Notes under the pieces: model-generated
Databases searched by the model: none
What the model was told of the DNA's origin: nothing
The model's input: the letters and a program-made list of their open reading frames with translations, nothing else
Program-made: the position numbers and the translations under genes
DNA from: an uncultured Flavobacteriaceae bacterium
Lineage (GTDB): Bacteria; Bacteroidota; Bacteroidia; Flavobacteriales; Flavobacteriaceae
Length of the DNA stretch: 64,000 nucleotides
Assembly (NCBI GenBank): GCA_947502635.1
Contig: CANNAN010000009.1
Location: 1-64,000, forward strand
Direction: 5' to 3'
In this document: positions 1 to 64,000 of the stretch, one piece after another
Position numbering within the stretch: the stretch's first letter is position 1
How the letters are laid out: each line of letters opens with the position of its first letter

Positions 1-681
1 TACGTGACCGTTACACCTTACAATACCGTGGGGGACGCCACGGGATGCACACAGGAATCCTTCACCACGGAGACCCTTCCAACTGTACCTGGGTGTACTA
101 TCTTAGCTGGTCCCTTAAATATGTCTAATAATGTAGCGGTAGACACTGATCTTAGTTGGAATTCTGTCGCCAATGCCACAGGCTACAGAATCAATGTGGG
201 AACCTCATCTGGCATCTCAGATATTTTAAATAATGAGGATATCGGTGATACCACGACCATAGATCTGCTATCGGATCTACCTGAAAATACAACAATATAT
301 GTAACCATAACACCTTACAACGCCGAAGGGGATGCTACGGGCTGCACCGAGGAATCATTTACTACCGAAGAAATCATAGAGCCTTTAGTAGAATCAAAAT
401 ATGGTTTTTCACCTAATGGCGACGGAATTAATGATTTTTGGGAGATAAGAAGTATAGAAAATAGTCCACAGAATACCGTAGACATCTATAACAGGTGGGG
501 AGATTTAGTTTTTTCAATCTCAAATTACAATAATACTTCTAATGTATTTAGAGGTGAGGCAAACAACCTTAACAATATGGGAGCAAATACATTACCTAAC
601 GGAACCTATTTCTTTGATATCAAAATATCAGGAACCCATAACCTGAAAAAATTAAAAGGATTTTTAGTAATAAAGCGCTAA
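1..681 (+). CDS. T9SS type B sorting-domain protein, C-terminal part (5' end outside window)
   Basis: The reading frame is open from base 1, so only the C-terminus of a larger secreted protein is seen. The visible part holds one full fibronectin-III-like module and the end of another. The phrase TPYN..GDATGC.ESFTTE occurs twice, about 297 bases apart. The last ~90 residues form a gliding-motility-associated C-terminal domain: FSPNGDGINDFW, then DIYNRWGDLVF, then LPNGTYFF, ending in KGFLVIKR. This is the type B signal that directs export through the type IX system and surface anchoring. The SprF-like gene starts 4 bases downstream, the arrangement known for adhesin/SprF pairs such as sprB-sprF, so a surface adhesin role is inferred. 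The repeat-coding part is clearly richer in G+C than the C-terminal part. Confidence 0.85.
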   Translation, partial: YVTVTPYNTVGDATGCTQESFTTETLPTVPGCTILAGPLNMSNNVAVDTDLSWNSVANATGYRINVGTSSGISDILNNEDIGDTTTIDLLSDLPENTTIYVTITPYNAEGDATGCTEESFTTEEIIEPLVESKYGFSPNGDGINDFWEIRSIENSPQNTVDIYNRWGDLVFSISNYNNTSNVFRGEANNLNNMGANTLPNGTYFFDIKISGTHNLKKLKGFLVIKR

Positions 682-685
682 TCTA

Positions 686-1621
686 ATGACTAGAAAAAAT
701 AACTTTTCCGCTTATGCGGGAATCATCATACTACTTTTTATTTTAAAAACCAGCATTAGTGCTGGTCAGCAAACACCAACATTTTCTGAATACAATTATA
801 ATCCATTTATTATAAATTCGGCATATGCTGGTCTGAGCCCGAGTGCCGAAATGTCTATAAGTAATTCTGGTCATTTTAATCAGTTTGAAGGCAGTCCAAA
901 AACCTTCTCTCTTAGTGGCCACACTCCTTTAAATAGAGGAAAAATGGGTGTTGGCGCTGGCATTATTAGAGATGAAATTGGTGTAACAACCTCCACTAAT
1001 TTTTTTGGAGCTTACTCTTATAAAATATTCTTCGATTTAGAAAATAATCGACCTTACTGGCAACATTATTACCCAGGCGTACTCTCATTTGGAATCACCG
1101 CTGGTTTGCAGCAGTATCAAGATAATTTATTAGAATTAGGAATCACAAATGATCCCAGTTTTACCGAAAACATTAATGCGACCATCCCGACATTAGGTTT
1201 TAGTTTCTTGTTTAATCATGCATCATTTTATGCTGGTTTTTCAACTCCAAACATTTTGGGAGCATCTTTAGCTTCTGATGATAATTTAAACCTTACAAAC
1301 CCTTATTATGGTTATTTTGGATATCGCTTTTTTAATAGTCGCTATCAAGAAGTGATGATAAAACCAAATGTACTATTAAAATATGAAGAGGGCGCCCCAT
1401 TACAAGCCGATCTAAATTTAGCCGTAAGTTTTAAAAATAAATTTGAAATAGGAACAGGCTATAGAACTAAATCCTCTTTAAATTTTCTAGCTGGAATTTA
1501 CTTATTTAATAATATCCGCTTTATTTATAACTACAATGCGACAAATAACAATTCTCCTTTAGGCAATACACATGGTTTTGTTTTAAATTATCAATTTGGA
1601 GATGGATTTAGAATCGATTAA
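686..1621 (+). CDS. PorP/SprF family type IX secretion system membrane protein
   Basis: This 311-residue protein has an N-terminal signal peptide (hydrophobic residues ~10-25) followed by the family's typical start: QTPTFSEYNYNPFIINSAYAG, then a region rich in alternating beta-strand patterns such as FNQFEGSPKTFSLSGHTPL and GVGAGIIRDEIG. It is expected to be an outer-membrane beta-barrel that works with the T9SS to deliver or attach a specific type B cargo. It starts 4 bases after the cargo gene and probably shares its transcript. A strong hairpin follows 23 bases after the stop. Length is normal for the family. Which cargo it serves is inferred from position only. Confidence 0.88.
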   Translation: MTRKNNFSAYAGIIILLFILKTSISAGQQTPTFSEYNYNPFIINSAYAGLSPSAEMSISNSGHFNQFEGSPKTFSLSGHTPLNRGKMGVGAGIIRDEIGVTTSTNFFGAYSYKIFFDLENNRPYWQHYYPGVLSFGITAGLQQYQDNLLELGITNDPSFTENINATIPTLGFSFLFNHASFYAGFSTPNILGASLASDDNLNLTNPYYGYFGYRFFNSRYQEVMIKPNVLLKYEEGAPLQADLNLAVSFKNKFEIGTGYRTKSSLNFLAGIYLFNNIRFIYNYNATNNNSPLGNTHGFVLNYQFGDGFRID

Positions 1622-1644
1622 AAAACAGATAAAGAATGAAAATG

Positions 1645-1672
1645 AAAAAGGTGAACGAATGTTCACCTTTTT
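1645..1672 (+). terminator. Intrinsic terminator after the SprF-like gene
   Basis: A perfect 12-bp stem (1645-1656 with 1661-1672) with a 4-base loop ends in a T run. It begins 23 bases after the stop of the SprF-like gene. The A run on its left side could make it act on both strands. It is the first of two near-identical copies; see 1866-1897. Confidence 0.75.
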
Positions 1673-1865
1673 GCCCCAAATCTACCATGAACTTAACCTA
1701 CTTATGTTATGGTGGATCAAATATATGCTGTTTCTAAAGATTGGTAAAATATTTTAGTTAAACTACTTATATATTGGCTTAAACGATTTTTTGGAACTTA
1801 TTGTAAAATAAAAAGGGATAAAAATAATTTTTAAAAAGAGACTAAGAAAAGAAACTAAGTTGTAT

Positions 1866-1897
1866 AAAAAAAGGTGAACAGATGTTCACCTTTTTTT
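1866..1897. terminator. Second, probably bidirectional terminator between sprF-like gene and purF
   Basis: A perfect 14-bp stem (1866-1879 with 1884-1897) has a 4-base loop, an A run on the left and a T run on the right. It would terminate read-through from the rightward SprF-like gene and from leftward purF, whose stop lies about 157 bases away. Confidence 0.65.
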
Positions 1898-2053
1898 GCC
1901 CCAAATCTACCATGAACTTAACCTACTTATGTTATGGTGAGACCAAGGTATATGTATTTTAGATATTCTGATTATTTTTTAGATAAACAGCACATTTTCT
2001 GGATTAAGTGTATTTTATTCTGGATTAAGTGGAAAAATTTGATGATTTAATAA

Positions 2054-3952
2054 TTAATATGCGCGTTCATTATTCCCTTCATAGAAGTTAATAAACGCTC
2101 TGTTTACAACTCTATTCCCTCCTACAGTAGGATAGTCTCCTGTAAAATACCAATCGCCTAAATGATCAGGACATGCTTTATGTAAATTTTCTACAGATTG
2201 GAAGATAATTTTAACTTCGGCATTAATACTTTCATTACTTAATAGTTCCGAAATTTTATCTGATATTTCCTCATCTGTAAAAGGATCATAAATCTCTTTT
2301 ACAAAATTCTGCACATGTTTATCGTCTAAATCTGTTTGACTAATACACTTCTTATATACGTCTTCTACAATATGATATTTATTAGCGTCCTTTAATAAAT
2401 CTAAAGCAGCTCTAAAAGCAACTAAGCTTTCAAGATTAGCCATATCAATACCATAGCAATCTGGGTATCGAATTTGTGGCGCAGAAGAAACCACAATAAT
2501 TTTTTTAGGGTTTAATCGATCAAGCATTTTTAAGATACTCATTTTCAATGTCGTCCCCCTAACAATACTGTCATCAATAATAACAAGATTATCTTCTGGT
2601 TTTATAACCCCATAAGTAACATCATAAACGTGAGCTACTAAATCGTCACGGCTACTATCTTCTGTAATAAATGTTCTAAGCTTAACATCCTTAATTGCTA
2701 TTTTTTCAATTCGCGCACGCTCGGATAATATTTCTGTTACTTTTTCGGCAGACAATGAACGTTGCCCACTTAAAATAGTACTGGTCTTCTTTTTATTTAT
2801 ATATGCTTCAGCAGTTTCAATCATTCCAAAAAACGAAGTTTCTGCTGTATTAGGGATGTACGAGAAAACCGTATTCTTAGTGTCATTGTTAATAGCATCA
2901 AGAACTTTTGGCATTAATAATTTACCAAGCATTTTACGTTCTTGATAGATCTCAGCATCACTTCCTCTGGAAAAATAAATACGTTCAAAGGAACAAGATT
3001 TTCTTTCTAAAGGCTCTAATATTTGTTTAAAACGTACCTCACCAGATTTTTTAATAATGATGGCTTGTCCTGGGTCTAATTCTTTTACGTCTTCAAAGTT
3101 TACATTAAACACGGTTTGAATAACAGGACGTTCTGATGCCACAACGACTATTTCATCGTCTTTATAATAATATGCTGGACGAATACCTGCGGGATCTCTT
3201 AAAACAAAAGAATCTCCATGACCAATAAGCCCAGCCATAGCGTAACCACCGTCCCAATTTTTTGCAGCACGCCTTAATATTTTACCAACCTTTAGTCGCT
3301 CTGCAATAAGAGGAGATGCATTTCTTTTATTATAGCCTTCCTTTTTTAAATCTTTATAAATCTTACTTACAGCATCGTCCAAAAAATGACCAATTTTCTC
3401 CATAATAGTTATGGTATCGGTATATTCTTTTGGGTGTTGACCTAACTGAATAAGATTAGCAAAAAGCTCTTTAACATTTGTCATGTTAAAGTTTCCTGCC
3501 ATTATTAAATTTCTATGCATCCAATTATTTTGTCTTAAAAATGGATGTACACTTTCTACACTATTTTTACCAAAAGTACCATAGCGAACATGTCCTAATA
3601 AAACTTCTCCTATATAAGGAATGTTCTGTTTTTGCAAAGCAACATCATTAGCATATTCAGGATGTGCCGTTAATTCATTGTTTATTCTTTCGTTTATCTG
3701 ACCAAAAATATCCTGAATGGGCTGCTGTGCTACAGAACGTACTCTACTTATATAACGTTCACCTGGTTTTGTATCTAATTTAATACTTGCAAAACCAGCA
3801 CCATCTTGCCCGCGATTGTGCTGCTTCTCCATCATAAGATACATTTTGTTTACACCATAAAATGCACTTCCGTATTTTTCTTTATAATATTCTAGTGGTT
3901 TTAAAAGTCTTATAACTGCTATCCCACATTCATGTTTTAAGGCATCACTCAT
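2054..3952 (-). CDS. purF: Amidophosphoribosyltransferase (PurF), long Bacteroidota form
   Basis: This enzyme commits PRPP to purine synthesis by transferring glutamine amide nitrogen to give 5-phosphoribosylamine. The N-terminal glutamine amidotransferase domain has Cys9 (HEC9GI) as the expected nucleophile, so a short propeptide must be removed, followed by the NRGQDGAG and GHVRYGT motifs. The phosphoribosyltransferase domain carries the PRPP loop VIIDDSIVRGTT near residues 456-468. At 632 residues it is longer than the ~500-residue enterobacterial enzyme, as in other flavobacteria. The start gives the usual MSDALKHECG beginning. The kinase upstream is separated by a strong terminator, so purF probably has its own promoter. 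Confidence 0.93.
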   Translation of the reverse strand: MSDALKHECGIAVIRLLKPLEYYKEKYGSAFYGVNKMYLMMEKQHNRGQDGAGFASIKLDTKPGERYISRVRSVAQQPIQDIFGQINERINNELTAHPEYANDVALQKQNIPYIGEVLLGHVRYGTFGKNSVESVHPFLRQNNWMHRNLIMAGNFNMTNVKELFANLIQLGQHPKEYTDTITIMEKIGHFLDDAVSKIYKDLKKEGYNKRNASPLIAERLKVGKILRRAAKNWDGGYAMAGLIGHGDSFVLRDPAGIRPAYYYKDDEIVVVASERPVIQTVFNVNFEDVKELDPGQAIIIKKSGEVRFKQILEPLERKSCSFERIYFSRGSDAEIYQERKMLGKLLMPKVLDAINNDTKNTVFSYIPNTAETSFFGMIETAEAYINKKKTSTILSGQRSLSAEKVTEILSERARIEKIAIKDVKLRTFITEDSSRDDLVAHVYDVTYGVIKPEDNLVIIDDSIVRGTTLKMSILKMLDRLNPKKIIVVSSAPQIRYPDCYGIDMANLESLVAFRAALDLLKDANKYHIVEDVYKKCISQTDLDDKHVQNFVKEIYDPFTDEEISDKISELLSNESINAEVKIIFQSVENLHKACPDHLGDWYFTGDYPTVGGNRVVNRAFINFYEGNNERAY

Positions 3953-3960
3953 ATATAAAT

Positions 3961-4020
3961 TTTTTCGCTTTCGCGGAAATGGTAACTATATAATATATTC
4001 CCGTGCTTACGGGAATGTTA
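3961..4020. repeat. Palindromic sequences upstream of purF
   Basis: An 8-bp perfect inverted repeat (ATTCCCGT at 3997-4004 with ACGGGAAT at 4009-4016) is flanked by GTAAC (3982-3986) and GTTAC (4017-4021). A second small palindromic stretch (TTTCGCTTTCGCGGAAA) lies at about 3963-3979, next to the purF start. They look like short intergenic palindromic repeats but could instead be purF leader or operator structures. Confidence 0.4.
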
Positions 4021-4033
4021 CTTTTTAATTAAA

Positions 4034-4058
4034 AACGCGCTCTATTTTAGAGCGCGTT
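4034..4058 (-). terminator. Intrinsic terminator of the sugar kinase gene (leftward)
   Basis: A perfect 11-bp GC-rich stem (4034-4044 with 4048-4058, loop of 3) lies 4 bases past the kinase stop codon. Read on the minus strand it is followed by a run of five T. It separates the kinase transcript from purF. Confidence 0.85.
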
Positions 4059-4062
4059 CGTA

Positions 4063-4989
4063 TTATGTTAATTCTATTTCAAATTGCGTTAGTTGCTTAA
4101 ACTGCAATAATCGCTGATGAACTTCTTCACTTGATAAATCTTCCATACGTTCTGTTCCAAATTTCTCTACACAAAATGATGCTAGATTAGAACCGTATAT
4201 AACCGCATTCTTCATGTTTTCAAAAGAAGTATCACCTGTTTTTGCAATGTATCCAGCAAAACCTCCAGCAAAAGTATCTCCTGCTCCTGTTGGATCAAAA
4301 ACTTCTTCTAAAGGTAAAGCAGGAGCATAAAACACACTTTCATTATGAAATAATAAAGCGCCATGTTCTCCTTTTTTAATAACGACATACTTAGGGCCCA
4401 TATCATGAATCTTTCTAGCCGCAACAACCAAAGAATATTCTCCTGTTAACTGTCTGGCTTCTTCATCATTGATGGTAATAACATCTACATTTTTAATAAC
4501 ATTGTGTAAATCCTCCAAAGCACAATCCATCCAAAAATTCATAGTATCTAAAACTACTAACTTAGGTTTGGTTGTCATTTGATCTAAAACACTTTGTTGT
4601 ACTAAAGGATGTAAATTACCCAACATAACAATTTCAGCATCACGATAATTTTCTGGAACTACAGGGTTAAAATCTGCAAGTGTATTTAATTCTGTAACTA
4701 AGGTATCACGAGAATTCATGTCGTTATGGTAACGCCCACTCCAAAAAAATGTTTTTCCTTCTTTAACTATTTCTATTCCTGAGATATCTATATTTTTATT
4801 CGATAATAAATCTAAATGATCTTGAGGAAAATCTCCACCAACAATAGATACTATTGCAGAGTCTACGTTAAATAGTGAAGCCGATAAACCAATATAAGCA
4901 GCGGCACCACCAAGAATTTTATCGGTTTTACCGAAAGGCGTTTCAATAGCATCAAATGCGACTGAACCTACTATTACTAATTTACTCAT
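4063..4989 (-). CDS. PfkB-family sugar kinase
   Basis: This ribokinase-fold kinase has the N-terminal family start MSKLVIVGSVAFDAI, a glycine pair (ILGGAAAYIGLSA) and the C-terminal PfkB signature DPTGAGDTFAGGF, in which Asp238 is the expected catalytic base. It should phosphorylate a sugar or nucleoside with ATP; the substrate cannot be told. The open frame extends 15 codons upstream (to 5034), but MSKL at 4989 gives the normal domain start, so I chose it (308 residues). It lies among purine and nucleic-acid genes in an order that I recall as conserved in flavobacteria, and ends in its own terminator. Confidence 0.85.
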   Translation of the reverse strand: MSKLVIVGSVAFDAIETPFGKTDKILGGAAAYIGLSASLFNVDSAIVSIVGGDFPQDHLDLLSNKNIDISGIEIVKEGKTFFWSGRYHNDMNSRDTLVTELNTLADFNPVVPENYRDAEIVMLGNLHPLVQQSVLDQMTTKPKLVVLDTMNFWMDCALEDLHNVIKNVDVITINDEEARQLTGEYSLVVAARKIHDMGPKYVVIKKGEHGALLFHNESVFYAPALPLEEVFDPTGAGDTFAGGFAGYIAKTGDTSFENMKNAVIYGSNLASFCVEKFGTERMEDLSSEEVHQRLLQFKQLTQFEIELT

Positions 4990-5101
4990 AAAAGAGACCT
5001 GATAATTTTCTGCAAAGATAAGTCTTTTAAGCACTAATTCAAGAATATTTTTTTTGAATATGTTAAGACAAATTTATTATGAGATAATGATTAAACAGGA
5101 G

Positions 5102-5743
5102 TTATTTTCTTCCAAAATCAGCAGGAATTTCACCCCATGCTTTAGTTTCCCATTTTACAATAACGGTTTTATAAGTATTGTTTTTTAACCAGTCTACTGC
5201 CCTGTCAATTAATTCAAAAAGCGCTTTATTTTTATTTTTGCGCTCTAATTTAGTATTGCAGTTTTTCTTTTTTACCCAGCTCATAGCTGTTTTAGAATCG
5301 GTATATAAAATACGTTCGCTATTATTTTTTTTGAGTAAGGCCAAACCATGGACAATGGCTAAAAATTCACCTATATTATTTGTCCCTTCTTCAAAAGGAC
5401 CTTGTATAAAGAGTTGTTTTTTTGTTTTAGTGTCAACACCTCGATATTCCATCTTTCCTGGGTTTCCACTTGAAGCAGCATCAACTGAAATAGAAGTATA
5501 ATTGGGCTGTCCTATTTTTTTTAGTTGTTCTTTTGAAAGTTCACTTTTAAATTTTGAAGTATTTCCAATATAATCTTTATAATTTCCTTTTAAAGCTTTT
5601 TTGGCAGCTTCAAATGTCAAAAATGACTTATACTGCGCGCCTTGAAAATCTTTTATTTGTGCTTTACAATCATTCCAAGATTCAAAAACACCAACACGAT
5701 GTCCTTTCCAGACGGTATAATATTTCTTTTTCTTTTTAGACAT
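5102..5743 (-). CDS. rnhA: Ribonuclease HI with N-terminal viroplasmin (hybrid-binding) domain
   Basis: This protein removes RNA from RNA-DNA hybrids. Residues ~6-50 (YYTVWKGHRVGVFESWNDC, then GAQYKSFLTFEAAKKAL) form the viroplasmin-type hybrid-binding domain seen in eukaryote-like RNases H1. Residues ~80-213 form the catalytic domain. All four acidic residues are present: Asp88 (SVDAASSGNPG), Glu126 (NNIGEFLA), Asp149 (YTDSKT) and Asp209 (PADFG). The gene overlaps the upstream purN by 8 bases, so the two are translationally linked. Length (213) is normal for this two-domain form. Confidence 0.92.
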   Translation of the reverse strand: MSKKKKKYYTVWKGHRVGVFESWNDCKAQIKDFQGAQYKSFLTFEAAKKALKGNYKDYIGNTSKFKSELSKEQLKKIGQPNYTSISVDAASSGNPGKMEYRGVDTKTKKQLFIQGPFEEGTNNIGEFLAIVHGLALLKKNNSERILYTDSKTAMSWVKKKNCNTKLERKNKNKALFELIDRAVDWLKNNTYKTVIVKWETKAWGEIPADFGRK

Positions 5744-6302
5744 TTAAAAGTTTTTCAACGACTTTAGGAAAATGTTCCATTTCTAATTCATGAATTTTAG
5801 CAGCAACGTCTTCGGCTGTATCTAACGTATTAACATCACATTTTGCTTGAAAAATGATCGCGCCTTCATCATAATGTTCATTTACATAATGAATTGTAAT
5901 ACCCGTTTCAACTTCATTATTAGCAACAACAGCTTCATGCACATGCATACCATACATACCTTTACCTCCATATTTTGGTAATAGAGCAGGATGTACATTA
6001 ATCACTTTATTAGGAAAAGCATTCAAAATAGGCTCAGGAAATTTCCATAAAAACCCAGCTAAAATAATTAAATCTGGTTGAGATGCTTTTAAAATATTTA
6101 ATACATCGTCTGTTTTTGTAAACGCTATTCTATTAAAAGAGAGTGCACTTACTTTAAGATTTTTAGCACGGTCTAAAACTTTGGCATGGGGATTGTTACT
6201 AAGAACCTGAATAACAGACGCATTATCGCTGTTGTGAAAAAACTTAATTAAATTTTCAGCATTAGTACCACTTCCAGACGCAAAAATTACAATACGCTTC
6301 AT
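5736..6302 (-). CDS. purN: Phosphoribosylglycinamide formyltransferase (GART, PurN)
   Basis: This enzyme transfers the formyl group of 10-formyl-tetrahydrofolate to GAR, the third step of purine synthesis. The N-terminus has the nucleotide-binding start IVIFASGSGTNAENLIKFF. The catalytic triad is visible: Asn102 and His104 in VINVHPALLPKYGGKGM, and Asp145 in HYDEGAIIFQ. At 188 residues it has the normal length. It is the first gene of a leftward unit with rnhA and possibly the sugar kinase, and diverges from acpP across a 276-base promoter region. Confidence 0.93.
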   Translation of the reverse strand: MKRIVIFASGSGTNAENLIKFFHNSDNASVIQVLSNNPHAKVLDRAKNLKVSALSFNRIAFTKTDDVLNILKASQPDLIILAGFLWKFPEPILNAFPNKVINVHPALLPKYGGKGMYGMHVHEAVVANNEVETGITIHYVNEHYDEGAIIFQAKCDVNTLDTAEDVAAKIHELEMEHFPKVVEKLLNV

Positions 6303-6578
6303 CTGTTGGTTTTTATTTTAAAATTAATCTCAGGTGCAATTCGTAAATCGAATTTACAACAATGTTCAGCAAAATTCTCAAGCTCATTTCATTTTACAGG
6401 TTATAATGTTAAAATTATTCGGACAAAAAAAAGAATAATTATTAACAATTTGAAGGTAAAACATAAATACTTAAAACTAATTTTAGTAAATTACAAACAC
6501 ATTTTTATACTAAAGATGTGTTTTAAAAATAAAGTTTTTTATTTTTGCCAACTAATTAAAATTTAAAATTAAAATATT
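6303..6578. promoter_or_regulatory. Divergent purN / acpP promoter region
   Basis: This 276-base AT-rich stretch has no supported gene. A good -7 box for the flavobacterial sigma factor, TATTTTTG (consensus TAnnTTTG), lies at 6540-6547, 31 bases before the acpP ATG; no clear TTG -33 element is present at the ideal distance. An 8-bp inverted repeat (6413-6420 with 6433-6440) sits in the middle. Confidence 0.45.
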
Positions 6579-6812
6579 ATGTCAGACATTGCATCAAGAG
6601 TAAAAGCGATTATCGTAGACAAATTGGGAGTTGATGAGAACGAAGTTGTAACAGAAGCAAGCTTCACAAACGATTTAGGAGCGGACTCATTAGATACTGT
6701 TGAATTAATAATGGAATTCGAAAAAGAATTCGATATCCAAATACCAGACGATCAAGCTGAAAACATTGCGACAGTTGGTCAAGCTATTTCTTATATAGAA
6801 GAAGCAAAATAA
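6579..6812 (+). CDS. acpP: Acyl carrier protein
   Basis: This small acidic carrier of growing fatty acyl chains has 77 residues, the usual length. The phosphopantetheine attachment site is Ser37 in [16 protein letters not shown], followed by the helix-II recognition residues (E, D, E) used by partner enzymes. The gene lies 15 bases before fabF, the usual operon partner. Confidence 0.97.
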
Positions 6813-6827
6813 GCATTACACTTTATT

Positions 6828-8078
6828 ATGGAGCTAAAGCGAGTTGTAGTCACAGGATTAGGGGCTTTAACACCTATAGGAAATACCAAAGATGAATTTT
6901 GGGAAGGACTTATTAGTGGTAAGAGCGGTGCTGCGCCTATAACATATTATGATACCGAGAAGTTTAAAACCAAATTCGCTTGCGAATTAAAAGGTTTTAA
7001 CGCAACCGATTTTCTAGATAGAAAAGAAGCTCGTAAGATGGATAAATTTGCGCAGTATGCGATGGTAGCTTCAGATGAAGCTATTTTAGATGCTAAATTA
7101 AATCTAGACGAGGTAAATAAGTTGCGTGTAGGTGTTATATGGGGCGCAGGAATTGGAGGTTTAGAAACCTTTCAGCAAGAGGTTTTGAATTTTGCTGAAG
7201 GTGATGGCACACCAAGATTTAATCCATTCTTTATTCCGAAAATGATCGCAGATATTGCACCAGCAAATATTTCCATAAAACATGGATTTATGGGACCAAA
7301 TTATACAACGGTTTCTGCCTGTGCTTCTTCTGCGAATGCTATGTTCGATGCTTTAAACTCGATACGTTTAGGGTATTGTGACGTAGTTGTTACTGGAGGT
7401 AGTGAAGCAGCTGTTACCATTGCTGGAATGGGTGGTTTTAATGCCATGCATGCATTATCTACTAGAAACGAAAGCCCAGAAACAGCTTCGAGACCATTTG
7501 ACGGTACCAGAGATGGTTTCGTTTTAGGTGAAGGAGCAGGTGCTTTAATATTAGAAGAGTATGAGCATGCAAAAGCAAGAGGAGCAAAAATATATGCTGA
7601 AGTTGCAGGTGGAGGATTATCTTCCGATGCACATCATATGACGGCTCCACATCCAGAAGGTATCGGTGTTATTGAAGTTATGAAGAACTGTTTAGAAAAT
7701 GCCAACCTAAAACCAGAAGAGGTAGATCATATTAACACACATGGAACCTCTACACCTTTAGGAGATGTGGCTGAACTTAAAGCTATTTCTAAAGTTTTTG
7801 GAAATCATGCAAAGCATATAAATATCAATTCAACAAAATCAATGACAGGGCACTTATTGGGTGCTGCTGGAGCTATTGAAGCTATTTCGGTTATATTGGC
7901 TATGGAACACGGTGTTGTTCCTCCTACAATTAACCACACTACAGTAGACGAAAACATTGATCCTGGATTAAATTTAACCTTAAACAAGGCTCAAAAACGT
8001 GATGTTAAAGTAGCTATGAGTAATACATTTGGATTTGGCGGACATAACGCTTGTGTAGTATTCAAGAAAATAGATTAA
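6828..8078 (+). CDS. fabF: Beta-ketoacyl-ACP synthase II (FabF)
   Basis: This condensing enzyme elongates acyl-ACP with malonyl-ACP. The Cys-His-His active site is complete: Cys165 (VSACASSANAM), His305 (NTHGTSTPLGD) and His342 (SMTGHLLGAAGA), with the conserved Lys just before the last motif (INSTKS). The C-terminal GFGGHNACVVF loop is present. At 416 residues it has the normal length. It is co-transcribed with acpP and probably with rnc, 99 bases downstream. Confidence 0.96.
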   Translation: MELKRVVVTGLGALTPIGNTKDEFWEGLISGKSGAAPITYYDTEKFKTKFACELKGFNATDFLDRKEARKMDKFAQYAMVASDEAILDAKLNLDEVNKLRVGVIWGAGIGGLETFQQEVLNFAEGDGTPRFNPFFIPKMIADIAPANISIKHGFMGPNYTTVSACASSANAMFDALNSIRLGYCDVVVTGGSEAAVTIAGMGGFNAMHALSTRNESPETASRPFDGTRDGFVLGEGAGALILEEYEHAKARGAKIYAEVAGGGLSSDAHHMTAPHPEGIGVIEVMKNCLENANLKPEEVDHINTHGTSTPLGDVAELKAISKVFGNHAKHININSTKSMTGHLLGAAGAIEAISVILAMEHGVVPPTINHTTVDENIDPGLNLTLNKAQKRDVKVAMSNTFGFGGHNACVVFKKID

Positions 8079-8177
8079 ATTCCGAATGGAATAAACCATA
8101 ACAATAAATTAAATTTTACAGTAAAATGAAACATGGTTTATTATATCTGACATTAAAATAAAGTCATTAATTATCAG

Positions 8178-8918
8178 ATGAGAAACATTCGAAACATATT
8201 AAATTCCCGTTCTAAACGCAACGGGAATTTTTTTGTACAATTAACTAAAGTACTTGAATTTAAGCCTAAACATCTTAAATTCTACAAAACAGCATTCACC
8301 CACCGATCTATGAATTTAAAGGATAGCAAGGGAAATGCTATTAATTATGAACGGTTAGAATTTTTGGGAGATGCGACATTAAGTGCTGTAATTGCATCAC
8401 ATTTATATCTAGAAGTACCAAGTGGTGACGAAGGTTATTTAACTAAAATGCGCTCCAAAATTGTAAGTAGAGAACATTTAAACGAGCTAGGGAAAGACTT
8501 AAATTTAATAGACTTAGTAGAAAGTAAAATTCCTCCAGGACAGTTTGGAGACAATATTCATGGCAATATTTTTGAAGCCTTAATTGGCGCTATTTTTCTT
8601 GATAAAGGGTATAAATTTTGTGAAAAATTCATATATAAACGCGTTATTATTCCTTACGTAGATATTGAAACTTTAGAAGGGAAAGTTATTAGTTATAAAA
8701 GCTTACTTATTGAATGGTGTCAAAAAGAAAAGAAAACATTTGGTTATAATGTATATGAAGATACGGGCAACGACGATGTTCGTCATTTTTCAGTAAAATT
8801 ATCTATAGACAAAAAAATTGTAGCTAAGGCGCGTGCTACATCGAAGAAAAAAGCAGAAGAAAAAGCTTCAAAACGTGCTTTCTTTGCATTTCAAAGCAAG
8901 ATGTCTAAAATGCTTTAA
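8178..8918 (+). CDS. rnc: Ribonuclease III
   Basis: This endonuclease cuts double-stranded RNA (rRNA precursors and regulatory duplexes). The catalytic domain has the signature NYERLEFLGDATLSAVIASHLY, with acidic metal ligands, and a second motif GNIFEALIGAIFLDKGY. The C-terminal double-stranded RNA-binding domain ends in ARATSKKKAEEKASKRAFFAF. At 246 residues it has normal length. The start chosen gives MRNIRNILNSRSKRNGNFF, which resembles flavobacterial homologues as I recall them. The first codons contain a terminator-like hairpin (8201-8234), which is unusual and could allow autoregulation. Confidence 0.94.
   Translation: MRNIRNILNSRSKRNGNFFVQLTKVLEFKPKHLKFYKTAFTHRSMNLKDSKGNAINYERLEFLGDATLSAVIASHLYLEVPSGDEGYLTKMRSKIVSREHLNELGKDLNLIDLVESKIPPGQFGDNIHGNIFEALIGAIFLDKGYKFCEKFIYKRVIIPYVDIETLEGKVISYKSLLIEWCQKEKKTFGYNVYEDTGNDDVRHFSVKLSIDKKIVAKARATSKKKAEEKASKRAFFAFQSKMSKML
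8201..8234 (+). promoter_or_regulatory. Terminator-like hairpin inside the 5' coding region of rnc
   Basis: A perfect 11-bp stem (8201-8211 with 8220-8230, 8-base loop, GC-containing core TTCCCGT/ACGGGAA) is followed by a run of seven T (8228-8234). It begins 23 bases after the rnc ATG, within codons ~8-19. It has every sequence property of an intrinsic terminator yet lies in an open reading frame. Confidence 0.6.
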
Positions 8919-9038
8919 AACATTTTAATAAATAGGGAATTAACTACAACGTTTTCGTTTGTTTTGTTATTAAGATTCGGGTAAACGTGTCCCGATTGAA
9001 TGTTTTAAATACTATATTTACGGCGATTAATATAAGTT

Positions 9039-9524
9039 ATGGCTGTACACAAACTTATTCTAGATGATGTTTTTGAAGAAGATTTATATACCTTAATAGC
9101 AATTCACTGTACACTCGATGATTATCGCTTAGCATATCTTTTGAATAAATATTTAGGAATAAGTCTTATTAGAAAACCATTAGATTTAGATTATCAAAAC
9201 GGAAAATCAACCTACTCAATTTTTGAATGGGAAGATAACAAACAACAAACAATTTGGAGTTTAGTATCTAATGTATGCAGAACAGAAGGTTATAGACAAA
9301 GAAACAACGAATCATTATTTGATTCTGAAGAAAAAATAACAAGGACAGCATATTTAATACCAGAATATAAAACGGTTAATTATTTTTTAAAAATAGATAA
9401 TGAAATCAACCTTAGTAAAGAGAAATATATTCTGAGTAATGTATTAAAAGTGCCTCAAATTGCTACAGCTTACAGTATTGATAGCGATCAATTAAAATCT
9501 AAAGACAATTTAATTTTCAACTAA
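9039..9524 (+). CDS. IPExxxVDY family protein
   Basis: This 161-residue protein belongs to a small Bacteroidota family named after its central motif, seen here as LIPEYKTVNYFLKI (VNY instead of VDY). No catalytic motif, signal peptide or membrane segment is visible, so it is probably cytosolic. Its ATG comes 120 bases after rnc, and its stop overlaps the pyk start by one base (TAATG), which indicates coupled translation with pyruvate kinase. I recall this neighbourhood (rnc, this gene, pyk) as conserved in flavobacteria. Function unknown. Confidence 0.8.
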   Translation: MAVHKLILDDVFEEDLYTLIAIHCTLDDYRLAYLLNKYLGISLIRKPLDLDYQNGKSTYSIFEWEDNKQQTIWSLVSNVCRTEGYRQRNNESLFDSEEKITRTAYLIPEYKTVNYFLKIDNEINLSKEKYILSNVLKVPQIATAYSIDSDQLKSKDNLIFN

Positions 9525-10966
9525 TGTCAACAACGAAAAAAACCAAAATAGTAGCAACACTAGGTCCTGCTACAAGTACAAAAGAAGTTTTAAAAGGAAT
9601 GCTTGAAGAAGGCGCTAATGTGTTTAGAATAAACTTTTCTCATGCTGATTACAGCGATGTTACTGAGCGCATTAAAATGATACGAGAGTTGAATGAAGAG
9701 TTTGGTTTTACCGCTGCTATTTTAGCAGACTTACAAGGCCCTAAACTTCGTGTTGGTGTTATGAAAGAAGAAGTCGTGGTACATCCCGATGATGAAATCG
9801 TATTTGCTACTGGCGAGCGTTTTGAAGGAACCAAGGAACGTGTTTACATGACATATGAAAGGTTTCCACAAGATGCAAAACCAGGAGAACGTATTCTTTT
9901 AGACGACGGAAAATTAATTTTTGAAGTCGTTTCAACAGACAAAAAAAGTGAAGTAGTTGCTCGCGTTATTCAAGGCGGTCCTCTTAAATCTAAAAAGGGA
10001 GTAAACCTTCCTAATACAGATATTTCACAACCTGCATTAACCGAAAAAGATATTGAAGATGCTATTTTTGCTATTAGCCAAAATGTAGATTGGATTGCTT
10101 TATCATTTGTGCGTCATGCCGAAGATTTAATGCAACTGCGCGATTTAATAAATAAACACAGCGAACACAAAATACCAATTATAGCTAAAATTGAAAAGCC
10201 AGAAGCTGTAGAGAATATCGATAAAATTGTAACGCATTGTGATGGTATTATGGTAGCTCGTGGCGATCTAGGAGTCGAGGTTCCTGCCGAAGAAGTGCCA
10301 CTTATTCAAAAACAATTGGTATTACGTGCTAAAAAAGCAAGAATTCCAGTAATTATAGCCACCCAAATGATGGAGACTATGATTTCTAGCTTAACACCTA
10401 CACGTGCAGAGGTAAATGATGTTGCAAACTCGGTTATGGATGGTGCAGATGCTGTTATGTTATCTGGTGAGACATCGGTTGGTAGTTATCCTATACAAGT
10501 TATTAAGCAAATGTCTGACATACTTAAAAGTGTAGAAAACTCAAACCTAATTAAGGTTCCACAATTACCCCCACATATTCGTACAAATCGCTATATAACA
10601 AAATCTATTTGTTATCATGCTGCTAATATGGCAAATGAAATTAGCGCAAAAGCTATTTCAACATTAACAAATAGTGGGTATACGGCATTTCAAATTTCAG
10701 CATGGAGACCTTCATGCCATATTTTAGTTTTTACGTCAAACAAGCGCATATTAACGCGTCTTAGTTTGCTTTGGGGTGTTCGTGCTTTCTACTATGATAA
10801 ATTTGTAAGTACAGACGAAACTATTGAGGATGTAAACGCTATTGCATGTAAAATGGGATACTTAGAAGAAGGAGATATGCTTATTAGCTTAGCTGCTATG
10901 CCTATTAAAGACAGAGGTATGGTAAATACACTTCGTGTTACTGAAATAGAAACTTGTAATTTTTAA
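9524..10966 (+). CDS. pyk: Pyruvate kinase
   Basis: This enzyme makes pyruvate and ATP from phosphoenolpyruvate and ADP. The N-terminus has TKIVATLGPAT and the substrate-binding stretch VFRINFSHADY. The barrel carries the lysine motif PIIAKIEKPEA and MVARGDLGVEVPAEEVPLIQ, which holds metal-binding residues, then ATQMMETMISSLTPTRAE. A C-terminal regulatory domain follows. At 480 residues it has normal length. The start codon overlaps the stop of the upstream IPExxxVDY gene. A strong terminator follows at 10991. Confidence 0.96.
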   Translation: MSTTKKTKIVATLGPATSTKEVLKGMLEEGANVFRINFSHADYSDVTERIKMIRELNEEFGFTAAILADLQGPKLRVGVMKEEVVVHPDDEIVFATGERFEGTKERVYMTYERFPQDAKPGERILLDDGKLIFEVVSTDKKSEVVARVIQGGPLKSKKGVNLPNTDISQPALTEKDIEDAIFAISQNVDWIALSFVRHAEDLMQLRDLINKHSEHKIPIIAKIEKPEAVENIDKIVTHCDGIMVARGDLGVEVPAEEVPLIQKQLVLRAKKARIPVIIATQMMETMISSLTPTRAEVNDVANSVMDGADAVMLSGETSVGSYPIQVIKQMSDILKSVENSNLIKVPQLPPHIRTNRYITKSICYHAANMANEISAKAISTLTNSGYTAFQISAWRPSCHILVFTSNKRILTRLSLLWGVRAFYYDKFVSTDETIEDVNAIACKMGYLEEGDMLISLAAMPIKDRGMVNTLRVTEIETCNF

Positions 10967-10990
10967 TAAATTCGGGGTTTAAAATATTTA

Positions 10991-11024
10991 AACGTTATCC
11001 TTTTATAAGGGTAACGTTTTTTTT
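10991..11024 (+). terminator. Intrinsic terminator of the rnc-pyk unit
   Basis: An 11-bp stem (10991-11001 with 11008-11018, one G-T pair) with a 6-base loop is followed by a run of eight T, 24 bases after the pyk stop codon. Confidence 0.88.
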
Positions 11025-11089
11025 ATTATTATCTTTTTAAAACACTAAGCTTACCCGAAGCAAAATTCCACACCTCATTGCTAACGCTA

Positions 11090-12187
11090 TTAAAACTTAA
11101 ACTTCAACTGGACACTCACTATTTTTTGTTCTGGCTTTTTCTTGGTTTCGGTATTTAAATTTGACATCGAAATCCCCAGCAAACGCACCGAATTACTTAG
11201 CTTTTCTTGATACAACAAATCCTTAGCTGTTTCTAAAATAATACTCTTGTCGCTTATAAAATATTGCAGCGTTTTACTTCTGGTTTGTAATGTGAAATCA
11301 CTATATTTTATTTTTAACGTGACTGTTTTTCCTGCTACTTTACTTTTGTTTAAACGTCGTGAAACCTCATCAGCAATGTGTTCCAGTTTTTCAAGCATGA
11401 ATATTTCACTCGATAAATTTTCTCTAAAAGTACGCTCGGCAGCTAACGATTTCCTTATACGGTTAGGTTTTACTTCACTATTATGAATACCTCTAACCAC
11501 ATTGTAATAATAACGCCCAGATTTTCCGAAGTTTTTATCAAGAAACTCAAGCGATTTTCCTTTTAAATCCAATCCTGTAAAAATGCCTTTTTGATACATT
11601 TTTTCTGCAGTAACCTTGCCTACACCATAAAATTTCCTAATATCTAATTCTTCTAAAAAAGCAATGACTTCTTCTGGGTTTACTGTTTTTTGTCCGTTAG
11701 GTTTATTATAATCACTTGCTACTTTTGCTATAAATTTATTAATAGAAATACCCGCCGAAGCTGTTAAACCGACTTCTTTAAAAATACGATCGCGAATTTC
11801 TTCTGCAATTAAAGAAGCACTAGGGTTTCCTTTTTTGTTTTCGGTAACATCTAAATATGCTTCATCAAGAGAAAGCGGCTCTACTAAATCCGTGTAATCA
11901 TAAAAAATCTGCTTCACTTTTTTAGAAATTTCACTATATCTATCAAAACGCGGCCTTACAAAAATTAAGTCTGGGCACAATTTAGAAGCCAAATTACCTG
12001 CCATAGCACTTTTCACACCAAATTTTCTAGCCTCATAACTAGCAGCACTAACAACTCCTCGCTTGCCTCCACCACCAACAGCAATAGCCTTCCCTTTGAG
12101 ATCGGGATTATCCATTTGCTCAACAGAAGCGTAAAACGCATCCATATCGACGTGTATAATTTTTCGTATTGGTAAATCGCTAGACAT
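11090..12187 (-). CDS. dinB: DNA polymerase IV (Y-family, DinB)
   Basis: This error-prone translesion polymerase has the catalytic motifs HVDMDAFYASVEQ (metal ligand Asp14) and SLDEAYLDV (Asp108-Glu109). The steric stretch SAASYEARKFGVKSAM is also present, followed by the helix-hairpin-helix thumb (FYGVGKVTAEKMYQKGI) and a little-finger domain. The extreme C-terminus, VQLKFKF, resembles a sliding-clamp-binding peptide. At 365 residues it has normal length. It is monocistronic, diverging from the CYTH gene. No SOS box was recognised upstream. Confidence 0.93.
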   Translation of the reverse strand: MSSDLPIRKIIHVDMDAFYASVEQMDNPDLKGKAIAVGGGGKRGVVSAASYEARKFGVKSAMAGNLASKLCPDLIFVRPRFDRYSEISKKVKQIFYDYTDLVEPLSLDEAYLDVTENKKGNPSASLIAEEIRDRIFKEVGLTASAGISINKFIAKVASDYNKPNGQKTVNPEEVIAFLEELDIRKFYGVGKVTAEKMYQKGIFTGLDLKGKSLEFLDKNFGKSGRYYYNVVRGIHNSEVKPNRIRKSLAAERTFRENLSSEIFMLEKLEHIADEVSRRLNKSKVAGKTVTLKIKYSDFTLQTRSKTLQYFISDKSIILETAKDLLYQEKLSNSVRLLGISMSNLNTETKKKPEQKIVSVQLKFKF

Positions 12188-12237
12188 GCTGTAAATTTAT
12201 GAATTCCTAAGAAGGCAGGAATCCCAATTCATAAGAT

Positions 12238-12268
12238 TTGAATAAAATTAATAAGATCCCTACTTTCG
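12238..12268 (+). promoter_or_regulatory. Promoter of the CYTH gene
   Basis: A TTG (-33 type) at 12238-12240 and TACTTTCG (-7 type, near the TAnnTTTG consensus) at 12261-12268 are separated by 20 bases, matching the Bacteroidota sigma-A spacing. The predicted transcript would start shortly before the ATG at 12280. This also argues that the TTG is a promoter element and not a start codon. Confidence 0.5.
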
Positions 12269-12279
12269 TGGTCATTATT

Positions 12280-12750
12280 ATGATAGAAATAGAACGTAAA
12301 TTTTTGATAACATCAAATGCTTATAAAGAGCAAGCATTCAAGAGTACTAGAATTATTCAAGGTTTTTTAAACACTCATAAAAAACGTACGGTTCGTGTTA
12401 GATTGAAAGGAGATATTGGTTATATAACTGTTAAAGGACAATCATCACAAGATGGACTCTCTCGGTTTGAATGGGAAAAAGAAATCTCTAAAACCGAAGC
12501 TGAAGCACTCTTAAATATGTGTGAATCAGGAGTTATTGATAAAATTCGTTATGAAGTAAAGATTAAAAATCATATTTTTGAAGTAGATGACTTTTTTGGT
12601 GACAATGAAGGTTTAACAATAGCAGAAGTTGAATTAGGAAACAAAAATGAAACTTTTGAAAAACCTTTCTGGTTAGGCGAAGAGGTTACTGGAAATATAA
12701 AATATTATAATTCACAATTAAGTAAACAGCCATATAAAACTTGGCACTAA
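12280..12750 (+). CDS. CYTH domain protein (triphosphate tunnel enzyme family)
   Basis: The protein begins MIEIERKFLI, the ExExK signature of the CYTH fold, in which acidic and basic residues line a tunnel that binds triphosphates and divalent metals. Further tunnel residues are seen in RTVRVRLKGDIGYITVKG, FEWEKEI and TIAEVELG. Members hydrolyse tripolyphosphate or related compounds; the substrate here is not known. The open frame extends to a TTG at 12238, but that TTG coincides with a promoter element and the motif begins right at the ATG chosen. Length 156 residues, normal for the short bacterial form. Confidence 0.85.
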   Translation: MIEIERKFLITSNAYKEQAFKSTRIIQGFLNTHKKRTVRVRLKGDIGYITVKGQSSQDGLSRFEWEKEISKTEAEALLNMCESGVIDKIRYEVKIKNHIFEVDDFFGDNEGLTIAEVELGNKNETFEKPFWLGEEVTGNIKYYNSQLSKQPYKTWH

Positions 12751-12764
12751 TTTAAAAAATTGTA

Positions 12765-13313
12765 ATGATGAAAAACTTAATGATTCCCCTTTTTTTAGCA
12801 TGCATTCTTTTTTCATGTAAAGAAGGAGCAAAAGCATCTATTTCCGATATAAAAGAAAATACTTCAGAAGTTATAGAAGAAAAAGCAGATTCAATAGTCG
12901 AAGTTATACAAGAGCCTATTAAAAAAACCGCTAAACAGATTAAAGAAGAGCTCATAACTAAAGGTTTTAAGGTTTTTGATTATGTTGATGAAAAAACACA
13001 AGACACTATTTTAATGCAGCAATATTTTATGGCGTTTTTAAAAACAGGACCTATTCGAGGGCAAAATGAAGAAGAAACTGCTTTATTACAAAAAGAACAT
13101 TTAGCACATTTAACCAAAATGTACGAGTTGGGATATGCAGATATTTCTGGACCTTTTGACGATGACGGCGCTATTCGTGGAATTACTATTTATAATGTCC
13201 CGACATTAAAAATGGCAGATAGTTTAGCAAACTCAGATCCTATGGTAAAAGCAGGACGTTTAGAAATTGAAATACACCCTTGGTGGGCTGGAAAAGGGTT
13301 TGCTTTGCGATAG
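12765..13313 (+). CDS. Lipoprotein with YciI-like C-terminal domain
   Basis: An N-terminal lipoprotein signal ends in ILFSCKEG, so it is probably anchored in a membrane facing the periplasm. A charged linker (residues ~25-65, many Glu and Lys) follows. The C-terminal ~110 residues resemble the YciI/YCII-related dimeric alpha/beta domain (YFMAFLKTGPIRG, HLAHLTKMYELGYADISGPF, DPMVKAGRLEIEIHPWW). The role of the family is uncertain, so no reaction is claimed. It starts 14 bases after the CYTH stop, and the next gene starts directly after its stop, so the three probably form an operon. Confidence 0.75.
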   Translation: MMKNLMIPLFLACILFSCKEGAKASISDIKENTSEVIEEKADSIVEVIQEPIKKTAKQIKEELITKGFKVFDYVDEKTQDTILMQQYFMAFLKTGPIRGQNEEETALLQKEHLAHLTKMYELGYADISGPFDDDGAIRGITIYNVPTLKMADSLANSDPMVKAGRLEIEIHPWWAGKGFALR

Positions 13314-14183
13314 ATGTTAAAATTTTTTAAGTGCCTACTTAGCATCATTAACGTTACAATAATTATAACGTTATTGAGCATTCATTTTGTAATAAAAGAA
13401 AGTAGTTACCAAGCTTCTTTATACTTTTACACCTTTCCTTTGCCTATAATTATCCTCATAATTTTAGTGCTTTCTATTTTTAAGAAAAAAAGAAGGTATC
13501 ATCTACTATTAGCAGGTGTTTTATTGCTCGTTTGGCTTGGTAGAAGTTTCAGAATTCATATCACAGAGGACATTAAAGAAACAGACATAGAAGTTGTTTT
13601 TTGGAATGCGACCCACGAAAGAAATTTTGAAGATGCATTTAATACGAATAAAGGCATTCCTGATGTTCTTGCTTTAGTTGAGCATGGTAAATTTCAGGTA
13701 ACAGAATTTCAGAAAAAATATCCTGATTACAATTTTTACAGATCGATTCGGGGGATTAGTATTTTTTCGAAAACCGCGTTAAAAATTATAAATGAAACGA
13801 CATCAAAATACAAATCCAATTTTATAAACTTCGAAACTCAAGGTCTAAATTTTTATGTTTTTGATGTATCGGCAAGTATGGACGTCCCCCGGAAATGGGA
13901 ACTGAAATTTGTAAACACTTTAATTCAAGAAACAAATAACACAGTGATTCTTGGAGATTTCAATGTCCCATATGAATCTATGTATTTAGATACTATTAAA
14001 ACGAATTTTAATCACGCTTTCACTGAAAAAGGAAACGGTTTTAGAGAAACTTGGTTTTGGAATATTCCTTTACTCTCTATAGATCATATCTGGGTATCTA
14101 AAGACTTAGAAATCCTTAAAACAGAAAAGATAGCTACTTTTAAATCAGATCATAGTATGATGAAAACGTTTGTGAGGAAGTAA
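13314..14183 (+). CDS. Membrane-anchored endonuclease/exonuclease/phosphatase-fold protein
   Basis: The first ~75 residues contain two or three hydrophobic segments (CLLSIINVTIIITLLSIHF, PLPIIILIILVLSIF, LLAGVLLLVWLG). The rest is an EEP domain: DIEVVFWNATHE at the first strand, VLALVEHG with an acidic metal ligand, VILGDFNVPYES, and the C-terminal pair SIDHIWVS and KSDHSMM, with the catalytic Asp-His. It should hydrolyse a phosphodiester or phosphomonoester outside the inner membrane; the substrate is unknown. Its ATG directly follows the preceding stop (TAGATG), a sign of coupled translation. Confidence 0.82.
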   Translation: MLKFFKCLLSIINVTIIITLLSIHFVIKESSYQASLYFYTFPLPIIILIILVLSIFKKKRRYHLLLAGVLLLVWLGRSFRIHITEDIKETDIEVVFWNATHERNFEDAFNTNKGIPDVLALVEHGKFQVTEFQKKYPDYNFYRSIRGISIFSKTALKIINETTSKYKSNFINFETQGLNFYVFDVSASMDVPRKWELKFVNTLIQETNNTVILGDFNVPYESMYLDTIKTNFNHAFTEKGNGFRETWFWNIPLLSIDHIWVSKDLEILKTEKIATFKSDHSMMKTFVRK

Positions 14184-14192
14184 ATCACCTAA

Positions 14193-14708
14193 TTAATTTA
14201 TATACAGCCCTTCGGTTTTTATTCTAAGGTGATTATTCATTTCAACAATCGAGTCTATAAAAAACTTATTACTGTCTATTAATTCAGATGAATGTTTCTT
14301 GCTAACTTTTAATAATGTTTTTTTTTCATTTAAAAGATAAGTGACATTATTTGCATCCGTTAAAGCTGTTTTTCTATTTATTATTACCATCACTAGAACA
14401 GAAATGATTCCTACATAAAAAATAGGTTTTATAACTCGTTTGTAATTAGTCAAAAAATTAAAATCAATAGAATATATATTTTGTTTTGAGAATTTTTGAT
14501 TAAACGCTTTTGACAATACTTTATGTGGAGTATCATTTATATTTAATCTTTCAAAATCATTTTCAAAAGATGTTTTAGAAGTAATTAGAAACAATTGAAA
14601 GTCATTATATTCCTTTTCTGTTATTAATGATAGAGCAAATTCTTTTTCTTCAAATGACAAATCAGAAAAACGTTTTTTTAATAATAACTCTTCAATAGTT
14701 AAATCCAT
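14193..14708 (-). CDS. Putative anti-sigma factor, single-pass membrane protein
   Basis: This 171-residue protein follows the ECF sigma gene by 5 bases. Residues 1-90 look cytosolic and helical (MDLTIEELLLKKRFSDLSFEEKEFALSLI in shape, charged and leucine-rich). One membrane segment follows at about 94-113 (VIKPIFYVGIISVLVMVII), with a short external tail. I do not recognise a named family. The position, membrane topology and size fit an anti-sigma factor that holds the sigma factor at the membrane, but this is inference. It carries no zinc-binding anti-sigma motif. Confidence 0.55.
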   Translation of the reverse strand: MDLTIEELLLKKRFSDLSFEEKEFALSLITEKEYNDFQLFLITSKTSFENDFERLNINDTPHKVLSKAFNQKFSKQNIYSIDFNFLTNYKRVIKPIFYVGIISVLVMVIINRKTALTDANNVTYLLNEKKTLLKVSKKHSSELIDSNKFFIDSIVEMNNHLRIKTEGLYIN

Positions 14709-14713
14709 AATTT

Positions 14714-15310
14714 TTAAAATTTAATAGCATTGAATTGTTTCAACTTTATTGATAGCTTTTTTGTAGCATAAAATAATCTTGATTTTACTGTTCCTTCAGA
14801 ACATCCTATTATTTCACTTATTTCTTTAATAGACATATTATCTTGATGTCTTAAAGTAAATGTTACACTATGCTTGTCATCTAATTTTTCAAGCTCGTTA
14901 TTTAAATTCTTTTTGAACAACAAAAAATCATCTTCATTGTTGATTACGATAGACGATGTTGTATCATTTTTAAATTCTTCAATATTTAATTCTAATGTCT
15001 TCTCTTTTTTTCTAGCATTGTTTCTATATTCATTTTTACACATATTATAAGCAATGCTATATATCCATGATGAAAAGTTTTTTGTATGGTCAAAAAGTTC
15101 TGCCTTCTCTATTATTTTTAAAAACAAATCTTGCAAAAAGTCTTCAGCTCTGTTGTTATCTTGATATAATTTTTGATAAAAGAAAAGAAATAGCTTTCTT
15201 GAATATCTTAAATAAATTTCATTGAATGCTTTTTCTTTTCCTTTATTTATAAAAACCATTAATTCTTCATCAGACTTACTTTTATAATTAATTCTAAATT
15301 GAAATCCCAA
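14714..15310 (-). CDS. ECF-family RNA polymerase sigma factor
   Basis: This 198-residue sigma-70 family regulator has region 2 (FNEIYLRYSRKLFLFF, then RAEDFLQDLFLKIIEK and FSSWIYSIAYNMCKNEYRNN) and region 4 (KLDDKHSVTFTLRHQDNMSI, KEISEIIGCSEGTVKSRLF) with a linker between. It directs polymerase to a small set of promoters when released from its anti-sigma partner. It is the middle gene of a three-gene leftward unit, 15 bases after an exported protein and 5 bases before the putative anti-sigma factor. Autoregulation of the unit is likely but not shown. Confidence 0.9.
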   Translation of the reverse strand: MGFQFRINYKSKSDEELMVFINKGKEKAFNEIYLRYSRKLFLFFYQKLYQDNNRAEDFLQDLFLKIIEKAELFDHTKNFSSWIYSIAYNMCKNEYRNNARKKEKTLELNIEEFKNDTTSSIVINNEDDFLLFKKNLNNELEKLDDKHSVTFTLRHQDNMSIKEISEIIGCSEGTVKSRLFYATKKLSIKLKQFNAIKF

Positions 15311-15325
15311 TATGAATCTATTATA

Positions 15326-15922
15326 TTAAAAAGATTGTTCGAAGTCTACATTGGTAGGTTCTGTAAGTTTTATCGAACCTTGATGTCCAGTATTTTTCTT
15401 TCCATCACTCACTATTTCAAATTTAAAATCATCAATTAAAATTTCCCCAGTACCAGATGCTAAAACTCCATACGATATCTTTACAGCTTCTTTAGGGACT
15501 TTAAGAACAATCTCATATTTAGTCCAGTTTGTTGTTCCTTTTATAGGCCTATTTTGCATATTATCAAAGCCTAATGTTTTTCCATTTACTCCGTCAATTC
15601 TCATCCACATGCCAGCCCATTTTTTTATATCGGTAGATTTTACATAAGATGTAAGTTTCACTTTTTTACCTAAATAGCTTTTGGGTTCAAAACTTTGCAT
15701 TATAGTACCAAACCCTTTTATACTAGATTCAACCGACTTTAAGTAAGCAACATTACTATTTCTTTCTTTGTTTTTCTCTAATCCTATCTCATAAGAATCT
15801 GGACTACTTCCAGCTAAAAACCATCCTTTAATTGTTTGCTTTTTAATTACAGAAAAAGACAATAAAGATAGACCAAATACAATAATTGTAAACCTAAATA
15901 ATTTTGATTTTATTTTTTTCAT
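15326..15922 (-). CDS. Exported beta-sandwich protein leading the ECF cassette
   Basis: A signal peptide or anchor (FTIIVFGLSLLSFSVI, residues ~11-26) is followed by about 140 residues with the pattern of a galactose-binding-like jelly roll: WFLAGSSPDSYEIGLEK, GFGTIMQSFEPKSYLGKKV, WAGMWMRIDG, GFDNMQNRPIKGTTNWTKY and GEILIDDFKFEIV. From memory, similar domains occur attached to transcription regulators in other phyla; I am not sure of this. It is the first gene of the sigma/anti-sigma unit, so it could be a regulon product or a sensor. Its ligand is unknown. Confidence 0.6.
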   Translation of the reverse strand: MKKIKSKLFRFTIIVFGLSLLSFSVIKKQTIKGWFLAGSSPDSYEIGLEKNKERNSNVAYLKSVESSIKGFGTIMQSFEPKSYLGKKVKLTSYVKSTDIKKWAGMWMRIDGVNGKTLGFDNMQNRPIKGTTNWTKYEIVLKVPKEAVKISYGVLASGTGEILIDDFKFEIVSDGKKNTGHQGSIKLTEPTNVDFEQSF

Positions 15923-16007
15923 TTTAAAAATTTTAAATGTTTATTTAATATAGTATACACGCTATTTTGAAAAGGTTCAAAAAAACGTACTTTATTTTAA
16001 ATTAATT

Positions 16008-18359
16008 TTATTTTAAAATCTCAAAATGCCGCTTTGCTTCATTTCCAAATTCATCTACCACAGTAATCGTGTGATCTCCTTGTTTAGGAACAGTTGCCAT
16101 ATCATGAATATCTTTAGTGCTTCCTATAAAAGTATTATCAATATACCAAAATAAGGTGCTTTCGGGTTTAGAGTGTGCTATTCTCAAAACAAGATCATTG
16201 GTGTTACCATCAAAATCTTTTGGCAAAAAAATGGTATTATTTTCTTTAGGGTAAATAAATTCCATCGAAACGTTTTCTGCCCCTAAGCAATCACTTCTAA
16301 ATTTAGGAAGCGATTTGTAAAACGGATTTTTAGTTTTGTAATAGTATGCCATTAAAGGAGGTAGAACAAACCAGGATTTGTGGGTAATGCTACTTAAATC
16401 TTCGCAAGATGCATTCACTCGAAATGATTCGTTACGATCCACATGGATTAATACGTGATATGGACACGGTTTTGTTTTTATACCACTTACTTGGATGAAT
16501 TTTTGTTCAACAGTATCACAATTCGGGGAAGCTCTATGCCCACTTTGTTTACAAATATCTATTTCTTGCATCTCATCAAAGGGTTTAGAAAACCAGTCAC
16601 TATTTGGTAATAAATCGAATACATCAAACAAAATAGGCGCAGCCGTTTGCACACCAACCAATCCTGGGCGTCCTTCACCATCTGCATTACCAACCCATAC
16701 CCCAACAACATAATCTTTAGTTGTTCCAATAGCCCAGGCATCGCGAAATCCAAAACTGGTACCCGTTTTCCATGCCACCTGTTTAGAACCATCAAAAAAC
16801 TCCCAGCTTTCATCACTTTCGGGTCTGTTTACTTCTTTTAAACTTTCATAAGTTAAATAAACAGATGCTGCATCAAAAAGTGTTTTGTCACTAGTTTTAG
16901 TACCAAAGTCAATTTTATCTGAAGCTAAAAATGTAGGTTCGCAAAATTCATTTGAAAAGTATGTACTCGAATTTTCCGAAAAATGATTTAACGTTGAAGA
17001 GAGTGCCGCATAGCTTTTGCATAAATCCCAAAGGTTGCTTTCAGCTCCTCCTAAAATGAGTGACAATCCATAATGGTTTGCACTATATTTTAAATCTTTT
17101 AACTGCAATGCTTTTAAATAATGATGAAACCGATCTAAACCAAATTCTTGAAGCATTCTTACCGCAGGAACATTTAACGAGCGAGATAAAGCTCTACTTG
17201 CAGGAACTGCACCATCGTAAGTTTTGTTATAATTTTCTGGGTTATAACTCCCAAATTGAGTGGGCACATCGGCCACCAGTGTATTAGGTAACAAATCTCC
17301 AGCATCTAACATAGCAGCGTATAAAAAAGGCTTTAAAATACTACCTGTGCTTCTTGGCTTATCAATAATATCAACATCTTTTTGATGGGCTTTATCTGTT
17401 GGTGTATTGCCCACATAGGCTAAAACTTTTCGGGTTTTTACATCTAAAACCAATACGGCTGCATTATAAATTTTATTCTGACTTAATTGATTATAATGAC
17501 TTTTAACAATATAGCTAACACGTTGCTGAAGTTTAGTATCTATAGTTGTTTTTATGCGTTTTCCATAATTATTTTTGGATACTTTTTGCAATAAATGAGG
17601 TGCTATTTGTGGCAACGGGTATGGTTTTTGGGGCAATCTTTCTGCTATTGATAATTGATAGGTTAAAGAGTCAATGATGGTACTTTCTAAGAGTTTTTTT
17701 AAAAGACGATCTCGTTTTTTAAGTAATCGGCTCTGGTTTTTCCCAGGATAGATTAAACTTGGAGCATTTGGTAAGACAGCAAGTGTGGCGCTTTCTGCCC
17801 AAGATAATTGGTCGGCGTTTCTATTAAAATAACGCCACGAAGCAGCATCCAACCCGACAACGTTTCCTCCAAAAGGAGCATGACTACTATAATAAGATAA
17901 TATCCTACTTTTTGATTCTCGAAACTCTAATCGGGTTGCCAAAATAATTTCTTTTAGCTTTTCGAAATAGGTTCTAGATTGCCCTTTTCTAGACAATCGG
18001 ATTACTTGTTGTGTAATAGTACTTCCGCCTCGTTTTACCGCACCAGATTTTAGATTGTCTCGTAATGCTTTAAATATAGATATGGGGTTAAAACCAGGGT
18101 GTTTATAAAAATATTCGTCTTCAAATTGAACAATACAAGTTTTAAATTTTTCTGGAACACTATCATTTTGTGGAAATCGCCATTGGCCATCTTTAGCAAT
18201 TTGAGCGCCTAATAGTTCCTTATTTCCACTTGTAATAACAGTTGCTGTCGGGTCTTTAAAAAGTTGTTTTGGCAAACAAAAGTAATAAGCAATCAATAAT
18301 ACAGCAAGTATCGCCGATTTAATTTTATGACGTTTTATGTAGGCTATTATTTTGTTCAT
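16008..18359 (-). CDS. pbpC: Penicillin-binding protein 1C (transglycosylase-transpeptidase)
   Basis: This inner-membrane peptidoglycan enzyme has a membrane anchor at residues ~13-28. The GT51 glycosyltransferase domain has QFEDEYFYKHPGFNP (catalytic Glu) and KRGGSTITQQVIRLSRK. The transpeptidase domain has Ser340 in the SILK motif, SRSLN as the SxN motif and Lys531 in KTGTSFG. A C-terminal BiPBP_C domain (from ~residue 690) follows, typical of PBP1C. At 783 residues it has normal length. In many bacteria pbpC follows an alpha-2-macroglobulin gene; here such a gene lies 15.2 kb upstream in the same orientation. Confidence 0.93.
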   Translation of the reverse strand: MNKIIAYIKRHKIKSAILAVLLIAYYFCLPKQLFKDPTATVITSGNKELLGAQIAKDGQWRFPQNDSVPEKFKTCIVQFEDEYFYKHPGFNPISIFKALRDNLKSGAVKRGGSTITQQVIRLSRKGQSRTYFEKLKEIILATRLEFRESKSRILSYYSSHAPFGGNVVGLDAASWRYFNRNADQLSWAESATLAVLPNAPSLIYPGKNQSRLLKKRDRLLKKLLESTIIDSLTYQLSIAERLPQKPYPLPQIAPHLLQKVSKNNYGKRIKTTIDTKLQQRVSYIVKSHYNQLSQNKIYNAAVLVLDVKTRKVLAYVGNTPTDKAHQKDVDIIDKPRSTGSILKPFLYAAMLDAGDLLPNTLVADVPTQFGSYNPENYNKTYDGAVPASRALSRSLNVPAVRMLQEFGLDRFHHYLKALQLKDLKYSANHYGLSLILGGAESNLWDLCKSYAALSSTLNHFSENSSTYFSNEFCEPTFLASDKIDFGTKTSDKTLFDAASVYLTYESLKEVNRPESDESWEFFDGSKQVAWKTGTSFGFRDAWAIGTTKDYVVGVWVGNADGEGRPGLVGVQTAAPILFDVFDLLPNSDWFSKPFDEMQEIDICKQSGHRASPNCDTVEQKFIQVSGIKTKPCPYHVLIHVDRNESFRVNASCEDLSSITHKSWFVLPPLMAYYYKTKNPFYKSLPKFRSDCLGAENVSMEFIYPKENNTIFLPKDFDGNTNDLVLRIAHSKPESTLFWYIDNTFIGSTKDIHDMATVPKQGDHTITVVDEFGNEAKRHFEILK

Positions 18360-18409
18360 TTATTTACTCTTCAAGGTATTTATGATTGTGAATTTTTGTT
18401 GCTCATATA

Positions 18410-19126
18410 TCATAATTTTCTTTTATCCCAAGTTAATACTTGAACACCACTGGAATAATGTATTTTATCTGGTTGATTATTTATTAAATGGTTAAACCTT
18501 GGATAGTTTAAATTTAGTTTGCTAACTTTAATAGACTGCATTGGCCACTCTATATGATGTACATCGTATTCAATGATATGTTTTTTATAATCTTGAAAAA
18601 CGGCGTAACGTTCGGTAAGCCATAAATCGGTTTTGTCTTTTTCAACGACTCTATTTTCCATACTATATTCAATATGAAATGAGTCATTAAATATTTTATT
18701 CTTTGATGTATAGATTGTCTGATCTCTACTCATTTTTGAATATCGATAAGGAAATTTAGACATCATTTTTAAAATCTTGCATGAAGATCGTTTACTGCCT
18801 TCCATACTTAAAAAATAGACACTTGGTTTGTTATTATAAATAACATAAATACGAATATTGATTTCTTGAAAATCTGAAATGTATGGAATTTTGGGCAAGT
18901 TTTTTATCCCTATATTATTCATGTCAAATGCTACTATACTCAACCATGTTTTCCCATTAATAACATCTAATTTAATACCATTTGGTAGATAAGACTCTAC
19001 TAGTTTAGGATTGATTTCCCAATGCAAAAAAACGGCATTATTCCACTCTTGGTAATATTTCCATTTTCGATTTGGGGATTTAAAAGGCCTATGTTTTTCT
19101 TGTTTTAAAATTTCTTTCGTGTGCAT
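18410..19126 (-). CDS. DUF2071 (YqjF-like) family protein
   Basis: This 238-residue protein matches the DUF2071 pattern: the opening NNAVFLHWEINPKLVESYLPNGIKLDVINGKTWLSIVAF (in short segments), then IPYISDFQEINIRIYV and VYFLSMEGSKRSSCKI, and a later LTERYAVFQ stretch. The fold is related to acetoacetate decarboxylase. No signal or membrane segment is seen. The biochemical role is unknown. It stands alone, 50 bases before the pbpC start, and diverges from the T9SS repeat protein gene. Confidence 0.78.
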   Translation of the reverse strand: MHTKEILKQEKHRPFKSPNRKWKYYQEWNNAVFLHWEINPKLVESYLPNGIKLDVINGKTWLSIVAFDMNNIGIKNLPKIPYISDFQEINIRIYVIYNNKPSVYFLSMEGSKRSSCKILKMMSKFPYRYSKMSRDQTIYTSKNKIFNDSFHIEYSMENRVVEKDKTDLWLTERYAVFQDYKKHIIEYDVHHIEWPMQSIKVSKLNLNYPRFNHLINNQPDKIHYSSGVQVLTWDKRKL

Positions 19127-19240
19127 AGGAATTAAGTATAAATCTCTTTTTGTACAGTTATTATGTAGTTCGTTTATATTGGTTTGAGGCTAATATTAAG
19201 ATAAAAAACACTAATATAGTTATTTGAAAATTATATTTTT

Positions 19241-21415
19241 TTGAATTCAAAATTTAAGTATAAAATATTATTAGCATTAATAGCCGTTGTAGTTACAAAG
19301 GAATCTTATGCCCAATTAGGAGGTTGCTCTGGGAATTCTGGCGACCCAATATTTATAGAAGATTTTGGTACTGCACCAAGTTCAGCTACTCAACATGTCT
19401 CTTTACCAATACCTGGATCTACTACTTATGCTTTTTTAGGCAACCCTCCAACAGTATTTGCAGATAGTTTATATACGGTATCTAATATGAACTATCAACA
19501 ATGGAATTGGTTTAATGAAGAAGACCATACAGAAGGAGATTCAAATGGTAGAATGTTAGTCGTTAATGCAAGCTTTACTCCAGGAGAATTTTACAGGCTG
19601 CCCGTTTCTGGACTATGTGAAAATACGACCTACACATTTTCTTCCTGGGTTAAGAATTTAACCCCTAGAAATTTATTAGTTGGAGGTAGCACCCCAAACC
19701 CGTGTAATGTTAGATTTGAAATTTGGAATAGTGCTGACACAACTATACTTCGCTCTGAAAGTACAGGCGATTTTTTTGGAGCATTAAGTTCGGAAAATGG
19801 TGAATGGCTTGAATTTGCTTTTTCCTTTCAAACAGGTGTTGGCGAGAATTCAGTAATATTAAAAATGGTAAATAATGGTATTGGCGGTTATGGTAATGAT
19901 ATAGCTATAGACGATATCGTTTTTCAAAGTTGTGGTGATCGTATTACTGTAGAAGATACTTCAAATAATAATAGTGTCAATGTATGCAGTAGTCAGACTC
20001 CCTACACAACTGTTTTAACTGCTATTCCAGACAATACAGTTTTTAGCTCACATTTTTACCAATGGCAAGAAAGCACCGATGGCACTGTTTGGACCGATCT
20101 CTCTGCACAAACGAATCCAACCTTATCAGTAACAGGAATTAGCACGACAACTTATTATAGATCGAAAGTTGCCGAATCTGCTATTAATGTAAATAACGCA
20201 TCGTGCAATACTGTTTCAGATGTTTTTGAAATTAATATTACTCAGGCTCCTGTACAACCTTTTACTGAATGCTGGGAAACTGCAACGTTTAGTGATACAA
20301 CTTGTTCATGGAGTATTACTGGAACACAACCTCCTCAACCATCTTTAGAGTGTTGGCAAACGACAACATTTAACACAAGTACTTGCGTTTGGGATACTAC
20401 AGGAACTCAAGACCCAATGCCAACTGGATTAGAATGCTGGGAAACCGCAACATTTAATAATACGACTTGTATTTGGAGTGTTACAGGAACACAACCTCCT
20501 CAACCATCTTTAGAGTGTTGGCAAACGACAACATTTAACACAAGTACTTGCGTTTGGGATATTACAGGAACTCAAGACCCAATGCCAACTGGATTAGAGT
20601 GTTGGGAAGCCGCAACATTTAATAATACGACTTGTATTTGGAGTGTTACAGGAACTCAAGATCCAATGCCAACTGGATTAGAATGTTGGGAAACCGCAAC
20701 GTTTAGTGAAGTAACTTGTTTATGGAGTATTACTGGAAACAGACCTGGACAGGTATTTAATGAAGAAATTACTTTTTGCAGTGGAGATACACCACCGCCT
20801 TTAAGAGCTAATACTAATATTCCAGACCCTATATATCTATGGAATACAGGAGCTGTATCTGATGTTATAACTATACCAATTTCAGGGAGGTACTCGGTTG
20901 AAATAAGCAGCTCAACTAGCTGTATTTTTGAAACAAGGAACTTTAATGTCATAGAAATAGAAGCCCCTGTTATAGAAAGTGTTATTTCTGATGGAAATAA
21001 TATTATAATTACCACAACAAACTCTGGTGACTTTTTATATTCTTTAGATGGAAATATATTTCAATCAAGTAATGTATTTAAAGGTATTCCTGGAGGTCAA
21101 TATAGAATAGCAGTTAGAGGAAGGAATTGTGATGATACAGTATTTACAACTCATTTACATTTTTATATTCCTAAATTTTTCACACCTAATAATGATGGCT
21201 ATCACGACACATTTCATTTAGGAGGAATAGAATACTTTAACAGCTCCCAAGTTTCTATTTTTGATAGATACGGTAAATTATTGAAAAGCACTGTAAACTC
21301 CTCTTTTTCATGGGATGGTACATTTAACAATCAACGACTTCCAACAGCAGATTATTGGTATGTTATTATTGTAGACAACCAAAAATTTACAGGACATTTT
21401 ACTTTGAAAAGATAA
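19241..21415 (+). CDS. T9SS type B sorting-domain protein with cysteine-rich tandem repeats
   Basis: This 724-residue secreted protein has a signal peptide (YKILLALIAVVVTKESYA). An N-terminal jelly-roll-like domain (FIEDFGTAPSS ... IAIDDIVFQSCG, residues ~30-230) and an Ig-like domain (FYQWQESTDGTVWTDLS) follow. Then come six tandem 27-28-residue repeats of the form ECWETATFNNTTCIWSVTG, with two Cys and two Trp each, from residue 343 to about 505. The C-terminus (FFTPNNDGYHDTF ... GHFTLKR) is a type B sorting domain. A TTG at 19241 is the only sensible start: an in-frame TAG lies at 19217 and there is no ATG between. Surface display and binding are inferred. Confidence 0.85.
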   Translation: MNSKFKYKILLALIAVVVTKESYAQLGGCSGNSGDPIFIEDFGTAPSSATQHVSLPIPGSTTYAFLGNPPTVFADSLYTVSNMNYQQWNWFNEEDHTEGDSNGRMLVVNASFTPGEFYRLPVSGLCENTTYTFSSWVKNLTPRNLLVGGSTPNPCNVRFEIWNSADTTILRSESTGDFFGALSSENGEWLEFAFSFQTGVGENSVILKMVNNGIGGYGNDIAIDDIVFQSCGDRITVEDTSNNNSVNVCSSQTPYTTVLTAIPDNTVFSSHFYQWQESTDGTVWTDLSAQTNPTLSVTGISTTTYYRSKVAESAINVNNASCNTVSDVFEINITQAPVQPFTECWETATFSDTTCSWSITGTQPPQPSLECWQTTTFNTSTCVWDTTGTQDPMPTGLECWETATFNNTTCIWSVTGTQPPQPSLECWQTTTFNTSTCVWDITGTQDPMPTGLECWEAATFNNTTCIWSVTGTQDPMPTGLECWETATFSEVTCLWSITGNRPGQVFNEEITFCSGDTPPPLRANTNIPDPIYLWNTGAVSDVITIPISGRYSVEISSSTSCIFETRNFNVIEIEAPVIESVISDGNNIIITTTNSGDFLYSLDGNIFQSSNVFKGIPGGQYRIAVRGRNCDDTVFTTHLHFYIPKFFTPNNDGYHDTFHLGGIEYFNSSQVSIFDRYGKLLKSTVNSSFSWDGTFNNQRLPTADYWYVIIVDNQKFTGHFTLKR
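20267..20749 (+). repeat. Coding tandem repeat, six 81/84-bp units with 165-bp higher-order period
   Basis: Six units start with GA(A/G)TG(C/T)TGG at 20267, 20348, 20432, 20513, 20597 and 20681. Units 2+3 (20348) and 4+5 (20513) are almost identical over about 150 bases, so a 165-base doublet was duplicated recently. Slippage or recombination could change copy number without shifting the frame. Confidence 0.85.
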
Positions 21416-21464
21416 TAATTATTCGTTTCGATTACACATCATGCATCTTATAGAAACTTATAAA

Positions 21465-21491
21465 AAAACCACCATCAAAGACGGTGGTTTT
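21465..21491. terminator. Terminator after the T9SS repeat protein, possibly bidirectional
   Basis: A 9-bp stem (AAAACCACC at 21465-21473 with GGTGGTTTT at 21483-21491) with a 9-base loop has an A run on the left and T-rich bases on the right. It lies 50 bases past the rightward gene and 80 bases past the end of the leftward SusC/SusD unit, so it may end both. Confidence 0.75.
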
Positions 21492-21571
21492 CACTAAAAA
21501 CTAAAAACGAATTACTTTACTCATTCAAACGGACCTATTCATTTTAAGGTGTAATTAAAATATTTTTTAAA

Positions 21572-22948
21572 TTACTGATGATCAATTATATATTGTTGAA
21601 ATTCAGAAGAATTATACATACCATTAGCATCATGCCCTACATTATTAACAATGATTTTTTCGTGATTGTTTGTTCCTCCATAAAAAGTTTGCATATACAG
21701 AAATAAATTTTCACCTCGTTTTACTCGGTTTGAACCCAATAACGTTGCCTGACAATCTGATGTGTTCAATGAACCTGTAGTAGATGTATCATTGCTGCCT
21801 AAAAAATAGGTCGTACTTCTGGTTATTTGCTGCTCTGTAATTATAGACTGTTCTATTCCATCTAGATATGGTACTGAAAGTTGATATCCATAAGGCCAAA
21901 AATCATATCCAGAACAACCAGAAGGTGTTATAAATTGTTGTGTATTTTCATCATACCTAACGCCATCAGGATAATAGAAATATTGATTATTAGCAATGCC
22001 ATACTCAAAATTAACATTAGTATGTATGTTTTCGACTTTATTAGCTAAAGCATAATGTTGTACGAATGCTCCTCCAGAAGAGTGTCCTGTAACAAATATG
22101 GTCGATAAATTCGGGAAATTACCCGAACTAACAACCTTTTCAATAATGGCATCTATAACTGTAAAGGAACTTATAGAAGCATTCGTATTACCTGAATCTG
22201 CACCTTCTCTCCAGCGGCTATCCCAATATAGGTCGTCTGCACTTGCGTTTTGGGTATCTTTAAAATAAGGAGAAATAAGTAAGGAGCTTCCTTCCATGTT
22301 TATACTTTGCAATAAAGTAGTCATATATGAAAAATAGTCGTTTGCATTTCTTTGTAAACCATGAACAACAATAACTAATTGATTTATTGAATTGTATGTA
22401 AATTCTGTGTCATCAATAAAATCATAATTACTATACATATCGAAATTGAATTGAGCCCCAGAATCATTAGGCATCTGTAAAGTTTGTATGCAAGCATTTG
22501 TAGCGCTTAGGCAAGGTGTTTTTCCAAAATTAGTGACATATGATAATGATATCCCATCATTGAAAGACTCTCCTTTTGGGCCTAAATCCCCTACCGATAT
22601 TGATAAATTATATGTTTCATTAGCCTCCATTTGAGCAAGAACTATAGTTGCTTTTGAAGAAACATTTGAATACGACACCGTATAGGCAAACTCTGAAGAT
22701 CCTGCTGTTATTGAAAGTAAGTTTTCAAATTTAGAGGGCACAATTTCTGACGAAAATGCAACTTCAATAACGGAACTTACAGGAATATTTGATGCTCCAT
22801 CCTCTAAAGGAGAACCGTTTGCTGTGATAGATAAGATTGATACTGATAATAAATCATTGTCATTATCATTACAGCCAACCAAGAAGGCTAAACACAAAAT
22901 CATTGAAAACACACTAATCTTTTTTGAAATTTTTCTAGTTGTATTCAT
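21572..22948 (-). CDS. Ig-like (Big_5) lipoprotein with alpha/beta-hydrolase domain
   Basis: A lipoprotein signal ends at Cys26 (LAFLVGC). Residues ~35-145 form a Big_5-like Ig domain related to that of the next gene upstream. The rest is an alpha/beta hydrolase: VVHGLQRNANDYFSYM near the oxyanion region, and the nucleophile elbow GHSSGG with Ser290. The C-terminal HD pair (NNVGHDANGMY) supplies a likely catalytic His. It is probably a surface or periplasmic esterase or lipase-like enzyme; the substrate is unknown. It is the last gene of the six-gene SusC/SusD unit, 53 bases after the preceding gene. Confidence 0.72.
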   Translation of the reverse strand: MNTTRKISKKISVFSMILCLAFLVGCNDNDNDLLSVSILSITANGSPLEDGASNIPVSSVIEVAFSSEIVPSKFENLLSITAGSSEFAYTVSYSNVSSKATIVLAQMEANETYNLSISVGDLGPKGESFNDGISLSYVTNFGKTPCLSATNACIQTLQMPNDSGAQFNFDMYSNYDFIDDTEFTYNSINQLVIVVHGLQRNANDYFSYMTTLLQSINMEGSSLLISPYFKDTQNASADDLYWDSRWREGADSGNTNASISSFTVIDAIIEKVVSSGNFPNLSTIFVTGHSSGGAFVQHYALANKVENIHTNVNFEYGIANNQYFYYPDGVRYDENTQQFITPSGCSGYDFWPYGYQLSVPYLDGIEQSIITEQQITRSTTYFLGSNDTSTTGSLNTSDCQATLLGSNRVKRGENLFLYMQTFYGGTNNHEKIIVNNVGHDANGMYNSSEFQQYIIDHQ

Positions 22949-23001
22949 AAAACATTTTATTTTAAAATGTAACTATACGTTACAAATATTACTTAATTAT
23001 A

Positions 23002-24780
23002 TTAATTACAAGCAGGGTAGGTACATGACGAACTTTGTGTACTGGTTGACCCAGCTGCACAATCTAGACCACCTGTTACCCAATTGCCATTTAGTTTGTA
23101 AGCCCAGGAGCCCGCATATTCCCAACTTTCCCCAGTACCATCAACATTTACATCTCCATAGGTTTCAATAACCCCATTGCCCTCAAAAAGCTCTATAGCA
23201 TCATCACCATTTTGATTCATTGAACTTGTTTCAATGATATGTTCGAAGCTACTGATACACGATCCAAAATAACTAGCTATTGTTGCCTGCTCTCGTGCTA
23301 TAAGGATGTCATCTCCTTCAGAAACTGACATTACAGGAAAAGTGAATTCTATACCATCTGTTCCGCCTCCATTATTTGCAACACCTAACCCATAAATACT
23401 TAAATCTGCTATATCCTTTTGTGCTTTTAAATGCACTGCTTTACCACCATTATTCCCGCTACCATCCCATAGTATGGCCATAACGCCTTGAAGCGTTAAT
23501 GCTTGTGCACAAATTGGATAAACACAACTAGAACTTTGAGTGGTTGTTGACCCTATTGAACAGTCTACACCTCCATAGGTCCAAACGCCATCAAATTTAT
23601 ATGCCCAAGAACCTTTATATTCCCATACTTCTCCCGTTCCATCAACATCTGCATCACCATAAGTTTCAATAACAGTAGTTCCACTAAATAATTCAATAGC
23701 ATCATCTCCATTTTGACTAATAGATGTGTTTGCCTGCAATACATGTTCAATTTCGCTAGTACAACCTCCAAAATAGGTTGAAATTAATCCAGGTTCTCTA
23801 GCTACAAGAATATCATCGCCTTCAGAAACCGACATTACTGGAAATGTGTATTCTAAACCATCGGTTCCGCCTCCATTATTTGCAACACCTAACCCATAAA
23901 TACTTAAATCTGCTATATCTTGGTTTGCTATTAAATGAATTGCTTTACCATCATTACTTCCTGAACCATCCCAAGTTAAAGCTAATACCCCCTTCAAAGA
24001 TATTTTAGGTAATTGCTCATTAATTGTAATTATAAGCTCTTGTGATTCATGCGTAGCATTAACAACATTGCTTAAAGACAGGACTATTGTTTCATCGCCT
24101 TCATTTTCACCATCCAATATTGAGGTTAAAGAAATAGACGTTGATGTACTTCCTGCAGGTATCGTTATATTTAAATTTCCTGTAACACTGTAATCTAAAG
24201 TTTCAGAAGCCGTTCCACCTAATACTATGGTAGCAGTTATATCGCTTTCAGATATTTTATCCAGATTAGCGGTTATTGTTGCTGTGCCGTTATCCTCTTC
24301 TAATTCTGAAGCATCACTAGATAAGCTAAATACAGGTGGCACAAAAGGGGCCGTTGTAAAACTAAGTGATATTGGCTCTTCTAAAGATTTTCCTTCTAAA
24401 CCATAATCTCCAGCTGGTAATGTCAATGTATATAGAGTTTCATATTCTAATGACGTAGTTGGAGTTAAAGTAATTGTTGAGTTCGTATTTGAAAAACTTA
24501 TAGAATAATCTACTGTTCCCGACACTGAACTAAACACTAATGAAGATGAAAACAAGTCTGTATTTAAGGTGTGTGAAAAAATAATTTCTACTGTAGCATT
24601 CACATTAACATTTTCTATACCACTATTAAAGTCTAAACCATTAATCGTTTTTACCATTGCTATTAATGTATTATCAACAATAGCAGTATCATCATCGTCT
24701 TCACATCCTACAAATAATAAAGCAGAAAGAAATCCCAACGAGATAATAAAGTACATTGTAATTTTTTTAATATTTTTCAT
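23002..24780 (-). CDS. Lipoprotein with Big_5, Calx-beta-like and two lamin-tail-like domains
   Basis: A lipoprotein signal ends at Cys26 (LLFVGC). Residues ~38-145 form a Big_5-like Ig domain. Residues ~150-255 form a Calx-beta-like domain (FSLSSDASELEEDNGTATI, GDETIVLSLSNV). Then two copies (~165 residues each) follow of a lamin-tail-like domain with ISLKGVLALTWDGSG / LTLQGVMAILWDGSG, LSIYGLGVANNGGGTDG, SQNGDDAIELF and GSWAYK. No catalytic motif is seen, so a surface binding role (SusE/F-like position in the locus) is inferred. It follows the SLC13 gene by 46 bases. Confidence 0.7.
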   Translation of the reverse strand: MKNIKKITMYFIISLGFLSALLFVGCEDDDDTAIVDNTLIAMVKTINGLDFNSGIENVNVNATVEIIFSHTLNTDLFSSSLVFSSVSGTVDYSISFSNTNSTITLTPTTSLEYETLYTLTLPAGDYGLEGKSLEEPISLSFTTAPFVPPVFSLSSDASELEEDNGTATITANLDKISESDITATIVLGGTASETLDYSVTGNLNITIPAGSTSTSISLTSILDGENEGDETIVLSLSNVVNATHESQELIITINEQLPKISLKGVLALTWDGSGSNDGKAIHLIANQDIADLSIYGLGVANNGGGTDGLEYTFPVMSVSEGDDILVAREPGLISTYFGGCTSEIEHVLQANTSISQNGDDAIELFSGTTVIETYGDADVDGTGEVWEYKGSWAYKFDGVWTYGGVDCSIGSTTTQSSSCVYPICAQALTLQGVMAILWDGSGNNGGKAVHLKAQKDIADLSIYGLGVANNGGGTDGIEFTFPVMSVSEGDDILIAREQATIASYFGSCISSFEHIIETSSMNQNGDDAIELFEGNGVIETYGDVNVDGTGESWEYAGSWAYKLNGNWVTGGLDCAAGSTSTQSSSCTYPACN

Positions 24781-24826
24781 GATATGTTTAGTTTTTACGT
24801 TTTATTAAATATTTTTTTCTGTTAGT

Positions 24827-26308
24827 TTAAGGCTTTTCTAATTTTATAAATTCGGAAAAATCACTAGAATTAAAGCCCCAAATTATTGGCAACATATAAT
24901 ACACCATTATAGTTAAAAATATAATTGACACAATATTCATCCATATACCACTTTTAATCATGTCAGGTATTCTAAGGTATCCAGACCCAAAGACTACGGC
25001 ATTTGGAGGTGTTGCAACTGGCATCATAAAAGCACAAGATGCTGATACAGTACAAGCTATCATAAGAATATAAGGGTTAATATTTAGTGAAATAGCAATA
25101 GGGGCCAATATTGGCAGTAACATGGCTGTTGTTGCTAAATTTGAAGTAAATTCTGTAAAAAAATTGACTAACCCTACTATAATCAACACTAGAAAAACTA
25201 ACGAAAACCCCTGAAGCATAGACATTTGAGATCCCAACCATGATGCCAGCCCTGTAATTTGAAATCCTGCTGCAAGTGCCATACCTCCACCAAATAAAAG
25301 AATAATGCCCCAAGGTAATTTCACGGCATCTTCCCAAGTAATTATACGTTTTTTAATATCGCTAGTTGGAATAACAAATAGTAATACACCTGCTGTCATG
25401 GCTATTATAGTATCATCAATAAATGGGAAAAATTTCTGTAGAATAAATGAACGCGTAATCCAACAAAAAGCAGTTAAAACAAAAATTAATGAAACTATTT
25501 TTTCTTCTCTTTTCATAGGCCCAATATTCGCTACTAACCTATCTATCTCTTGTTTCCCTCCAGGAAATTCTTTCTGTTTAAATTTAAATGCAAATTTCGT
25601 TAAGTATAACCACGCTATACCTAATAGCGGAATGGCTATAGGCAACCCAAACTTTAGCCATTGCAGAAAGGTAATTTCTATATCGTAAACTTCTTCTACA
25701 TAACCAGCAAACACCAAATTAGGTGGTGTCCCTATAAGTGTTGCCATTCCTCCAATAGAAGCGCTATAAGCAATACTCAACATAAGTGCTTTTCCAAAAA
25801 GCAAATTTTCATCTTCTTCAGTTTCTGGATTGTCTTGTAATTGTGCTACAATAGACATACCAATAGGAAGCATCATTACAGCAGTAGCAGTATTTGATAT
25901 CCACATGGAAAGAAATGCCGTTGCTACCATAAAACCTAAAATGATTTTGGAAACATTAGTACCTATTATTTTAATAATATTTAATGCAATACGTTTATGC
26001 AAATTCCACTTTTCTATAGCAATAGCAAGCATGAAGCCACCCATATATAAAAAAATGTATTTATGCCCAAAAGAGGCCGTTGTGGTTTGCAAATCAACAG
26101 CTCCTGTCATTGGAAATAATATAATCGGTAAAAGCGCAGTTACAGCAATGGGTACTGCTTCTGTAACCCACCATAATGCCATCCACAATGTAATTGAAAG
26201 CAAATCGTATGCTTTATCTGGCATACCTGAAGGTGGATCTATATACTGTAAAATAATAAACAGTAGAGGGCCAGATATTAGAAATATACTTTTTTGAAAA
26301 GACTTCAT
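24827..26308 (-). CDS. SLC13/DASS family sodium-coupled anion (dicarboxylate-type) transporter
   Basis: This 493-residue polytopic inner-membrane protein has about 11-12 hydrophobic segments. The two family SNT motifs are visible: WISNTATAVMMLPIG and TEFTSNLATTAMLLPIL, each in a re-entrant Na+ and substrate site, along with GGMATLIGTPPNLVFAG and the C-terminal AFMMPVATPPNAVVFG. Members carry succinate, citrate, malate or sulfate with Na+. The substrate here is not determined, though the TPPN motifs favour the dicarboxylate branch. Its start overlaps the SGNH hydrolase stop by 4 bases, so the two are translationally coupled. Confidence 0.9.
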   Translation of the reverse strand: MKSFQKSIFLISGPLLFIILQYIDPPSGMPDKAYDLLSITLWMALWWVTEAVPIAVTALLPIILFPMTGAVDLQTTTASFGHKYIFLYMGGFMLAIAIEKWNLHKRIALNIIKIIGTNVSKIILGFMVATAFLSMWISNTATAVMMLPIGMSIVAQLQDNPETEEDENLLFGKALMLSIAYSASIGGMATLIGTPPNLVFAGYVEEVYDIEITFLQWLKFGLPIAIPLLGIAWLYLTKFAFKFKQKEFPGGKQEIDRLVANIGPMKREEKIVSLIFVLTAFCWITRSFILQKFFPFIDDTIIAMTAGVLLFVIPTSDIKKRIITWEDAVKLPWGIILLFGGGMALAAGFQITGLASWLGSQMSMLQGFSLVFLVLIIVGLVNFFTEFTSNLATTAMLLPILAPIAISLNINPYILMIACTVSASCAFMMPVATPPNAVVFGSGYLRIPDMIKSGIWMNIVSIIFLTIMVYYMLPIIWGFNSSDFSEFIKLEKP

Positions 26309-27102
26309 TCTTTTTCTTTATTAAAAGATTCAAAATTAGTTTCCTTTACTAGCTGTTTAAAAAATGATGCCGTTTCGGGCAATACAAAAGACAGATATAG
26401 TTTTTCACCATCCTTATCAAGCGTAGTTACTCTATTTGGAATTTTAGAGATTGATTTCCCTGTAAGGGCCTTATAAACAATTAATGCAATTAAATAACTG
26501 CCATCTGAGGATGGATGTTTATCATCGAAATAGAGGTTTAAATCTGGCCTTAAATTTCGAGCCTTCATCCAAATAGGACCAACAGGAATTACTTTAGCAT
26601 TCACTTTATGAGCTAACTCTAAATAAGCTTTTGTAATTGTAGGCTGCATTAAAGGGTTAGATTTATAAGCCCAAGTAACATAAAATATGGGTTCAGCACC
26701 TACCGAACGTATTAGTTCAGAGAACTTTTTACCATATTCTTCAAAGCGCTCAGGGGTATTTATAGTACTTAAACTATGATCACCAAGAATTACATAATCC
26801 CACTTACCCTCTTTAATGAGCTTTCGAGTTACTGTCCGTTTTCCTCCCTCCCAATGTTGTTTGAGGTTACTACCTCCAACTGTCGATTGATGAATCGACA
26901 AAGGAACACCTCGGTTTTCCCCCATAGCTTTTACCAATTGAGGCATGTTCCAAAAATAAGTAAAGCTATTACCAACAAATAAGACATTAACGGGCTCCTC
27001 TTCTTGTGAAAAGAGGCTGAAAGGCAATAGAAAAACTAAAGCAAACCCCAAAAGAAAAGTTTTTTTTATGTTTTTTACTTGTATCATGATTTTTAGCAAC
27101 AT
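26305..27102 (-). CDS. SGNH/GDSL-family hydrolase, exported
   Basis: After a signal peptide (FLLGFALVFLLPFSLFSQ), the domain begins NVLFVGNSFTYFWNMPQL, block I with nucleophile Ser46. TVGGSNLKQHW supplies a block-II Gly. VILGDHSL replaces the usual GxND. FDDKHPSSDGS (residues ~193-200) gives the catalytic Asp-x-x-His. Such enzymes are acetyl or other carboxyl esterases. It starts 1 base after the SusD stop and overlaps the transporter by 4 bases. An alternative start at 27087 (MIQVKN) gives a shorter leader. The substrate is unknown. Confidence 0.78.
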   Translation of the reverse strand: MLLKIMIQVKNIKKTFLLGFALVFLLPFSLFSQEEEPVNVLFVGNSFTYFWNMPQLVKAMGENRGVPLSIHQSTVGGSNLKQHWEGGKRTVTRKLIKEGKWDYVILGDHSLSTINTPERFEEYGKKFSELIRSVGAEPIFYVTWAYKSNPLMQPTITKAYLELAHKVNAKVIPVGPIWMKARNLRPDLNLYFDDKHPSSDGSYLIALIVYKALTGKSISKIPNRVTTLDKDGEKLYLSFVLPETASFFKQLVKETNFESFNKEKE

Positions 27103-27103
27103 A

Positions 27104-28507
27104 TTATTGATTTACAGGTGTTTTGCTGAAGAAATCTGGAATAGGGTTAGGAATATTACTATTTCTATCAATTTCTGATTGCGGGTAAATAAAACGTTGT
27201 GGTAAAAGATTACCATTATTGGGCACAATTGGAACTCTAACAATCGATTCGCTTTCAGTTCTCCTAGTATCGTTAAAAGATTCTATCTGCCCAAATAGGG
27301 TTATATAACGTTCTTGTAATATCTCCCTTAACAGTGCATTATCGGCGCTAATACCATCAAGGTTTTCAATACCTCCAGAGGCAAAATCGGCAGTATTATA
27401 CGCGTCATATAAAATATCTGAAACATTTACATTTGTTAAATACCCCCCAGTAGCCATAAATGCTCTAAAGTTATTTAAATGTGACAGGCCATTATCAAAC
27501 CCATTAACTCTAAAACCTGCTTCTGCTAAGATTAGAAGGTTTTCTTGGTAAGTAACTAAGGCTGCCAGTGCAGATGGCGCTGCATATCCGTTAGTTATAT
27601 TTGGTTGAACGCCTAAAGAGTTTGTTGTAAAATAGAAACTATTTCTACCACTTTCATTAGTTTTAGTATTCCCTCTATAAGTTGGACTGGTTGGATCCAT
27701 TAAACCAGCCATAAAACTTGAAACTATAAGATCACTTTGTCTAACTTCTACAGCAAAAAATTGATAATTTAAATTGAAATCTTCAGCAGCTGTACCGTGC
27801 GTGCCATTCATACTATTATTTGAAGAGCTAATCCCGTTTTGTGCTGCAATATATGCCTTTGGATAATCTTTAATATGCATGTAAAATCTTGCTTTTAAAG
27901 TATAAGCGCTTTCAATCCAAGCTTGAGGATTTCCATCAAAATAAATGTCAGCGCCAGTGGCTGGTCTTCCTGAGTCTTGTTGTAAATTTGAAATAGCTTT
28001 ATCTAATAACGTTTGTACTTTAGAGTAAATATCTACCTGATTATCAAACATTGGGTCTGAGAATTCCTCATTTACGGCCTCATCAAATGGAATATCTCCA
28101 TACAATGATGTTAGTGTACCAAAGGATTGAGCTTGTAATACTTGAGTAATACCAATTGTTACGGCTCCAGTATTTTCGCTTAATGCTGTTTGTTCTGTTA
28201 TTATAGCATTTCTTAATGCATCTACATAACCATCGTTCCATAGAGCATCAAAATCACTAGTAGTTACTGAGTATTGATCAAATCCTAGATGCTGTCTATC
28301 TATTCCTGTATATTGACCTGAAAAAATACAAGCTCTTCTTGCATTTTCTCCAGTTTGAAATAATATATTTCCAACTTCAGCTCCTGTTAAAATAGTTTGA
28401 TAAGCACTTTTAGTTTGGTTGTTCGGGTCATTATTTAGATCTTCAACTAAATCGCTACAAGATTGAGTGAGAATAACTATAAGAAATAATAAAACATATG
28501 ATTTCAT
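27104..28507 (-). CDS. SusD/RagB-like nutrient-binding lipoprotein
   Basis: The protein begins MKSYVLLFLIVILTQSC, a lipoprotein signal with Cys17, followed by SDLVEDLNNDPNN, typical of the SusD-like group 2 family. Helical TPR-like stretches include QAWIESAYTLKARFYMHIKDY and ALLREILQERYITLFGQIESFNDTRRTES. It should sit as a lid on the partner SusC and bind the substrate at the cell surface. The open frame extends to 28594, but the signal peptide starts at 28507, so I chose this (467 residues). It is directly downstream of susC. Confidence 0.88.
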   Translation of the reverse strand: MKSYVLLFLIVILTQSCSDLVEDLNNDPNNQTKSAYQTILTGAEVGNILFQTGENARRACIFSGQYTGIDRQHLGFDQYSVTTSDFDALWNDGYVDALRNAIITEQTALSENTGAVTIGITQVLQAQSFGTLTSLYGDIPFDEAVNEEFSDPMFDNQVDIYSKVQTLLDKAISNLQQDSGRPATGADIYFDGNPQAWIESAYTLKARFYMHIKDYPKAYIAAQNGISSSNNSMNGTHGTAAEDFNLNYQFFAVEVRQSDLIVSSFMAGLMDPTSPTYRGNTKTNESGRNSFYFTTNSLGVQPNITNGYAAPSALAALVTYQENLLILAEAGFRVNGFDNGLSHLNNFRAFMATGGYLTNVNVSDILYDAYNTADFASGGIENLDGISADNALLREILQERYITLFGQIESFNDTRRTESESIVRVPIVPNNGNLLPQRFIYPQSEIDRNSNIPNPIPDFFSKTPVNQ

Positions 28508-28610
28508 AATAAAATATTTTTTATGTGTGTAGTTATTTGAAGTTGTCTTATCTCCATTGGTGTTTACTAAAGAAAGTTGTGTTGACAATTTCATAATATT
28601 AATTTCTAGA

Positions 28611-31600
28611 TTATAAAGTTAATGTTGCGCTAAAAAGAAAAGACTTTGTACCAGGGTTATTAAAGTAATCTATCCCTCTTGCTGCACTAACTCCTGATAA
28701 ATTTGTGTCGGGATCATTGCCTTCAAACTTAGTCCATAAAAACAAATTTCTTCCTGTAACTGAAAATTCTACAGATTTTAATGACGTAGATTTTTTTAAC
28801 CAATCTGATTTCCATAAATAGGACAAAGTAAGTTCTCTTAATCTAGTCCAAGACCCATCTTCAATATATAACTCATCATTTCCGCCACCAAAAAATCCAC
28901 CATCTCCATTATACCAAGTCTCTGTTAAAGCCACAGGTCCTGCTCCAAAATCTGCTACATTACCACGAAACGTTTCACCAATATTTATAATATTACCATT
29001 AGATTGGAAGTAATTTCTAGTGGCTGTTACTTCATTACCCGTATCGTACCACGTTCCTAAATCTCTCATTACCGATTTGGTTCCCGCATATATATCGGCA
29101 CCTTGATAGGTTTCAAATAAAACGGACAATCTGAAATTTTTATATTTAAATGCACTAGCAATACCTCCTTGCCAATCTGGGTTTGGATCACCTATAACGC
29201 CTTCTAATTGATCTTGTTCAGGAAAGCCAAAAGCATCATAAACTATGGAACCATCATCGTTTCGGAGTGTTCTAGATCCCCATAACACACCTAAAGGGTG
29301 ACCTTCAACAGCTCTTGAACTGACTGCTGCCAAGCCTCCTAAGTTCAATGATTCTGCTCCTGCTAAATCAGTAACCTTATTCTTAACTTTTGTAAAGTTT
29401 GCATTAATAGACCAAGAAATATCATTCGTATTTAATATTTTATATCCTAAATCAAGTTCTAAGCCTTTGTTTTCTATTTCAGCTCCATTTGTATAAATAG
29501 AAGAGTAGCCTGTTGAATTTGCTACAGGAAACTCCAAAAGAACATCTTCCGTAACATTTTCAAAGTATGTAAAACCAACGGAGAGTTTATTCTTAAAAAA
29601 CCTTAAATCTGTTCCAATTTCAAATTCTTTTTTTCGTTCTGGTTTAAGTGATGCATTGCCTCTATTAGTGCTTGGTACAAATGCGCCGTTACCAAATAAC
29701 CCAGCGTTTAAACCACCTCCTAATGCATCGTTATAGGTAGGCGAAATAAAAATATTAGAGGTATTATAACGGGCTGGTTGTACTCCTACCTCGGCATAGG
29801 AAGCTCTAAGTTTACCAAATGATAAAAAATTATTGTCTTTAAAAATGTCTAATTCCGAGAATTGCCATGCTAAAGAGGTTGAAGGAAATAGGAATGGTTT
29901 ATCTGAATTTTCTCCAAATGCGGATGCATTTTCAATTCTAATAGTGCTATCAATATAAAACATATCAAAAACCGAAAAAGATAAAGAGGAATATAACCCT
30001 GCTGTTCGCTCTTGTCCAAATGTGCTATTTACTACAGTGTTTTCAATAAGCGTATTGTCTATATCACGTATCTCACTTGCTACGTCTATAAACTGAATAA
30101 AACCACTTCCTTCAACCCCATTTACTTTTCTTGATTTAGTATTATAGTTAAATCCTAATAAAAAACTACCATCAATAATATCATCTAAATTAAATGTGCT
30201 TTTGGCTATAAAATCTGTATTAAAAATGGTATTTGTTGCAGTAGATTGGTCTATAAACCCTGCTGTAAACACTCCAGAAGCAGAACCAGGTGTCATAAAT
30301 TCAGATTTAGTTTCACTATAATGATCTACACCAGCTCTTGCTATTAAAGTCAACCAGCTTTTTGGAGAGGTCATAAATTCAAAATTTGTAATAAAGCGAT
30401 CCACTTTTGCTTTATTTTCTTGTTCATTAATAGTCCAAAGCGGGTTGTTATAAGTAGCTGTTCCATCTGCCCCAAGAGGCTCTCTATAAGACCGATGTCT
30501 ATTAGGTATTGGAGAACTATCACTAGATGCGTAATAGTCTCCTCGGTAACCAGAAATATCAAAATCTGCTGGGTTTCTAAGCAAGCCTAAATAGAGTCCA
30601 GAAGAGTTAGCTCCTAATCTAATACGGTTTGATGATGTTCTTGTATAAGAAGAGCTTAATTTTAAACTAGTAACATCGGTAAAATTTTGTTTGCCATTGA
30701 ATCTAATAGTCGATCTCCTATAATCTGAATTATTTTTCACAATTCCTTTTTGGTTGAGATCACTTAAACTAAAAAACATGGTGCTTTTTGCTGTTCCCCC
30801 ACTCAAACTTAAATTGTTTTCTAAAAAATGACCATTACCAAAAACTTGGTCAAAATTAGAATCATTATATGTCGCTTGTGAATTTTTATTTAAGATAGGG
30901 TAATATATTCTTCCATCTTGATCTAAATAAAACCCTCCTGTGGTATCAAATTCATCATTTCCGCCAGAACGATCTGATATTAAATCCCCCCAAGAATCTC
31001 TTGCTCTTTGATTATAGATTCCGTTATCTCCTTGTCCATATTTTGTTTGTACATCATATCTTTGATTTATTTTATCTAAAGAATAAGTAGACTTCAAGCT
31101 TACAGATAATTTGCTGTTATATTTCCCGCTTTTTGTTGTAATGTTAATAACACCTCCTAAGGCTTGTGTTCCCCATAATGCAGCAGCAGCAGCTCCTTTT
31201 AATACTGTCATAGATTCTATGTCATTTGGGTTGATATCGTTAAGTCGTGACTCTTGGCTAACGCCACCTCTATCACTATTACCACGAACATCGTTACTTA
31301 TAGGAATTCCATCTACAATAATTAAAGGTTGACTATTTCTAGTTATAGAAGAAACTCCTCTAATTTGAATATACGATCCTGCCCCAGGATCACCCGAAGT
31401 TCTTGTTATTCGTACACCTGATGATTTACCTGACAGTGCATTTAAAACATTCGCTTCTCCCGATTTGGCAACCGCTTCTCCCTTTACAGTAGAACTAGCA
31501 TACCCTAAATTATCTTTTTTCTTTGTAAAGCCTAATGCGTTTACAATAACAGCATCTAAATTTTCAATATCTTCTACCATTACAATATCGATAATACTTT

Positions 31601-31859
31601 TTGAGCCAACTTCAACTGTTACCGTTTTAAAACCTATAAATCTAAAGCTTAAGCTAGGGTTTTCTGTTTCTAATGATATCGTATATATACCGTCAAAATC
31701 TGTTACAGCTCCATTAGCCACATTGTCTTCAATAATACTTACACCTACTAATGGTAAACCTTGTTCATCTGTAACAGTACCTTTAACAGTTTCCTGAGAC
31801 ATTATTATTTGAAATGAAAAGAGGAATAGAAAGAATAGTGTTTTTGTTATAAATTTCAT
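28611..31859 (-). CDS. SusC/RagA family TonB-linked outer-membrane transporter
   Basis: This 1082-residue protein has a signal peptide (FLFLFSFQIIMSQ), a carboxypeptidase-regulatory-like domain (VKGTVTDEQGLPLVGVSI, residues ~22-105) and a TonB plug (SGVRITRTSGDPGAGSYIQI, IIVDGIPISND, LKGAAAAALWG, GGVINITTKSG). The C-terminal beta-barrel ends SFLFSATLTL. It imports a substrate across the outer membrane using TonB energy. No N-terminal anti-sigma-interaction (STN) domain is visible, so control by a FecR-type pathway is unlikely. It is the first gene of the six-gene leftward unit. Confidence 0.93.
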   Translation of the reverse strand: MKFITKTLFFLFLFSFQIIMSQETVKGTVTDEQGLPLVGVSIIEDNVANGAVTDFDGIYTISLETENPSLSFRFIGFKTVTVEVGSKSIIDIVMVEDIENLDAVIVNALGFTKKKDNLGYASSTVKGEAVAKSGEANVLNALSGKSSGVRITRTSGDPGAGSYIQIRGVSSITRNSQPLIIVDGIPISNDVRGNSDRGGVSQESRLNDINPNDIESMTVLKGAAAAALWGTQALGGVINITTKSGKYNSKLSVSLKSTYSLDKINQRYDVQTKYGQGDNGIYNQRARDSWGDLISDRSGGNDEFDTTGGFYLDQDGRIYYPILNKNSQATYNDSNFDQVFGNGHFLENNLSLSGGTAKSTMFFSLSDLNQKGIVKNNSDYRRSTIRFNGKQNFTDVTSLKLSSSYTRTSSNRIRLGANSSGLYLGLLRNPADFDISGYRGDYYASSDSSPIPNRHRSYREPLGADGTATYNNPLWTINEQENKAKVDRFITNFEFMTSPKSWLTLIARAGVDHYSETKSEFMTPGSASGVFTAGFIDQSTATNTIFNTDFIAKSTFNLDDIIDGSFLLGFNYNTKSRKVNGVEGSGFIQFIDVASEIRDIDNTLIENTVVNSTFGQERTAGLYSSLSFSVFDMFYIDSTIRIENASAFGENSDKPFLFPSTSLAWQFSELDIFKDNNFLSFGKLRASYAEVGVQPARYNTSNIFISPTYNDALGGGLNAGLFGNGAFVPSTNRGNASLKPERKKEFEIGTDLRFFKNKLSVGFTYFENVTEDVLLEFPVANSTGYSSIYTNGAEIENKGLELDLGYKILNTNDISWSINANFTKVKNKVTDLAGAESLNLGGLAAVSSRAVEGHPLGVLWGSRTLRNDDGSIVYDAFGFPEQDQLEGVIGDPNPDWQGGIASAFKYKNFRLSVLFETYQGADIYAGTKSVMRDLGTWYDTGNEVTATRNYFQSNGNIINIGETFRGNVADFGAGPVALTETWYNGDGGFFGGGNDELYIEDGSWTRLRELTLSYLWKSDWLKKSTSLKSVEFSVTGRNLFLWTKFEGNDPDTNLSGVSAARGIDYFNNPGTKSFLFSATLTL

Positions 31860-32082
31860 CTTAAAATTGGTTTTAAAAGTTTAGTTTTACTATTTTAAGT
31901 ACGCTTTTGTCATTTATTGCGACATGATAAAATCGCATTTTTAATGGGTAATATTTATCAATTATAAAAAATATTATGATAATTATTGTTGTTTTATCAA
32001 ATTTTATTAAATTTTAATGAATTTTAATAAACATGCGGTATTTGACATTTGTAATTTTGTAGCATTTAATATTTGTTTTTAA
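31860..32082. promoter_or_regulatory. Divergent control region between susC and the membrane regulator-like gene
   Basis: This 223-base AT-rich region separates two divergent genes. It holds a dyad TGCGA (31918-31922) / TCGCA (31933-31937) near susC. It also has four consecutive 10-base units (31991-32030: GTTTTATCAA, ATTTTATTAA, ATTTTAATGA, ATTTTAATAA), phased with the DNA helix. These are candidate operator and curvature elements; binding is not shown. Confidence 0.45.
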
Positions 32083-33240
32083 ATGGATAATCAAAGAAAC
32101 ACGGAAGTTTTACATAAAAGTTTTATTTCTAAACTTATTAAGCGATATGGCACGTTTAATAACGTAAGGAATAAATTTGAATCTACAAGTAATTCTATAA
32201 TAGCAAGAGATTTGTTTTATAGTGATTCTCAGTTTTCAAGGTTAATTAATAATTCTGCATCTGAAGGGGAATTTAAAAGGGCTTTAGGTAATATTGAGCG
32301 ATTACTTGATTTGGATCAACTAAAGAAGAAAACTCCAAGTAATGTAAATAATGCTAAAAATAATATTGTCTTAAATCGTAAGTTTTTATTTCTAGCTGTA
32401 GGCATTCTTTTTTCATTAATTATTATATCATTCTTTTATTTCAAAAGATATGATTCTACCAAAATAGGTGAAGTTTTAAGTGATGATTCGAGATATGAAA
32501 TGTTAAAATGGGGCTTTGAAAATAAATTTATCCAGCCTTACGTAAAATTAAAAGAATTACCCGATGATTGTTATTACCCTTGTTATAAGTATCAAGGCAA
32601 ATGGAAACTAAAACAAGAATATAAGATTCCGTTTTATAGAGAAAGAAACGGTTTCCATTATGTAGCTAAAGAGGCTATTATGTATGCTAGGTGTATGGAT
32701 GAAAGAGATGATAAGGGTGAGTTTTTTGAAGGTTATGAGTATCAAAAACATGAACTTTGGTATGACAAAAGAGAGTTTCCAATAGATTCATTCCTGACTA
32801 ATGGTTCTAACACACAAATAAGAGATTTATATAATAATTCAAATTTAGAAGAAGATAGCAACTTCGTAAAAATAGCATATGTTCATACCTTTTTTAGAAC
32901 AGAATTTCAAATAGATAGTTCTTTAATATATCGCACAGGAAAAGCAATTGGTCGCGATATTGAATTTGTTTCTGATGAAATTTTAGATAGCCAATTAAAT
33001 GATCGCGTTTCCTTAATTGGACTTAAAGATGAAATCAAAGCTATCTCTGTTAATCGTTTAGAAGATTATTCTAAACCAATTTCATGCAACCCAACAATAG
33101 CTCCTAACATAAATTTTAATCTCATAGAAGAGGGAGATGAGATGAGTTTTAATTGTCATTTTAGTATTGACCGTTTTATTATTGATTATAATAAAACTTA
33201 TATTTTTGATGATCAGTACATTAATAATTACTGTAGATAA
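32083..33240 (+). CDS. Single-pass membrane protein, putative membrane-bound regulator of the SusC/SusD locus
   Basis: I do not recognise a named family. Residues 1-95 are cytosolic, basic and helical (KLIKRYGTFNNVRNKFE, then ARDLFYSDSQFSRLINNSAS and EGEFKRALGNIERLL), shaped like a DNA-binding helix-turn-helix region. Residues 101-120 form one membrane segment (FLFLAVGILFSLIIISFFYF). Residues ~125-385 would be periplasmic and contain a Cys pair (DDCYYPCYKY) and several aromatic-rich strands. It diverges from susC. By position and topology it could be a ToxR-like one-step sensor and regulator of the locus, which is inference only. Confidence 0.6.
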   Translation: MDNQRNTEVLHKSFISKLIKRYGTFNNVRNKFESTSNSIIARDLFYSDSQFSRLINNSASEGEFKRALGNIERLLDLDQLKKKTPSNVNNAKNNIVLNRKFLFLAVGILFSLIIISFFYFKRYDSTKIGEVLSDDSRYEMLKWGFENKFIQPYVKLKELPDDCYYPCYKYQGKWKLKQEYKIPFYRERNGFHYVAKEAIMYARCMDERDDKGEFFEGYEYQKHELWYDKREFPIDSFLTNGSNTQIRDLYNNSNLEEDSNFVKIAYVHTFFRTEFQIDSSLIYRTGKAIGRDIEFVSDEILDSQLNDRVSLIGLKDEIKAISVNRLEDYSKPISCNPTIAPNINFNLIEEGDEMSFNCHFSIDRFIIDYNKTYIFDDQYINNYCR

Positions 33241-33567
33241 AATTGATGACTTAAACTTATAATATATTCTGCAAACTTTGCTACTACACCCCTCAAACCT
33301 GAGTTTCTATATTAAAAACCGGATAAAAAAGCATTGTGGTGCTATTTATAAACTTCAACAATATATATATATATATAATAATTAACTACTTATCATTTCG
33401 ACACCTGCCTGCCAGCAGGCTCCCCATTCTTCAATCGGAATGACATACAAATTACTAAATATTACTTTTAGTTAACTGGTAATCATTTTTTTTTAATAAA
33501 TTACATTGTGTCGAACTCACCTTTAAATTAAAACATTACTTTTCAAAGAGATCATCTTTTAAAAAAA
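33241..33567. other. Intergenic region, 327 bp, with AT microsatellite and palindromic repeat
   Basis: No gene was found. It contains an (AT)n run at about 33361-33377 and directly next to it a ~50-base inverted-repeat element (33393-33443). It marks the right end of the accessory interval that begins after pbpC, and holds the 3' end of the A2M gene on the right. Confidence 0.6.
33393..33443. repeat. REP-like palindromic intergenic element
   Basis: Outer arms TCATTTCGA (33393-33401) and TCGGAATGA (33435-33443) pair with one G-T. The centre holds GCCTGC/GCAGGC-type palindromes (CCTGCCTGCCAGCAGGC, 33404-33420). The base composition is much richer in G+C than its surroundings. Sequences of this look recur between genes in flavobacterial genomes, from memory. 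Confidence 0.6.
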
Positions 33568-36500
33568 TCATTTCTTAACAGTTACCCATTTCCCTTTGGT
33601 TCTTACTAAATACTCATTATCATACATCGCTTCTGCTTGAACACCTGGCAAATAATAAGTACCTAAATACGATGCGTTTAGCATGACATTAAATGTTTTG
33701 GTGCTCTGTCTTCCTTTACGTTGTAAATCGAAATAGAAATTAACACGATCATCTCTAATGTCTGTAAACCTAGCTTGACTGGTCGTTGTATTTCCAAAAT
33801 CTGTAAAACGGGTGTTTACAATTTCCCAACCTGAAGGAAATATTTGCGTTAATGCCACATCATTAACAGCTTCGTTTTTAAGATTACTAACTTTTACAGT
33901 AGCTACAAAATCCTGTCCTTGTGTTAATTCGGGGACATTAATAGTATTTCCTCTTAAATCTTTATATTGTATTGAAACACTCAATCCGCGTTGTTCTGCT
34001 AGTTCTTGACCTAATGGTAGTTTTCCAGAATTTAAAACACGGACATAAACAATATTATCTTTGTTATTAGTAAAAGATAATGCATTTTCTCCTTCGGCAA
34101 TCTTTAATTCGCGTTGCGCAATCGCACTTTTAGAATTTATGGTTTCTGTTTTTCCATTTACGGTATAGTTTACATTAAGCGCTTTTCCGCCATTAGCGTT
34201 TACCATTTTTGCAATAGCCAATAAACTATAAGCTGTTGTTTGGGTACTCATCCAGCGGTTACTCGATAAGTCTTTAGCAATATATTGAGATAATTCACGC
34301 CTTTTCGAATCTTTAGTAAGCACCATAGTTTCTAATGCCATAGCACGATTTCTATCTACCGAACCATAAGTATAATAATTGTATCGAATGGGTTTAAAAT
34401 TAATATTTGCTGATTTAGAAATAGATTCACTGGCCTCTTTTTGACCCGCTAATGCATACGCTGCTGCTAATCGCCATTTCGCTTCGTTCGATATTTCGCT
34501 AAATTCACGCAATCTATTCATGGCTGCTAAATCTGCTTGCCCTGCTAAAGCTAAGGTATACAATCTATAAGCCTGTGCTAAGTCGGAATTATACGACCTA
34601 TAACTTGGTCTCCAATCTCTTGCTGCTTGTTGTTGGTATTTAATCCAATTGTTCTTAAATGTAAGAGGTAAAACAAAACCTTTCTTTTCGGCTTCTAGCA
34701 TAAAATGACCCGCATAACTAGTACCCCAATCGTTGGCGTTATTTTCACCCATCCAATAGCTTAAACCACCATTTGGTCTTTGAAAATGGCCTAAACGTTT
34801 GATGCCGTTCTCAATATTATTCTTAATATTTTGCTTTTTATCGTGTGTTAAATCGAAAATATCATTTAAAAACAACTGCGGAAATACACTTGAGGTTGTT
34901 TGCTCTACACATCCATGTGGGTACTGAATTAAGTATTGCAATCTACGTGAAAAATCCATTGGAGGCATAGTAGAAAATTCCAAAGTAGCTGAATTTGTTC
35001 CATAAACTCCAAATGTTGAAAATGCTATAGACTCTGATGCATTTGCTTCTAAGATCTGATCTATTGGTTTCGATGTAATAGGGTTTGGGTTTATAACATC
35101 CAATTCTACTTTATAAGTTGATTTTTCACCATTCCCAGAGGCAATCACCTCGACAGTATTAAATCCTTTTGCTTTACTAACATCCAGTTCGAAATATGTC
35201 ATTCGTTCATCTGGATTCGCAAAGGTGAGTGTTTTTGATGTATCACCAACTATGGAAATCCCATTGCTAAGTTTCAAGCTAATGTTTACGTGCTTCACTT
35301 TGGGTTCCATAGCAAAAACAGTTACTGGAAGTGTTACTTTTTCTCCTGGGCTTAATTTCCGCGGAAGCGATGCTAACACCATTAAAGGCTTTTTAACTTC
35401 AACCGATTTGCTTGTACTTCCATAGGCTTCTGTCGTATTATTTCCTGCAACGACCATCGTTCTTACCGCGCCAATATAATTTGGTAGTTTTATTTTATGT
35501 GTTTTACGACCACCAGCTTCTATAGTAAAAGGGCCTAGATAAGTAACTACGGGCTTAAAACGATTTGCTTTTTTATTTTTTCCACCAGCACCGTCTGCAC
35601 TTCCATCACCACCTATAGCAAATACTTGATCTATACTGCCTGAATATGCACCAATAACATCATCAAAAACATCCCAGGTTTTTACACCTAAAGCTTCACG
35701 TGCGTAAAAAGAACTCCATGCATTTGGGGTTTTAAAACGTGTTAGATTTAACAAGCCCTCTTCTACCATAGCAATAGTGTAAGTCATCGCTTTTTTGTTT
35801 TTTTCTGAAACGGTGACTTCAAATTCTTGCTCGGGACGCAAGGTATTAGGCATTTTTAATTCGGGTTCTAATTTCGTATTTGGGTCTTCAACTAACATAG
35901 GGATGACTCCAAATAAGCGAATTGGTAAATCGTTAGCAGAAATAGCATGTGGTTGCAATAGTGAAATATTGATAAATACATTAGGTGCCATTTCGGAGGT
36001 AACAGGAATATCAACTACGGTTTCTCCTGGTTTTGTTTTTACCCATTTATAATCTAATACTTCTGTGCCGTTTTCAATACTGACTAATGCACGACCTTCG
36101 CTACCCGATTGAAAAGTTACTTTAGCAGTTTCTCCTACGTTATATTTTTCCTTGTCTGCCGAGAAAACAAGCATTTTCGCAGCTCCTTTATCACTGGAAG
36201 ATGAGTTTTGCCACCAATTTTTATAAAAATAAGCTGTTCTTCCTGTAGCATGACCACTTACAGGGTCTGTAATTCTTATAAGGTAACGACCGCGTTCCCC
36301 ATCTGGAATTTTTAAGTTTAGTGTTGCTTTTCCATTAGCATCGGTATTTATTTTAGAGTTTAAATAAGGCCTGTGATAGCTACTGGAAACATAACTAGAT
36401 AAATTATCGTAAGACGAATTCCACCACCAACGCCATTCAATTTTATAGACTTTAACCTCTAAGTTATTTCGTTTTATAGGGTTTCCTTTTGGATCTACTA

Positions 36501-39141
36501 CAACCACATCAAAGCTTTGGTTTTCATCTGTAAAATAAGACCCATAAGCATTTCCTTTTGGTGAACGTAAACCAACAAAAGACTCGTAAGGCGCATATTG
36601 TTTTGTGAAGGCATCTAAGGAGAAATCACCTCCGTTTTCAAACGCACGTACTAAAAATTGAACCTTTAACATACCAGGTGCATTTTTACCAATAGCAATT
36701 TTATTAGTGATTTTAGCAATTCCTTCTTCGTTTACCTTCCCTTCAAAAACATTAATTTCTTCGGTATTAAATTGGCGTGCAGGATCGTTAAATGTATATT
36801 TTTTATAATTCTTAAAACCAGAGTATGAGGTACTAAATTTTGCTTTCACTTCAGTTTTTAAGTTTTTCCCTGGAGCACCATGAAGCCACTTTATTTCTAA
36901 ATCTCCTTTTAAAGGTTCTGTCCCTGTAAGAATATCATTTTCAAAATCAACTTTAATTTTTAATCGGTTTGGTTTTACAGTTTCAATTTTTAAACCTTTA
37001 TGAAATGTCGCGCCACCAACAGAAACTTTGGCATTGTAATTTCCTGTTTTATCTTCTGTAGCTGTTGGAACTGTGAATTTGAAAAAATTATTAATATTAT
37101 CTCTACTCACTTTTTTATAAACTAATTTTCCATTAGGATCTGTAACCTCTAGTTTTACAGGATGCTGCTTAGGAAGACTATTCGCTATGTCATTTAACAT
37201 AAATGTTAAGTGTAACGTATCTCCTGGCCGCCAAACACCTCGTTCTCCATAAATATATCCTTTAAGTCCTCGTTGTAATTTATTCCCAGAAACATCAAAC
37301 TTACTTAGTGATAATGAATTACCATCATGAAGTTTCACATAACTCACATTGTTCCCTTTAGAAATAATAGCAAAAGAGGCATGCTTTTCGGCATCAATAA
37401 TAGCTAAACCTTCTTTATCCGTCGTTGTTTCTTCTAATTTTTGTTGTTGAAAGTTATAAAGTGATACTGTTGCATTAGCCTCAGGATTGGTGTTTAAAAT
37501 ATTAGTAACTGCAAAATAATAGGAGTTATTAGCACCTTGTTTTGCAATCACCCCCAAGTTTGAAGCAATTAAATTTTGAGACGCTATACGCTCTTCATTA
37601 TAATAGGCTTCATGGCAAGGATTTTCTTGTTCGCGCCAGTTATATGAATAGTTTCGGTATCTGTAATTTAAATTATTCCAATAAGCTTCTTCTCTTATCT
37701 CTTCATCTTCAATGTCATTATCATTGTACTCCTCTTCATAGTATTCATCTTCGTAATAATCCCCTTCATCATCTTCAATATTATCTACCTTAACCACAGC
37801 ATCACAATCATACAATGAATAACTTTTGTTAAAGCTAACTTCTACACGATAAATAGCACCTGGATCTGCTTTAAAAAACTTTGACAAATCAATACTGTAT
37901 GCTTTCCATTTTCCTGTGTTTTCAGCCTCAGATACTAAAGGAATTGTTTGTTTTGCAATACGCCGTCCTACTTTCTTAATTTCATAACTGTTATTACTAT
38001 TTATGTTATTATCTTGTAAAAACTGAAGAATATTATCTTCAAAAATTTTAATAACTCTAACATCTACAGCACTCAGGTTTACGGCTTCGAAATTGAATTT
38101 TAATTGCTCCGAATTTGGCAAAATAGTACCATTCCCAATTAAACGTACTTGTGGTTTTAGTTCTTCAAAAGCAATAATTTCAGAAAAAGGTCTTTTTAAT
38201 TTTATACCATCAGTGTTTTTAATACCCTGAAATACATCAACTTGAATATTACCTACCAATTTAGTATCTGGGTACACTTTTAATACGTTACCATCGACTA
38301 TATATTTTGGTTTTTTTACATTTTGAAGTGTTACTAAACCTTCAAAATTTTGTTGTTTTTTTAAGGGATCTGAAAAATTGATTAATAAATGTTGTTCGGG
38401 CGATTGAATAACACCAGTTTTTGTAATTGTAAAATTATTTATTCCTGGAATAATCACTTTGTTTTCTCCTTCATTCTCAGCATTGATGGATTTCCCGTTC
38501 CATGAAACAAGAATATCACTATCGTCTGTTAAACGATTAATACTGTCTATTTTAAAATCAAAAAACTTACTTTTCTCATTAGCTTCATTAAATACAATAT
38601 TTAAGTTGTTTCCATTTTGAGAAGCTTTAACTAATTGTTTAGCATTATCTAAAGAAATAATGTCTGCCGATTTAATAACACCTTCTAAATACTGCCATTT
38701 CTTACTATAAGATTGAAGATTATTAGTGACAATATTAAAACTAGGAGTAATGGTTTTAAATTGAAAAGTATAGGCATCAAAATCTTTAGGAATATCTTTA
38801 TAAATCTTATCAAGTTTAACTGTAACAGAATATTCGGTGTCTGGCTGAAGTGGCTCATCTGGAGTAAACAATAAGGCATGTTTATTTGCTACCATTAATT
38901 TACCTTGCACATGTGGACTTATAGAAATTATAGGATCTGTAATTTCCTGGCCCATTTCCCAACCTTCAACATCTTCGGTTAAATTTATTTCGATTGGACT
39001 CATTACTGAGGTTAAACCAGATGATGTGTAACTTATATAATCTTTGAATTTAAAAAGGTTATCTGTTTCAACAACTTTCTTTTTACAGGATACCGCTAAT
39101 GCGATAAGCACTGCAATAGCAAATAGTTTTTTTGATAGCAT
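33568..39141 (-). CDS. Bacterial alpha-2-macroglobulin family lipoprotein with thioester motif
   Basis: This 1857-residue envelope protein starts with a lipoprotein signal (IAVLIALAVSCKKK). It shows macroglobulin-type beta domains including GYIYGERGVWRPGDTLHLTF and the bait/MG region around DKEKYNVGETAKVTF. The thioester motif GCVEQ is present (Cys1411-Gln1414), inside a helical domain with RPNGGLSYWMGENN. Such proteins trap attacking proteases near the cell wall and often work with PBP1C. Oddly, residues ~453-485 are an insertion rich in Asp, Glu and Tyr. The gene is monocistronic; the usual pbpC partner lies 15 kb downstream. Confidence 0.9.
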   Translation of the reverse strand: MLSKKLFAIAVLIALAVSCKKKVVETDNLFKFKDYISYTSSGLTSVMSPIEINLTEDVEGWEMGQEITDPIISISPHVQGKLMVANKHALLFTPDEPLQPDTEYSVTVKLDKIYKDIPKDFDAYTFQFKTITPSFNIVTNNLQSYSKKWQYLEGVIKSADIISLDNAKQLVKASQNGNNLNIVFNEANEKSKFFDFKIDSINRLTDDSDILVSWNGKSINAENEGENKVIIPGINNFTITKTGVIQSPEQHLLINFSDPLKKQQNFEGLVTLQNVKKPKYIVDGNVLKVYPDTKLVGNIQVDVFQGIKNTDGIKLKRPFSEIIAFEELKPQVRLIGNGTILPNSEQLKFNFEAVNLSAVDVRVIKIFEDNILQFLQDNNINSNNSYEIKKVGRRIAKQTIPLVSEAENTGKWKAYSIDLSKFFKADPGAIYRVEVSFNKSYSLYDCDAVVKVDNIEDDEGDYYEDEYYEEEYNDNDIEDEEIREEAYWNNLNYRYRNYSYNWREQENPCHEAYYNEERIASQNLIASNLGVIAKQGANNSYYFAVTNILNTNPEANATVSLYNFQQQKLEETTTDKEGLAIIDAEKHASFAIISKGNNVSYVKLHDGNSLSLSKFDVSGNKLQRGLKGYIYGERGVWRPGDTLHLTFMLNDIANSLPKQHPVKLEVTDPNGKLVYKKVSRDNINNFFKFTVPTATEDKTGNYNAKVSVGGATFHKGLKIETVKPNRLKIKVDFENDILTGTEPLKGDLEIKWLHGAPGKNLKTEVKAKFSTSYSGFKNYKKYTFNDPARQFNTEEINVFEGKVNEEGIAKITNKIAIGKNAPGMLKVQFLVRAFENGGDFSLDAFTKQYAPYESFVGLRSPKGNAYGSYFTDENQSFDVVVVDPKGNPIKRNNLEVKVYKIEWRWWWNSSYDNLSSYVSSSYHRPYLNSKINTDANGKATLNLKIPDGERGRYLIRITDPVSGHATGRTAYFYKNWWQNSSSSDKGAAKMLVFSADKEKYNVGETAKVTFQSGSEGRALVSIENGTEVLDYKWVKTKPGETVVDIPVTSEMAPNVFINISLLQPHAISANDLPIRLFGVIPMLVEDPNTKLEPELKMPNTLRPEQEFEVTVSEKNKKAMTYTIAMVEEGLLNLTRFKTPNAWSSFYAREALGVKTWDVFDDVIGAYSGSIDQVFAIGGDGSADGAGGKNKKANRFKPVVTYLGPFTIEAGGRKTHKIKLPNYIGAVRTMVVAGNNTTEAYGSTSKSVEVKKPLMVLASLPRKLSPGEKVTLPVTVFAMEPKVKHVNISLKLSNGISIVGDTSKTLTFANPDERMTYFELDVSKAKGFNTVEVIASGNGEKSTYKVELDVINPNPITSKPIDQILEANASESIAFSTFGVYGTNSATLEFSTMPPMDFSRRLQYLIQYPHGCVEQTTSSVFPQLFLNDIFDLTHDKKQNIKNNIENGIKRLGHFQRPNGGLSYWMGENNANDWGTSYAGHFMLEAEKKGFVLPLTFKNNWIKYQQQAARDWRPSYRSYNSDLAQAYRLYTLALAGQADLAAMNRLREFSEISNEAKWRLAAAYALAGQKEASESISKSANINFKPIRYNYYTYGSVDRNRAMALETMVLTKDSKRRELSQYIAKDLSSNRWMSTQTTAYSLLAIAKMVNANGGKALNVNYTVNGKTETINSKSAIAQRELKIAEGENALSFTNNKDNIVYVRVLNSGKLPLGQELAEQRGLSVSIQYKDLRGNTINVPELTQGQDFVATVKVSNLKNEAVNDVALTQIFPSGWEIVNTRFTDFGNTTTSQARFTDIRDDRVNFYFDLQRKGRQSTKTFNVMLNASYLGTYYLPGVQAEAMYDNEYLVRTKGKWVTVKK

Positions 39142-39256
39142 AAGATGATAATTTTAAATGAAAATAAACTTAAAAAAAGAAGTGTAGGCAGTTTCTTGTT
39201 AAACTAATTACGTTCAAATTTTATTCTTTAGATTATAGGTTATTGTTAAATTGTTC

Positions 39257-40324
39257 TTAAAAGGTTTCGTCTTTATAAATACTTATTGATAATTCTCCTT
39301 TGTCATTCATAGCGGCTCTGTACATCCCTGCCGTGTTAAATTCTGCAACCATATTGCCGTTTTTATCAACTGCGACAACCCCCCCAGTTCCTCCTAGATT
39401 TGACAGCTTATTTTGTATGACTTCTTTAGCCGCTTCTTGGAGCGATAAATTTTTATATGCCATAAGGGCCGAAATATCGTAAGCTACCATAGCACGAATA
39501 AAATACTCGCCCCAACCTGTACTGGATATGGCACAGGTATTATTATTGGCATACGTACCAGCTCCAATAATGGGAGAATCTCCAATACGCCCCCAGCGCT
39601 TATTGCTCATACCTCCTGTAGAAGTACCCGCAGCTAAATCTCCATTTCTGTCAAGGGCTGCACATCCTACAGTTCCGAATTTAGAGTTTTTAATGGTTTC
39701 ATCATAGAAGTTGGCGGTTTTATCGTCGTGATCTAATTCAAGTTTTTCAGATTCTTTTATTTTTTCGAGTGATTTATGTCGACTTTCAGTATAAAAATAA
39801 TCAGGTTCTACAATTTGTAAACCTTGTTCTTTTGCAAATGTATTTGCGCCATTTCCAGATAACATGACATGGGGCGAATTGTCCATGATTGTTCTGGCAA
39901 GATTTATGGGGTTTCTCACAATAGTGGTTCCTGCTGATGCTCCTGCATTTAATGTTTTTCCGTCCATAATAGAAGCATCATGTTCGTTGGTCCCTGCGTT
40001 TGTAAAAACAGCTCCTTTTCCTGCATTAAATAAAGGAGAATCTTCCATAACATTAATTGTTCTTTGTACAGCATCTAAGCTGGATCCACCACTTTTTAAA
40101 ATGTTGTATCCAATTTTAATAGCTTCTTCTAATTTGGCTCTATAAGCGGCCTCCTTTTCAGGAGACATATTCTCTCTTAAAATTGTTCCTGCCCCTCCAT
40201 GGATTATTATTGAAAATTCTTGCTTTGCCTGACTTTGTTTTACATTATCTATTGCTAGCTTAGATTCCTTTTTACAGGAGCTAAATATTAATAAAACGAC
40301 AGTTAAATAAATACATTTTTTCAT
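39257..40324 (-). CDS. Isoaspartyl peptidase / L-asparaginase (Ntn hydrolase), lipoprotein
   Basis: This 355-residue plant-type asparaginase has a lipoprotein signal ending at FSSCKKES. The family opening IIIHGGAGTI and the autoprocessing site FGTVGCAALD are present; the new N-terminal nucleophile after self-cleavage would be Thr218. Downstream GTSTGGMSNKRWGRIGDSPIIGAGTYA and TGWGE line the substrate pocket. It should hydrolyse beta-aspartyl dipeptides and asparagine outside the inner membrane. It lies 115 bases upstream of the A2M gene on the same strand, so co-transcription is possible. Confidence 0.9.
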   Translation of the reverse strand: MKKCIYLTVVLLIFSSCKKESKLAIDNVKQSQAKQEFSIIIHGGAGTILRENMSPEKEAAYRAKLEEAIKIGYNILKSGGSSLDAVQRTINVMEDSPLFNAGKGAVFTNAGTNEHDASIMDGKTLNAGASAGTTIVRNPINLARTIMDNSPHVMLSGNGANTFAKEQGLQIVEPDYFYTESRHKSLEKIKESEKLELDHDDKTANFYDETIKNSKFGTVGCAALDRNGDLAAGTSTGGMSNKRWGRIGDSPIIGAGTYANNNTCAISSTGWGEYFIRAMVAYDISALMAYKNLSLQEAAKEVIQNKLSNLGGTGGVVAVDKNGNMVAEFNTAGMYRAAMNDKGELSISIYKDETF

Positions 40325-40472
40325 GATTTAGGACTAATGTTATTAAGAGCAATAAAGTTAATTGTTTTATTATGAACTTAATCTTAACTTTTTACGATTT
40401 ATTGAAAAATTATCATTTTATTCTCATATTTTTATTAGATGTGATCACCTATTTGATTCATCATATGGTCTT

Positions 40473-41366
40473 CTAAGTATTTTGAACAATAAAGATAGTC
40501 TTTTCAAACTCTTTATTTTTCAAATCTTCTTTGTGTATACACAGGTAGAGATGTGCTCCGTTGTCACTAAAACCATATCCTTTACGGTTTTTCATTTCAA
40601 AAGAGAAGAGGTTAACATAGCTTTTCGATTCTTTATAATTATCTCCACAATACATTTCACTCCACGTTTCCGCAACAGTGTGCTGTACGGAAAATGGGAC
40701 GCCCAGCATTAAATTATGACTGAACAAAGTGTGAAAATCATCTTTAGAAGCTGGGGGCGTAAAGCCAACACTTTTAGCCATTTCTATTCGCATTGTGGCG
40801 CTATAGGCTTCATCAAACATAGTGTTTGCAACTTCATCGATACCATCTGCATCGTCTTCCGATAGTTCGTCAGATATGTAATTAAATGGGTAACGCGGAA
40901 GCTGAAAACTACTCTTGTAAGTTATGTCTCTAGGCGCCAATTGCTGTTCTGAAGGAACACCTTCTGGGATGTCTGCGAAAGAGAGGCTATCTGTATCAGG
41001 AAAATAATACACCTTAAAAGCATCTGGTATCTCATGTTCCCACATAATATCATTGGTTACCGAGGCAAAACATAAGAGTATGCCACGATCTGGTAACACA
41101 TTATCAACATCGAAGGGTTTTATCTGTTCAAAATTAAGTTGAAAGAAAAACGCCAGAGGTGCGTTTTCCGATCTGGATTGTAAAGGCCAACTAAAGTTCT
41201 CAGGTACTGCTGGCACCCCTCCAAACCTTGAACCCAACAGATCTGGTTTAGATTCGTTTTCGTCTACCGAAAAAAGGATGTTTGGGATAATCGATTTTAT
41301 CACGTCTTCCACATTATCCCATTCATACTTTTTGATTTCTTCAATAATTCTCTTTTTGCTATCCAT
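40473..41366 (-). CDS. DUF1963 (YwqG-like) family protein
   Basis: This 297-residue protein matches the DUF1963 pattern: GSRFGGVPAVPENFSWP near residue 47, then PLAFFFQLNFEQIKPFD, GILLCFASV, and the C-terminal GYGFSDNGAHLYLCIHKEDL. No signal peptide is visible, so it is probably cytosolic. The family occurs in many bacteria, often with immunity or unknown roles, and no activity can be given. It stands alone. Confidence 0.8.
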   Translation of the reverse strand: MDSKKRIIEEIKKYEWDNVEDVIKSIIPNILFSVDENESKPDLLGSRFGGVPAVPENFSWPLQSRSENAPLAFFFQLNFEQIKPFDVDNVLPDRGILLCFASVTNDIMWEHEIPDAFKVYYFPDTDSLSFADIPEGVPSEQQLAPRDITYKSSFQLPRYPFNYISDELSEDDADGIDEVANTMFDEAYSATMRIEMAKSVGFTPPASKDDFHTLFSHNLMLGVPFSVQHTVAETWSEMYCGDNYKESKSYVNLFSFEMKNRKGYGFSDNGAHLYLCIHKEDLKNKEFEKTIFIVQNT

Positions 41367-41768
41367 TATATTTCTAAATAAAGTTTACATTAAAACGAAT
41401 TTATTAATCTATACTATGATTTTATTTATCTCGTTTTTCAATTTTAGTAAACAAAAATAAATACATCGTTTTATTTTTATACCCCTGTATTCAGTGAAAT
41501 ATACCCTTCATAACGACACCTTAATGTACCCAAAAGACTTCGTACAGAAATATTCTTAAACAAATTACAATGCAATAGCTAATATAATAATGCCATTGGT
41601 TTTAGTACAGACGAAGCTCTTTAGAAAGTGTTTTAGATATTGAAAAAGAAGAACAGATATCCACTTTAGATTTTTGTTATATGTTAAATGCGTCATAACA
41701 TTTAAAGTAGTATATAAACCATAAAGTTAAATAGAACGTATATTTGAATACCCCAAATCATATTATTC
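41367..41768. other. Intergenic region, 402 bp
   Basis: No intact gene was found. At about 41611-41699 a short rightward frame reads as a plausible protein fragment (SSLESVLDIEKEEQISTLDF...) ending in TAA, which could be the remnant of a decayed gene. A -7 box TATATTTG (41739-41746), a full match to TAnnTTTG, lies 22 bases before the CAP-protein ATG. Confidence 0.45.
41739..41746 (+). promoter_or_regulatory. -7 promoter box of the CAP-domain gene
   Basis: TATATTTG matches the Bacteroidota -7 consensus TAnnTTTG exactly and lies 22 bases before the ATG at 41769. A TTG -33 element is not clear at the expected distance. Confidence 0.4.
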
Positions 41769-42254
41769 ATGAAAAGCTTTTTATTAAAAACAGGACTTAC
41801 ATTAACATTTTTAATCATACTAACCTGCAATACAGGATGTTCAAAAGACGATTCGGCTGTCGATCCCGAAAAAGAAATAACTATTGATATAGCTGATGAT
41901 ATACTAAGACTAGTAAATGAACACAGATCTAGTATTGGAAAACAAATTTTAGAGACTAGTACTTTAGCTGAAAACTTAGCTGAAGAGCACAATATTTTCA
42001 TGATTAGTCAAGGAGGCATTGGACATGAGAACTTTGATTCTCGAGCAAAACGACTATTTGATGAAGAGAATGCTAGAAGCGTAGGTGAAAATGTAGCATT
42101 TAAACAAGTTTCAGCTCAGCAAGTTATGACAGCTTGGTTAAATAGTAGTGACCATCGTGAAAATATTGAAGGAAACTTTTCGCACATTGGTGTTAGTATT
42201 GTTAAAAGTGAATCAGGAATTTATTATTTCACCCAACTTTTCTTTAAGAAATAA
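41769..42254 (+). CDS. CAP-domain (SCP-like, YkwD-type) lipoprotein
   Basis: This 161-residue protein has a signal ending in ILTCNTGCSK, so it is probably a lipoprotein. The CAP domain fills the rest: LVNEHRSSIGKQIL, LAENLAEEHNIFM, IGHENFDSRAKRLF, GENVAF and WLNSSDHRENIEGNFSHIGV. The conserved His and Glu residues of the CAP cavity are visible. The molecular role of bacterial CAP proteins is mostly unknown. Spelled alone with its own -7 box, it is probably monocistronic. Confidence 0.87.
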   Translation: MKSFLLKTGLTLTFLIILTCNTGCSKDDSAVDPEKEITIDIADDILRLVNEHRSSIGKQILETSTLAENLAEEHNIFMISQGGIGHENFDSRAKRLFDEENARSVGENVAFKQVSAQQVMTAWLNSSDHRENIEGNFSHIGVSIVKSESGIYYFTQLFFKK

Positions 42255-42600
42255 ACAGCTATACCATATAAATTTATGCCCCTTTTTTTCTTTACATTAC
42301 TTACTACACAGTTAAGTTTTATTAAAAAAGAAAAAATGAGGGCTTTTTTATTTCTATAACTTCATAAAAAAAGCATCATTTTCTTCTACGGTAAACTCAA
42401 ATAACGAACTCATTTTTGCTTTAATCTAAAAAGTTCAAATGATGATTTCAATAGCCATTGTTATTTTACAATACCTATATATTTTAGGGTTTTATCTAAT
42501 TTTAACTATTCTTGAAATTTTTATAATAAAAATTGAGTTTTATACTAAACTTTATAAGTATCTTGCAAAAAATTAAATAATTCGCAAAAAATCAATATAT
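42255..42600. other. Intergenic region, 346 bp, promoter of the aldehyde dehydrogenase gene
   Basis: No intact gene was found. A TTG at 42533-42535 and TATCTTGC at 42559-42566, 23 bases apart, are a weak candidate promoter for the dehydrogenase gene, whose ATG is at 42601. On the minus strand near 42360-42413 a 16-codon frame (MSSLFEFTVEENDAFL) resembles a gene end, but nothing supports expression. Confidence 0.4.
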
Positions 42601-44154
42601 ATGAGTGTAATTTCTGCTGATTTCGGAATAAATGATGCTTTAACACAGTTAGATGTCAAAGATTTAAATGAAGGAAGTTCAACAGGCTCCAATAATTTTT
42701 CTCATGGAGATATTATTGAAAGCTATTCACCTGTCGATGGACAATTAATTGGTAGTGTAAAAACAACTACAAGGGAAGATTATGAAAAGGTGATGGAAAG
42801 TGCAACAAGTGCTTTTAAAACATGGAGAACGATGCCTGCCCCACAAAGAGGTGAAATTGTACGTCAGTTTGGTGAAAAATTAAGAGAAAAGAAAGAAGCT
42901 TTAGGGAAATTGGTTTCTTATGAAATGGGCAAATCTTACCAAGAAGGGCTGGGTGAAGTCCAAGAAATGATTGACATCTGCGATTTTGCAGTTGGACTAT
43001 CACGTCAGCTTCATGGTTTAACCATGCATTCGGAACGTCCAGGACACAGAATGTATGAGCAATATCACCCATTAGGTGTTGTTGGTATTATTTCGGCATT
43101 TAATTTTCCTGTTGCTGTTTGGGCATGGAATACAGCTTTGGCTTGGATTTGTGGTGATGTTTGTGTCTGGAAGCCTTCTGAAAAGACACCTATGTGTGGT
43201 GTCGCTTGCCAGAATATTGCTGCCGAAGTTTTTAAAGAAAATAACTTACCCGAAGGTATCTGTAATTTAATTAACGGTGATTATAAAGTCGGTGAGTTTA
43301 TGACGAAGGACTCCCGAATTCCGTTAATTTCTGCAACAGGCTCTACCAGAATGGGTAAAATTGTAGCGCAAGAAGTGGCTGCACGCTTAGGAAAAAGCTT
43401 ATTAGAACTAGGTGGTAATAATGCTATTATTGTAACACCAGATGCCGATATTAAAATGACTGTTATCGGTGCTGTATTTGGTGCTGTAGGTACCGCAGGA
43501 CAACGTTGCACTTCAACACGTCGTTTAATTATTCATGATAGTATTTACGATCAAGTTAAGCATGCCGTTGTTGATGCCTATAAGCAATTACGTATAGGAA
43601 ATCCGTTGGACGAAAACAATCATGTAGGTCCATTAATTGATACAGATGCTGTTAAAATGTATGAAAATGCATTAGCTAAAGTTGTGGAAGAAGGTGGAAA
43701 TATGGTTGTTGAAGGCGCTGTGCTTTCTGGTGAAGGTTACGAAAGTGAATGTTATGTAAAACCTGCGATTGCTGAGGCAAAACCTCATTTTAAAATTGTA
43801 CAACACGAGACTTTTGCTCCTGTTTTATATTTACTAAAATACTCTGGAGCTGTCGAAAATGCTATTCAGATTCAGAATGAAGTAGCACAGGGATTAAGTT
43901 CTGCTATTATGACTAATAACCTAAGAGAGGCAGAACGTTTCTTATCTGTTGCTGGTTCCGACTGCGGTATCGCTAATGTGAATATAGGAACTTCGGGCGC
44001 TGAAATTGGTGGTGCCTTTGGTGGTGAAAAAGAAACTGGCGGTGGTCGTGAATCTGGTTCTGACGCTTGGAAAATCTACATGAGACGTCAAACCAATACT
44101 ATTAATTACACCACTGAATTACCTTTAGCACAAGGAATTAAATTTGATTTATAA
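42601..44154 (+). CDS. ALDH7-type aldehyde dehydrogenase (probable alpha-aminoadipic semialdehyde / piperideine-6-carboxylate dehydrogenase)
   Basis: This 517-residue NAD(P)-dependent dehydrogenase has the NAD-binding stretch GIISAFNFPVAVWAWN, WKPSEKTPMCG and ATGSTRMGK. Glu269 (LLELGGNNA) is the general base and Cys303 (GTAGQRCTSTRR) the nucleophile. The long N-terminus and the GGAFGGEKETGGGRESGSD ending fit the antiquitin (ALDH7) group, which oxidises alpha-aminoadipic semialdehyde in lysine degradation. No other lysine-catabolic gene lies next to it. It ends in its own terminator. Confidence 0.88.
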   Translation: MSVISADFGINDALTQLDVKDLNEGSSTGSNNFSHGDIIESYSPVDGQLIGSVKTTTREDYEKVMESATSAFKTWRTMPAPQRGEIVRQFGEKLREKKEALGKLVSYEMGKSYQEGLGEVQEMIDICDFAVGLSRQLHGLTMHSERPGHRMYEQYHPLGVVGIISAFNFPVAVWAWNTALAWICGDVCVWKPSEKTPMCGVACQNIAAEVFKENNLPEGICNLINGDYKVGEFMTKDSRIPLISATGSTRMGKIVAQEVAARLGKSLLELGGNNAIIVTPDADIKMTVIGAVFGAVGTAGQRCTSTRRLIIHDSIYDQVKHAVVDAYKQLRIGNPLDENNHVGPLIDTDAVKMYENALAKVVEEGGNMVVEGAVLSGEGYESECYVKPAIAEAKPHFKIVQHETFAPVLYLLKYSGAVENAIQIQNEVAQGLSSAIMTNNLREAERFLSVAGSDCGIANVNIGTSGAEIGGAFGGEKETGGGRESGSDAWKIYMRRQTNTINYTTELPLAQGIKFDL

Positions 44155-44178
44155 ATCAAGATAAAATATAAAATGTTT

Positions 44179-44210
44179 AAAAGCCGTTTCGAATTGAAAC
44201 GGCTTTTTTT
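44179..44210 (+). terminator. Intrinsic terminator of the aldehyde dehydrogenase gene
   Basis: A perfect 12-bp stem (44179-44190 with 44196-44207), a 5-base loop and a run of seven T (44204-44210) lie 25 bases after the stop codon. Confidence 0.92.
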
Positions 44211-44298
44211 GTATCTTAATTTTTTAAAATTTAAACCTTCTTAATTAATTCAAGTCAAAACAATTATACATCACTTGTAATACTTTAAATCGAGTTAT

Positions 44299-45678
44299 AT
44301 GAAAATTAAACATATTCAACATTTATATTGGCGCGTTGGTTTTGGAATTTTACCAACCAAACTCGAAAAACTTTCTAAAAAAAGCAAGAAAACTGTGGTT
44401 AACAACCTTTTTAACGCTTCAAAAAAAGTAACACCTTTAAAGTTAGACACTTTTGAGCTTGATGACTTATTGAGCGGTTCTTATGAAAAAAACAGGACGA
44501 ATATTAAGAAATTTCAAATGATAAGTCGACAAAAAACCAAAGAGCTGAATGTGGCTTGGATTGATAGACTTACAAACACCAAAGAATTATTACGAGAAAA
44601 AATGACCCTGTTTTGGGCAAATCATTTTGTCTGTAAAGACAATAATTATGTATACAGTCAACAGTTTCATAATACGTTGCGGACCCATGCTTTAGGAAAT
44701 TTCAAAGACTTTGTCATGGCTATTTCTAAAGAAGCTGCTATGACCAAATACTTAAATAACAAGCAAAACCGCAAACGAAAACCTAACGAGAATTTTGCAC
44801 GAGAGCTTATGGAGCTATTCACTTTAGGTGTTGGAAATTATACTGAAGAGGATATAAAAGAAAGTGCCAGAGCATTTACAGGTTATAGCCATAATTTACA
44901 AGGAGAATTTGTTTTTAAACAACATCAGCATGATGACGGGGTCAAAACATTTTTTGGCAAATCGGGAAATTTCAATGGTGATGATATTATTAACATGATC
45001 TTGGAAAATAGGCAATGTGCAAAGTTTATCTGCGAAAAAATATACCGCTATTTTGTTAATGATGTTATAGATAAAAATCATGTAAATGCCATGACAGATG
45101 TATTTTATACTGATTATGATATAGAAGACGTTATGCGTTTTATGATGCTTTCAGATTGGTTTTATGATGAAAAAAATATAGGTACTAAAATAAAATCACC
45201 TATCGAATTTTTAGTAGGTATAAAATACGTAGTTCCTGTAGATTTTAAAAAACCGAAACAACTACTACACATTCAAAAAGTATTAGGTCAAATATTGCTG
45301 AACCCTCCAAATGTAGCAGGTTGGAAAGGCGGCAGAAACTGGATTGATAGCAATACTATTGTTATGCGCCTAAAACTACCATCGCTTATTTTGAATAACG
45401 CTTATATTTCTAAAACTAAAAAAGGAGCCTCTGATGTTGCTATGGAAACTAAAAAGCAGGTCTTTAAAAAGAATTTTGGAAAATACTTTAAAACAGAAAG
45501 TAATTGGAATCATTTTAATAATCAGTTTAAAAACGTGAATATAAATGATTTAGAAAACCACATCCTTGCTTGTAACATGAACAAAGCGGCAGATGTATAT
45601 TTAGAATCGTTAAGCAAAGTATCAAAACAGGAACATTGCGTGCAACTGATGTCATTACCAGAATATCAAATGTGTTAA
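44299..45678 (+). CDS. DUF1800 family protein
   Basis: This 459-residue protein shows the DUF1800 pattern: HLYWRVGFGI at the start, RLTNTKELLREKMTLFWANHFV, NENFARELMELFTLGVGNYTEEDIKE with ARAFTGYS, and the C-terminal NPPNVAGWKGGRNWIDSNT. No clear signal peptide is visible at the start. The function is unknown. It is followed after 2 bases by a DUF1501 gene, its constant partner in many genomes, so the two proteins probably act together. Confidence 0.88.
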   Translation: MKIKHIQHLYWRVGFGILPTKLEKLSKKSKKTVVNNLFNASKKVTPLKLDTFELDDLLSGSYEKNRTNIKKFQMISRQKTKELNVAWIDRLTNTKELLREKMTLFWANHFVCKDNNYVYSQQFHNTLRTHALGNFKDFVMAISKEAAMTKYLNNKQNRKRKPNENFARELMELFTLGVGNYTEEDIKESARAFTGYSHNLQGEFVFKQHQHDDGVKTFFGKSGNFNGDDIINMILENRQCAKFICEKIYRYFVNDVIDKNHVNAMTDVFYTDYDIEDVMRFMMLSDWFYDEKNIGTKIKSPIEFLVGIKYVVPVDFKKPKQLLHIQKVLGQILLNPPNVAGWKGGRNWIDSNTIVMRLKLPSLILNNAYISKTKKGASDVAMETKKQVFKKNFGKYFKTESNWNHFNNQFKNVNINDLENHILACNMNKAADVYLESLSKVSKQEHCVQLMSLPEYQMC

Positions 45679-45680
45679 TT

Positions 45681-46871
45681 ATGGATAGAAGAAAATTTTT
45701 AAAACAGTCATCTTTAGCGAGTAGTTTGTTTTTAGTTCCAAGTTTTGTAAAAGCTTTTGAGCAAGTAACAAGCAGTAACTTAGGTTATAAAAGATTAGTG
45801 ATTATACAGTTATCTGGTGGAAACGATGGTTTAAATACGGTGATTCCATTTAGAAATGATCTGTATTATAAAGAACGGCCAACCTTGGCAATTCCAAAAA
45901 ATGATATTATTAAACTTAATGATGACGTAGGATTACATACCAATCTAACCCCTTTAAAACGTTTGTATGATAATGGTCATTTATCTATCATTAATAATGT
46001 TGGGTATCCAAATCCTGTTAGGTCGCATTTTAGATCCATGGATATTTGGCAAACAGCGACAGATTCAGATAAATATTTACAAAGTGGATGGTTAGGACGC
46101 TATTTAGATAACTACAGCAAACACCCATATAGTGCTATTGAAATTGATGATAGCTTATCATTAGCCATGAAAGGAGATACCATAAATGCTATTGCAACGC
46201 AAAACCCCAAAGCTTTTTATAACTTATCAAAAGACCCTTATTTTAAGAATATCCATAATCATCAAAATGATATACACTTAAGTGAACATAATTTAGGCTA
46301 TTTATACAAGTCTATGATTGCCGCCGAATCTTCTGCTAAATACATTTATGAAACCAGTAAAACGGTTTCAACTAGTAAAGAATATCCAAACAATTCTTTT
46401 GGAAAACAGTTAAAAACAACGGCTCAGTTTATCAATTCTGGCATGGAAACTAAAGTGTTTTATGGGTCATTAAATGGTTTTGACACGCATGTAAACCAGT
46501 TAAATACTCAAAAACGACTACTAAAAACCTATGCAGATAGCATGGAAACTTTTGTTCAAGATTTAAAAGATAATGGAACATTTAAAGACACTTTAATTTT
46601 AACCTTTTCGGAATTTGGACGTCGTGTAAAACAAAATGCTAGCGTAGGCACCGATCATGGTACCGCAAATAATGTATTCGTTATAGGGGAAAATTTGAAG
46701 AAACAAGGTCTTTATAACGATATGCCCAGTTTAAGTGATTTGGATGATAATGGCGATTTAAAATTTGAAGTAGACTTTAGAGCAATCTATGCCACTGTTT
46801 TAAACAAATGGCTAGAAGTTAATGATGAAAAAATATTGAATAAATCGTTTAAACAACTAGACTTTATTTAA
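45681..46871 (+). CDS. DUF1501 family protein with twin-arginine signal
   Basis: The protein begins MDRRKFLKQSSLASSLFLVPSF, a twin-arginine type signal, so it is probably folded in the cytoplasm before export. The body shows the DUF1501 pattern (sulfatase-like fold): VIIQLSGGNDGLNTVIPF, VGLHTNLTPLKRLYDNGHLSIIN, SHFRSMDIWQT, and the C-terminal TFSEFGRRVKQNASVGTDHGTANNVFVIG with likely metal ligands. The open frame extends back into the upstream gene, but the signal defines the ATG at 45681 (396 residues). It is co-transcribed with the DUF1800 gene. Confidence 0.88.
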   Translation: MDRRKFLKQSSLASSLFLVPSFVKAFEQVTSSNLGYKRLVIIQLSGGNDGLNTVIPFRNDLYYKERPTLAIPKNDIIKLNDDVGLHTNLTPLKRLYDNGHLSIINNVGYPNPVRSHFRSMDIWQTATDSDKYLQSGWLGRYLDNYSKHPYSAIEIDDSLSLAMKGDTINAIATQNPKAFYNLSKDPYFKNIHNHQNDIHLSEHNLGYLYKSMIAAESSAKYIYETSKTVSTSKEYPNNSFGKQLKTTAQFINSGMETKVFYGSLNGFDTHVNQLNTQKRLLKTYADSMETFVQDLKDNGTFKDTLILTFSEFGRRVKQNASVGTDHGTANNVFVIGENLKKQGLYNDMPSLSDLDDNGDLKFEVDFRAIYATVLNKWLEVNDEKILNKSFKQLDFI

Positions 46872-46883
46872 TACCAAAGAAAA

Positions 46884-46924
46884 AACCTTGCCTCAAGACC
46901 GAAATATTCGGGAGAAACAAGGTT
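46884..46924 (+). terminator. Possible structured terminator after the DUF1501 gene
   Basis: Nested arms can pair: AACCTTG (46884-46890) with CAAGGTT (46918-46924), and an inner CCGAA/TTCGG hairpin. No T run follows, so this is a weak call. Confidence 0.3.
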
Positions 46925-47021
46925 ATATCTAAAAAGATTAATAGCGCTGCAAAATTAATGATTTTTATCGCATATCAAAATTTGTACGTTAATTTAAGGT
47001 GAATTTATTAACAAATGTTAA

Positions 47022-48155
47022 TTAACTGTATTTTACCTTTCTTAAAATACGTAATGATTCTTTGTGAAGATTATAGATCTCTTTACTATAAGTTTTTAAA
47101 TACGGCTTTGCTTCATTAAGTTTATTTAAGGCTTCCTGAAATGAATTAAGGAAACAGATCAGGTAGTTTCCAGGCAGGTTTTTTAAATCTGCTTCTTCCC
47201 TTTTTGTAAGCGTAAGTCCTTTTTTAAGTTTTTCTAAAATAGCATTATTAGCATTATAAATATGGTGCAATACTTTTTTGTCAAACTGAGGCGGTTCGAA
47301 TAATAATTTTGTCTCTATAGTATAACCTGCATTATTTTCGAAATGAATGGTTGTTTCTTCTAATTGATAATATTTATTAGAGTTTTGAAGCCCTAAATCT
47401 ACATATTCAATAATTTTAAAGCTTTTATCATCAAATGTAATAGAGACCTCATCTAAGGCAGAAAAAAATAACCGTACCTGCTCATTGATCAGTTCAATAT
47501 CCACTCTGGAAAAGAAAACTTCATCCTTCACAATCTTTTTTTGACCTGCCCAACAGACCACAAAATACTCTTTAAAAACCTTGTACTGTGCATTATAGTC
47601 TTTACGGGTATTCATAAAATCGAAAACGCCATTAAGGGTATGTTCTATATTGTTTTGTGCATTATTCTCAATGGCTTCGACAATTTTAGAGTTCACATCT
47701 TTTATTTCAATATCAAATACTTTAGGCATGCTCATACTGCCATCTCTAAAAAACACAGAGCCTCCATAATACTTCCATATATTTTTTCGAAGAGATGTAA
47801 TTTTACCAATAGGCCTGATAGTTACCAAACCAACCACTTTATGATCGGGAAGGTGTGGAAATGGGATGTTTTCATATTGCACTATTGGAGGATGACTTAA
47901 ATAGGCATTGATAAGGTTCTGTATTTTACTGTCATCAAAAAAATCGACACCAATAATATGATTGTCTTCATCTTCAACACCAATAACGATATAAGAATTA
48001 TTTTTGGGGTTGCTGTTAGAGAGTGCACAAACATGCTTTAAAAACTTAGCCTTTCCTTCTTTATGACTAATATCTATTTTTCGTTTTTTATCATAAAAAC
48101 TATTCTCATCATTATGAGCCAGAAGGTGTTTTATAAGGAGCCGTTTGTTAATCAT
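47022..48155 (-). CDS. AlbA_2 (Schlafen-like) domain protein
   Basis: Residues ~30-135 form an AlbA_2 domain: DISHKEGKAKFLKHVCALSNSNPKNNSYIVIGVED, GVDFFDDSKIQNLINAYLSHPPIVQYENI and KVVGLVTIRPIGKIT (in segments). Such domains bind nucleic acid and nucleotides in Schlafen-related proteins. The remaining ~240 residues are not recognised; they include a coiled, charged C-terminus. No signal peptide is present. It stands 30 bases downstream of the HD hydrolase gene on the same strand. A regulatory or defence role is possible but not shown. Confidence 0.72.
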   Translation of the reverse strand: MINKRLLIKHLLAHNDENSFYDKKRKIDISHKEGKAKFLKHVCALSNSNPKNNSYIVIGVEDEDNHIIGVDFFDDSKIQNLINAYLSHPPIVQYENIPFPHLPDHKVVGLVTIRPIGKITSLRKNIWKYYGGSVFFRDGSMSMPKVFDIEIKDVNSKIVEAIENNAQNNIEHTLNGVFDFMNTRKDYNAQYKVFKEYFVVCWAGQKKIVKDEVFFSRVDIELINEQVRLFFSALDEVSITFDDKSFKIIEYVDLGLQNSNKYYQLEETTIHFENNAGYTIETKLLFEPPQFDKKVLHHIYNANNAILEKLKKGLTLTKREEADLKNLPGNYLICFLNSFQEALNKLNEAKPYLKTYSKEIYNLHKESLRILRKVKYS

Positions 48156-48185
48156 GGGTTTATTTCTAGGAAGACAGGAACCTCT

Positions 48186-48815
48186 TTATAATGTTTCTAA
48201 TTCTTTGGTTAAGTTTTCTCTAGCTTTAATTTCAAGTTCTGTTTGATACTTTTCTGTAAAATATAACGTTTTTCGCTCTAGGAAATGCTGCAAAACCTGC
48301 TTTCTCCCTTTTTTGTATATAAAACTTGGATAGATTGCATATTCCTTTCTTATGTTTTTAATATATGTTTTATAACGATCCCAAGGTGTTCCTAAAATAG
48401 ATAAATCTATATCTAATAAATAGGAGTTATCGTTATTTTCGGTTAAAATAATATGATGCTTTTTTGTAGAAATGATTAATTTTTCGATTATATCTAACAA
48501 TTTCTTATCAATTTTCAATGCTTTCAACCTATTTATAGCAAAAACAGCACTTTTCTCTTCGTTGTCCTTTTTTGTCGGTTTGTATACGATATCATGATAC
48601 CAAATAGCAAATAAAAAAGCATCATAATTAATTATAAGAGGTTTTATTTTTCTAGCTTGAAGTAGCATATTATGAATATGAGTCAGCCCATGATAATATC
48701 GAATTTTTTGGGTGTATTGTTTTTCAATTTCATCCCAAAACGAATTAATAATAGATTGATCGCTAGTGAATTTTGATACTAAATTTTGAAATTCAATTTT
48801 TAAACTTTCAATCAT
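48186..48815 (-). CDS. HD-domain metal-dependent phosphohydrolase
   Basis: This 209-residue protein has YYHGLTHIHNMLLQARKI (first His), AIWYHDIVYKP (the HD pair) and LLDIDLSILGTPW (late Asp), the pattern of a small family of predicted metal-dependent HD-superfamily phosphohydrolases. The substrate is unknown. Its start overlaps the stop of the upstream SDR gene by 4 bases (48812-48815), so translation is coupled. Confidence 0.82.
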   Translation of the reverse strand: MIESLKIEFQNLVSKFTSDQSIINSFWDEIEKQYTQKIRYYHGLTHIHNMLLQARKIKPLIINYDAFLFAIWYHDIVYKPTKKDNEEKSAVFAINRLKALKIDKKLLDIIEKLIISTKKHHIILTENNDNSYLLDIDLSILGTPWDRYKTYIKNIRKEYAIYPSFIYKKGRKQVLQHFLERKTLYFTEKYQTELEIKARENLTKELETL

Positions 48816-49564
48816 AAGTTCTTTTTCACAATCGTACTACTCGCCTGTGCCGTTGGAAACACCAATAAATCTGCAATATTTACATGTGCAGGTCTTGAAA
48901 TCGCAAAGTAAATAATCTCTGCGATGTCTTTAGCCTCTAAAGCTTTAAAGCCTTTGTAAACAGAGTCTGCAATTTTATCACCTTTAAAACGCACTTGAGA
49001 AAATTCGGTTTCCACCAGACCAGGGTTTATAGACCCTACTTTTATTCCAAATGGATTTAAATCTATACGCATACCTTCTGTTATAGCTAAAACCGCATGT
49101 TTACTAGCACAATACACATTTCCTTTGGGATAAACCTCCTTACCTGCCGATGAACCTATATTAATAATATGTCCTGATTGGCGTGCTGTCATTTTTGGAA
49201 TAACCGCTTTGCTTACATAAAGCAATCCTTTTACATTAATATCCATCATAGCATCCCAATCATCAATACTTCCTTCATTTATAGGATCTAATCCATGTGC
49301 GTTACCAGCATTGTTTATTAAAATATCAATATTTTTAAAACCATCTGGAAGAGATTCAACAGCTTGTAATGTTTTTACTTTATCGCGTATATCAAAATTT
49401 AAAATGTGCACATTAGTTAATCGCTCTAATGCTTTTTGGATTGTATTTAAACGTTCTAAGCGCCTTCCACATAACACTAAATTAATGCCATGCTTTGCAA
49501 ATTCGTAAGCAGTTGCTTCACCAATACCACTAGTTGCTCCTGTAATTAGGGCTGTTTTTGTCAT
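48812..49564 (-). CDS. SDR-family NAD(P)-dependent oxidoreductase (YdfG-like)
   Basis: This 250-residue short-chain dehydrogenase has the nucleotide-binding TALITGATSGIGEATAYEF, the NNAGNAHG motif, the catalytic Ser in INIGSSAGKEVYP and the YxxxK pair in VYCASKHAVLAITEGMR. INPGLVETEFSQV follows. The sequence is closest to the YdfG group (serine or 3-hydroxy-acid dehydrogenases), with the Arg of LVLCGRRLERL favouring NADP. It is the first gene of a leftward unit with the HD hydrolase and perhaps the AlbA_2 gene. Confidence 0.9.
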   Translation of the reverse strand: MTKTALITGATSGIGEATAYEFAKHGINLVLCGRRLERLNTIQKALERLTNVHILNFDIRDKVKTLQAVESLPDGFKNIDILINNAGNAHGLDPINEGSIDDWDAMMDINVKGLLYVSKAVIPKMTARQSGHIINIGSSAGKEVYPKGNVYCASKHAVLAITEGMRIDLNPFGIKVGSINPGLVETEFSQVRFKGDKIADSVYKGFKALEAKDIAEIIYFAISRPAHVNIADLLVFPTAQASSTIVKKNL

Positions 49565-49762
49565 TTTTATAATTTAATTTAAAGGCTATTTTCTCATACA
49601 TTTTACAAGTTATATGCCTTTTTTAGCAATTCATGTATAAAAATACTTAAAACAGGTTTAATATCGTATTATTGTTTTCAAATTATAATCATTCCCTAAC
49701 CACAAGTTCACTACAAGTAATTTAGAATAGTCATTTTTTAGTTGCATTTAAATTCATAGTGA

Positions 49763-49776
49763 TAAGCTATAGCTTA
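49763..49776. promoter_or_regulatory. Perfect 14-bp palindrome upstream of the DUF4382 gene
   Basis: TAAGCTATAGCTTA equals its own reverse complement and ends 17 bases before the ATG at 49794. It could be an operator or part of the leader. No protein can be named. Confidence 0.35.
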
Positions 49777-49793
49777 AAACATAAAATATTATT

Positions 49794-50891
49794 ATGAGAA
49801 TTATAAATAATCTAAAATCGGCCCTGCTTTCCCTGGTATTTGTGTCTTTTTTTGGGTGTCATAATTCGGAATCAAATAATACAAGTTTACAAGCACCAAC
49901 CATTACTATTAAACTGGTGGATAAGTCTGGAGACTTTGAAGCTGTAAATATTGAAGTTGTCGATGTTATGATTAAAATGGACAATGCTAGTGAATGGATA
50001 TCACTTAATTCTAATCAAAAAGTGATAAACTTACTGGACCTCACTGGTGGTGTTCATGAAGTTTTAGTAGACAAATTTCCTATTCCTATTGGAACCTTAA
50101 AACAAATAAGATTAGTATTGGGAAATCATAACACCATAGTTCTTAAAAACAATTTGGATGTCGGTGAGACACATGATTTAAAAACACCAAGCGCACAACA
50201 GTCTGGTTTAAAATTAAAAGTAGATGCTGCAATAGAAGAAGGCTTTACATATGATTTTGTTATAGATTTTGATGTTGACAAATCTGTTATAATTGCTGGT
50301 AAATCGGGTAATATAAATTTAAAACCAGTCATGAGAGTGACTACAGCAGTGAGTTCTGGAATTATAGAAGGTTCTGTATTACCACTTGATGAACCAACTG
50401 TAGCATCTGTTATAGACACTAAAGGAACATCAGAAATTAAAGATGACGAAATTATATCTGCTTATACTAATTATAAAGGAGACTTTGCGCTTTGGGGAGT
50501 ACCCACTGGAACATATAACGTTGTATTAACGCCCGTAGATTCAAATTCTAAGTATAAAGTAACAACAGTTTCTAATGTAGAAGTCATTAATGGAGACATT
50601 ACAATTATTAAGCCTGCTATAAAATTAGCTTTAAAAGAAGGAACTATAACAGGCAAAATACTTAATGAAAATATCACGGTGACAGCCTCAATAATGGTAG
50701 ATGGTGTTGAAGTGAAAACAAATACAAATCAAGAAGGCGTATTTCTTCTTGCAGATATTCCAATAGGTGTGTATAAAATCACGTTAACCCCTTCAGACGA
50801 ATCTGGACTTGCTGTAACAACATTAAATAATGAAGAAGTGAAAGAAGATGAAACTAACAATTTAGGAGATATTACACTATCAGATGCGTAA
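49794..50891 (+). CDS. DUF4382 lipoprotein with carboxypeptidase-regulatory-like repeats
   Basis: A lipoprotein signal (ALLSLVFVSFFGCHNSES) precedes a DUF4382 domain (residues ~33-185: TITIKLVDKSGDFEAVNIEV, WISLNSNQKVINLLDLTGG, LGNHNTIVLKNN). Two beta-rich regulatory-like modules follow (SGIIEGSVLPLDEPTVASV ... GVPTGTYNVVLTP, and EGTITGKILNENITV ... DIPIGVYKITLTPSDES). Surface location and structural or binding function are inferred. It has its own strong terminator. Confidence 0.82.
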   Translation: MRIINNLKSALLSLVFVSFFGCHNSESNNTSLQAPTITIKLVDKSGDFEAVNIEVVDVMIKMDNASEWISLNSNQKVINLLDLTGGVHEVLVDKFPIPIGTLKQIRLVLGNHNTIVLKNNLDVGETHDLKTPSAQQSGLKLKVDAAIEEGFTYDFVIDFDVDKSVIIAGKSGNINLKPVMRVTTAVSSGIIEGSVLPLDEPTVASVIDTKGTSEIKDDEIISAYTNYKGDFALWGVPTGTYNVVLTPVDSNSKYKVTTVSNVEVINGDITIIKPAIKLALKEGTITGKILNENITVTASIMVDGVEVKTNTNQEGVFLLADIPIGVYKITLTPSDESGLAVTTLNNEEVKEDETNNLGDITLSDA

Positions 50892-50911
50892 ATAAATTTA
50901 CTTTTAAATAA

Positions 50912-50947
50912 ATAAAAGAGCAGTTTCTTTTGAAACTGCTCTTTTAT
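50912..50947 (+). terminator. Intrinsic terminator of the DUF4382 gene
   Basis: A perfect 16-bp stem (50912-50927 with 50932-50947) has a 4-base loop and T-rich bases after it, 20 bases past the stop. Confidence 0.92.
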
Positions 50948-51195
50948 TTTACTCCACATTATACACTGGAACTCCGAAATAAAAGATTGAAAATACAATA
51001 AAACCTAATGGTTTCTTAATTTCGGTGTAGCCCTGTTATGGCTAAATTAAAAACACCGTAAAGCGACAGATTTCTTAGTAGTTTCAGTCTGAAATAGGTT
51101 TTATAATGCATAATGCGGGTTTAACCGATTATTAACTGGTCTAAGGGAATATTTTAACCTATTCTTAACAGGATTAGAAGAAAAATTTTAACAAT

Positions 51196-51226
51196 TTGCA
51201 ATGCTCAAATAAGCTTATTATATTCG
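51196..51226 (+). promoter_or_regulatory. Promoter of the moxR-bat operon
   Basis: TTG at 51196-51198 and TATATTCG at 51219-51226 are separated by 20 bases, close to the Bacteroidota sigma-A pattern TTG-N17-23-TAnnTTTG. The predicted transcript start lies about 15 bases before the moxR ATG. Confidence 0.5.
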
Positions 51227-51248
51227 GGCTTTAAAAAAAATAAAGAAG

Positions 51249-52250
51249 ATGCAAGAAACAGGTACAATTGATATTAAGACCATTAACGAAAAAATAGAAA
51301 AGGAAAGTGCTTTTGTTGATTTACTGATGCTAGAAATGAATAAAGTAATTGTAGGCCAAAAACATATGGTTGAACGATTACTCATTGGACTATTAGGCCG
51401 CGGTCATATTCTACTTGAAGGTGTTCCAGGGCTAGCAAAAACCTTAGCGATAAATACTTTGGCACAGGCAGTAGACGGAAGCTTTAGTAGAATACAGTTT
51501 ACACCAGATTTATTACCTGCCGATGTAACAGGAACATTGATCTACAACATGAAACTTAATGATTTCTCAATAAAGAAAGGACCTATATTTGCTAATTTTG
51601 TGTTAGCAGATGAAATTAACAGAGCCCCTGCTAAAGTACAATCAGCTTTGCTTGAAGCCATGCAAGAAAAACAAGTCACTATTGGTGATGAAACATTTGT
51701 ATTAGACAAGCCTTTTTTAGTTATGGCTACTCAAAACCCTGTAGAACAAGAAGGAACCTATCCGTTACCAGAAGCTCAGGTTGACCGTTTTATGCTAAAA
51801 ACGGTTATTGACTATCCAAAAATTGATGAAGAACAAATGATTATGAGAGCCAACTTAAAAGGCGCTTGGGATAAAGTAAACCCTGTGGTTTCTGTATCTC
51901 AAATATTAAAAGCGCAAGAGGTGGTTCGTGAAGTGTACATGGATGAGAAAATTGAAAAATACATTTTGGATATCATATTCGCAACTCGTTATCCAGAGAA
52001 ATATAAACTTTCAGATTTAAAACCTCTTATTTCTTTTGGGGCATCGCCACGTGGAAGTATCAATTTAGCAACTGCAGCTAAATGTTATGCTTTTATTAAA
52101 CGTCGTGGATATGTTATTCCAGAAGATGTTCGTGCTGTTGTTTATGATGTATTAAGACATAGAATAGGCATTACTTATGAAGCTGAAGCCGAAAATGTAA
52201 CTTCAGAAGACATTATCACCAAAATTGTAAACGAAATAGAAGTACCATAA
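51249..52250 (+). CDS. MoxR-family AAA ATPase of the Bat locus
   Basis: This 333-residue ATPase has Walker A GVPGLAKTLAIN, the MoxR stretch RIQFTPDLLPADVTGT, Walker B LADEINRAPAKVQSALLEAMQE and the sensor region MATQNPVEQEGTYPLPEAQVDRF. MoxR proteins act as chaperones for VWA-domain proteins; here it heads a run of DUF58, BatA and BatB genes. The promoter candidate lies just upstream. Length is normal. Confidence 0.95.
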   Translation: MQETGTIDIKTINEKIEKESAFVDLLMLEMNKVIVGQKHMVERLLIGLLGRGHILLEGVPGLAKTLAINTLAQAVDGSFSRIQFTPDLLPADVTGTLIYNMKLNDFSIKKGPIFANFVLADEINRAPAKVQSALLEAMQEKQVTIGDETFVLDKPFLVMATQNPVEQEGTYPLPEAQVDRFMLKTVIDYPKIDEEQMIMRANLKGAWDKVNPVVSVSQILKAQEVVREVYMDEKIEKYILDIIFATRYPEKYKLSDLKPLISFGASPRGSINLATAAKCYAFIKRRGYVIPEDVRAVVYDVLRHRIGITYEAEAENVTSEDIITKIVNEIEVP

Positions 52251-52263
52251 ATCCCATCCTAAA

Positions 52264-52337
52264 TCCTTCCCTTTAGGAAGGACTAGATTTCGATGGAGCT
52301 TAAAATTAAAAAAGCCCTCTTTCCTTTGGAGAGAGGG
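52264..52337. repeat. Two palindromic elements between moxR and the DUF58 gene
   Basis: A 7-bp perfect hairpin (TCCTTCC at 52264-52270 with GGAAGGA at 52276-52282) is followed by a larger one (CCCTCTTTCC at 52315-52324 with GGAGAGAGGG at 52328-52337, one G-T pair). The local G+C and purine strand bias differ from the flanks. They look like mobile intergenic palindromic repeats. Confidence 0.5.
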
Positions 52338-52353
52338 TTGGGAGAGAGGAAAG

Positions 52354-53220
52354 ATGGATACTAAAGAATTACTAAAAAAAGTACGAAAAATTGAGATCAA
52401 GACACGCCGTTTGTCTGATCATATATTTGGAGGTGAATATCATTCCACCTTTAAAGGGCGTGGTATGACTTTTAGTGAGGTACGTCAATATCAATTTGGT
52501 GACGATGTTCGGAATATCGATTGGAATGTAACGGCTCGCTATAGTGAACCTTATATAAAAGTTTTTGAAGAAGAACGTGAGCTTACCATGATGCTTATGG
52601 TAGACATCTCTGGTTCTGAACTGTTCGGAACCGAACAACAGTTTAAAAACGAAGTCGTTACAGAAATAGCAGCCACATTGGCGTTTTCAGCAACCCAAAA
52701 TAATGATAAAATAGGACTCATCTTATTTTCTGATAATGTAGAACTTTATATTCCACCTAAAAAAGGACGTTCGCATGTGCTTCGTATTATTCGTGAACTC
52801 ATAGAATTTAAACCTGAAAGTAAACAAACAAATTTGGCAGAAGCGTTGAAGTTTATGCAAAACGTGATGAAGAAAAAAGCCATTGTATTTGTATTGTCTG
52901 ATTTTGTTGCAGACGATTATGCTCAAACCATGAAAATTGTTTCTGGCAAACATGACGTTACAGGAATACGTGTTTACGATAAGCATGAAGAAAGCATACC
53001 AAACTTAGGCATGGTACAAATGGAAGATGAAGAAACAGGAGAATTCATGTTAGTGAATACAGCATCAAAAAAAGTAAGACTTAACTATAGTAAATTCTAT
53101 AATGAAAAAGTAGCCTATTATAAAGAGAGCTTTACAAAATCTGGCGCTGGAGCAATTGATTGTCGCGTTGATGAAAGCTATGTAAAGAAGCTGCTAGGAT
53201 ATTTTAAAAGAAGAGGATAA
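52354..53220 (+). CDS. DUF58 domain protein (VWA-like) of the Bat locus
   Basis: This 288-residue cytosolic protein has the DUF58 core GRGMTFSEVRQYQFGDDVRNIDWNVTARY (split here as FSEVRQYQFGDDVRNIDW and the preceding residues), then VDISGSE as an integrin-like metal site, and KKKAIVFVLSDFVADDY. It is the conserved second gene of Bat clusters and is thought to be a client of the MoxR ATPase. It follows moxR by 103 bases, which are filled by palindromic repeats. Confidence 0.92.
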   Translation: MDTKELLKKVRKIEIKTRRLSDHIFGGEYHSTFKGRGMTFSEVRQYQFGDDVRNIDWNVTARYSEPYIKVFEEERELTMMLMVDISGSELFGTEQQFKNEVVTEIAATLAFSATQNNDKIGLILFSDNVELYIPPKKGRSHVLRIIRELIEFKPESKQTNLAEALKFMQNVMKKKAIVFVLSDFVADDYAQTMKIVSGKHDVTGIRVYDKHEESIPNLGMVQMEDEETGEFMLVNTASKKVRLNYSKFYNEKVAYYKESFTKSGAGAIDCRVDESYVKKLLGYFKRRG

Positions 53221-53264
53221 ATAATTGTAATGTCTGGTTGAGCACAGTCGAAACCTACTTTAAA

Positions 53265-54944
53265 ATGAAGAAAAGTTATTTAAATATTAAAGAATCAATG
53301 AGCAATAATCAAGGAGCAAGACGATCTTCTCTTTTTGGTAAGCTTTCCCTATCCTGTATCTTCGTTCTTGTATCTTGGTTCTCTTCGGCCCAAGTTACCT
53401 CTGCCATCGATTCCACATCTATAAAAATAGGTGAGCAAATTACATATCATATTCAAGTTGAAACAGACACCACCAGTTTGGTTGTTTTTCCAGAAGGGCA
53501 AACATTTTCGCCTTTAGAAATGATTGAATCTTATGAAGTTGATACTCTAAAAAAGAATGATAAGTATAATCTTGTTAAAAAATATGGTTTAACACAGTTT
53601 GATTCTGGTTCCTATACCATTCCGAGGCAAAAAATAATTATTGGTGATAAAACTTTTTTCACCGATTCTCTAAAAGTGGAGGTTAATAATATAGTTGTAG
53701 ACACGACAAAGCAAGGTTTATATGATATTAAACCTATTATTGAAGTTAAAAAACCTTCGAGCAATTGGTGGAAATATTTATTACTAACGCTTTTAATTAT
53801 AGGTATTATCGCGTTTTTATTGTTTTGGTTTATTTGGAGAAAAAAGCCATTAACTGAAGAAGAAGAAATTGCATTACTTCCACCATACGACAGAGCGAAA
53901 TTAGCTCTTAAAAAGTTAGACGAAAGTCACTATTTAGAACATTCTGAAATAAAAGAATATTATTCAGAATTAACAGGAATCATAAGGAAATATTTAGACG
54001 AGAAGGTATACGATCATTCTTTAGAAAGCACCACCGATGAACTAGTTAGCAGACTCCGATTGCTTAAAGAGGGTAACCAAATTGATTTAAGCAAGGAAAC
54101 CATTAAAAACATTGAAAGTATTTTAAAACGAGCCGATTTAGTAAAATTCGCAAAGTCTGCACCAGATGTAGCATTGGCTGAATTAGATCGAAATACTATT
54201 GACAACGAAATTGATCATGTAAAAGAAGTGTTGCCAGAGCCAACAGAAGAAGAAAAGCTTTTAGATGAAAAGTATAGAGAAGATTTAGAGCGTAAAAAGA
54301 CCCGAAAGAAAATTATCTTAACCGTAGTTATAAGTGTGTGTGTGTTAATAGCTACTATCGCAGGCTTTTCAATGAAATATGGTTTTAATTATGTAAAAGA
54401 CACCATTATTGGTCACGAAAGCATTGAACTTCTAGAAGGCGATTGGACAACTAGCGAGTACGGGGTTCCTCCTATAACCATTTCTACGCCAAAAGTATTA
54501 AAAAGAATGGATGCTGGCTTACCAGATGAACTAGCACAACAAATGGATGTTACCATGTTTGGCTATGGTAGTTTAATTGATAGGTTTAATATAGTTGTTG
54601 CTACTTCCAAGTATAAAAATTTAGGCGAAAATAAAATAGACCTAAAACAGTCTATAGAAGGGAATTTTAAAATGCTAGAGTCGGCTGGCGCTAAAAATAT
54701 TATAACTAAAAATGAAGAGTTTGTGACCCCTAATGGTGCCGAAGGACTAAAAGTCCATGGCTCTTTGGATATGCCAGTACCAAATTCGGATAAAGTTGAA
54801 AACGGAAAGTATGTTATTTTAGCGTTTACATCAGAAAATGTCGTACAGCAAGTGCTCCTTTTTTGGAAAGAATATGATGTTTATGCACAACAGATTGTTG
54901 AGCGAATTTTAAATTCAATAGAACTTAAAAAAGCAGAAGAATAA
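53265..54944 (+). CDS. BatD-like hybrid membrane protein between DUF58 and BatA
   Basis: I do not know a gene name. After a signal segment (LSLSCIFVLVSWFSSAQ), residues ~45-165 form a BatD-like beta domain (TSIKIGEQITYHIQVETDTT). A membrane segment (YLLLTLLIIGIIAFLLFWFI) follows, then a cytosolic helical part (EIKEYYSELTGIIRKYLDEKVYDHSLESTTDEL region) resembling the C-terminus of BatD. A second membrane segment (ILTVVISVCVLIATIAGFSM) and a ~180-residue outer domain end the protein. The frame opens at a TTG (53238) within a repeat-like sequence, so the ATG at 53265 is preferred. The stop overlaps the batA start. Confidence 0.68.
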   Translation: MKKSYLNIKESMSNNQGARRSSLFGKLSLSCIFVLVSWFSSAQVTSAIDSTSIKIGEQITYHIQVETDTTSLVVFPEGQTFSPLEMIESYEVDTLKKNDKYNLVKKYGLTQFDSGSYTIPRQKIIIGDKTFFTDSLKVEVNNIVVDTTKQGLYDIKPIIEVKKPSSNWWKYLLLTLLIIGIIAFLLFWFIWRKKPLTEEEEIALLPPYDRAKLALKKLDESHYLEHSEIKEYYSELTGIIRKYLDEKVYDHSLESTTDELVSRLRLLKEGNQIDLSKETIKNIESILKRADLVKFAKSAPDVALAELDRNTIDNEIDHVKEVLPEPTEEEKLLDEKYREDLERKKTRKKIILTVVISVCVLIATIAGFSMKYGFNYVKDTIIGHESIELLEGDWTTSEYGVPPITISTPKVLKRMDAGLPDELAQQMDVTMFGYGSLIDRFNIVVATSKYKNLGENKIDLKQSIEGNFKMLESAGAKNIITKNEEFVTPNGAEGLKVHGSLDMPVPNSDKVENGKYVILAFTSENVVQQVLLFWKEYDVYAQQIVERILNSIELKKAEE

Positions 54945-55948
54945 TGTTTGAGGGAATCGATTTTTTAAATAAAGAATTTTTCTGGTTGCTATTAGTACTT
55001 CCATTAGCAATTCTATGGTATATTTTTAAGCACAGAAAACAAACAGCCGAGCTTAAAATATCAAGTTTAAAAGGTTTTAAAATTACTAATTCCTGGTTAC
55101 CGCAATTTAAGCACGTATTATTTGCTTTTCGCTTAATCGCATTGGCCATATTAATTACAGCTTTAGCAAGACCTCAAACAGTCGATGTTTCAACAAAAAC
55201 AAAAACCACTCGAGGAATTGATATTGTTATGGCTATAGATGTCTCTGCTAGTATGTTGGCTAAAGATTTATCTCCAAACAGGTTAGAAGCCTTAAAAAAA
55301 GTAGCAGCAGAATTTATTAAAGGCAGACCAAATGACAGAATTGGCTTGGTAGAATATGCTGGAGAAAGTTATACAAAAACACCTATAACAAGTGATAAAG
55401 CCATCGTAATACGCTCTTTAAAAAGCATAAAGTACAATAATATTATTGAAGGAGGAACAGCTATAGGTATGGGCTTAGCGACAGCAGTAAACCGATTAAA
55501 AGATAGTAAAGCAACAAGTAAAGTCATTATTTTATTGACTGATGGTGTTAACAACTCAGGATTTATAGATCCAAAAATTGCCAGTGAGTTAGCAGTAGAA
55601 TACGATATAAAAACTTATACCATTGGCTTAGGTACTAACGGTATGGCATTATCGCCAGTTGGTATTTTGCCTAATGGCACATTTCAATATGGACGTATTC
55701 AAGTAGAAATTGATGAAAAATTACTAAAAGAAATCGCTGATGTTACAGGTGGTAAATATTTTAGAGCAACCAATAACAGAAAGTTAGAAGAGATTTATGA
55801 TGAAATAAATAAACTGGAAAAAACAGAAATAGAGGAATTTAAATTTTACAATTACGAGGAGAAGTATCGCTCGTTAGTATTATTTGCTGGATTATTGCTC
55901 CTTATAGAATTACTGTTACGTTTCACAGTTTTTAGAAGTTTTGTTTAG
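54944..55948 (+). CDS. batA: BatA, VWA-domain membrane protein
   Basis: This 334-residue protein has two N-terminal membrane segments (FFWLLLVLPLAILWYIF and LFAFRLIALAILITALA), a VWA domain with metal site IDVSASMLAKD, the GGTAIGMGLATAV Thr and LTDGVNNSG, and a C-terminal membrane helix (LVLFAGLLLLIELLLRF). It starts by the TAATG overlap with the preceding gene. Bat proteins contribute to oxidative-stress tolerance in Bacteroides; the mechanism is not settled. Confidence 0.93.
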   Translation: MFEGIDFLNKEFFWLLLVLPLAILWYIFKHRKQTAELKISSLKGFKITNSWLPQFKHVLFAFRLIALAILITALARPQTVDVSTKTKTTRGIDIVMAIDVSASMLAKDLSPNRLEALKKVAAEFIKGRPNDRIGLVEYAGESYTKTPITSDKAIVIRSLKSIKYNNIIEGGTAIGMGLATAVNRLKDSKATSKVIILLTDGVNNSGFIDPKIASELAVEYDIKTYTIGLGTNGMALSPVGILPNGTFQYGRIQVEIDEKLLKEIADVTGGKYFRATNNRKLEEIYDEINKLEKTEIEEFKFYNYEEKYRSLVLFAGLLLLIELLLRFTVFRSFV

Positions 55949-56027
55949 TTTAAAATATAGAGCCAAAATAAAAGACACTGCGTTTTTAGTATTTGGAATT
56001 TATTTAAATGTTGGAATTTAGAAAAAA

Positions 56028-57065
56028 ATGTATCAATTAGAAGAGAAAATATGGTTTTGGGTATTAGGTGTTATTCCAGTAATAATCCTATTCTTTTTGA
56101 TGCTTCAGTTTTGGAAATATAAAGCACAAAGCAAGTTTGCGGATAAAAAATCACTCAAAAAGTTAAGCCCTAACACATCTTTATTTAAATCAATATTAAA
56201 AATAGGTATTTTGAGCTTAGCCTTTGCATGTCTAGCAATAGCTTTGGTGAATCCTAAAATAGGCACAAAATTAGAAACCGTTAAACGAGAAGGTGTCGAT
56301 ATTGTTTTTGCTGTCGATGTTTCTAAAAGTATGTTAGCAGAAGATATTGCCCCCAATAGATTAGAAAAATCGAAACAACTGGTTACACAAATTATCAATA
56401 ATTTGGCAAGTGACCGTATTGGTATTATAGCTTACGCTGGAAAAGCATTTCCACAATTACCTATAACAACAGATTATGCCTCGGCTAAAATGTTTTTACA
56501 AAGCATGAATACCGATATGCTATCTTCACAAGGAACGGCTATTAATGAAGCTATTAAACTAGCCAAAACATATTTTGATGATGAAGAACAAACCAATCGT
56601 GTCCTTGTTATTATCTCAGATGGTGAAGATCATAGTGAAGAAGCTGCTGCCATAGCAGAAGAAGCTAATGAAGAAGGCATTCGAATATTCACTATTGGTG
56701 TAGGTGATATAAAAGGAGGTCCTATTCCAGAGAAACGAAATGGTATTGTCTTAAACTATAAAAAAAACAGCCAAGGTGAAACCGTTATTACACGTTTAAA
56801 TGAAGAAACCCTTAAAGCTATTGCAGAAGAAGCTAATGGGGCTTATATAAATGGGAAAAACACAAATGATGTTGTAGAAAATATTCGTGAAATTTTAAAT
56901 AGCATGGATAAAACAGAATTTGAAGCCAAACAATTTGCCGATTTTAAAGATCAATTTCAATGGTTTTTAGGTTTTGGTATTTTCTTTTTGCTTTTAGATG
57001 TTTTCCTATTGGAAAGAAAAACAGCATGGTTAAAGAAATTGAATTTATTTAATGAAAATCTTTAG
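56028..57065 (+). CDS. batB: BatB, VWA-domain membrane protein
   Basis: This 345-residue paralogue of BatA has N-terminal segments (FWVLGVIPVIILFFLMLQF, ILKIGILSLAFACLAIALV), a VWA domain with VDVSKSMLAED, GTAINEAIKLA and ISDGEDHSEEAAAIAEEA, and a C-terminal helix (FQWFLGFGIFFLLLDVFLL). It follows batA by 79 bases, in which TTGGAATTTA occurs twice (55993-56002, 56011-56020). It is expected to form a complex with BatA. Confidence 0.93.
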   Translation: MYQLEEKIWFWVLGVIPVIILFFLMLQFWKYKAQSKFADKKSLKKLSPNTSLFKSILKIGILSLAFACLAIALVNPKIGTKLETVKREGVDIVFAVDVSKSMLAEDIAPNRLEKSKQLVTQIINNLASDRIGIIAYAGKAFPQLPITTDYASAKMFLQSMNTDMLSSQGTAINEAIKLAKTYFDDEEQTNRVLVIISDGEDHSEEAAAIAEEANEEGIRIFTIGVGDIKGGPIPEKRNGIVLNYKKNSQGETVITRLNEETLKAIAEEANGAYINGKNTNDVVENIREILNSMDKTEFEAKQFADFKDQFQWFLGFGIFFLLLDVFLLERKTAWLKKLNLFNENL

Positions 57066-57115
57066 TTTTTGTTTTTACACTGAGCGTAATCGGAATATCT
57101 AAGTAAAAACAAAAA
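57066..57115. repeat. Inverted repeat between batB and batC
   Basis: A perfect 13-bp inverted repeat (TTTTTGTTTTTAC at 57066-57078 with GTAAAAACAAAAA at 57103-57115) surrounds a 24-base spacer containing CTGAGCGTAATCGG. It lies directly after the batB stop. It has an arrangement like a palindromic intergenic repeat and no long T run beyond the arm. Confidence 0.55.
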
Positions 57116-57192
57116 TTAAACGATTTGATTTAAAACTTTTATAAAATTTTTAACGCACAAAAATATAAGGTTTTATATCTTAGAAATAAAAA

Positions 57193-58041
57193 ATGAAACA
57201 TATAATATTAATTCTATTAACATGTATGGTCTCCATATCTTTTGCCCAGAAAGATGAAGATAGAGAGCAACAATTAGCGCTTAAAAAAGCCAATGGCTAT
57301 GTTTATGAAGGAAATGGTTTAATAAACGAAGATAACTTTGTTTCTGGAGAAATGGCATACAGACAAGCTATTTCTAATCAACCAAATACCATAGCTGGGA
57401 TTTATAATTTAGGAAATGCCTATTATAAAAAAGGCAACTTTGAAGAAGCGCTTTATCGTCACGAACAAGCTGCAAAAGCAACAACTTCAAAATCAGAAAA
57501 ACATAAAGCCTATCATAACATTGGCAATATTTTAATGCAGAACAAAAAATGTAAAGAAGCCGTTGAAGCTTTTAAAAATGCTTTGAGAAACGATCCTACA
57601 GATGATGAAACTCGTTACAATTTAGGCTTGGCAAAGGTTTGTGCAGAAGAACAAAAAGATCAGCAAGACGAAAACAAAGACGACGAAAACAAGGACGAGA
57701 ATAAAGACGATCAAGATAAGAAGGAGAACGAAGACAAAAAAGATAAAGAAGGCGACGAGAACGAAGACAAAAAGGATAAAGGTGATGAGGAGGATAAAAA
57801 GGAAGGTGAAGATGAAAAGGATGACAAAGGAAAGCCTAAAGATGAAAAAGAAGACAAAGACAAAGGTGAAGACGATAAGAAAAAAGAACAACAAAAGCCT
57901 AAACCTCAGCCTGGTCAAATGTCGCCACAACAAATAAAGAATTTACTGGAAGCCATGAATAATCAGGAACAAAAAGTTCAGGAAAAAATGAATGCAGTAA
58001 AAGAAAAAGGCGTAAAAATAAAAACTGAAAAAGACTGGTAG
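57193..58041 (+). CDS. batC: BatC, TPR protein with highly charged C-terminus
   Basis: A signal peptide (ILILLTCMVSISFAQ) is followed by TPR repeats (residues ~30-150: AGIYNLGNAYYKKGNFEEALYRHEQAAK, HKAYHNIGNILMQNKKCKEAVEAFKNAL, in segments). Residues ~152-235 are almost only Asp, Glu and Lys, with a little Gly and Asn. A Pro/Gln-rich patch and GQMSPQQIKNLLEAMNNQEQKVQEKM end the protein, the conserved BatC tail. It is the periplasmic TPR partner of the VWA proteins. Confidence 0.88.
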   Translation: MKHIILILLTCMVSISFAQKDEDREQQLALKKANGYVYEGNGLINEDNFVSGEMAYRQAISNQPNTIAGIYNLGNAYYKKGNFEEALYRHEQAAKATTSKSEKHKAYHNIGNILMQNKKCKEAVEAFKNALRNDPTDDETRYNLGLAKVCAEEQKDQQDENKDDENKDENKDDQDKKENEDKKDKEGDENEDKKDKGDEEDKKEGEDEKDDKGKPKDEKEDKDKGEDDKKKEQQKPKPQPGQMSPQQIKNLLEAMNNQEQKVQEKMNAVKEKGVKIKTEKDW

Positions 58042-58061
58042 GCCAAGGAAATCTGATTAAA

Positions 58062-58489
58062 GATTAACGAGTTTTGAATTAAAAAAGAAGTATTAATGAA
58101 AACGAAAGACCTAGAAGAAAGAATAATTGATTTCACAGTTTTTATAATTAATATGATAGAAGATGTAAAAAATAATTATGCTGGAAATTATTATGGAAAT
58201 CAATTAATACGCTCATCAGGTTCTCCTGCTCTTAATTATGGAGAAGCCAGGAGTGCTGAATCACATAAAAATTTTGTTCATAAAATGGGAATATGCCTAA
58301 AAGAACTTAGAGAATCATATAATTGTTTAAGAATAATAAATAAGGCTAACCTCTTTAGTGGAAACCAAGTTAAAATGGATAAAGCTTTAGATGAAACCAA
58401 TCAATTAATATCCATTTTTGTTACTAGTATTAAAACATCGAAAAGCAATAATTTAAACATCAAAAATCGCTAATCGTTGTTCGTTAATC
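58062..58489. repeat. Short inverted repeats bracketing the IVS-family gene
   Basis: GATTAACGA at 58062-58070 is the exact reverse complement of TCGTTAATC at 58481-58489. The flanking bases partly match too (AAAGATTAACGAG against AATGATTAACGAA). The right end also contains a nearby TAATCGTT. With only 9 bases, chance is possible in AT-rich DNA. Confidence 0.4.
58096..58473 (+). CDS. Four-helix-bundle protein of the 23S rRNA intervening-sequence (S23/IVS) family
   Basis: This 125-residue all-helical protein shows the family pattern: LEERIIDFTVFIINMIEDV, NQLIRSSGSPALNYGEARSAES, FVHKMGICLKELRESYNCLRI and a final helix with ETNQLISIF. The family is found in intervening sequences inside 23S rRNA genes, beside diversity-generating retroelements (Avd) and as free-standing genes; its role is largely unknown. 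Here it sits in the bat operon between batC (54 bases) and batD (19 bases), same strand. A 9-base inverted repeat (GATTAACGA 58062-58070, TCGTTAATC 58481-58489) brackets it, suggesting insertion. Confidence 0.85.
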   Translation: MKTKDLEERIIDFTVFIINMIEDVKNNYAGNYYGNQLIRSSGSPALNYGEARSAESHKNFVHKMGICLKELRESYNCLRIINKANLFSGNQVKMDKALDETNQLISIFVTSIKTSKSNNLNIKNR

Positions 58490-58492
58490 ATT

Positions 58493-60268
58493 ATGAAACT
58501 CATTAAACACGTATACATATTATTATTAATACTTACAACAAGTATTGTTTCAGCACAGGTAAAATTTGAAGCGAAAGCGAGCAAACAAAAACTAGGTATT
58601 AACGAACGTTTGCGTATTGACTTTCAAATGAACAAAGATGGGGATAACTTCAATCCTCCAAGCTTTTCAAATTTCACAGTAGTAGGAGGTCCAAATCAAT
58701 CTGTAAGCAACTCTTGGATTAATGGTGTGAGAACTTATAAAAAGACTTATAGTTACTTTTTAGCACCAAAAAAACGTGGCAATTTCACTATTAAACAAGC
58801 AGCCATCACCATTGATGGTGAAACCTATAAAACATTACCCTTAAAAATTCAAGTTACTGGTGCTGTAGATAAGCCAAAAGACCCCAATGATGCTAGTTCT
58901 ATCGCTTCAGAGAATATTCATTTAGTTGCAGAAGTTTCAAAAGCCAACCCTTACTTAAACGAGGCCATTACAGTTGTTTACAAACTATATGTATCTCCTG
59001 CTATAGCGGTCGATAATTGGAATGAGATTGATAGCCCAAGATATAATGACTTTTGGAGCCAAAATATAAATACACAAGGACAAAAAGTTCAAAATGGCAC
59101 CTACAATGGTAAAGACTATCGTTTTTTAATTTTACGAAAAGCGGTACTGTATCCTCAAAAAACAGGAAAGCTAAATATAGAACCATTAAGCTTAGATATT
59201 GCTTTACGAGTCCCATCCAACAGACGTGATATTTTTGGAAGTCTTTTAATGACACGTGTTAATAAAACAGTGTCTGCAGGAAACAAAACTATTCATGTTA
59301 AGCCGTTACCAGAAGCAGGTAAACCAGTCGATTTTGCAGGTGCCGTTGGCGATTTTAAACTAGATGTCATAACCTCCAAAAGAGTATTAGATGCTTCTGA
59401 GTCATTTCAAATAAAAGTAGGTGTTAGTGGGAATGGGAATTTGAAACTTTTTAAATTGCCTAAGATATCATTACCGAGTTCTTTAGAGGTTTATGAACCT
59501 GAACATAAAGAACAAGTAAAAACAAACCTATCGGGAATGAGAGGAAGTATTTCAGATAGCTATACCGTGGTGCCACAATACAAAGGTAAATATCCAATAC
59601 CTAGTATTTCTTTTTCGTATTTCGATTTAAAAACAGAAAGTTATAAACGCTTATCATCCGACGAAATTGTCATTGATGTTTTAAACGGCCCTACAAATAA
59701 TGCCGATGAAGCTTCAGATGGGAACACTACAAATAATACGAAACAACGTGTTGTTTTAAATAACGATCAATTTGCTTTCATTAAAACTAAGACAGATTTT
59801 ATTAGCACAAAGCCCACTTATTTCTTCAAAACAAATCTGTTCTGGAGTCTGTTATTATTGCCTTTTTTAGCCATTCCTTTAGCCATCATCGTTCGCAACA
59901 AAAAAGCGAGTAGAGATGCCGATATATATGGAAATAGAGTTAGAAAAGCAGATAAACTAGCAAAGAAATATTTGAGCCATGCTAAAAAATCTCTTGGTAA
60001 AAAAGAAGCATTTTACATCGCTTTAGAAAAAGCATTACATAATTACTTAAAAGCAAGATTACACATTCAAACTAACGATTTAAGTAAAGATAAAATTAAT
60101 AGCCTATTAAAGGAAAAGCAAGTGGACGATGTGGCTATAAAAGATTTTATTGCTATCGTAGAGAACTGTGAATTAGCAAGATATACCCCTATAGATATTG
60201 TTACCATGCAAGAAGATTACAAGAAAGCTGCAGAAACAATTTCTTTAATAGATAAACAAGCTCGTTAA
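58493..60268 (+). CDS. batD: BatD, oxygen-tolerance protein
   Basis: This 591-residue protein has a signal peptide (YILLLILTTSIVSAQ) and a long periplasmic beta-rich part with repeated BatD domains (LGINERLRIDFQMNKDGDNF, NPYLNEAITVVYKLYVSPA, VLDASESFQIKVGVSGNGNL). One membrane segment follows (FWSLLLLPFLAIPLAIIV, ~residue 440-457), then a cytosolic helical tail (FYIALEKALHNYLKARLH). It is the usual partner of BatA-C. It follows the IVS-family gene by 19 bases and the batE start lies 1 base after its stop. Confidence 0.92.
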   Translation: MKLIKHVYILLLILTTSIVSAQVKFEAKASKQKLGINERLRIDFQMNKDGDNFNPPSFSNFTVVGGPNQSVSNSWINGVRTYKKTYSYFLAPKKRGNFTIKQAAITIDGETYKTLPLKIQVTGAVDKPKDPNDASSIASENIHLVAEVSKANPYLNEAITVVYKLYVSPAIAVDNWNEIDSPRYNDFWSQNINTQGQKVQNGTYNGKDYRFLILRKAVLYPQKTGKLNIEPLSLDIALRVPSNRRDIFGSLLMTRVNKTVSAGNKTIHVKPLPEAGKPVDFAGAVGDFKLDVITSKRVLDASESFQIKVGVSGNGNLKLFKLPKISLPSSLEVYEPEHKEQVKTNLSGMRGSISDSYTVVPQYKGKYPIPSISFSYFDLKTESYKRLSSDEIVIDVLNGPTNNADEASDGNTTNNTKQRVVLNNDQFAFIKTKTDFISTKPTYFFKTNLFWSLLLLPFLAIPLAIIVRNKKASRDADIYGNRVRKADKLAKKYLSHAKKSLGKKEAFYIALEKALHNYLKARLHIQTNDLSKDKINSLLKEKQVDDVAIKDFIAIVENCELARYTPIDIVTMQEDYKKAAETISLIDKQAR

Positions 60269-60269
60269 G

Positions 60270-61028
60270 ATGAAAAAAGTTTTTTACATAATATCGTTTT
60301 TGTTAAGCCTGACCGCTTTTTCCCAAAACCAAGCATCATTTGAAAAAGCCAATGCATTATATAATGAAGGAAAATATGCCGAAGCAATAGATACTTATAA
60401 TACCATTTTAGATACTAAGAATCATTCAGCCGATTTGTATTTTAATTTAGCAAATGCACACTATAAACTAAACAACATTGCGCCAAGTATTTATTTTTAT
60501 GAAAAGGCGCTACAATTAGCTCCCAATGATAATGACATTAAAAACAATTTGTCTTTTGCTCAAAATATGACCATTGATGCTATTGATGTTATTCCTGACG
60601 CAGGATTTTCTAAACTCTTAAAAAGTATTACTAATGCTATAAGTTTTGATAATTGGGCGAGAATAGCTGTTGGTTTAGTATTTTGTTTTGTTGTTTTATT
60701 TCTCGTTTATTATTTCGCGTATTTAACAGTATACAAGCGTTTAACTTTTATGGGAAGTGTCTTATCATTAATTTTATTATGCATATCGCTTACCTTCGCA
60801 TTTCATAAATACAATATAGATAAAAAAGATAATCCAGCTATTATTTTTGCACAAGAAAGCAAGGTAAGAAGTGACCCGAACTCCAAGAGTGAAGAATCCT
60901 TTAGATTACACGAAGGCACCAAAATACAAGTATTAGAATCTTATAACAATTGGAAAAAAATCAAACTCTCCGATGGTAAAATGGGTTGGGTAAAATCAGA
61001 AGATATTAAATTGTTGAATAATATTTAA
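60270..61028 (+). CDS. batE: BatE, TPR and SH3-like domain membrane protein
   Basis: This 252-residue protein has a signal peptide (FYIISFLLSLTAFSQ) and TPR repeats (NALYNEGKYAEAIDTYNTIL, ADLYFNLANAHYKLNN, APSIYFYEKALQLAPND). Two membrane helices follow (IAVGLVFCFVVLFLVYYFAY and LTFMGSVLSLILLCISLTF), then a bacterial SH3-like domain (KVRSDPNSKSEESFRLHEGT, NNWKKIKLSDGKMGWV). It closes the bat operon. Confidence 0.9.
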   Translation: MKKVFYIISFLLSLTAFSQNQASFEKANALYNEGKYAEAIDTYNTILDTKNHSADLYFNLANAHYKLNNIAPSIYFYEKALQLAPNDNDIKNNLSFAQNMTIDAIDVIPDAGFSKLLKSITNAISFDNWARIAVGLVFCFVVLFLVYYFAYLTVYKRLTFMGSVLSLILLCISLTFAFHKYNIDKKDNPAIIFAQESKVRSDPNSKSEESFRLHEGTKIQVLESYNNWKKIKLSDGKMGWVKSEDIKLLNNI

Positions 61029-61080
61029 TCTTTCTTTAACAAAAAATAATATATATTTGTTTCTCAAAATTTTCAACAGA

Positions 61081-61383
61081 ATGTCTAGAAATATTATTTC
61101 TATTTGCTTTTCAATAATTTTTGTAGTGTTTTTAACAGCACCAACAATTATTCTTATTGTAGACGATTCTGTTGATATCTCTTTCTTTTTTGATTCATCT
61201 GAAGAAGAGGAAAAAGGCAGCAAAAAAGACAAAGATGTTGAACTTTTGTTTTTTGACCTTACTATAAGCGAAATGGATTTTGCTTCAAACGAAACAGAAA
61301 ACAACTTAGAGTATTACTTTAAAAATTACCCTAAGCCTCATTTAAACCTTATCTCTCCCCCTCCAGAATTGCACTTACAGTAA
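61081..61383 (+). CDS. Small hydrophobic-N-terminus protein upstream of SulP
   Basis: This 100-residue protein has one N-terminal hydrophobic segment (IISICFSIIFVVFLTAPTIILIV), then an acidic stretch (DSSEEEEKGSKKDKDVE) and a C-terminus with LISPPPELHL. No family name is known to me; I recall similar small ORFs before SulP genes in flavobacteria. The frame opens at a TTG (61057), but the ATG at 61081 fits the signal-like start better. It lies between batE and the SulP gene and could belong to the SulP unit. Confidence 0.6.
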   Translation: MSRNIISICFSIIFVVFLTAPTIILIVDDSVDISFFFDSSEEEEKGSKKDKDVELLFFDLTISEMDFASNETENNLEYYFKNYPKPHLNLISPPPELHLQ

Positions 61384-61467
61384 TTCTAAATATTATTAGG
61401 CTTTTTAGCCATTATTTTAACTTAACCGCTCTTTAATTTTCATTAAGGGGTAAAACTTTATTATTTT

Positions 61468-63030
61468 ATGTTTAAAACTATTAAGAATGACTTGCCAGCG
61501 AGCATAGTCGTATTTTTTGTTGCACTACCATTATGTTTAGGTATTGCTTTAGCAAGTGGAGCACCTCTTTTCTCAGGATTAATTTCAGGTATTATTGGAG
61601 GTGTTGTTGTAGGTATATTAAGTGGGTCACAGATTGGGGTAAGTGGCCCAGCTGCTGGATTAGCAGCCATTGTTTTAACTTCAATTGGAACTCTTGGCGG
61701 CTTTGAAAACTTTTTAGTAGCTGTTGTATTAGGAGGCGTTATTCAAATAATGTTTGGTGTGCTAAAAGCTGGAGTTATTGGTTATTACTTCCCGTCTTCT
61801 GTAATTAAAGGGATGTTAACTGGTATTGGTATTATAATTATCCTTAAACAAATTCCTTACTTTTTGGGGTACGTTTCAGAAAAAGGAGAAGGTACTTTTG
61901 AGCAAATTTTTAATTCTTTATCTAATATTAATTTAGGTAGTACTATAATAGCTGTAGTTGGTTTAGGTATATTAATTCTTTGGAATAATGTCCTTTCTAA
62001 AAAAGGCAAAATTTTTCAGCTAATACAAGGACCTTTAGTAGCTGTTGTTCTAGGTATTATTTTTTATTCGCTTTTTGGTACTTCAGATAATTTATCAATT
62101 AATCAAGAAAGTTTAGTACGTGTACCAATTCCATCAGATATCTCTTCTTTCCTTGGTCAGTTCACATTCCCTAACTTTGGAGTGATTTTAGAAGGAGATG
62201 TCTGGATTACAGCATTCACAATTGCCTTAGTAGCAAGTTTAGAAACCTTATTATGTGTGGAGGCTACAGACAAAATAGACCCTCTTAAAAGGGTAACGCC
62301 AACAAACAGAGAGTTATTAGCACAAGGAACAGGAAATATTCTTTCTGGCTTAATAGGTGGTTTACCTATAACCCAAGTAATTGTAAGAAGTTCTGCAAAT
62401 ATTCAATCTGGGGGAAAATCGAAACTTTCAGCAATTATTCATGGCTTCTTTTTAATTATTTCAGTAATCGCTATACCAAAGTTACTTAACCTTATCCCAT
62501 TGTCTGTACTAGCTGCTATTTTATTAATAGTTGGTTACAAGCTAGCCAAACCATCATTGTTTAAAAAGATGTATAAGTTGGGGTGGAAACAATTTATTCC
62601 TTTTACAGTAACAGTTTTAGGTATTGTTTTTATTGATTTATTATATGGAATAGGATTAGGGTTAGCTGTCGGGATTATTGTTATTTTATTGAAAAGCTAT
62701 CAAAACTCTCACTTCCTTCATATTGAAGATAAAAGTAATGGTAAGCACAAAATAAAAATGTCGTTAGCAGAAGAAGTAACATTCTTTAATAAAGGAGCTA
62801 TTTTAAAGGAGCTTGATAATTTACCAAGAGATACATATTTAGAGTTGGACCTTATTCAAACCAGATTTTTAGATAATGATATTATTGAAATAATAGAAGA
62901 TTTTGCATTTAAAGCAAAAGAGCGAAATATTGATATAAAATTAATTTCTAAAAGAGGAACTGTTGAAAACCCTGATAGTTTTATCGAATTCTTTAAGACA
63001 AGACCAAAGTCTAAATTAAGTTTAAGTTAA
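61468..63030 (+). CDS. SulP-family inorganic anion transporter with STAS domain
   Basis: This 520-residue protein has about 12-14 membrane segments with the SulP start DLPASIVVFFVALPLCLGIALASG, GVSGPAAGLAAIV and LPITQVIVRSSANIQSGGKSKLS (in segments). A cytosolic STAS domain is at the C-terminus (residues ~425-500: YLELDLIQTRFLDNDIIEII). The family carries sulfate, bicarbonate or other anions. No carbonic anhydrase gene lies next to it in the window; a universal stress protein gene follows 12 bases downstream, so stress-linked control is possible. Confidence 0.92.
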   Translation: MFKTIKNDLPASIVVFFVALPLCLGIALASGAPLFSGLISGIIGGVVVGILSGSQIGVSGPAAGLAAIVLTSIGTLGGFENFLVAVVLGGVIQIMFGVLKAGVIGYYFPSSVIKGMLTGIGIIIILKQIPYFLGYVSEKGEGTFEQIFNSLSNINLGSTIIAVVGLGILILWNNVLSKKGKIFQLIQGPLVAVVLGIIFYSLFGTSDNLSINQESLVRVPIPSDISSFLGQFTFPNFGVILEGDVWITAFTIALVASLETLLCVEATDKIDPLKRVTPTNRELLAQGTGNILSGLIGGLPITQVIVRSSANIQSGGKSKLSAIIHGFFLIISVIAIPKLLNLIPLSVLAAILLIVGYKLAKPSLFKKMYKLGWKQFIPFTVTVLGIVFIDLLYGIGLGLAVGIIVILLKSYQNSHFLHIEDKSNGKHKIKMSLAEEVTFFNKGAILKELDNLPRDTYLELDLIQTRFLDNDIIEIIEDFAFKAKERNIDIKLISKRGTVENPDSFIEFFKTRPKSKLSLS

Positions 63031-63042
63031 AATGAAAGGCAT

Positions 63043-63840
63043 ATGAAAAGTAATAAATATAAAATATTAGTGCTTTCAGATTTAAAAGATAGCTCTGATA
63101 CTATTATACAAACCACAGCTAATTTAGCAAAATTCACTGGCGGAGACATTGACCTTTTATACGTAAAAAGACCAGTTGACATTGTAGAAAGTGACAACCA
63201 GTTATCATCTATGCGTACTATTAATAGAGATTATCTTACAAGTAAAAATAAAATTGAAAATACTATAAAATCTATAGGTAATGAGTTAAGTATTAATTAC
63301 AATGTTATTTATGGTAATGTGAAGCAAACAATAAAAGAACACATAGAAACTACCAACCCAGATATTATAGTTATGGGAAAAAAAAGATTTAATGCTTTAA
63401 ACCTATCTGGAGACCGAGTTACTAAGTTTGTTCTTAAAAAATACAATGGAGTCGTTCTTATAGCTTCAAATGAAAATGTTTTAGAACCTAGTGCAGACTT
63501 ATCTTTGGGTATTTTTAATCATGCATCTAATGAAGATTTATTAAAAAAATTAATGGCGTATACTCAAAAACCTATAAAATCATTTAAAATTCAAAAATCT
63601 TCTAATGCATTGGAACAAGATAAAAGTGATGATGCTACATTAAAGGATGCCGTTGAATACATTTTTGAACCTAATGATAATGCCATTAATAACCTATCCA
63701 ATTATGTGTTAAAAAACAACATTGATTTGTTATGTATTAATAGAGACAATAACGATTCTAATAATACATCTGTATCTGGTAATTTAGATATTAACAAGAT
63801 GATTAATAAGCTTAATGTTTCGTTGTTGCTAACAAAGTAA
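63043..63840 (+). CDS. Universal stress protein (UspA) family
   Basis: The first ~145 residues form a Usp domain: YKILVLSDLKDSSDTIIQTTANLAKFTGGDIDLLYV (in segments), and IIVMGKKRFNALNLSGDRVTKFVLKKYNGVVLIAS. The usual nucleotide-loop glycines are partly replaced, so ATP binding is uncertain. The second half (~120 residues) is a degenerate Usp-like domain. It starts 12 bases after the SulP stop, so it is probably co-transcribed and may modulate the transporter. Confidence 0.85.
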   Translation: MKSNKYKILVLSDLKDSSDTIIQTTANLAKFTGGDIDLLYVKRPVDIVESDNQLSSMRTINRDYLTSKNKIENTIKSIGNELSINYNVIYGNVKQTIKEHIETTNPDIIVMGKKRFNALNLSGDRVTKFVLKKYNGVVLIASNENVLEPSADLSLGIFNHASNEDLLKKLMAYTQKPIKSFKIQKSSNALEQDKSDDATLKDAVEYIFEPNDNAINNLSNYVLKNNIDLLCINRDNNDSNNTSVSGNLDINKMINKLNVSLLLTK

Positions 63841-63914
63841 TATCAGTTTAGTTCTCAGGTACAAACTATCTTTTGTAAAAAGATAGGATAAAGACTTATA
63901 GAAATTATTTCAAC

Positions 63915-64000
63915 ATGAAAAAGAATCTATTTAAAATTCATATGGTAGCATTAACAATTATGTTAATGCTACCAGCATATGTTCAAAGTCAAGATAGTAG
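63915..64000 (+). CDS. Start of a secreted protein (3' end outside window)
   Basis: The ATG at 63915 opens a frame to the window edge. It encodes a signal peptide (MKKNLFKIHMVALTIMLMLP) followed by AYVQSQDS, with a likely cut before QDS. The mature part is not seen, so no function can be given. The signal-peptide coding sequence contains a perfect inverted repeat at 63944-63973. Confidence 0.65.
   Translation, partial: MKKNLFKIHMVALTIMLMLPAYVQSQDS
63944..63973 (+). promoter_or_regulatory. Perfect 13-bp inverted repeat within a signal-peptide coding sequence
   Basis: GGTAGCATTAACA (63944-63956) pairs with TGTTAATGCTACC (63961-63973) around a 4-base loop. In the mRNA this would form a stable hairpin 27 bases after the ATG. 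No T run follows, so it is not an intrinsic terminator. Confidence 0.5.

Follow-up and report, generated by a model that had tools for sequence, protein, structure and literature searches.

A SusCD-type gene cassette of Flavobacteriaceae and its proposed role in the use of a C4-dicarboxylic acid polymer

In a 64,000-nucleotide stretch of DNA from an uncultured Flavobacteriaceae bacterium (contig CANNAN010000009.1, positions 1 to 64,000; hereafter the window), we found that six leftward genes and a divergently transcribed gene for a membrane regulator form a conserved cassette that recurs in relatives. SusCD loci are read almost reflexively as glycan loci. We instead favor reading this one as a SusCD-type locus that serves the use of a chain, polymeric or oligomeric, built from a hydroxylated C4-dicarboxylic acid; beta-poly(malate) is the leading candidate, and we put the probability of that reading at roughly 0.55. 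Its directly computed parts are the gene content, the conservation, the kinship of the main hydrolase, the carboxylate type of the carrier and the C4-acid neighbors of relatives.

Layout of the operon and its divergent neighbor

The operon and the elements upstream of it comprise the following features:

21572..22948, - strand: Big_5/alpha-beta-hydrolase lipoprotein (ABH), assigned to the PahZ1/LpqC group by fold and profile matches
23002..24780, - strand: Big_5 repeat lipoprotein (Big_5, 8.1e-12)
24827..26308, - strand: SLC13/DASS symporter, C4-dicarboxylate type by motif (PF00939, 4.1e-85; TIGR00785)
26305..27102, - strand: SGNH-type hydrolase, DUF4886 group, signal-like N-terminus (PF16227, 8.5e-10; PDB 4s1p, 4e-9)
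27104..28594, - strand: SusD-like lipoprotein, SusD-like_2 (PF12771, 1.8e-29)
28611..31859, - strand: SusC/RagA TonB-linked outer-membrane transporter, 1082 aa (TIGR04056, 620.8 bits, above cut-off)
32000..32026, no strand: three direct repeats of AATTTTA in the SusC–regulator intergenic gap, a candidate operator
32083..33240, + strand: candidate divergent regulator, found at 29 of 34 cassette loci

A preliminary description made from the DNA letters had placed six leftward ORFs at 21572–31859, and all were found there on the - strand with exactly the spacings it gave (a 1-base gap, a 4-base overlap, and 46 and 53 bases). The SusC–SusD gap, absent from its list, is 16 bases when counted from the start of the 496-aa SusD ORF; the real start may be an internal Met ~24–29 codons further downstream, many SusD relatives being 471–477 aa long and the nearest two (L032 and L033) 496 aa. 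Its names for SusC, SusD, the SGNH hydrolase and the SLC13 carrier were borne out by TIGR04056, PF12771, PF16227 and PF00939/TIGR00785, respectively, and profile and fold comparisons settled the alpha/beta-hydrolase label of the 21572–22948 lipoprotein. A search of the window with Rfam gave no match.

The lamin-tail label of the repeat lipoprotein was not borne out, as PF00932 gave no match at E ≤ 0.1 and Big_5 with a sub-threshold Calx-beta was matched instead. The protein combines Big_5, a Calx-beta-like segment and a repeat module of ~165 aa that is present twice and also occurs in secreted nuclease-type proteins; PF00932 was also not found in L068 and L098, two large relatives of this module. 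An acidic run follows its lipobox Cys (CEDDDD), and acidic residues in this position suggest surface export. We propose from these features that it may be a surface binding protein.

The divergent gene is missing from five of the 34 cassettes, four of which (L027, L053, L059 and L077) are cut off at that point; in L060 none was recognisable. Its product had no Pfam or NCBIfam family above cut-off, and its structural model (pLDDT 80) matched no PDB fold at E < 0.001. From its sequence and model we read a candidate helix-turn-helix-like N-terminus, one predicted transmembrane helix and a putative beta-rich outer domain. This membrane protein is the likely sensor-regulator. When the 223-base gap was shuffled 5000 times by mononucleotide, no shuffle contained an AATTTTA triple with this 10-base spacing, a weak test because the pattern was picked after being seen; a similar AT-rich motif is also present in relatives.

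Recurrence in relatives and neighboring metabolism

SusC, SusD, the SGNH hydrolase and the repeat lipoprotein occur together in 34 of 142 mapped loci, which is beyond chance, although the ratio is no frequency because the loci were collected by searching for cassette members (one search for relatives supplied 77 loci from the best 80 of 421). These 34 represent 32 distinct loci, because two pairs, L024/L035 and L026/L045, each stand for one place that appears in two collections, and they include near kin (L034/L036; L037/L040/L041; L047/L048). Cultured species that carry the cassette include Robertkochia marina, Flagellimonas pelagia and Psychroflexus aurantiacus. SLC13 is present in 31 of the 34, the other three stopping at a contig edge; ABH is present in 28, and a PahZ1 homologue in 3. 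Within the family the cassette is rare, which counts against our reading: a search with ABH found it in 6 of 299 genomes, with 8 of the 13 other matching genomes fetched. Three of those eight (L029–L031) lack the cassette, and these were mapped yet lie outside the 142.

No glycoside hydrolase or polysaccharide lyase was found among the six genes, the 10 flanking window ORFs scanned, or the 10 inserted or boundary genes of relative cassettes scanned; these 10 do not include the large L053, L059 and L077 repeat proteins and cover few of the relatives' flanks. By gene map, insertions in the 34 cassettes are limited to genes for further repeat proteins, a chemoreceptor (L047 and L048) and the L059 hydrolase. 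The operon lacks a glycoside hydrolase, as the preliminary description had said, and its homologous loci are not always accompanied by such enzymes, whose constant presence that description had named as one observation that would speak against it; the recurring cassette supports its idea of a coherent uptake locus without them. Near the locus, at 16008–18359, lies a gene for a PBP transglycosylase, a cell-wall enzyme that we did not count as a glycoside hydrolase.

Relatives of the locus are repeatedly co-localised with C4-acid metabolism. PEP carboxykinase (PEPCK) is encoded at most two genes away at 7 of the 34 cassette loci, and in two loci a metabolic gene closely follows ABH: fructose-bisphosphatase 9 bases downstream in L046 and tartrate/D-malate dehydrogenase 44 bases downstream in L077 (TIGR02089, 536.7 bits, cut-off 470.4). 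The latter enzyme suits tartrate or D-malate, not L-malate, and we counted it against the polymalate reading. Carrier relatives outside the cassette adjoin, or lie one gene from, tartrate dehydrogenase (L192 and L201) or glycerate kinase (L193 and L202). The SLC13 regions fetched from outside the cassette were the 20 with the best E-values and no random sample. Together, these gluconeogenic and tartrate/D-malate neighbors count in favor of our reading and agree with the earlier suggestion that an acid is imported. Against our reading, the window's own locus has no PEPCK or malate/C4-acid gene alongside, and the genome's two PEPCK genes lie on other contigs. A tartrate/D-malate dehydrogenase of genome G000 (C8:148893–149930, 476.8 bits, just above cut-off) was set aside as evidence because its neighbors, as we read their sequences, look like a different acid-sugar pathway.

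The carrier, the hydrolases and the substrates they suggest

Judged by its VcINDY-type motifs, the window's carrier is a putative C4-dicarboxylate symporter. It scores 332.6 bits against TIGR00785 (cut-off 198.6), its best PDB matches are NaDC1, NaDC3 and NaCT, and it contains SNTAT, GTPPN, SNLAT and VATPPNAVVF, so that both SNT-type motifs are there. At the L5 site the window's protein has Pro, as do all 74 SLC13 proteins aligned (GTPPN in 72, GTPTN in 2); this residue is reported to be Pro in VcINDY and Ser in NaS1 (PMC10980263), and the cargo of bacterial DASS proteins is described as C4-dicarboxylates, not citrate or sulfate (PMC5413979). The motifs therefore agree with the earlier call of a carboxylate-type rather than a sulfate-type inner-membrane carrier. 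In a tree of SLC13 proteins, from which fragments shorter than 440 aa (among them L053, L077 and L085) were omitted, the cassette label changes 7 times, of which starred branches force at least 4, versus 23.5 with shuffled labels. Because of these label changes and a gene position within the cassette that varies from branch to branch, the tree suggests that C4 carriers joined the cassette more than once, although the changes may include losses as well as gains.

The main hydrolase, ABH, has no Pfam enzyme match above cut-off. Profile–profile comparison with the PahZ1-like family gave 99.5% probability (E 3.8e-22), a profile search of the PDB matched LpqC and two PahZ1 proteins, and the top five Foldseek matches in the PDB were all PahZ1/LpqC (E 3.5e-13 to 5.2e-12). 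Judged by sequence and predicted fold, ABH is a distant PahZ1 relative of the PahZ1/LpqC hydrolase group, which it fits better than other alpha/beta hydrolases. Across 24 sequences Ser290 and His439 are conserved and Arg408 and Arg411 are invariant; Arg200 is kept in just 20, which counts against our preferred reading. A PahZ1 homologue occupies the ABH slot in three relatives, in one of them on a Big_5 scaffold: the replacement in L028 is PahZ1-like (1.8e-51), and in L033 the PahZ1-type domain is joined to a Big_5 scaffold closely similar to that of the window. L050 also encodes a PahZ1-type enzyme.

Two other kinds of ester have some footing in these matches. A depolymerase locus for polyhydroxybutyrate (PHB) or another monocarboxylic polyester would accord with LpqC having been deposited as a putative PHB depolymerase and with a weak kinship to NF050058 (e_dPHAscl_type1), the type 1 short-chain PHA depolymerases (0.0007 for ABH, 2.4e-6 for the PahZ1-like gene of L028). 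We regard it as very improbable, given that the NF050058 scores of 19.1 and 27.3 bits are far under the curated cut-off of 150 bits, that 3-hydroxybutyrate, a monocarboxylate, is not an expected cargo of a DASS C4 carrier, and that the L077 tartrate/D-malate dehydrogenase does not suit. We give hardly any credence to a siderophore-ester system, in which SusC would import an iron chelate, the hydrolases would open its esters and the carboxylate carrier would recover the acid. The fungal siderophore esterases EstB and EstA do come next after PahZ1/LpqC among the fold matches, with PfeE lower, but they are weaker by at least about three orders of magnitude (2.9e-9 versus 5.2e-12 to 3.5e-13); moreover, the cassette contains no iron gene and the gluconeogenic neighbors do not suit.

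The SGNH hydrolase has the motif GNS (Ser46) in 37 of 38 sequences (the other has a gap) and D193-x-x-H196, with both residues in 38 of 38. Its 62%-identical relative in G236 sits in a SusCD locus for a sulfated glycan, with GH88 and sulfatases, so the SGNH enzyme may remove acyl groups from glycans; among 17 further SGNH regions, most of the others read as gene maps, this relative is the only one above 41% identity. It bears on a reservation of the preliminary description, that the hydrolases might be glycan deacetylases acting with distant enzymes; the companion reservation, a sulfate carrier, is opposed by the carrier's motifs. Extended to the whole locus, this would mean that an acylated polysaccharide loses its organic-acid or acetyl groups here, that enzymes elsewhere deal with its backbone, and that the freed acid is imported. 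Many SGNH and alpha/beta hydrolases act as carbohydrate esterases, and the protein in the hydrolase slot of L059 is just above the cut-off for AXE1, acetyl xylan esterase (23.6 versus 21 bits). However, the scanned inserted, boundary and window-neighbor genes included no glycoside hydrolase or lyase, ABH is nearest PahZ1/LpqC and not a carbohydrate esterase, and the adjoining genes are gluconeogenic rather than sugar genes, all of which makes this reading distinctly doubtful.

PahZ1 is described as a beta-poly(aspartate) hydrolase that cuts beta-amide bonds and leaves beta-Asp dimers (PMC4456602). Since ABH falls in the PahZ1/LpqC group, the bond cleaved here may be either an amide or, as the preliminary description had it, an ester. 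The locus might thus serve an amide-linked polymer, either beta-poly(aspartate)-like or an isoaspartyl-rich peptide, from which an enzyme that kept the known activity would yield aspartate oligomers. A second gene set speaks for this possibility: among 20 regions fetched from the top of a PahZ1-like search (from 19 of 38 genomes), 11 independently pair a PahZ1 homologue with SLC13 in one cluster, and these 11 clusters also encode isoaspartyl dipeptidase (IadA; 8 clusters), DcuC (9) and an M14 peptidase (7), with a GntR/aminotransferase regulator in L170 and L172, where scanned. The pairing of PahZ1 homologue and SLC13 in itself also favors our own reading. Against an amide-linked substrate, IadA, DcuC and M14 occur in 0 of the 34 cassette loci within the stretch covered, and the SGNH enzyme would be left without an evident function. 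DASS carriers are not known to carry amino acids. On balance we consider an amide-linked substrate possible but unlikely.

Two specific forms of an aspartate-based substrate were rejected. The window encodes a beta-aspartyl-peptidase (39257–40324) that could have pointed to poly(aspartate); its proximity is taken as chance because no counterpart (IaaA) was present in the 40 relative loci tested. For cyanophycin, G000 reached 26.4 bits against TIGR02069 (cut-off 126.6), and the cassette contains no cyanophycinase. A cyanophycinase above cut-off was found in 5 of 13 genomes searched (G270, G283, G069, G049 and G223) and in none of the four carriers of the second gene set that were among them (G098, G140, G175 and G297). 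In the cassette carriers G270 and G223 it lies on contigs other than the cassette's, and none was within the fetched clusters.

A proposed pathway and its relation to known systems

Returning to the C4-dicarboxylic acid polymer that we favor, we infer the substrate, the surface and periplasmic placement of the proteins, the order of steps and the regulation as follows. The Big_5 repeat lipoprotein would bind the polyanion at the cell surface, where the PahZ1-like lipoprotein, using its serine nucleophile, would cut the polymer into oligomers; lipoprotein and signal sequences are consistent with the cleavage outside the cytoplasm proposed earlier. SusCD would import the oligomers with energy from TonB, the SGNH hydrolase would release single acids from them in the periplasm, and the SLC13 symporter would take up malate or a similar C4 acid with sodium; PEPCK would then pass this acid into gluconeogenesis.

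We know of no PahZ1 activity on polymalate. The PahZ1 substrate that has been studied is a synthetic, thermally made poly(aspartate). We tentatively suggest that a dedicated SusCD locus for a malic-acid polyester would provide, within the reach of our literature searches, the first genes for bacterial polymalate uptake, and that polymalate would be the natural PahZ1/LpqC substrate, cleavage of the isosteric poly(aspartate) being a secondary activity; this is a possibility that we hold with less than even confidence. More broadly, a conserved SusCD cassette centered on a polyacid hydrolase and a C4-acid carrier would bring organic-acid polymers into the range of SusCD nutrition, supply candidate genes for the consumption of polymalate or a similar polymer in the sea, and hint at what PahZ1 acts on in nature. 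The cassette gives a short list of directly assayable proteins. Among the matches listed from the open-licence PMC literature, we found no account of such a gene set.

Of the known enzymes, PahZ1 (Sphingomonas KT-1, 6ve6; Pedobacter KP-2, 9o7u) and LpqC (3d0k) share with ABH the fold, the nucleophile region, for the most part the HGxxRN motif, the invariant RxxR element and the final His; unlike them, ABH is carried on a Big_5 lipoprotein, and it is only ~16–17% identical over the fold match. The beta-poly(malate) hydrolases of Comamonas acidovorans and Physarum would share the polymer as substrate, but are reported to be without serine-esterase activity (PMC9210645), a comparison made by description and not by sequence. 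Because the Comamonas enzyme, which is tied to the outer membrane, is reported in this way, the cassette enzyme would be another class of polymalate hydrolase. The cyanophycin utilisation locus of strain L21-Spi-D4 and Flammeovirga pacifica likewise scavenges an aspartate-based polymer with a hydrolase and a transporter, but is described as requiring cyanophycinase and isoaspartyl dipeptidase (PMC10206079), both missing from the cassette. With SusCD polysaccharide utilisation loci the cassette shares tandem susC and susD, lipoproteins and, presumably, outer and periplasmic hydrolysis followed by inner-membrane import. It differs from them in that no glycoside hydrolase or lyase was found in it, in its regulator of no known family in place of an HTCS or ECF/FecR system, and in its C4-dicarboxylate-type symporter.

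The six-gene unit and its surroundings

Checking the open reading frames of the window bore out the positions and spacings of the six leftward genes, which profile searches assigned to SusC, SusD-like_2, a DUF4886-type SGNH hydrolase, a DASS/SLC13 symporter and two Big_5 lipoproteins. A divergent gene completes the unit:

21572-31859, minus strand: six-gene cassette
21572-22948, minus strand: Big_5/alpha-beta-hydrolase lipoprotein (ABH)
23002-24780, minus strand: repeat lipoprotein, 592 aa
32083-33240, plus strand: divergent membrane protein, 385 aa, matching no known family in profile searches

SusC, SusD, SGNH and the repeat lipoprotein occurred together in 34 of 142 mapped loci (32 distinct), all 142 having been obtained through searches for cassette members. 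SLC13 was present in 31 of these cassettes, the other three (L054, L056 and L060) stopping at a contig edge, and the 385-aa membrane protein in 29, with four of the remaining five cut off there. The hydrolase slot held ABH in 28 cassettes and a PahZ1 homologue in three (L028, L033 and L050), and was lost to truncation in L054 and L060; in L059 it held a third kind of alpha/beta-hydrolase (AXE1, 23.6 bits, barely above the cut-off of 21; PETase-like, 25.4, below the cut-off of 28). By gene map, the only insertions were extra repeat-protein copies (L053, L059 and L077, classed by the map alone) and a Cache chemoreceptor (L047/L048); the SusC of L040 was split into two ORFs. The unit is real and conserved.

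Among 299 family genomes, the ABH search gave any match in 14, counting the window's own genome (G000), and this search together with mapping and SGNH ranking placed the cassette in six (G000, G270, G143, G223, G174 and G067). With the repeat lipoprotein as query, a scan of genomes collected at species level yielded 77 loci from the best 80 of 421 relatives. Hosts among the matches listed included Flavivirga, Polaribacter, Flagellimonas/Muricauda, Gramella, Robertkochia, Psychroflexus, Marinoscillum, Marivirga, Mangrovivirga and Saprospiraceae bins. We found no description of such a locus in the open-licence PMC literature searched.

The preliminary description had called the 592-aa lipoprotein a lamin-tail protein, a name that PF00932 did not support in the window or in two larger proteins sharing its repeat module (L068 and L098). 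The module also occurs in secreted proteins of ~1450–1500 aa at these and similar loci; one of the two scanned is from the gammaproteobacterium Paraglaciecola. Because the module adjoins nuclease domains in both, we guess at a polyanion-binding role.

Ahead of a single membrane helix, the 385-aa protein has an N terminus resembling a helix-turn-helix; its outer domain is conserved and beta-rich, and the protein may represent a new one-component sensor family. In the gap between its gene and SusC, three direct copies of AATTTTA stand with a spacing of 10 bases (32000-32026), and relatives have a similar AT-rich repeated motif. Genes for PBP1C (16008-18359) and a bacterial alpha-2-macroglobulin (33568-39141), which are usual neighbours, flank the cassette, an arrangement that would fit its insertion between the two. 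Also nearby are a T9SS-secreted protein with a CHU_C tail and near-alike Trp/Cys-rich repeats (19241-21415, plus strand) and, ~7 kb from SusC, a lipoprotein-type beta-aspartyl-peptidase/asparaginase (PF01112; 39257-40324, minus strand), which had no match in the 40 relative loci checked.

Kinship of the hydrolase with PahZ1

As a single sequence, ABH matched almost nothing in the PDB (best E 0.99, to PahZ1). Its family profile retrieved LpqC and two PahZ1 structures (E 3.7e-9 to 1.3e-6, with one more row at 0.081), and the five PDB chains closest to its predicted structure (pLDDT 87.7) were those of PahZ1 KT-1, LpqC and PahZ1 KP-2 (E 3.5e-13 to 5.2e-12), ahead of fungal siderophore esterases from E 2.9e-9. 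Profile–profile comparison with the PahZ1-like family gave 99.5% probability (E 3.8e-22). Ser290 and both Arg of the RxxR element were kept in 24/24 ABH sequences, His439 in 23/24 (one gap) and Arg200 in 20/24; the matching residues were invariant in 18/18 PahZ1-like sequences. Moreover, the G174 locus has ABH swapped for a PahZ1-matching gene (E 1.8e-51), and Polaribacter irgensii carries a PahZ1-type domain on a Big_5 scaffold close to that of the window.

With esters in place of amides, beta-polymalate is isosteric with beta-poly(aspartate), PahZ1's substrate, and is for that reason our first candidate. Pedobacter PahZ1 cut oligo-aspartate at beta-amide bonds and left alpha-amide bonds intact, required three units, left dimers and cleaved an all-L trimer slowly (PMC4456602). 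Against this candidate, described polymalate hydrolases reportedly lack serine-esterase activity (PMC9210645).

Carrier and metabolic neighbours

The SLC13 protein was closest in the PDB to NaDC1, NaDC3 and NaCT, with NaS1 next. Its L5 site, which is Ser260 in NaS1, Pro201 in VcINDY and Ala241 in NaDC1 (PMC10980263), was Pro in the window and in all 74 aligned sequences (GTPPN in 72, GTPTN in 2); bacterial DASS proteins transport C4-dicarboxylates in preference to citrate or sulfate (PMC5413979). On the SLC13 tree (n=74; long branches L208, L228 and L084 uncertain, none a cassette row), the cassette label changed 7 times versus 23.5 on shuffled labels, and starred branches forced at least four of these gains or losses. 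Gene position varied with branch: SLC13 sat centrally (window type), 5′-terminally (L055 and L061) or 3′-terminally (L027 and L057). L053 and L077, whose SLC13 fragments are outside the tree, also have the gene at the 5′ end. The simplest reading, though not proof, is that a C4 carrier was recruited repeatedly to the same gene set.

ATP-type PEP carboxykinase lay within two genes of 7/34 cassettes, upstream and tail to tail with the gene of the 385-aa candidate regulator (L037, L040, L042 and L046) or downstream (L047 and L048; L032 with one gene between). Past ABH came fructose-1,6-bisphosphatase after 9 bases in L046 and, after 44 bases in L077, a member of the tartrate dehydrogenase family (TIGR02089, 536.7 bits, above 470.4; PDB 3flk), which also takes in D-malate dehydrogenases. 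Among 20 non-cassette SLC13 regions, from the top of the list by E-value, some relatives lay beside or near tartrate dehydrogenase (L192 and L201), PEPCK (L201 and L202) and glycerate kinase (L193 and L202). At the window's own locus, no neighbour of this C4-acid or gluconeogenic kind was present, the PEPCK genes of G000 being on other contigs. The neighbours at the relatives' loci fit an acid, not a sugar, fed into gluconeogenesis. The proposal of an ester-linked substrate cleaved outside the cytoplasm, with uptake of the acid, finds support in outline, and the nearest enzymes and metabolic neighbours narrow the candidates to polymers built from a hydroxylated C4-dicarboxylic acid.

Amide- or ester-linked substrate

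The second candidate is amide-linked, beta-poly(aspartate)-like material, for which the strongest argument is a second gene set pairing a PahZ1 homologue with SLC13. PahZ1 homologues occurred in 38/299 family genomes, G000 not among them. In 20 regions mapped from the top of the list (19 of the 38 genomes), 11 had the homologue and SLC13 in one cluster, directly adjacent in nine, with DcuC in 9, IadA in 8 and M14 in 7; most of the 11 also contained porins and Calx-beta/lamin-tail proteins (names tested on L082). A GntR/aminotransferase regulator was profile-tested in L172 and L170, with same-length neighbours in others. The set recurs at L169–L176 and L182 (reference L082:1-11135), including Porin_O_P proteins and an M14 peptidase. 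This set resembles a pathway for a beta-aspartyl polymer, and its cluster contains no cyanophycinase; it also shows PahZ1-type enzymes associating with C4 carriers. Within the stretch of each locus covered, IadA, DcuC and M14 were found in 0/34 cassettes.

The SGNH step is the least secure of the proposed scheme, because an SGNH gene sharing 62% identity with that of the window is located in a sulfated-glycan locus of G236 (L220) with GH88, sulfatases, SusCD and FecR. Other SGNH relatives adjoin a gamma-glutamyltranspeptidase-type gene, profile-tested in L223 (SusC (41%)–SusD (37%)–gamma-glutamyltranspeptidase–SGNH) and read from sequence in L181 (gamma-glutamyltranspeptidase-like gene–SGNH–PahZ1 homologue), variants that hint at side-chain-linked acid polymers. 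Among the candidates, beta-polymalate ranks first and beta-poly(aspartate)-like material second. The cassette differs from a SusCD polysaccharide utilisation locus in that no glycoside hydrolase or lyase turned up among the genes scanned, but appears to work in the same mode.
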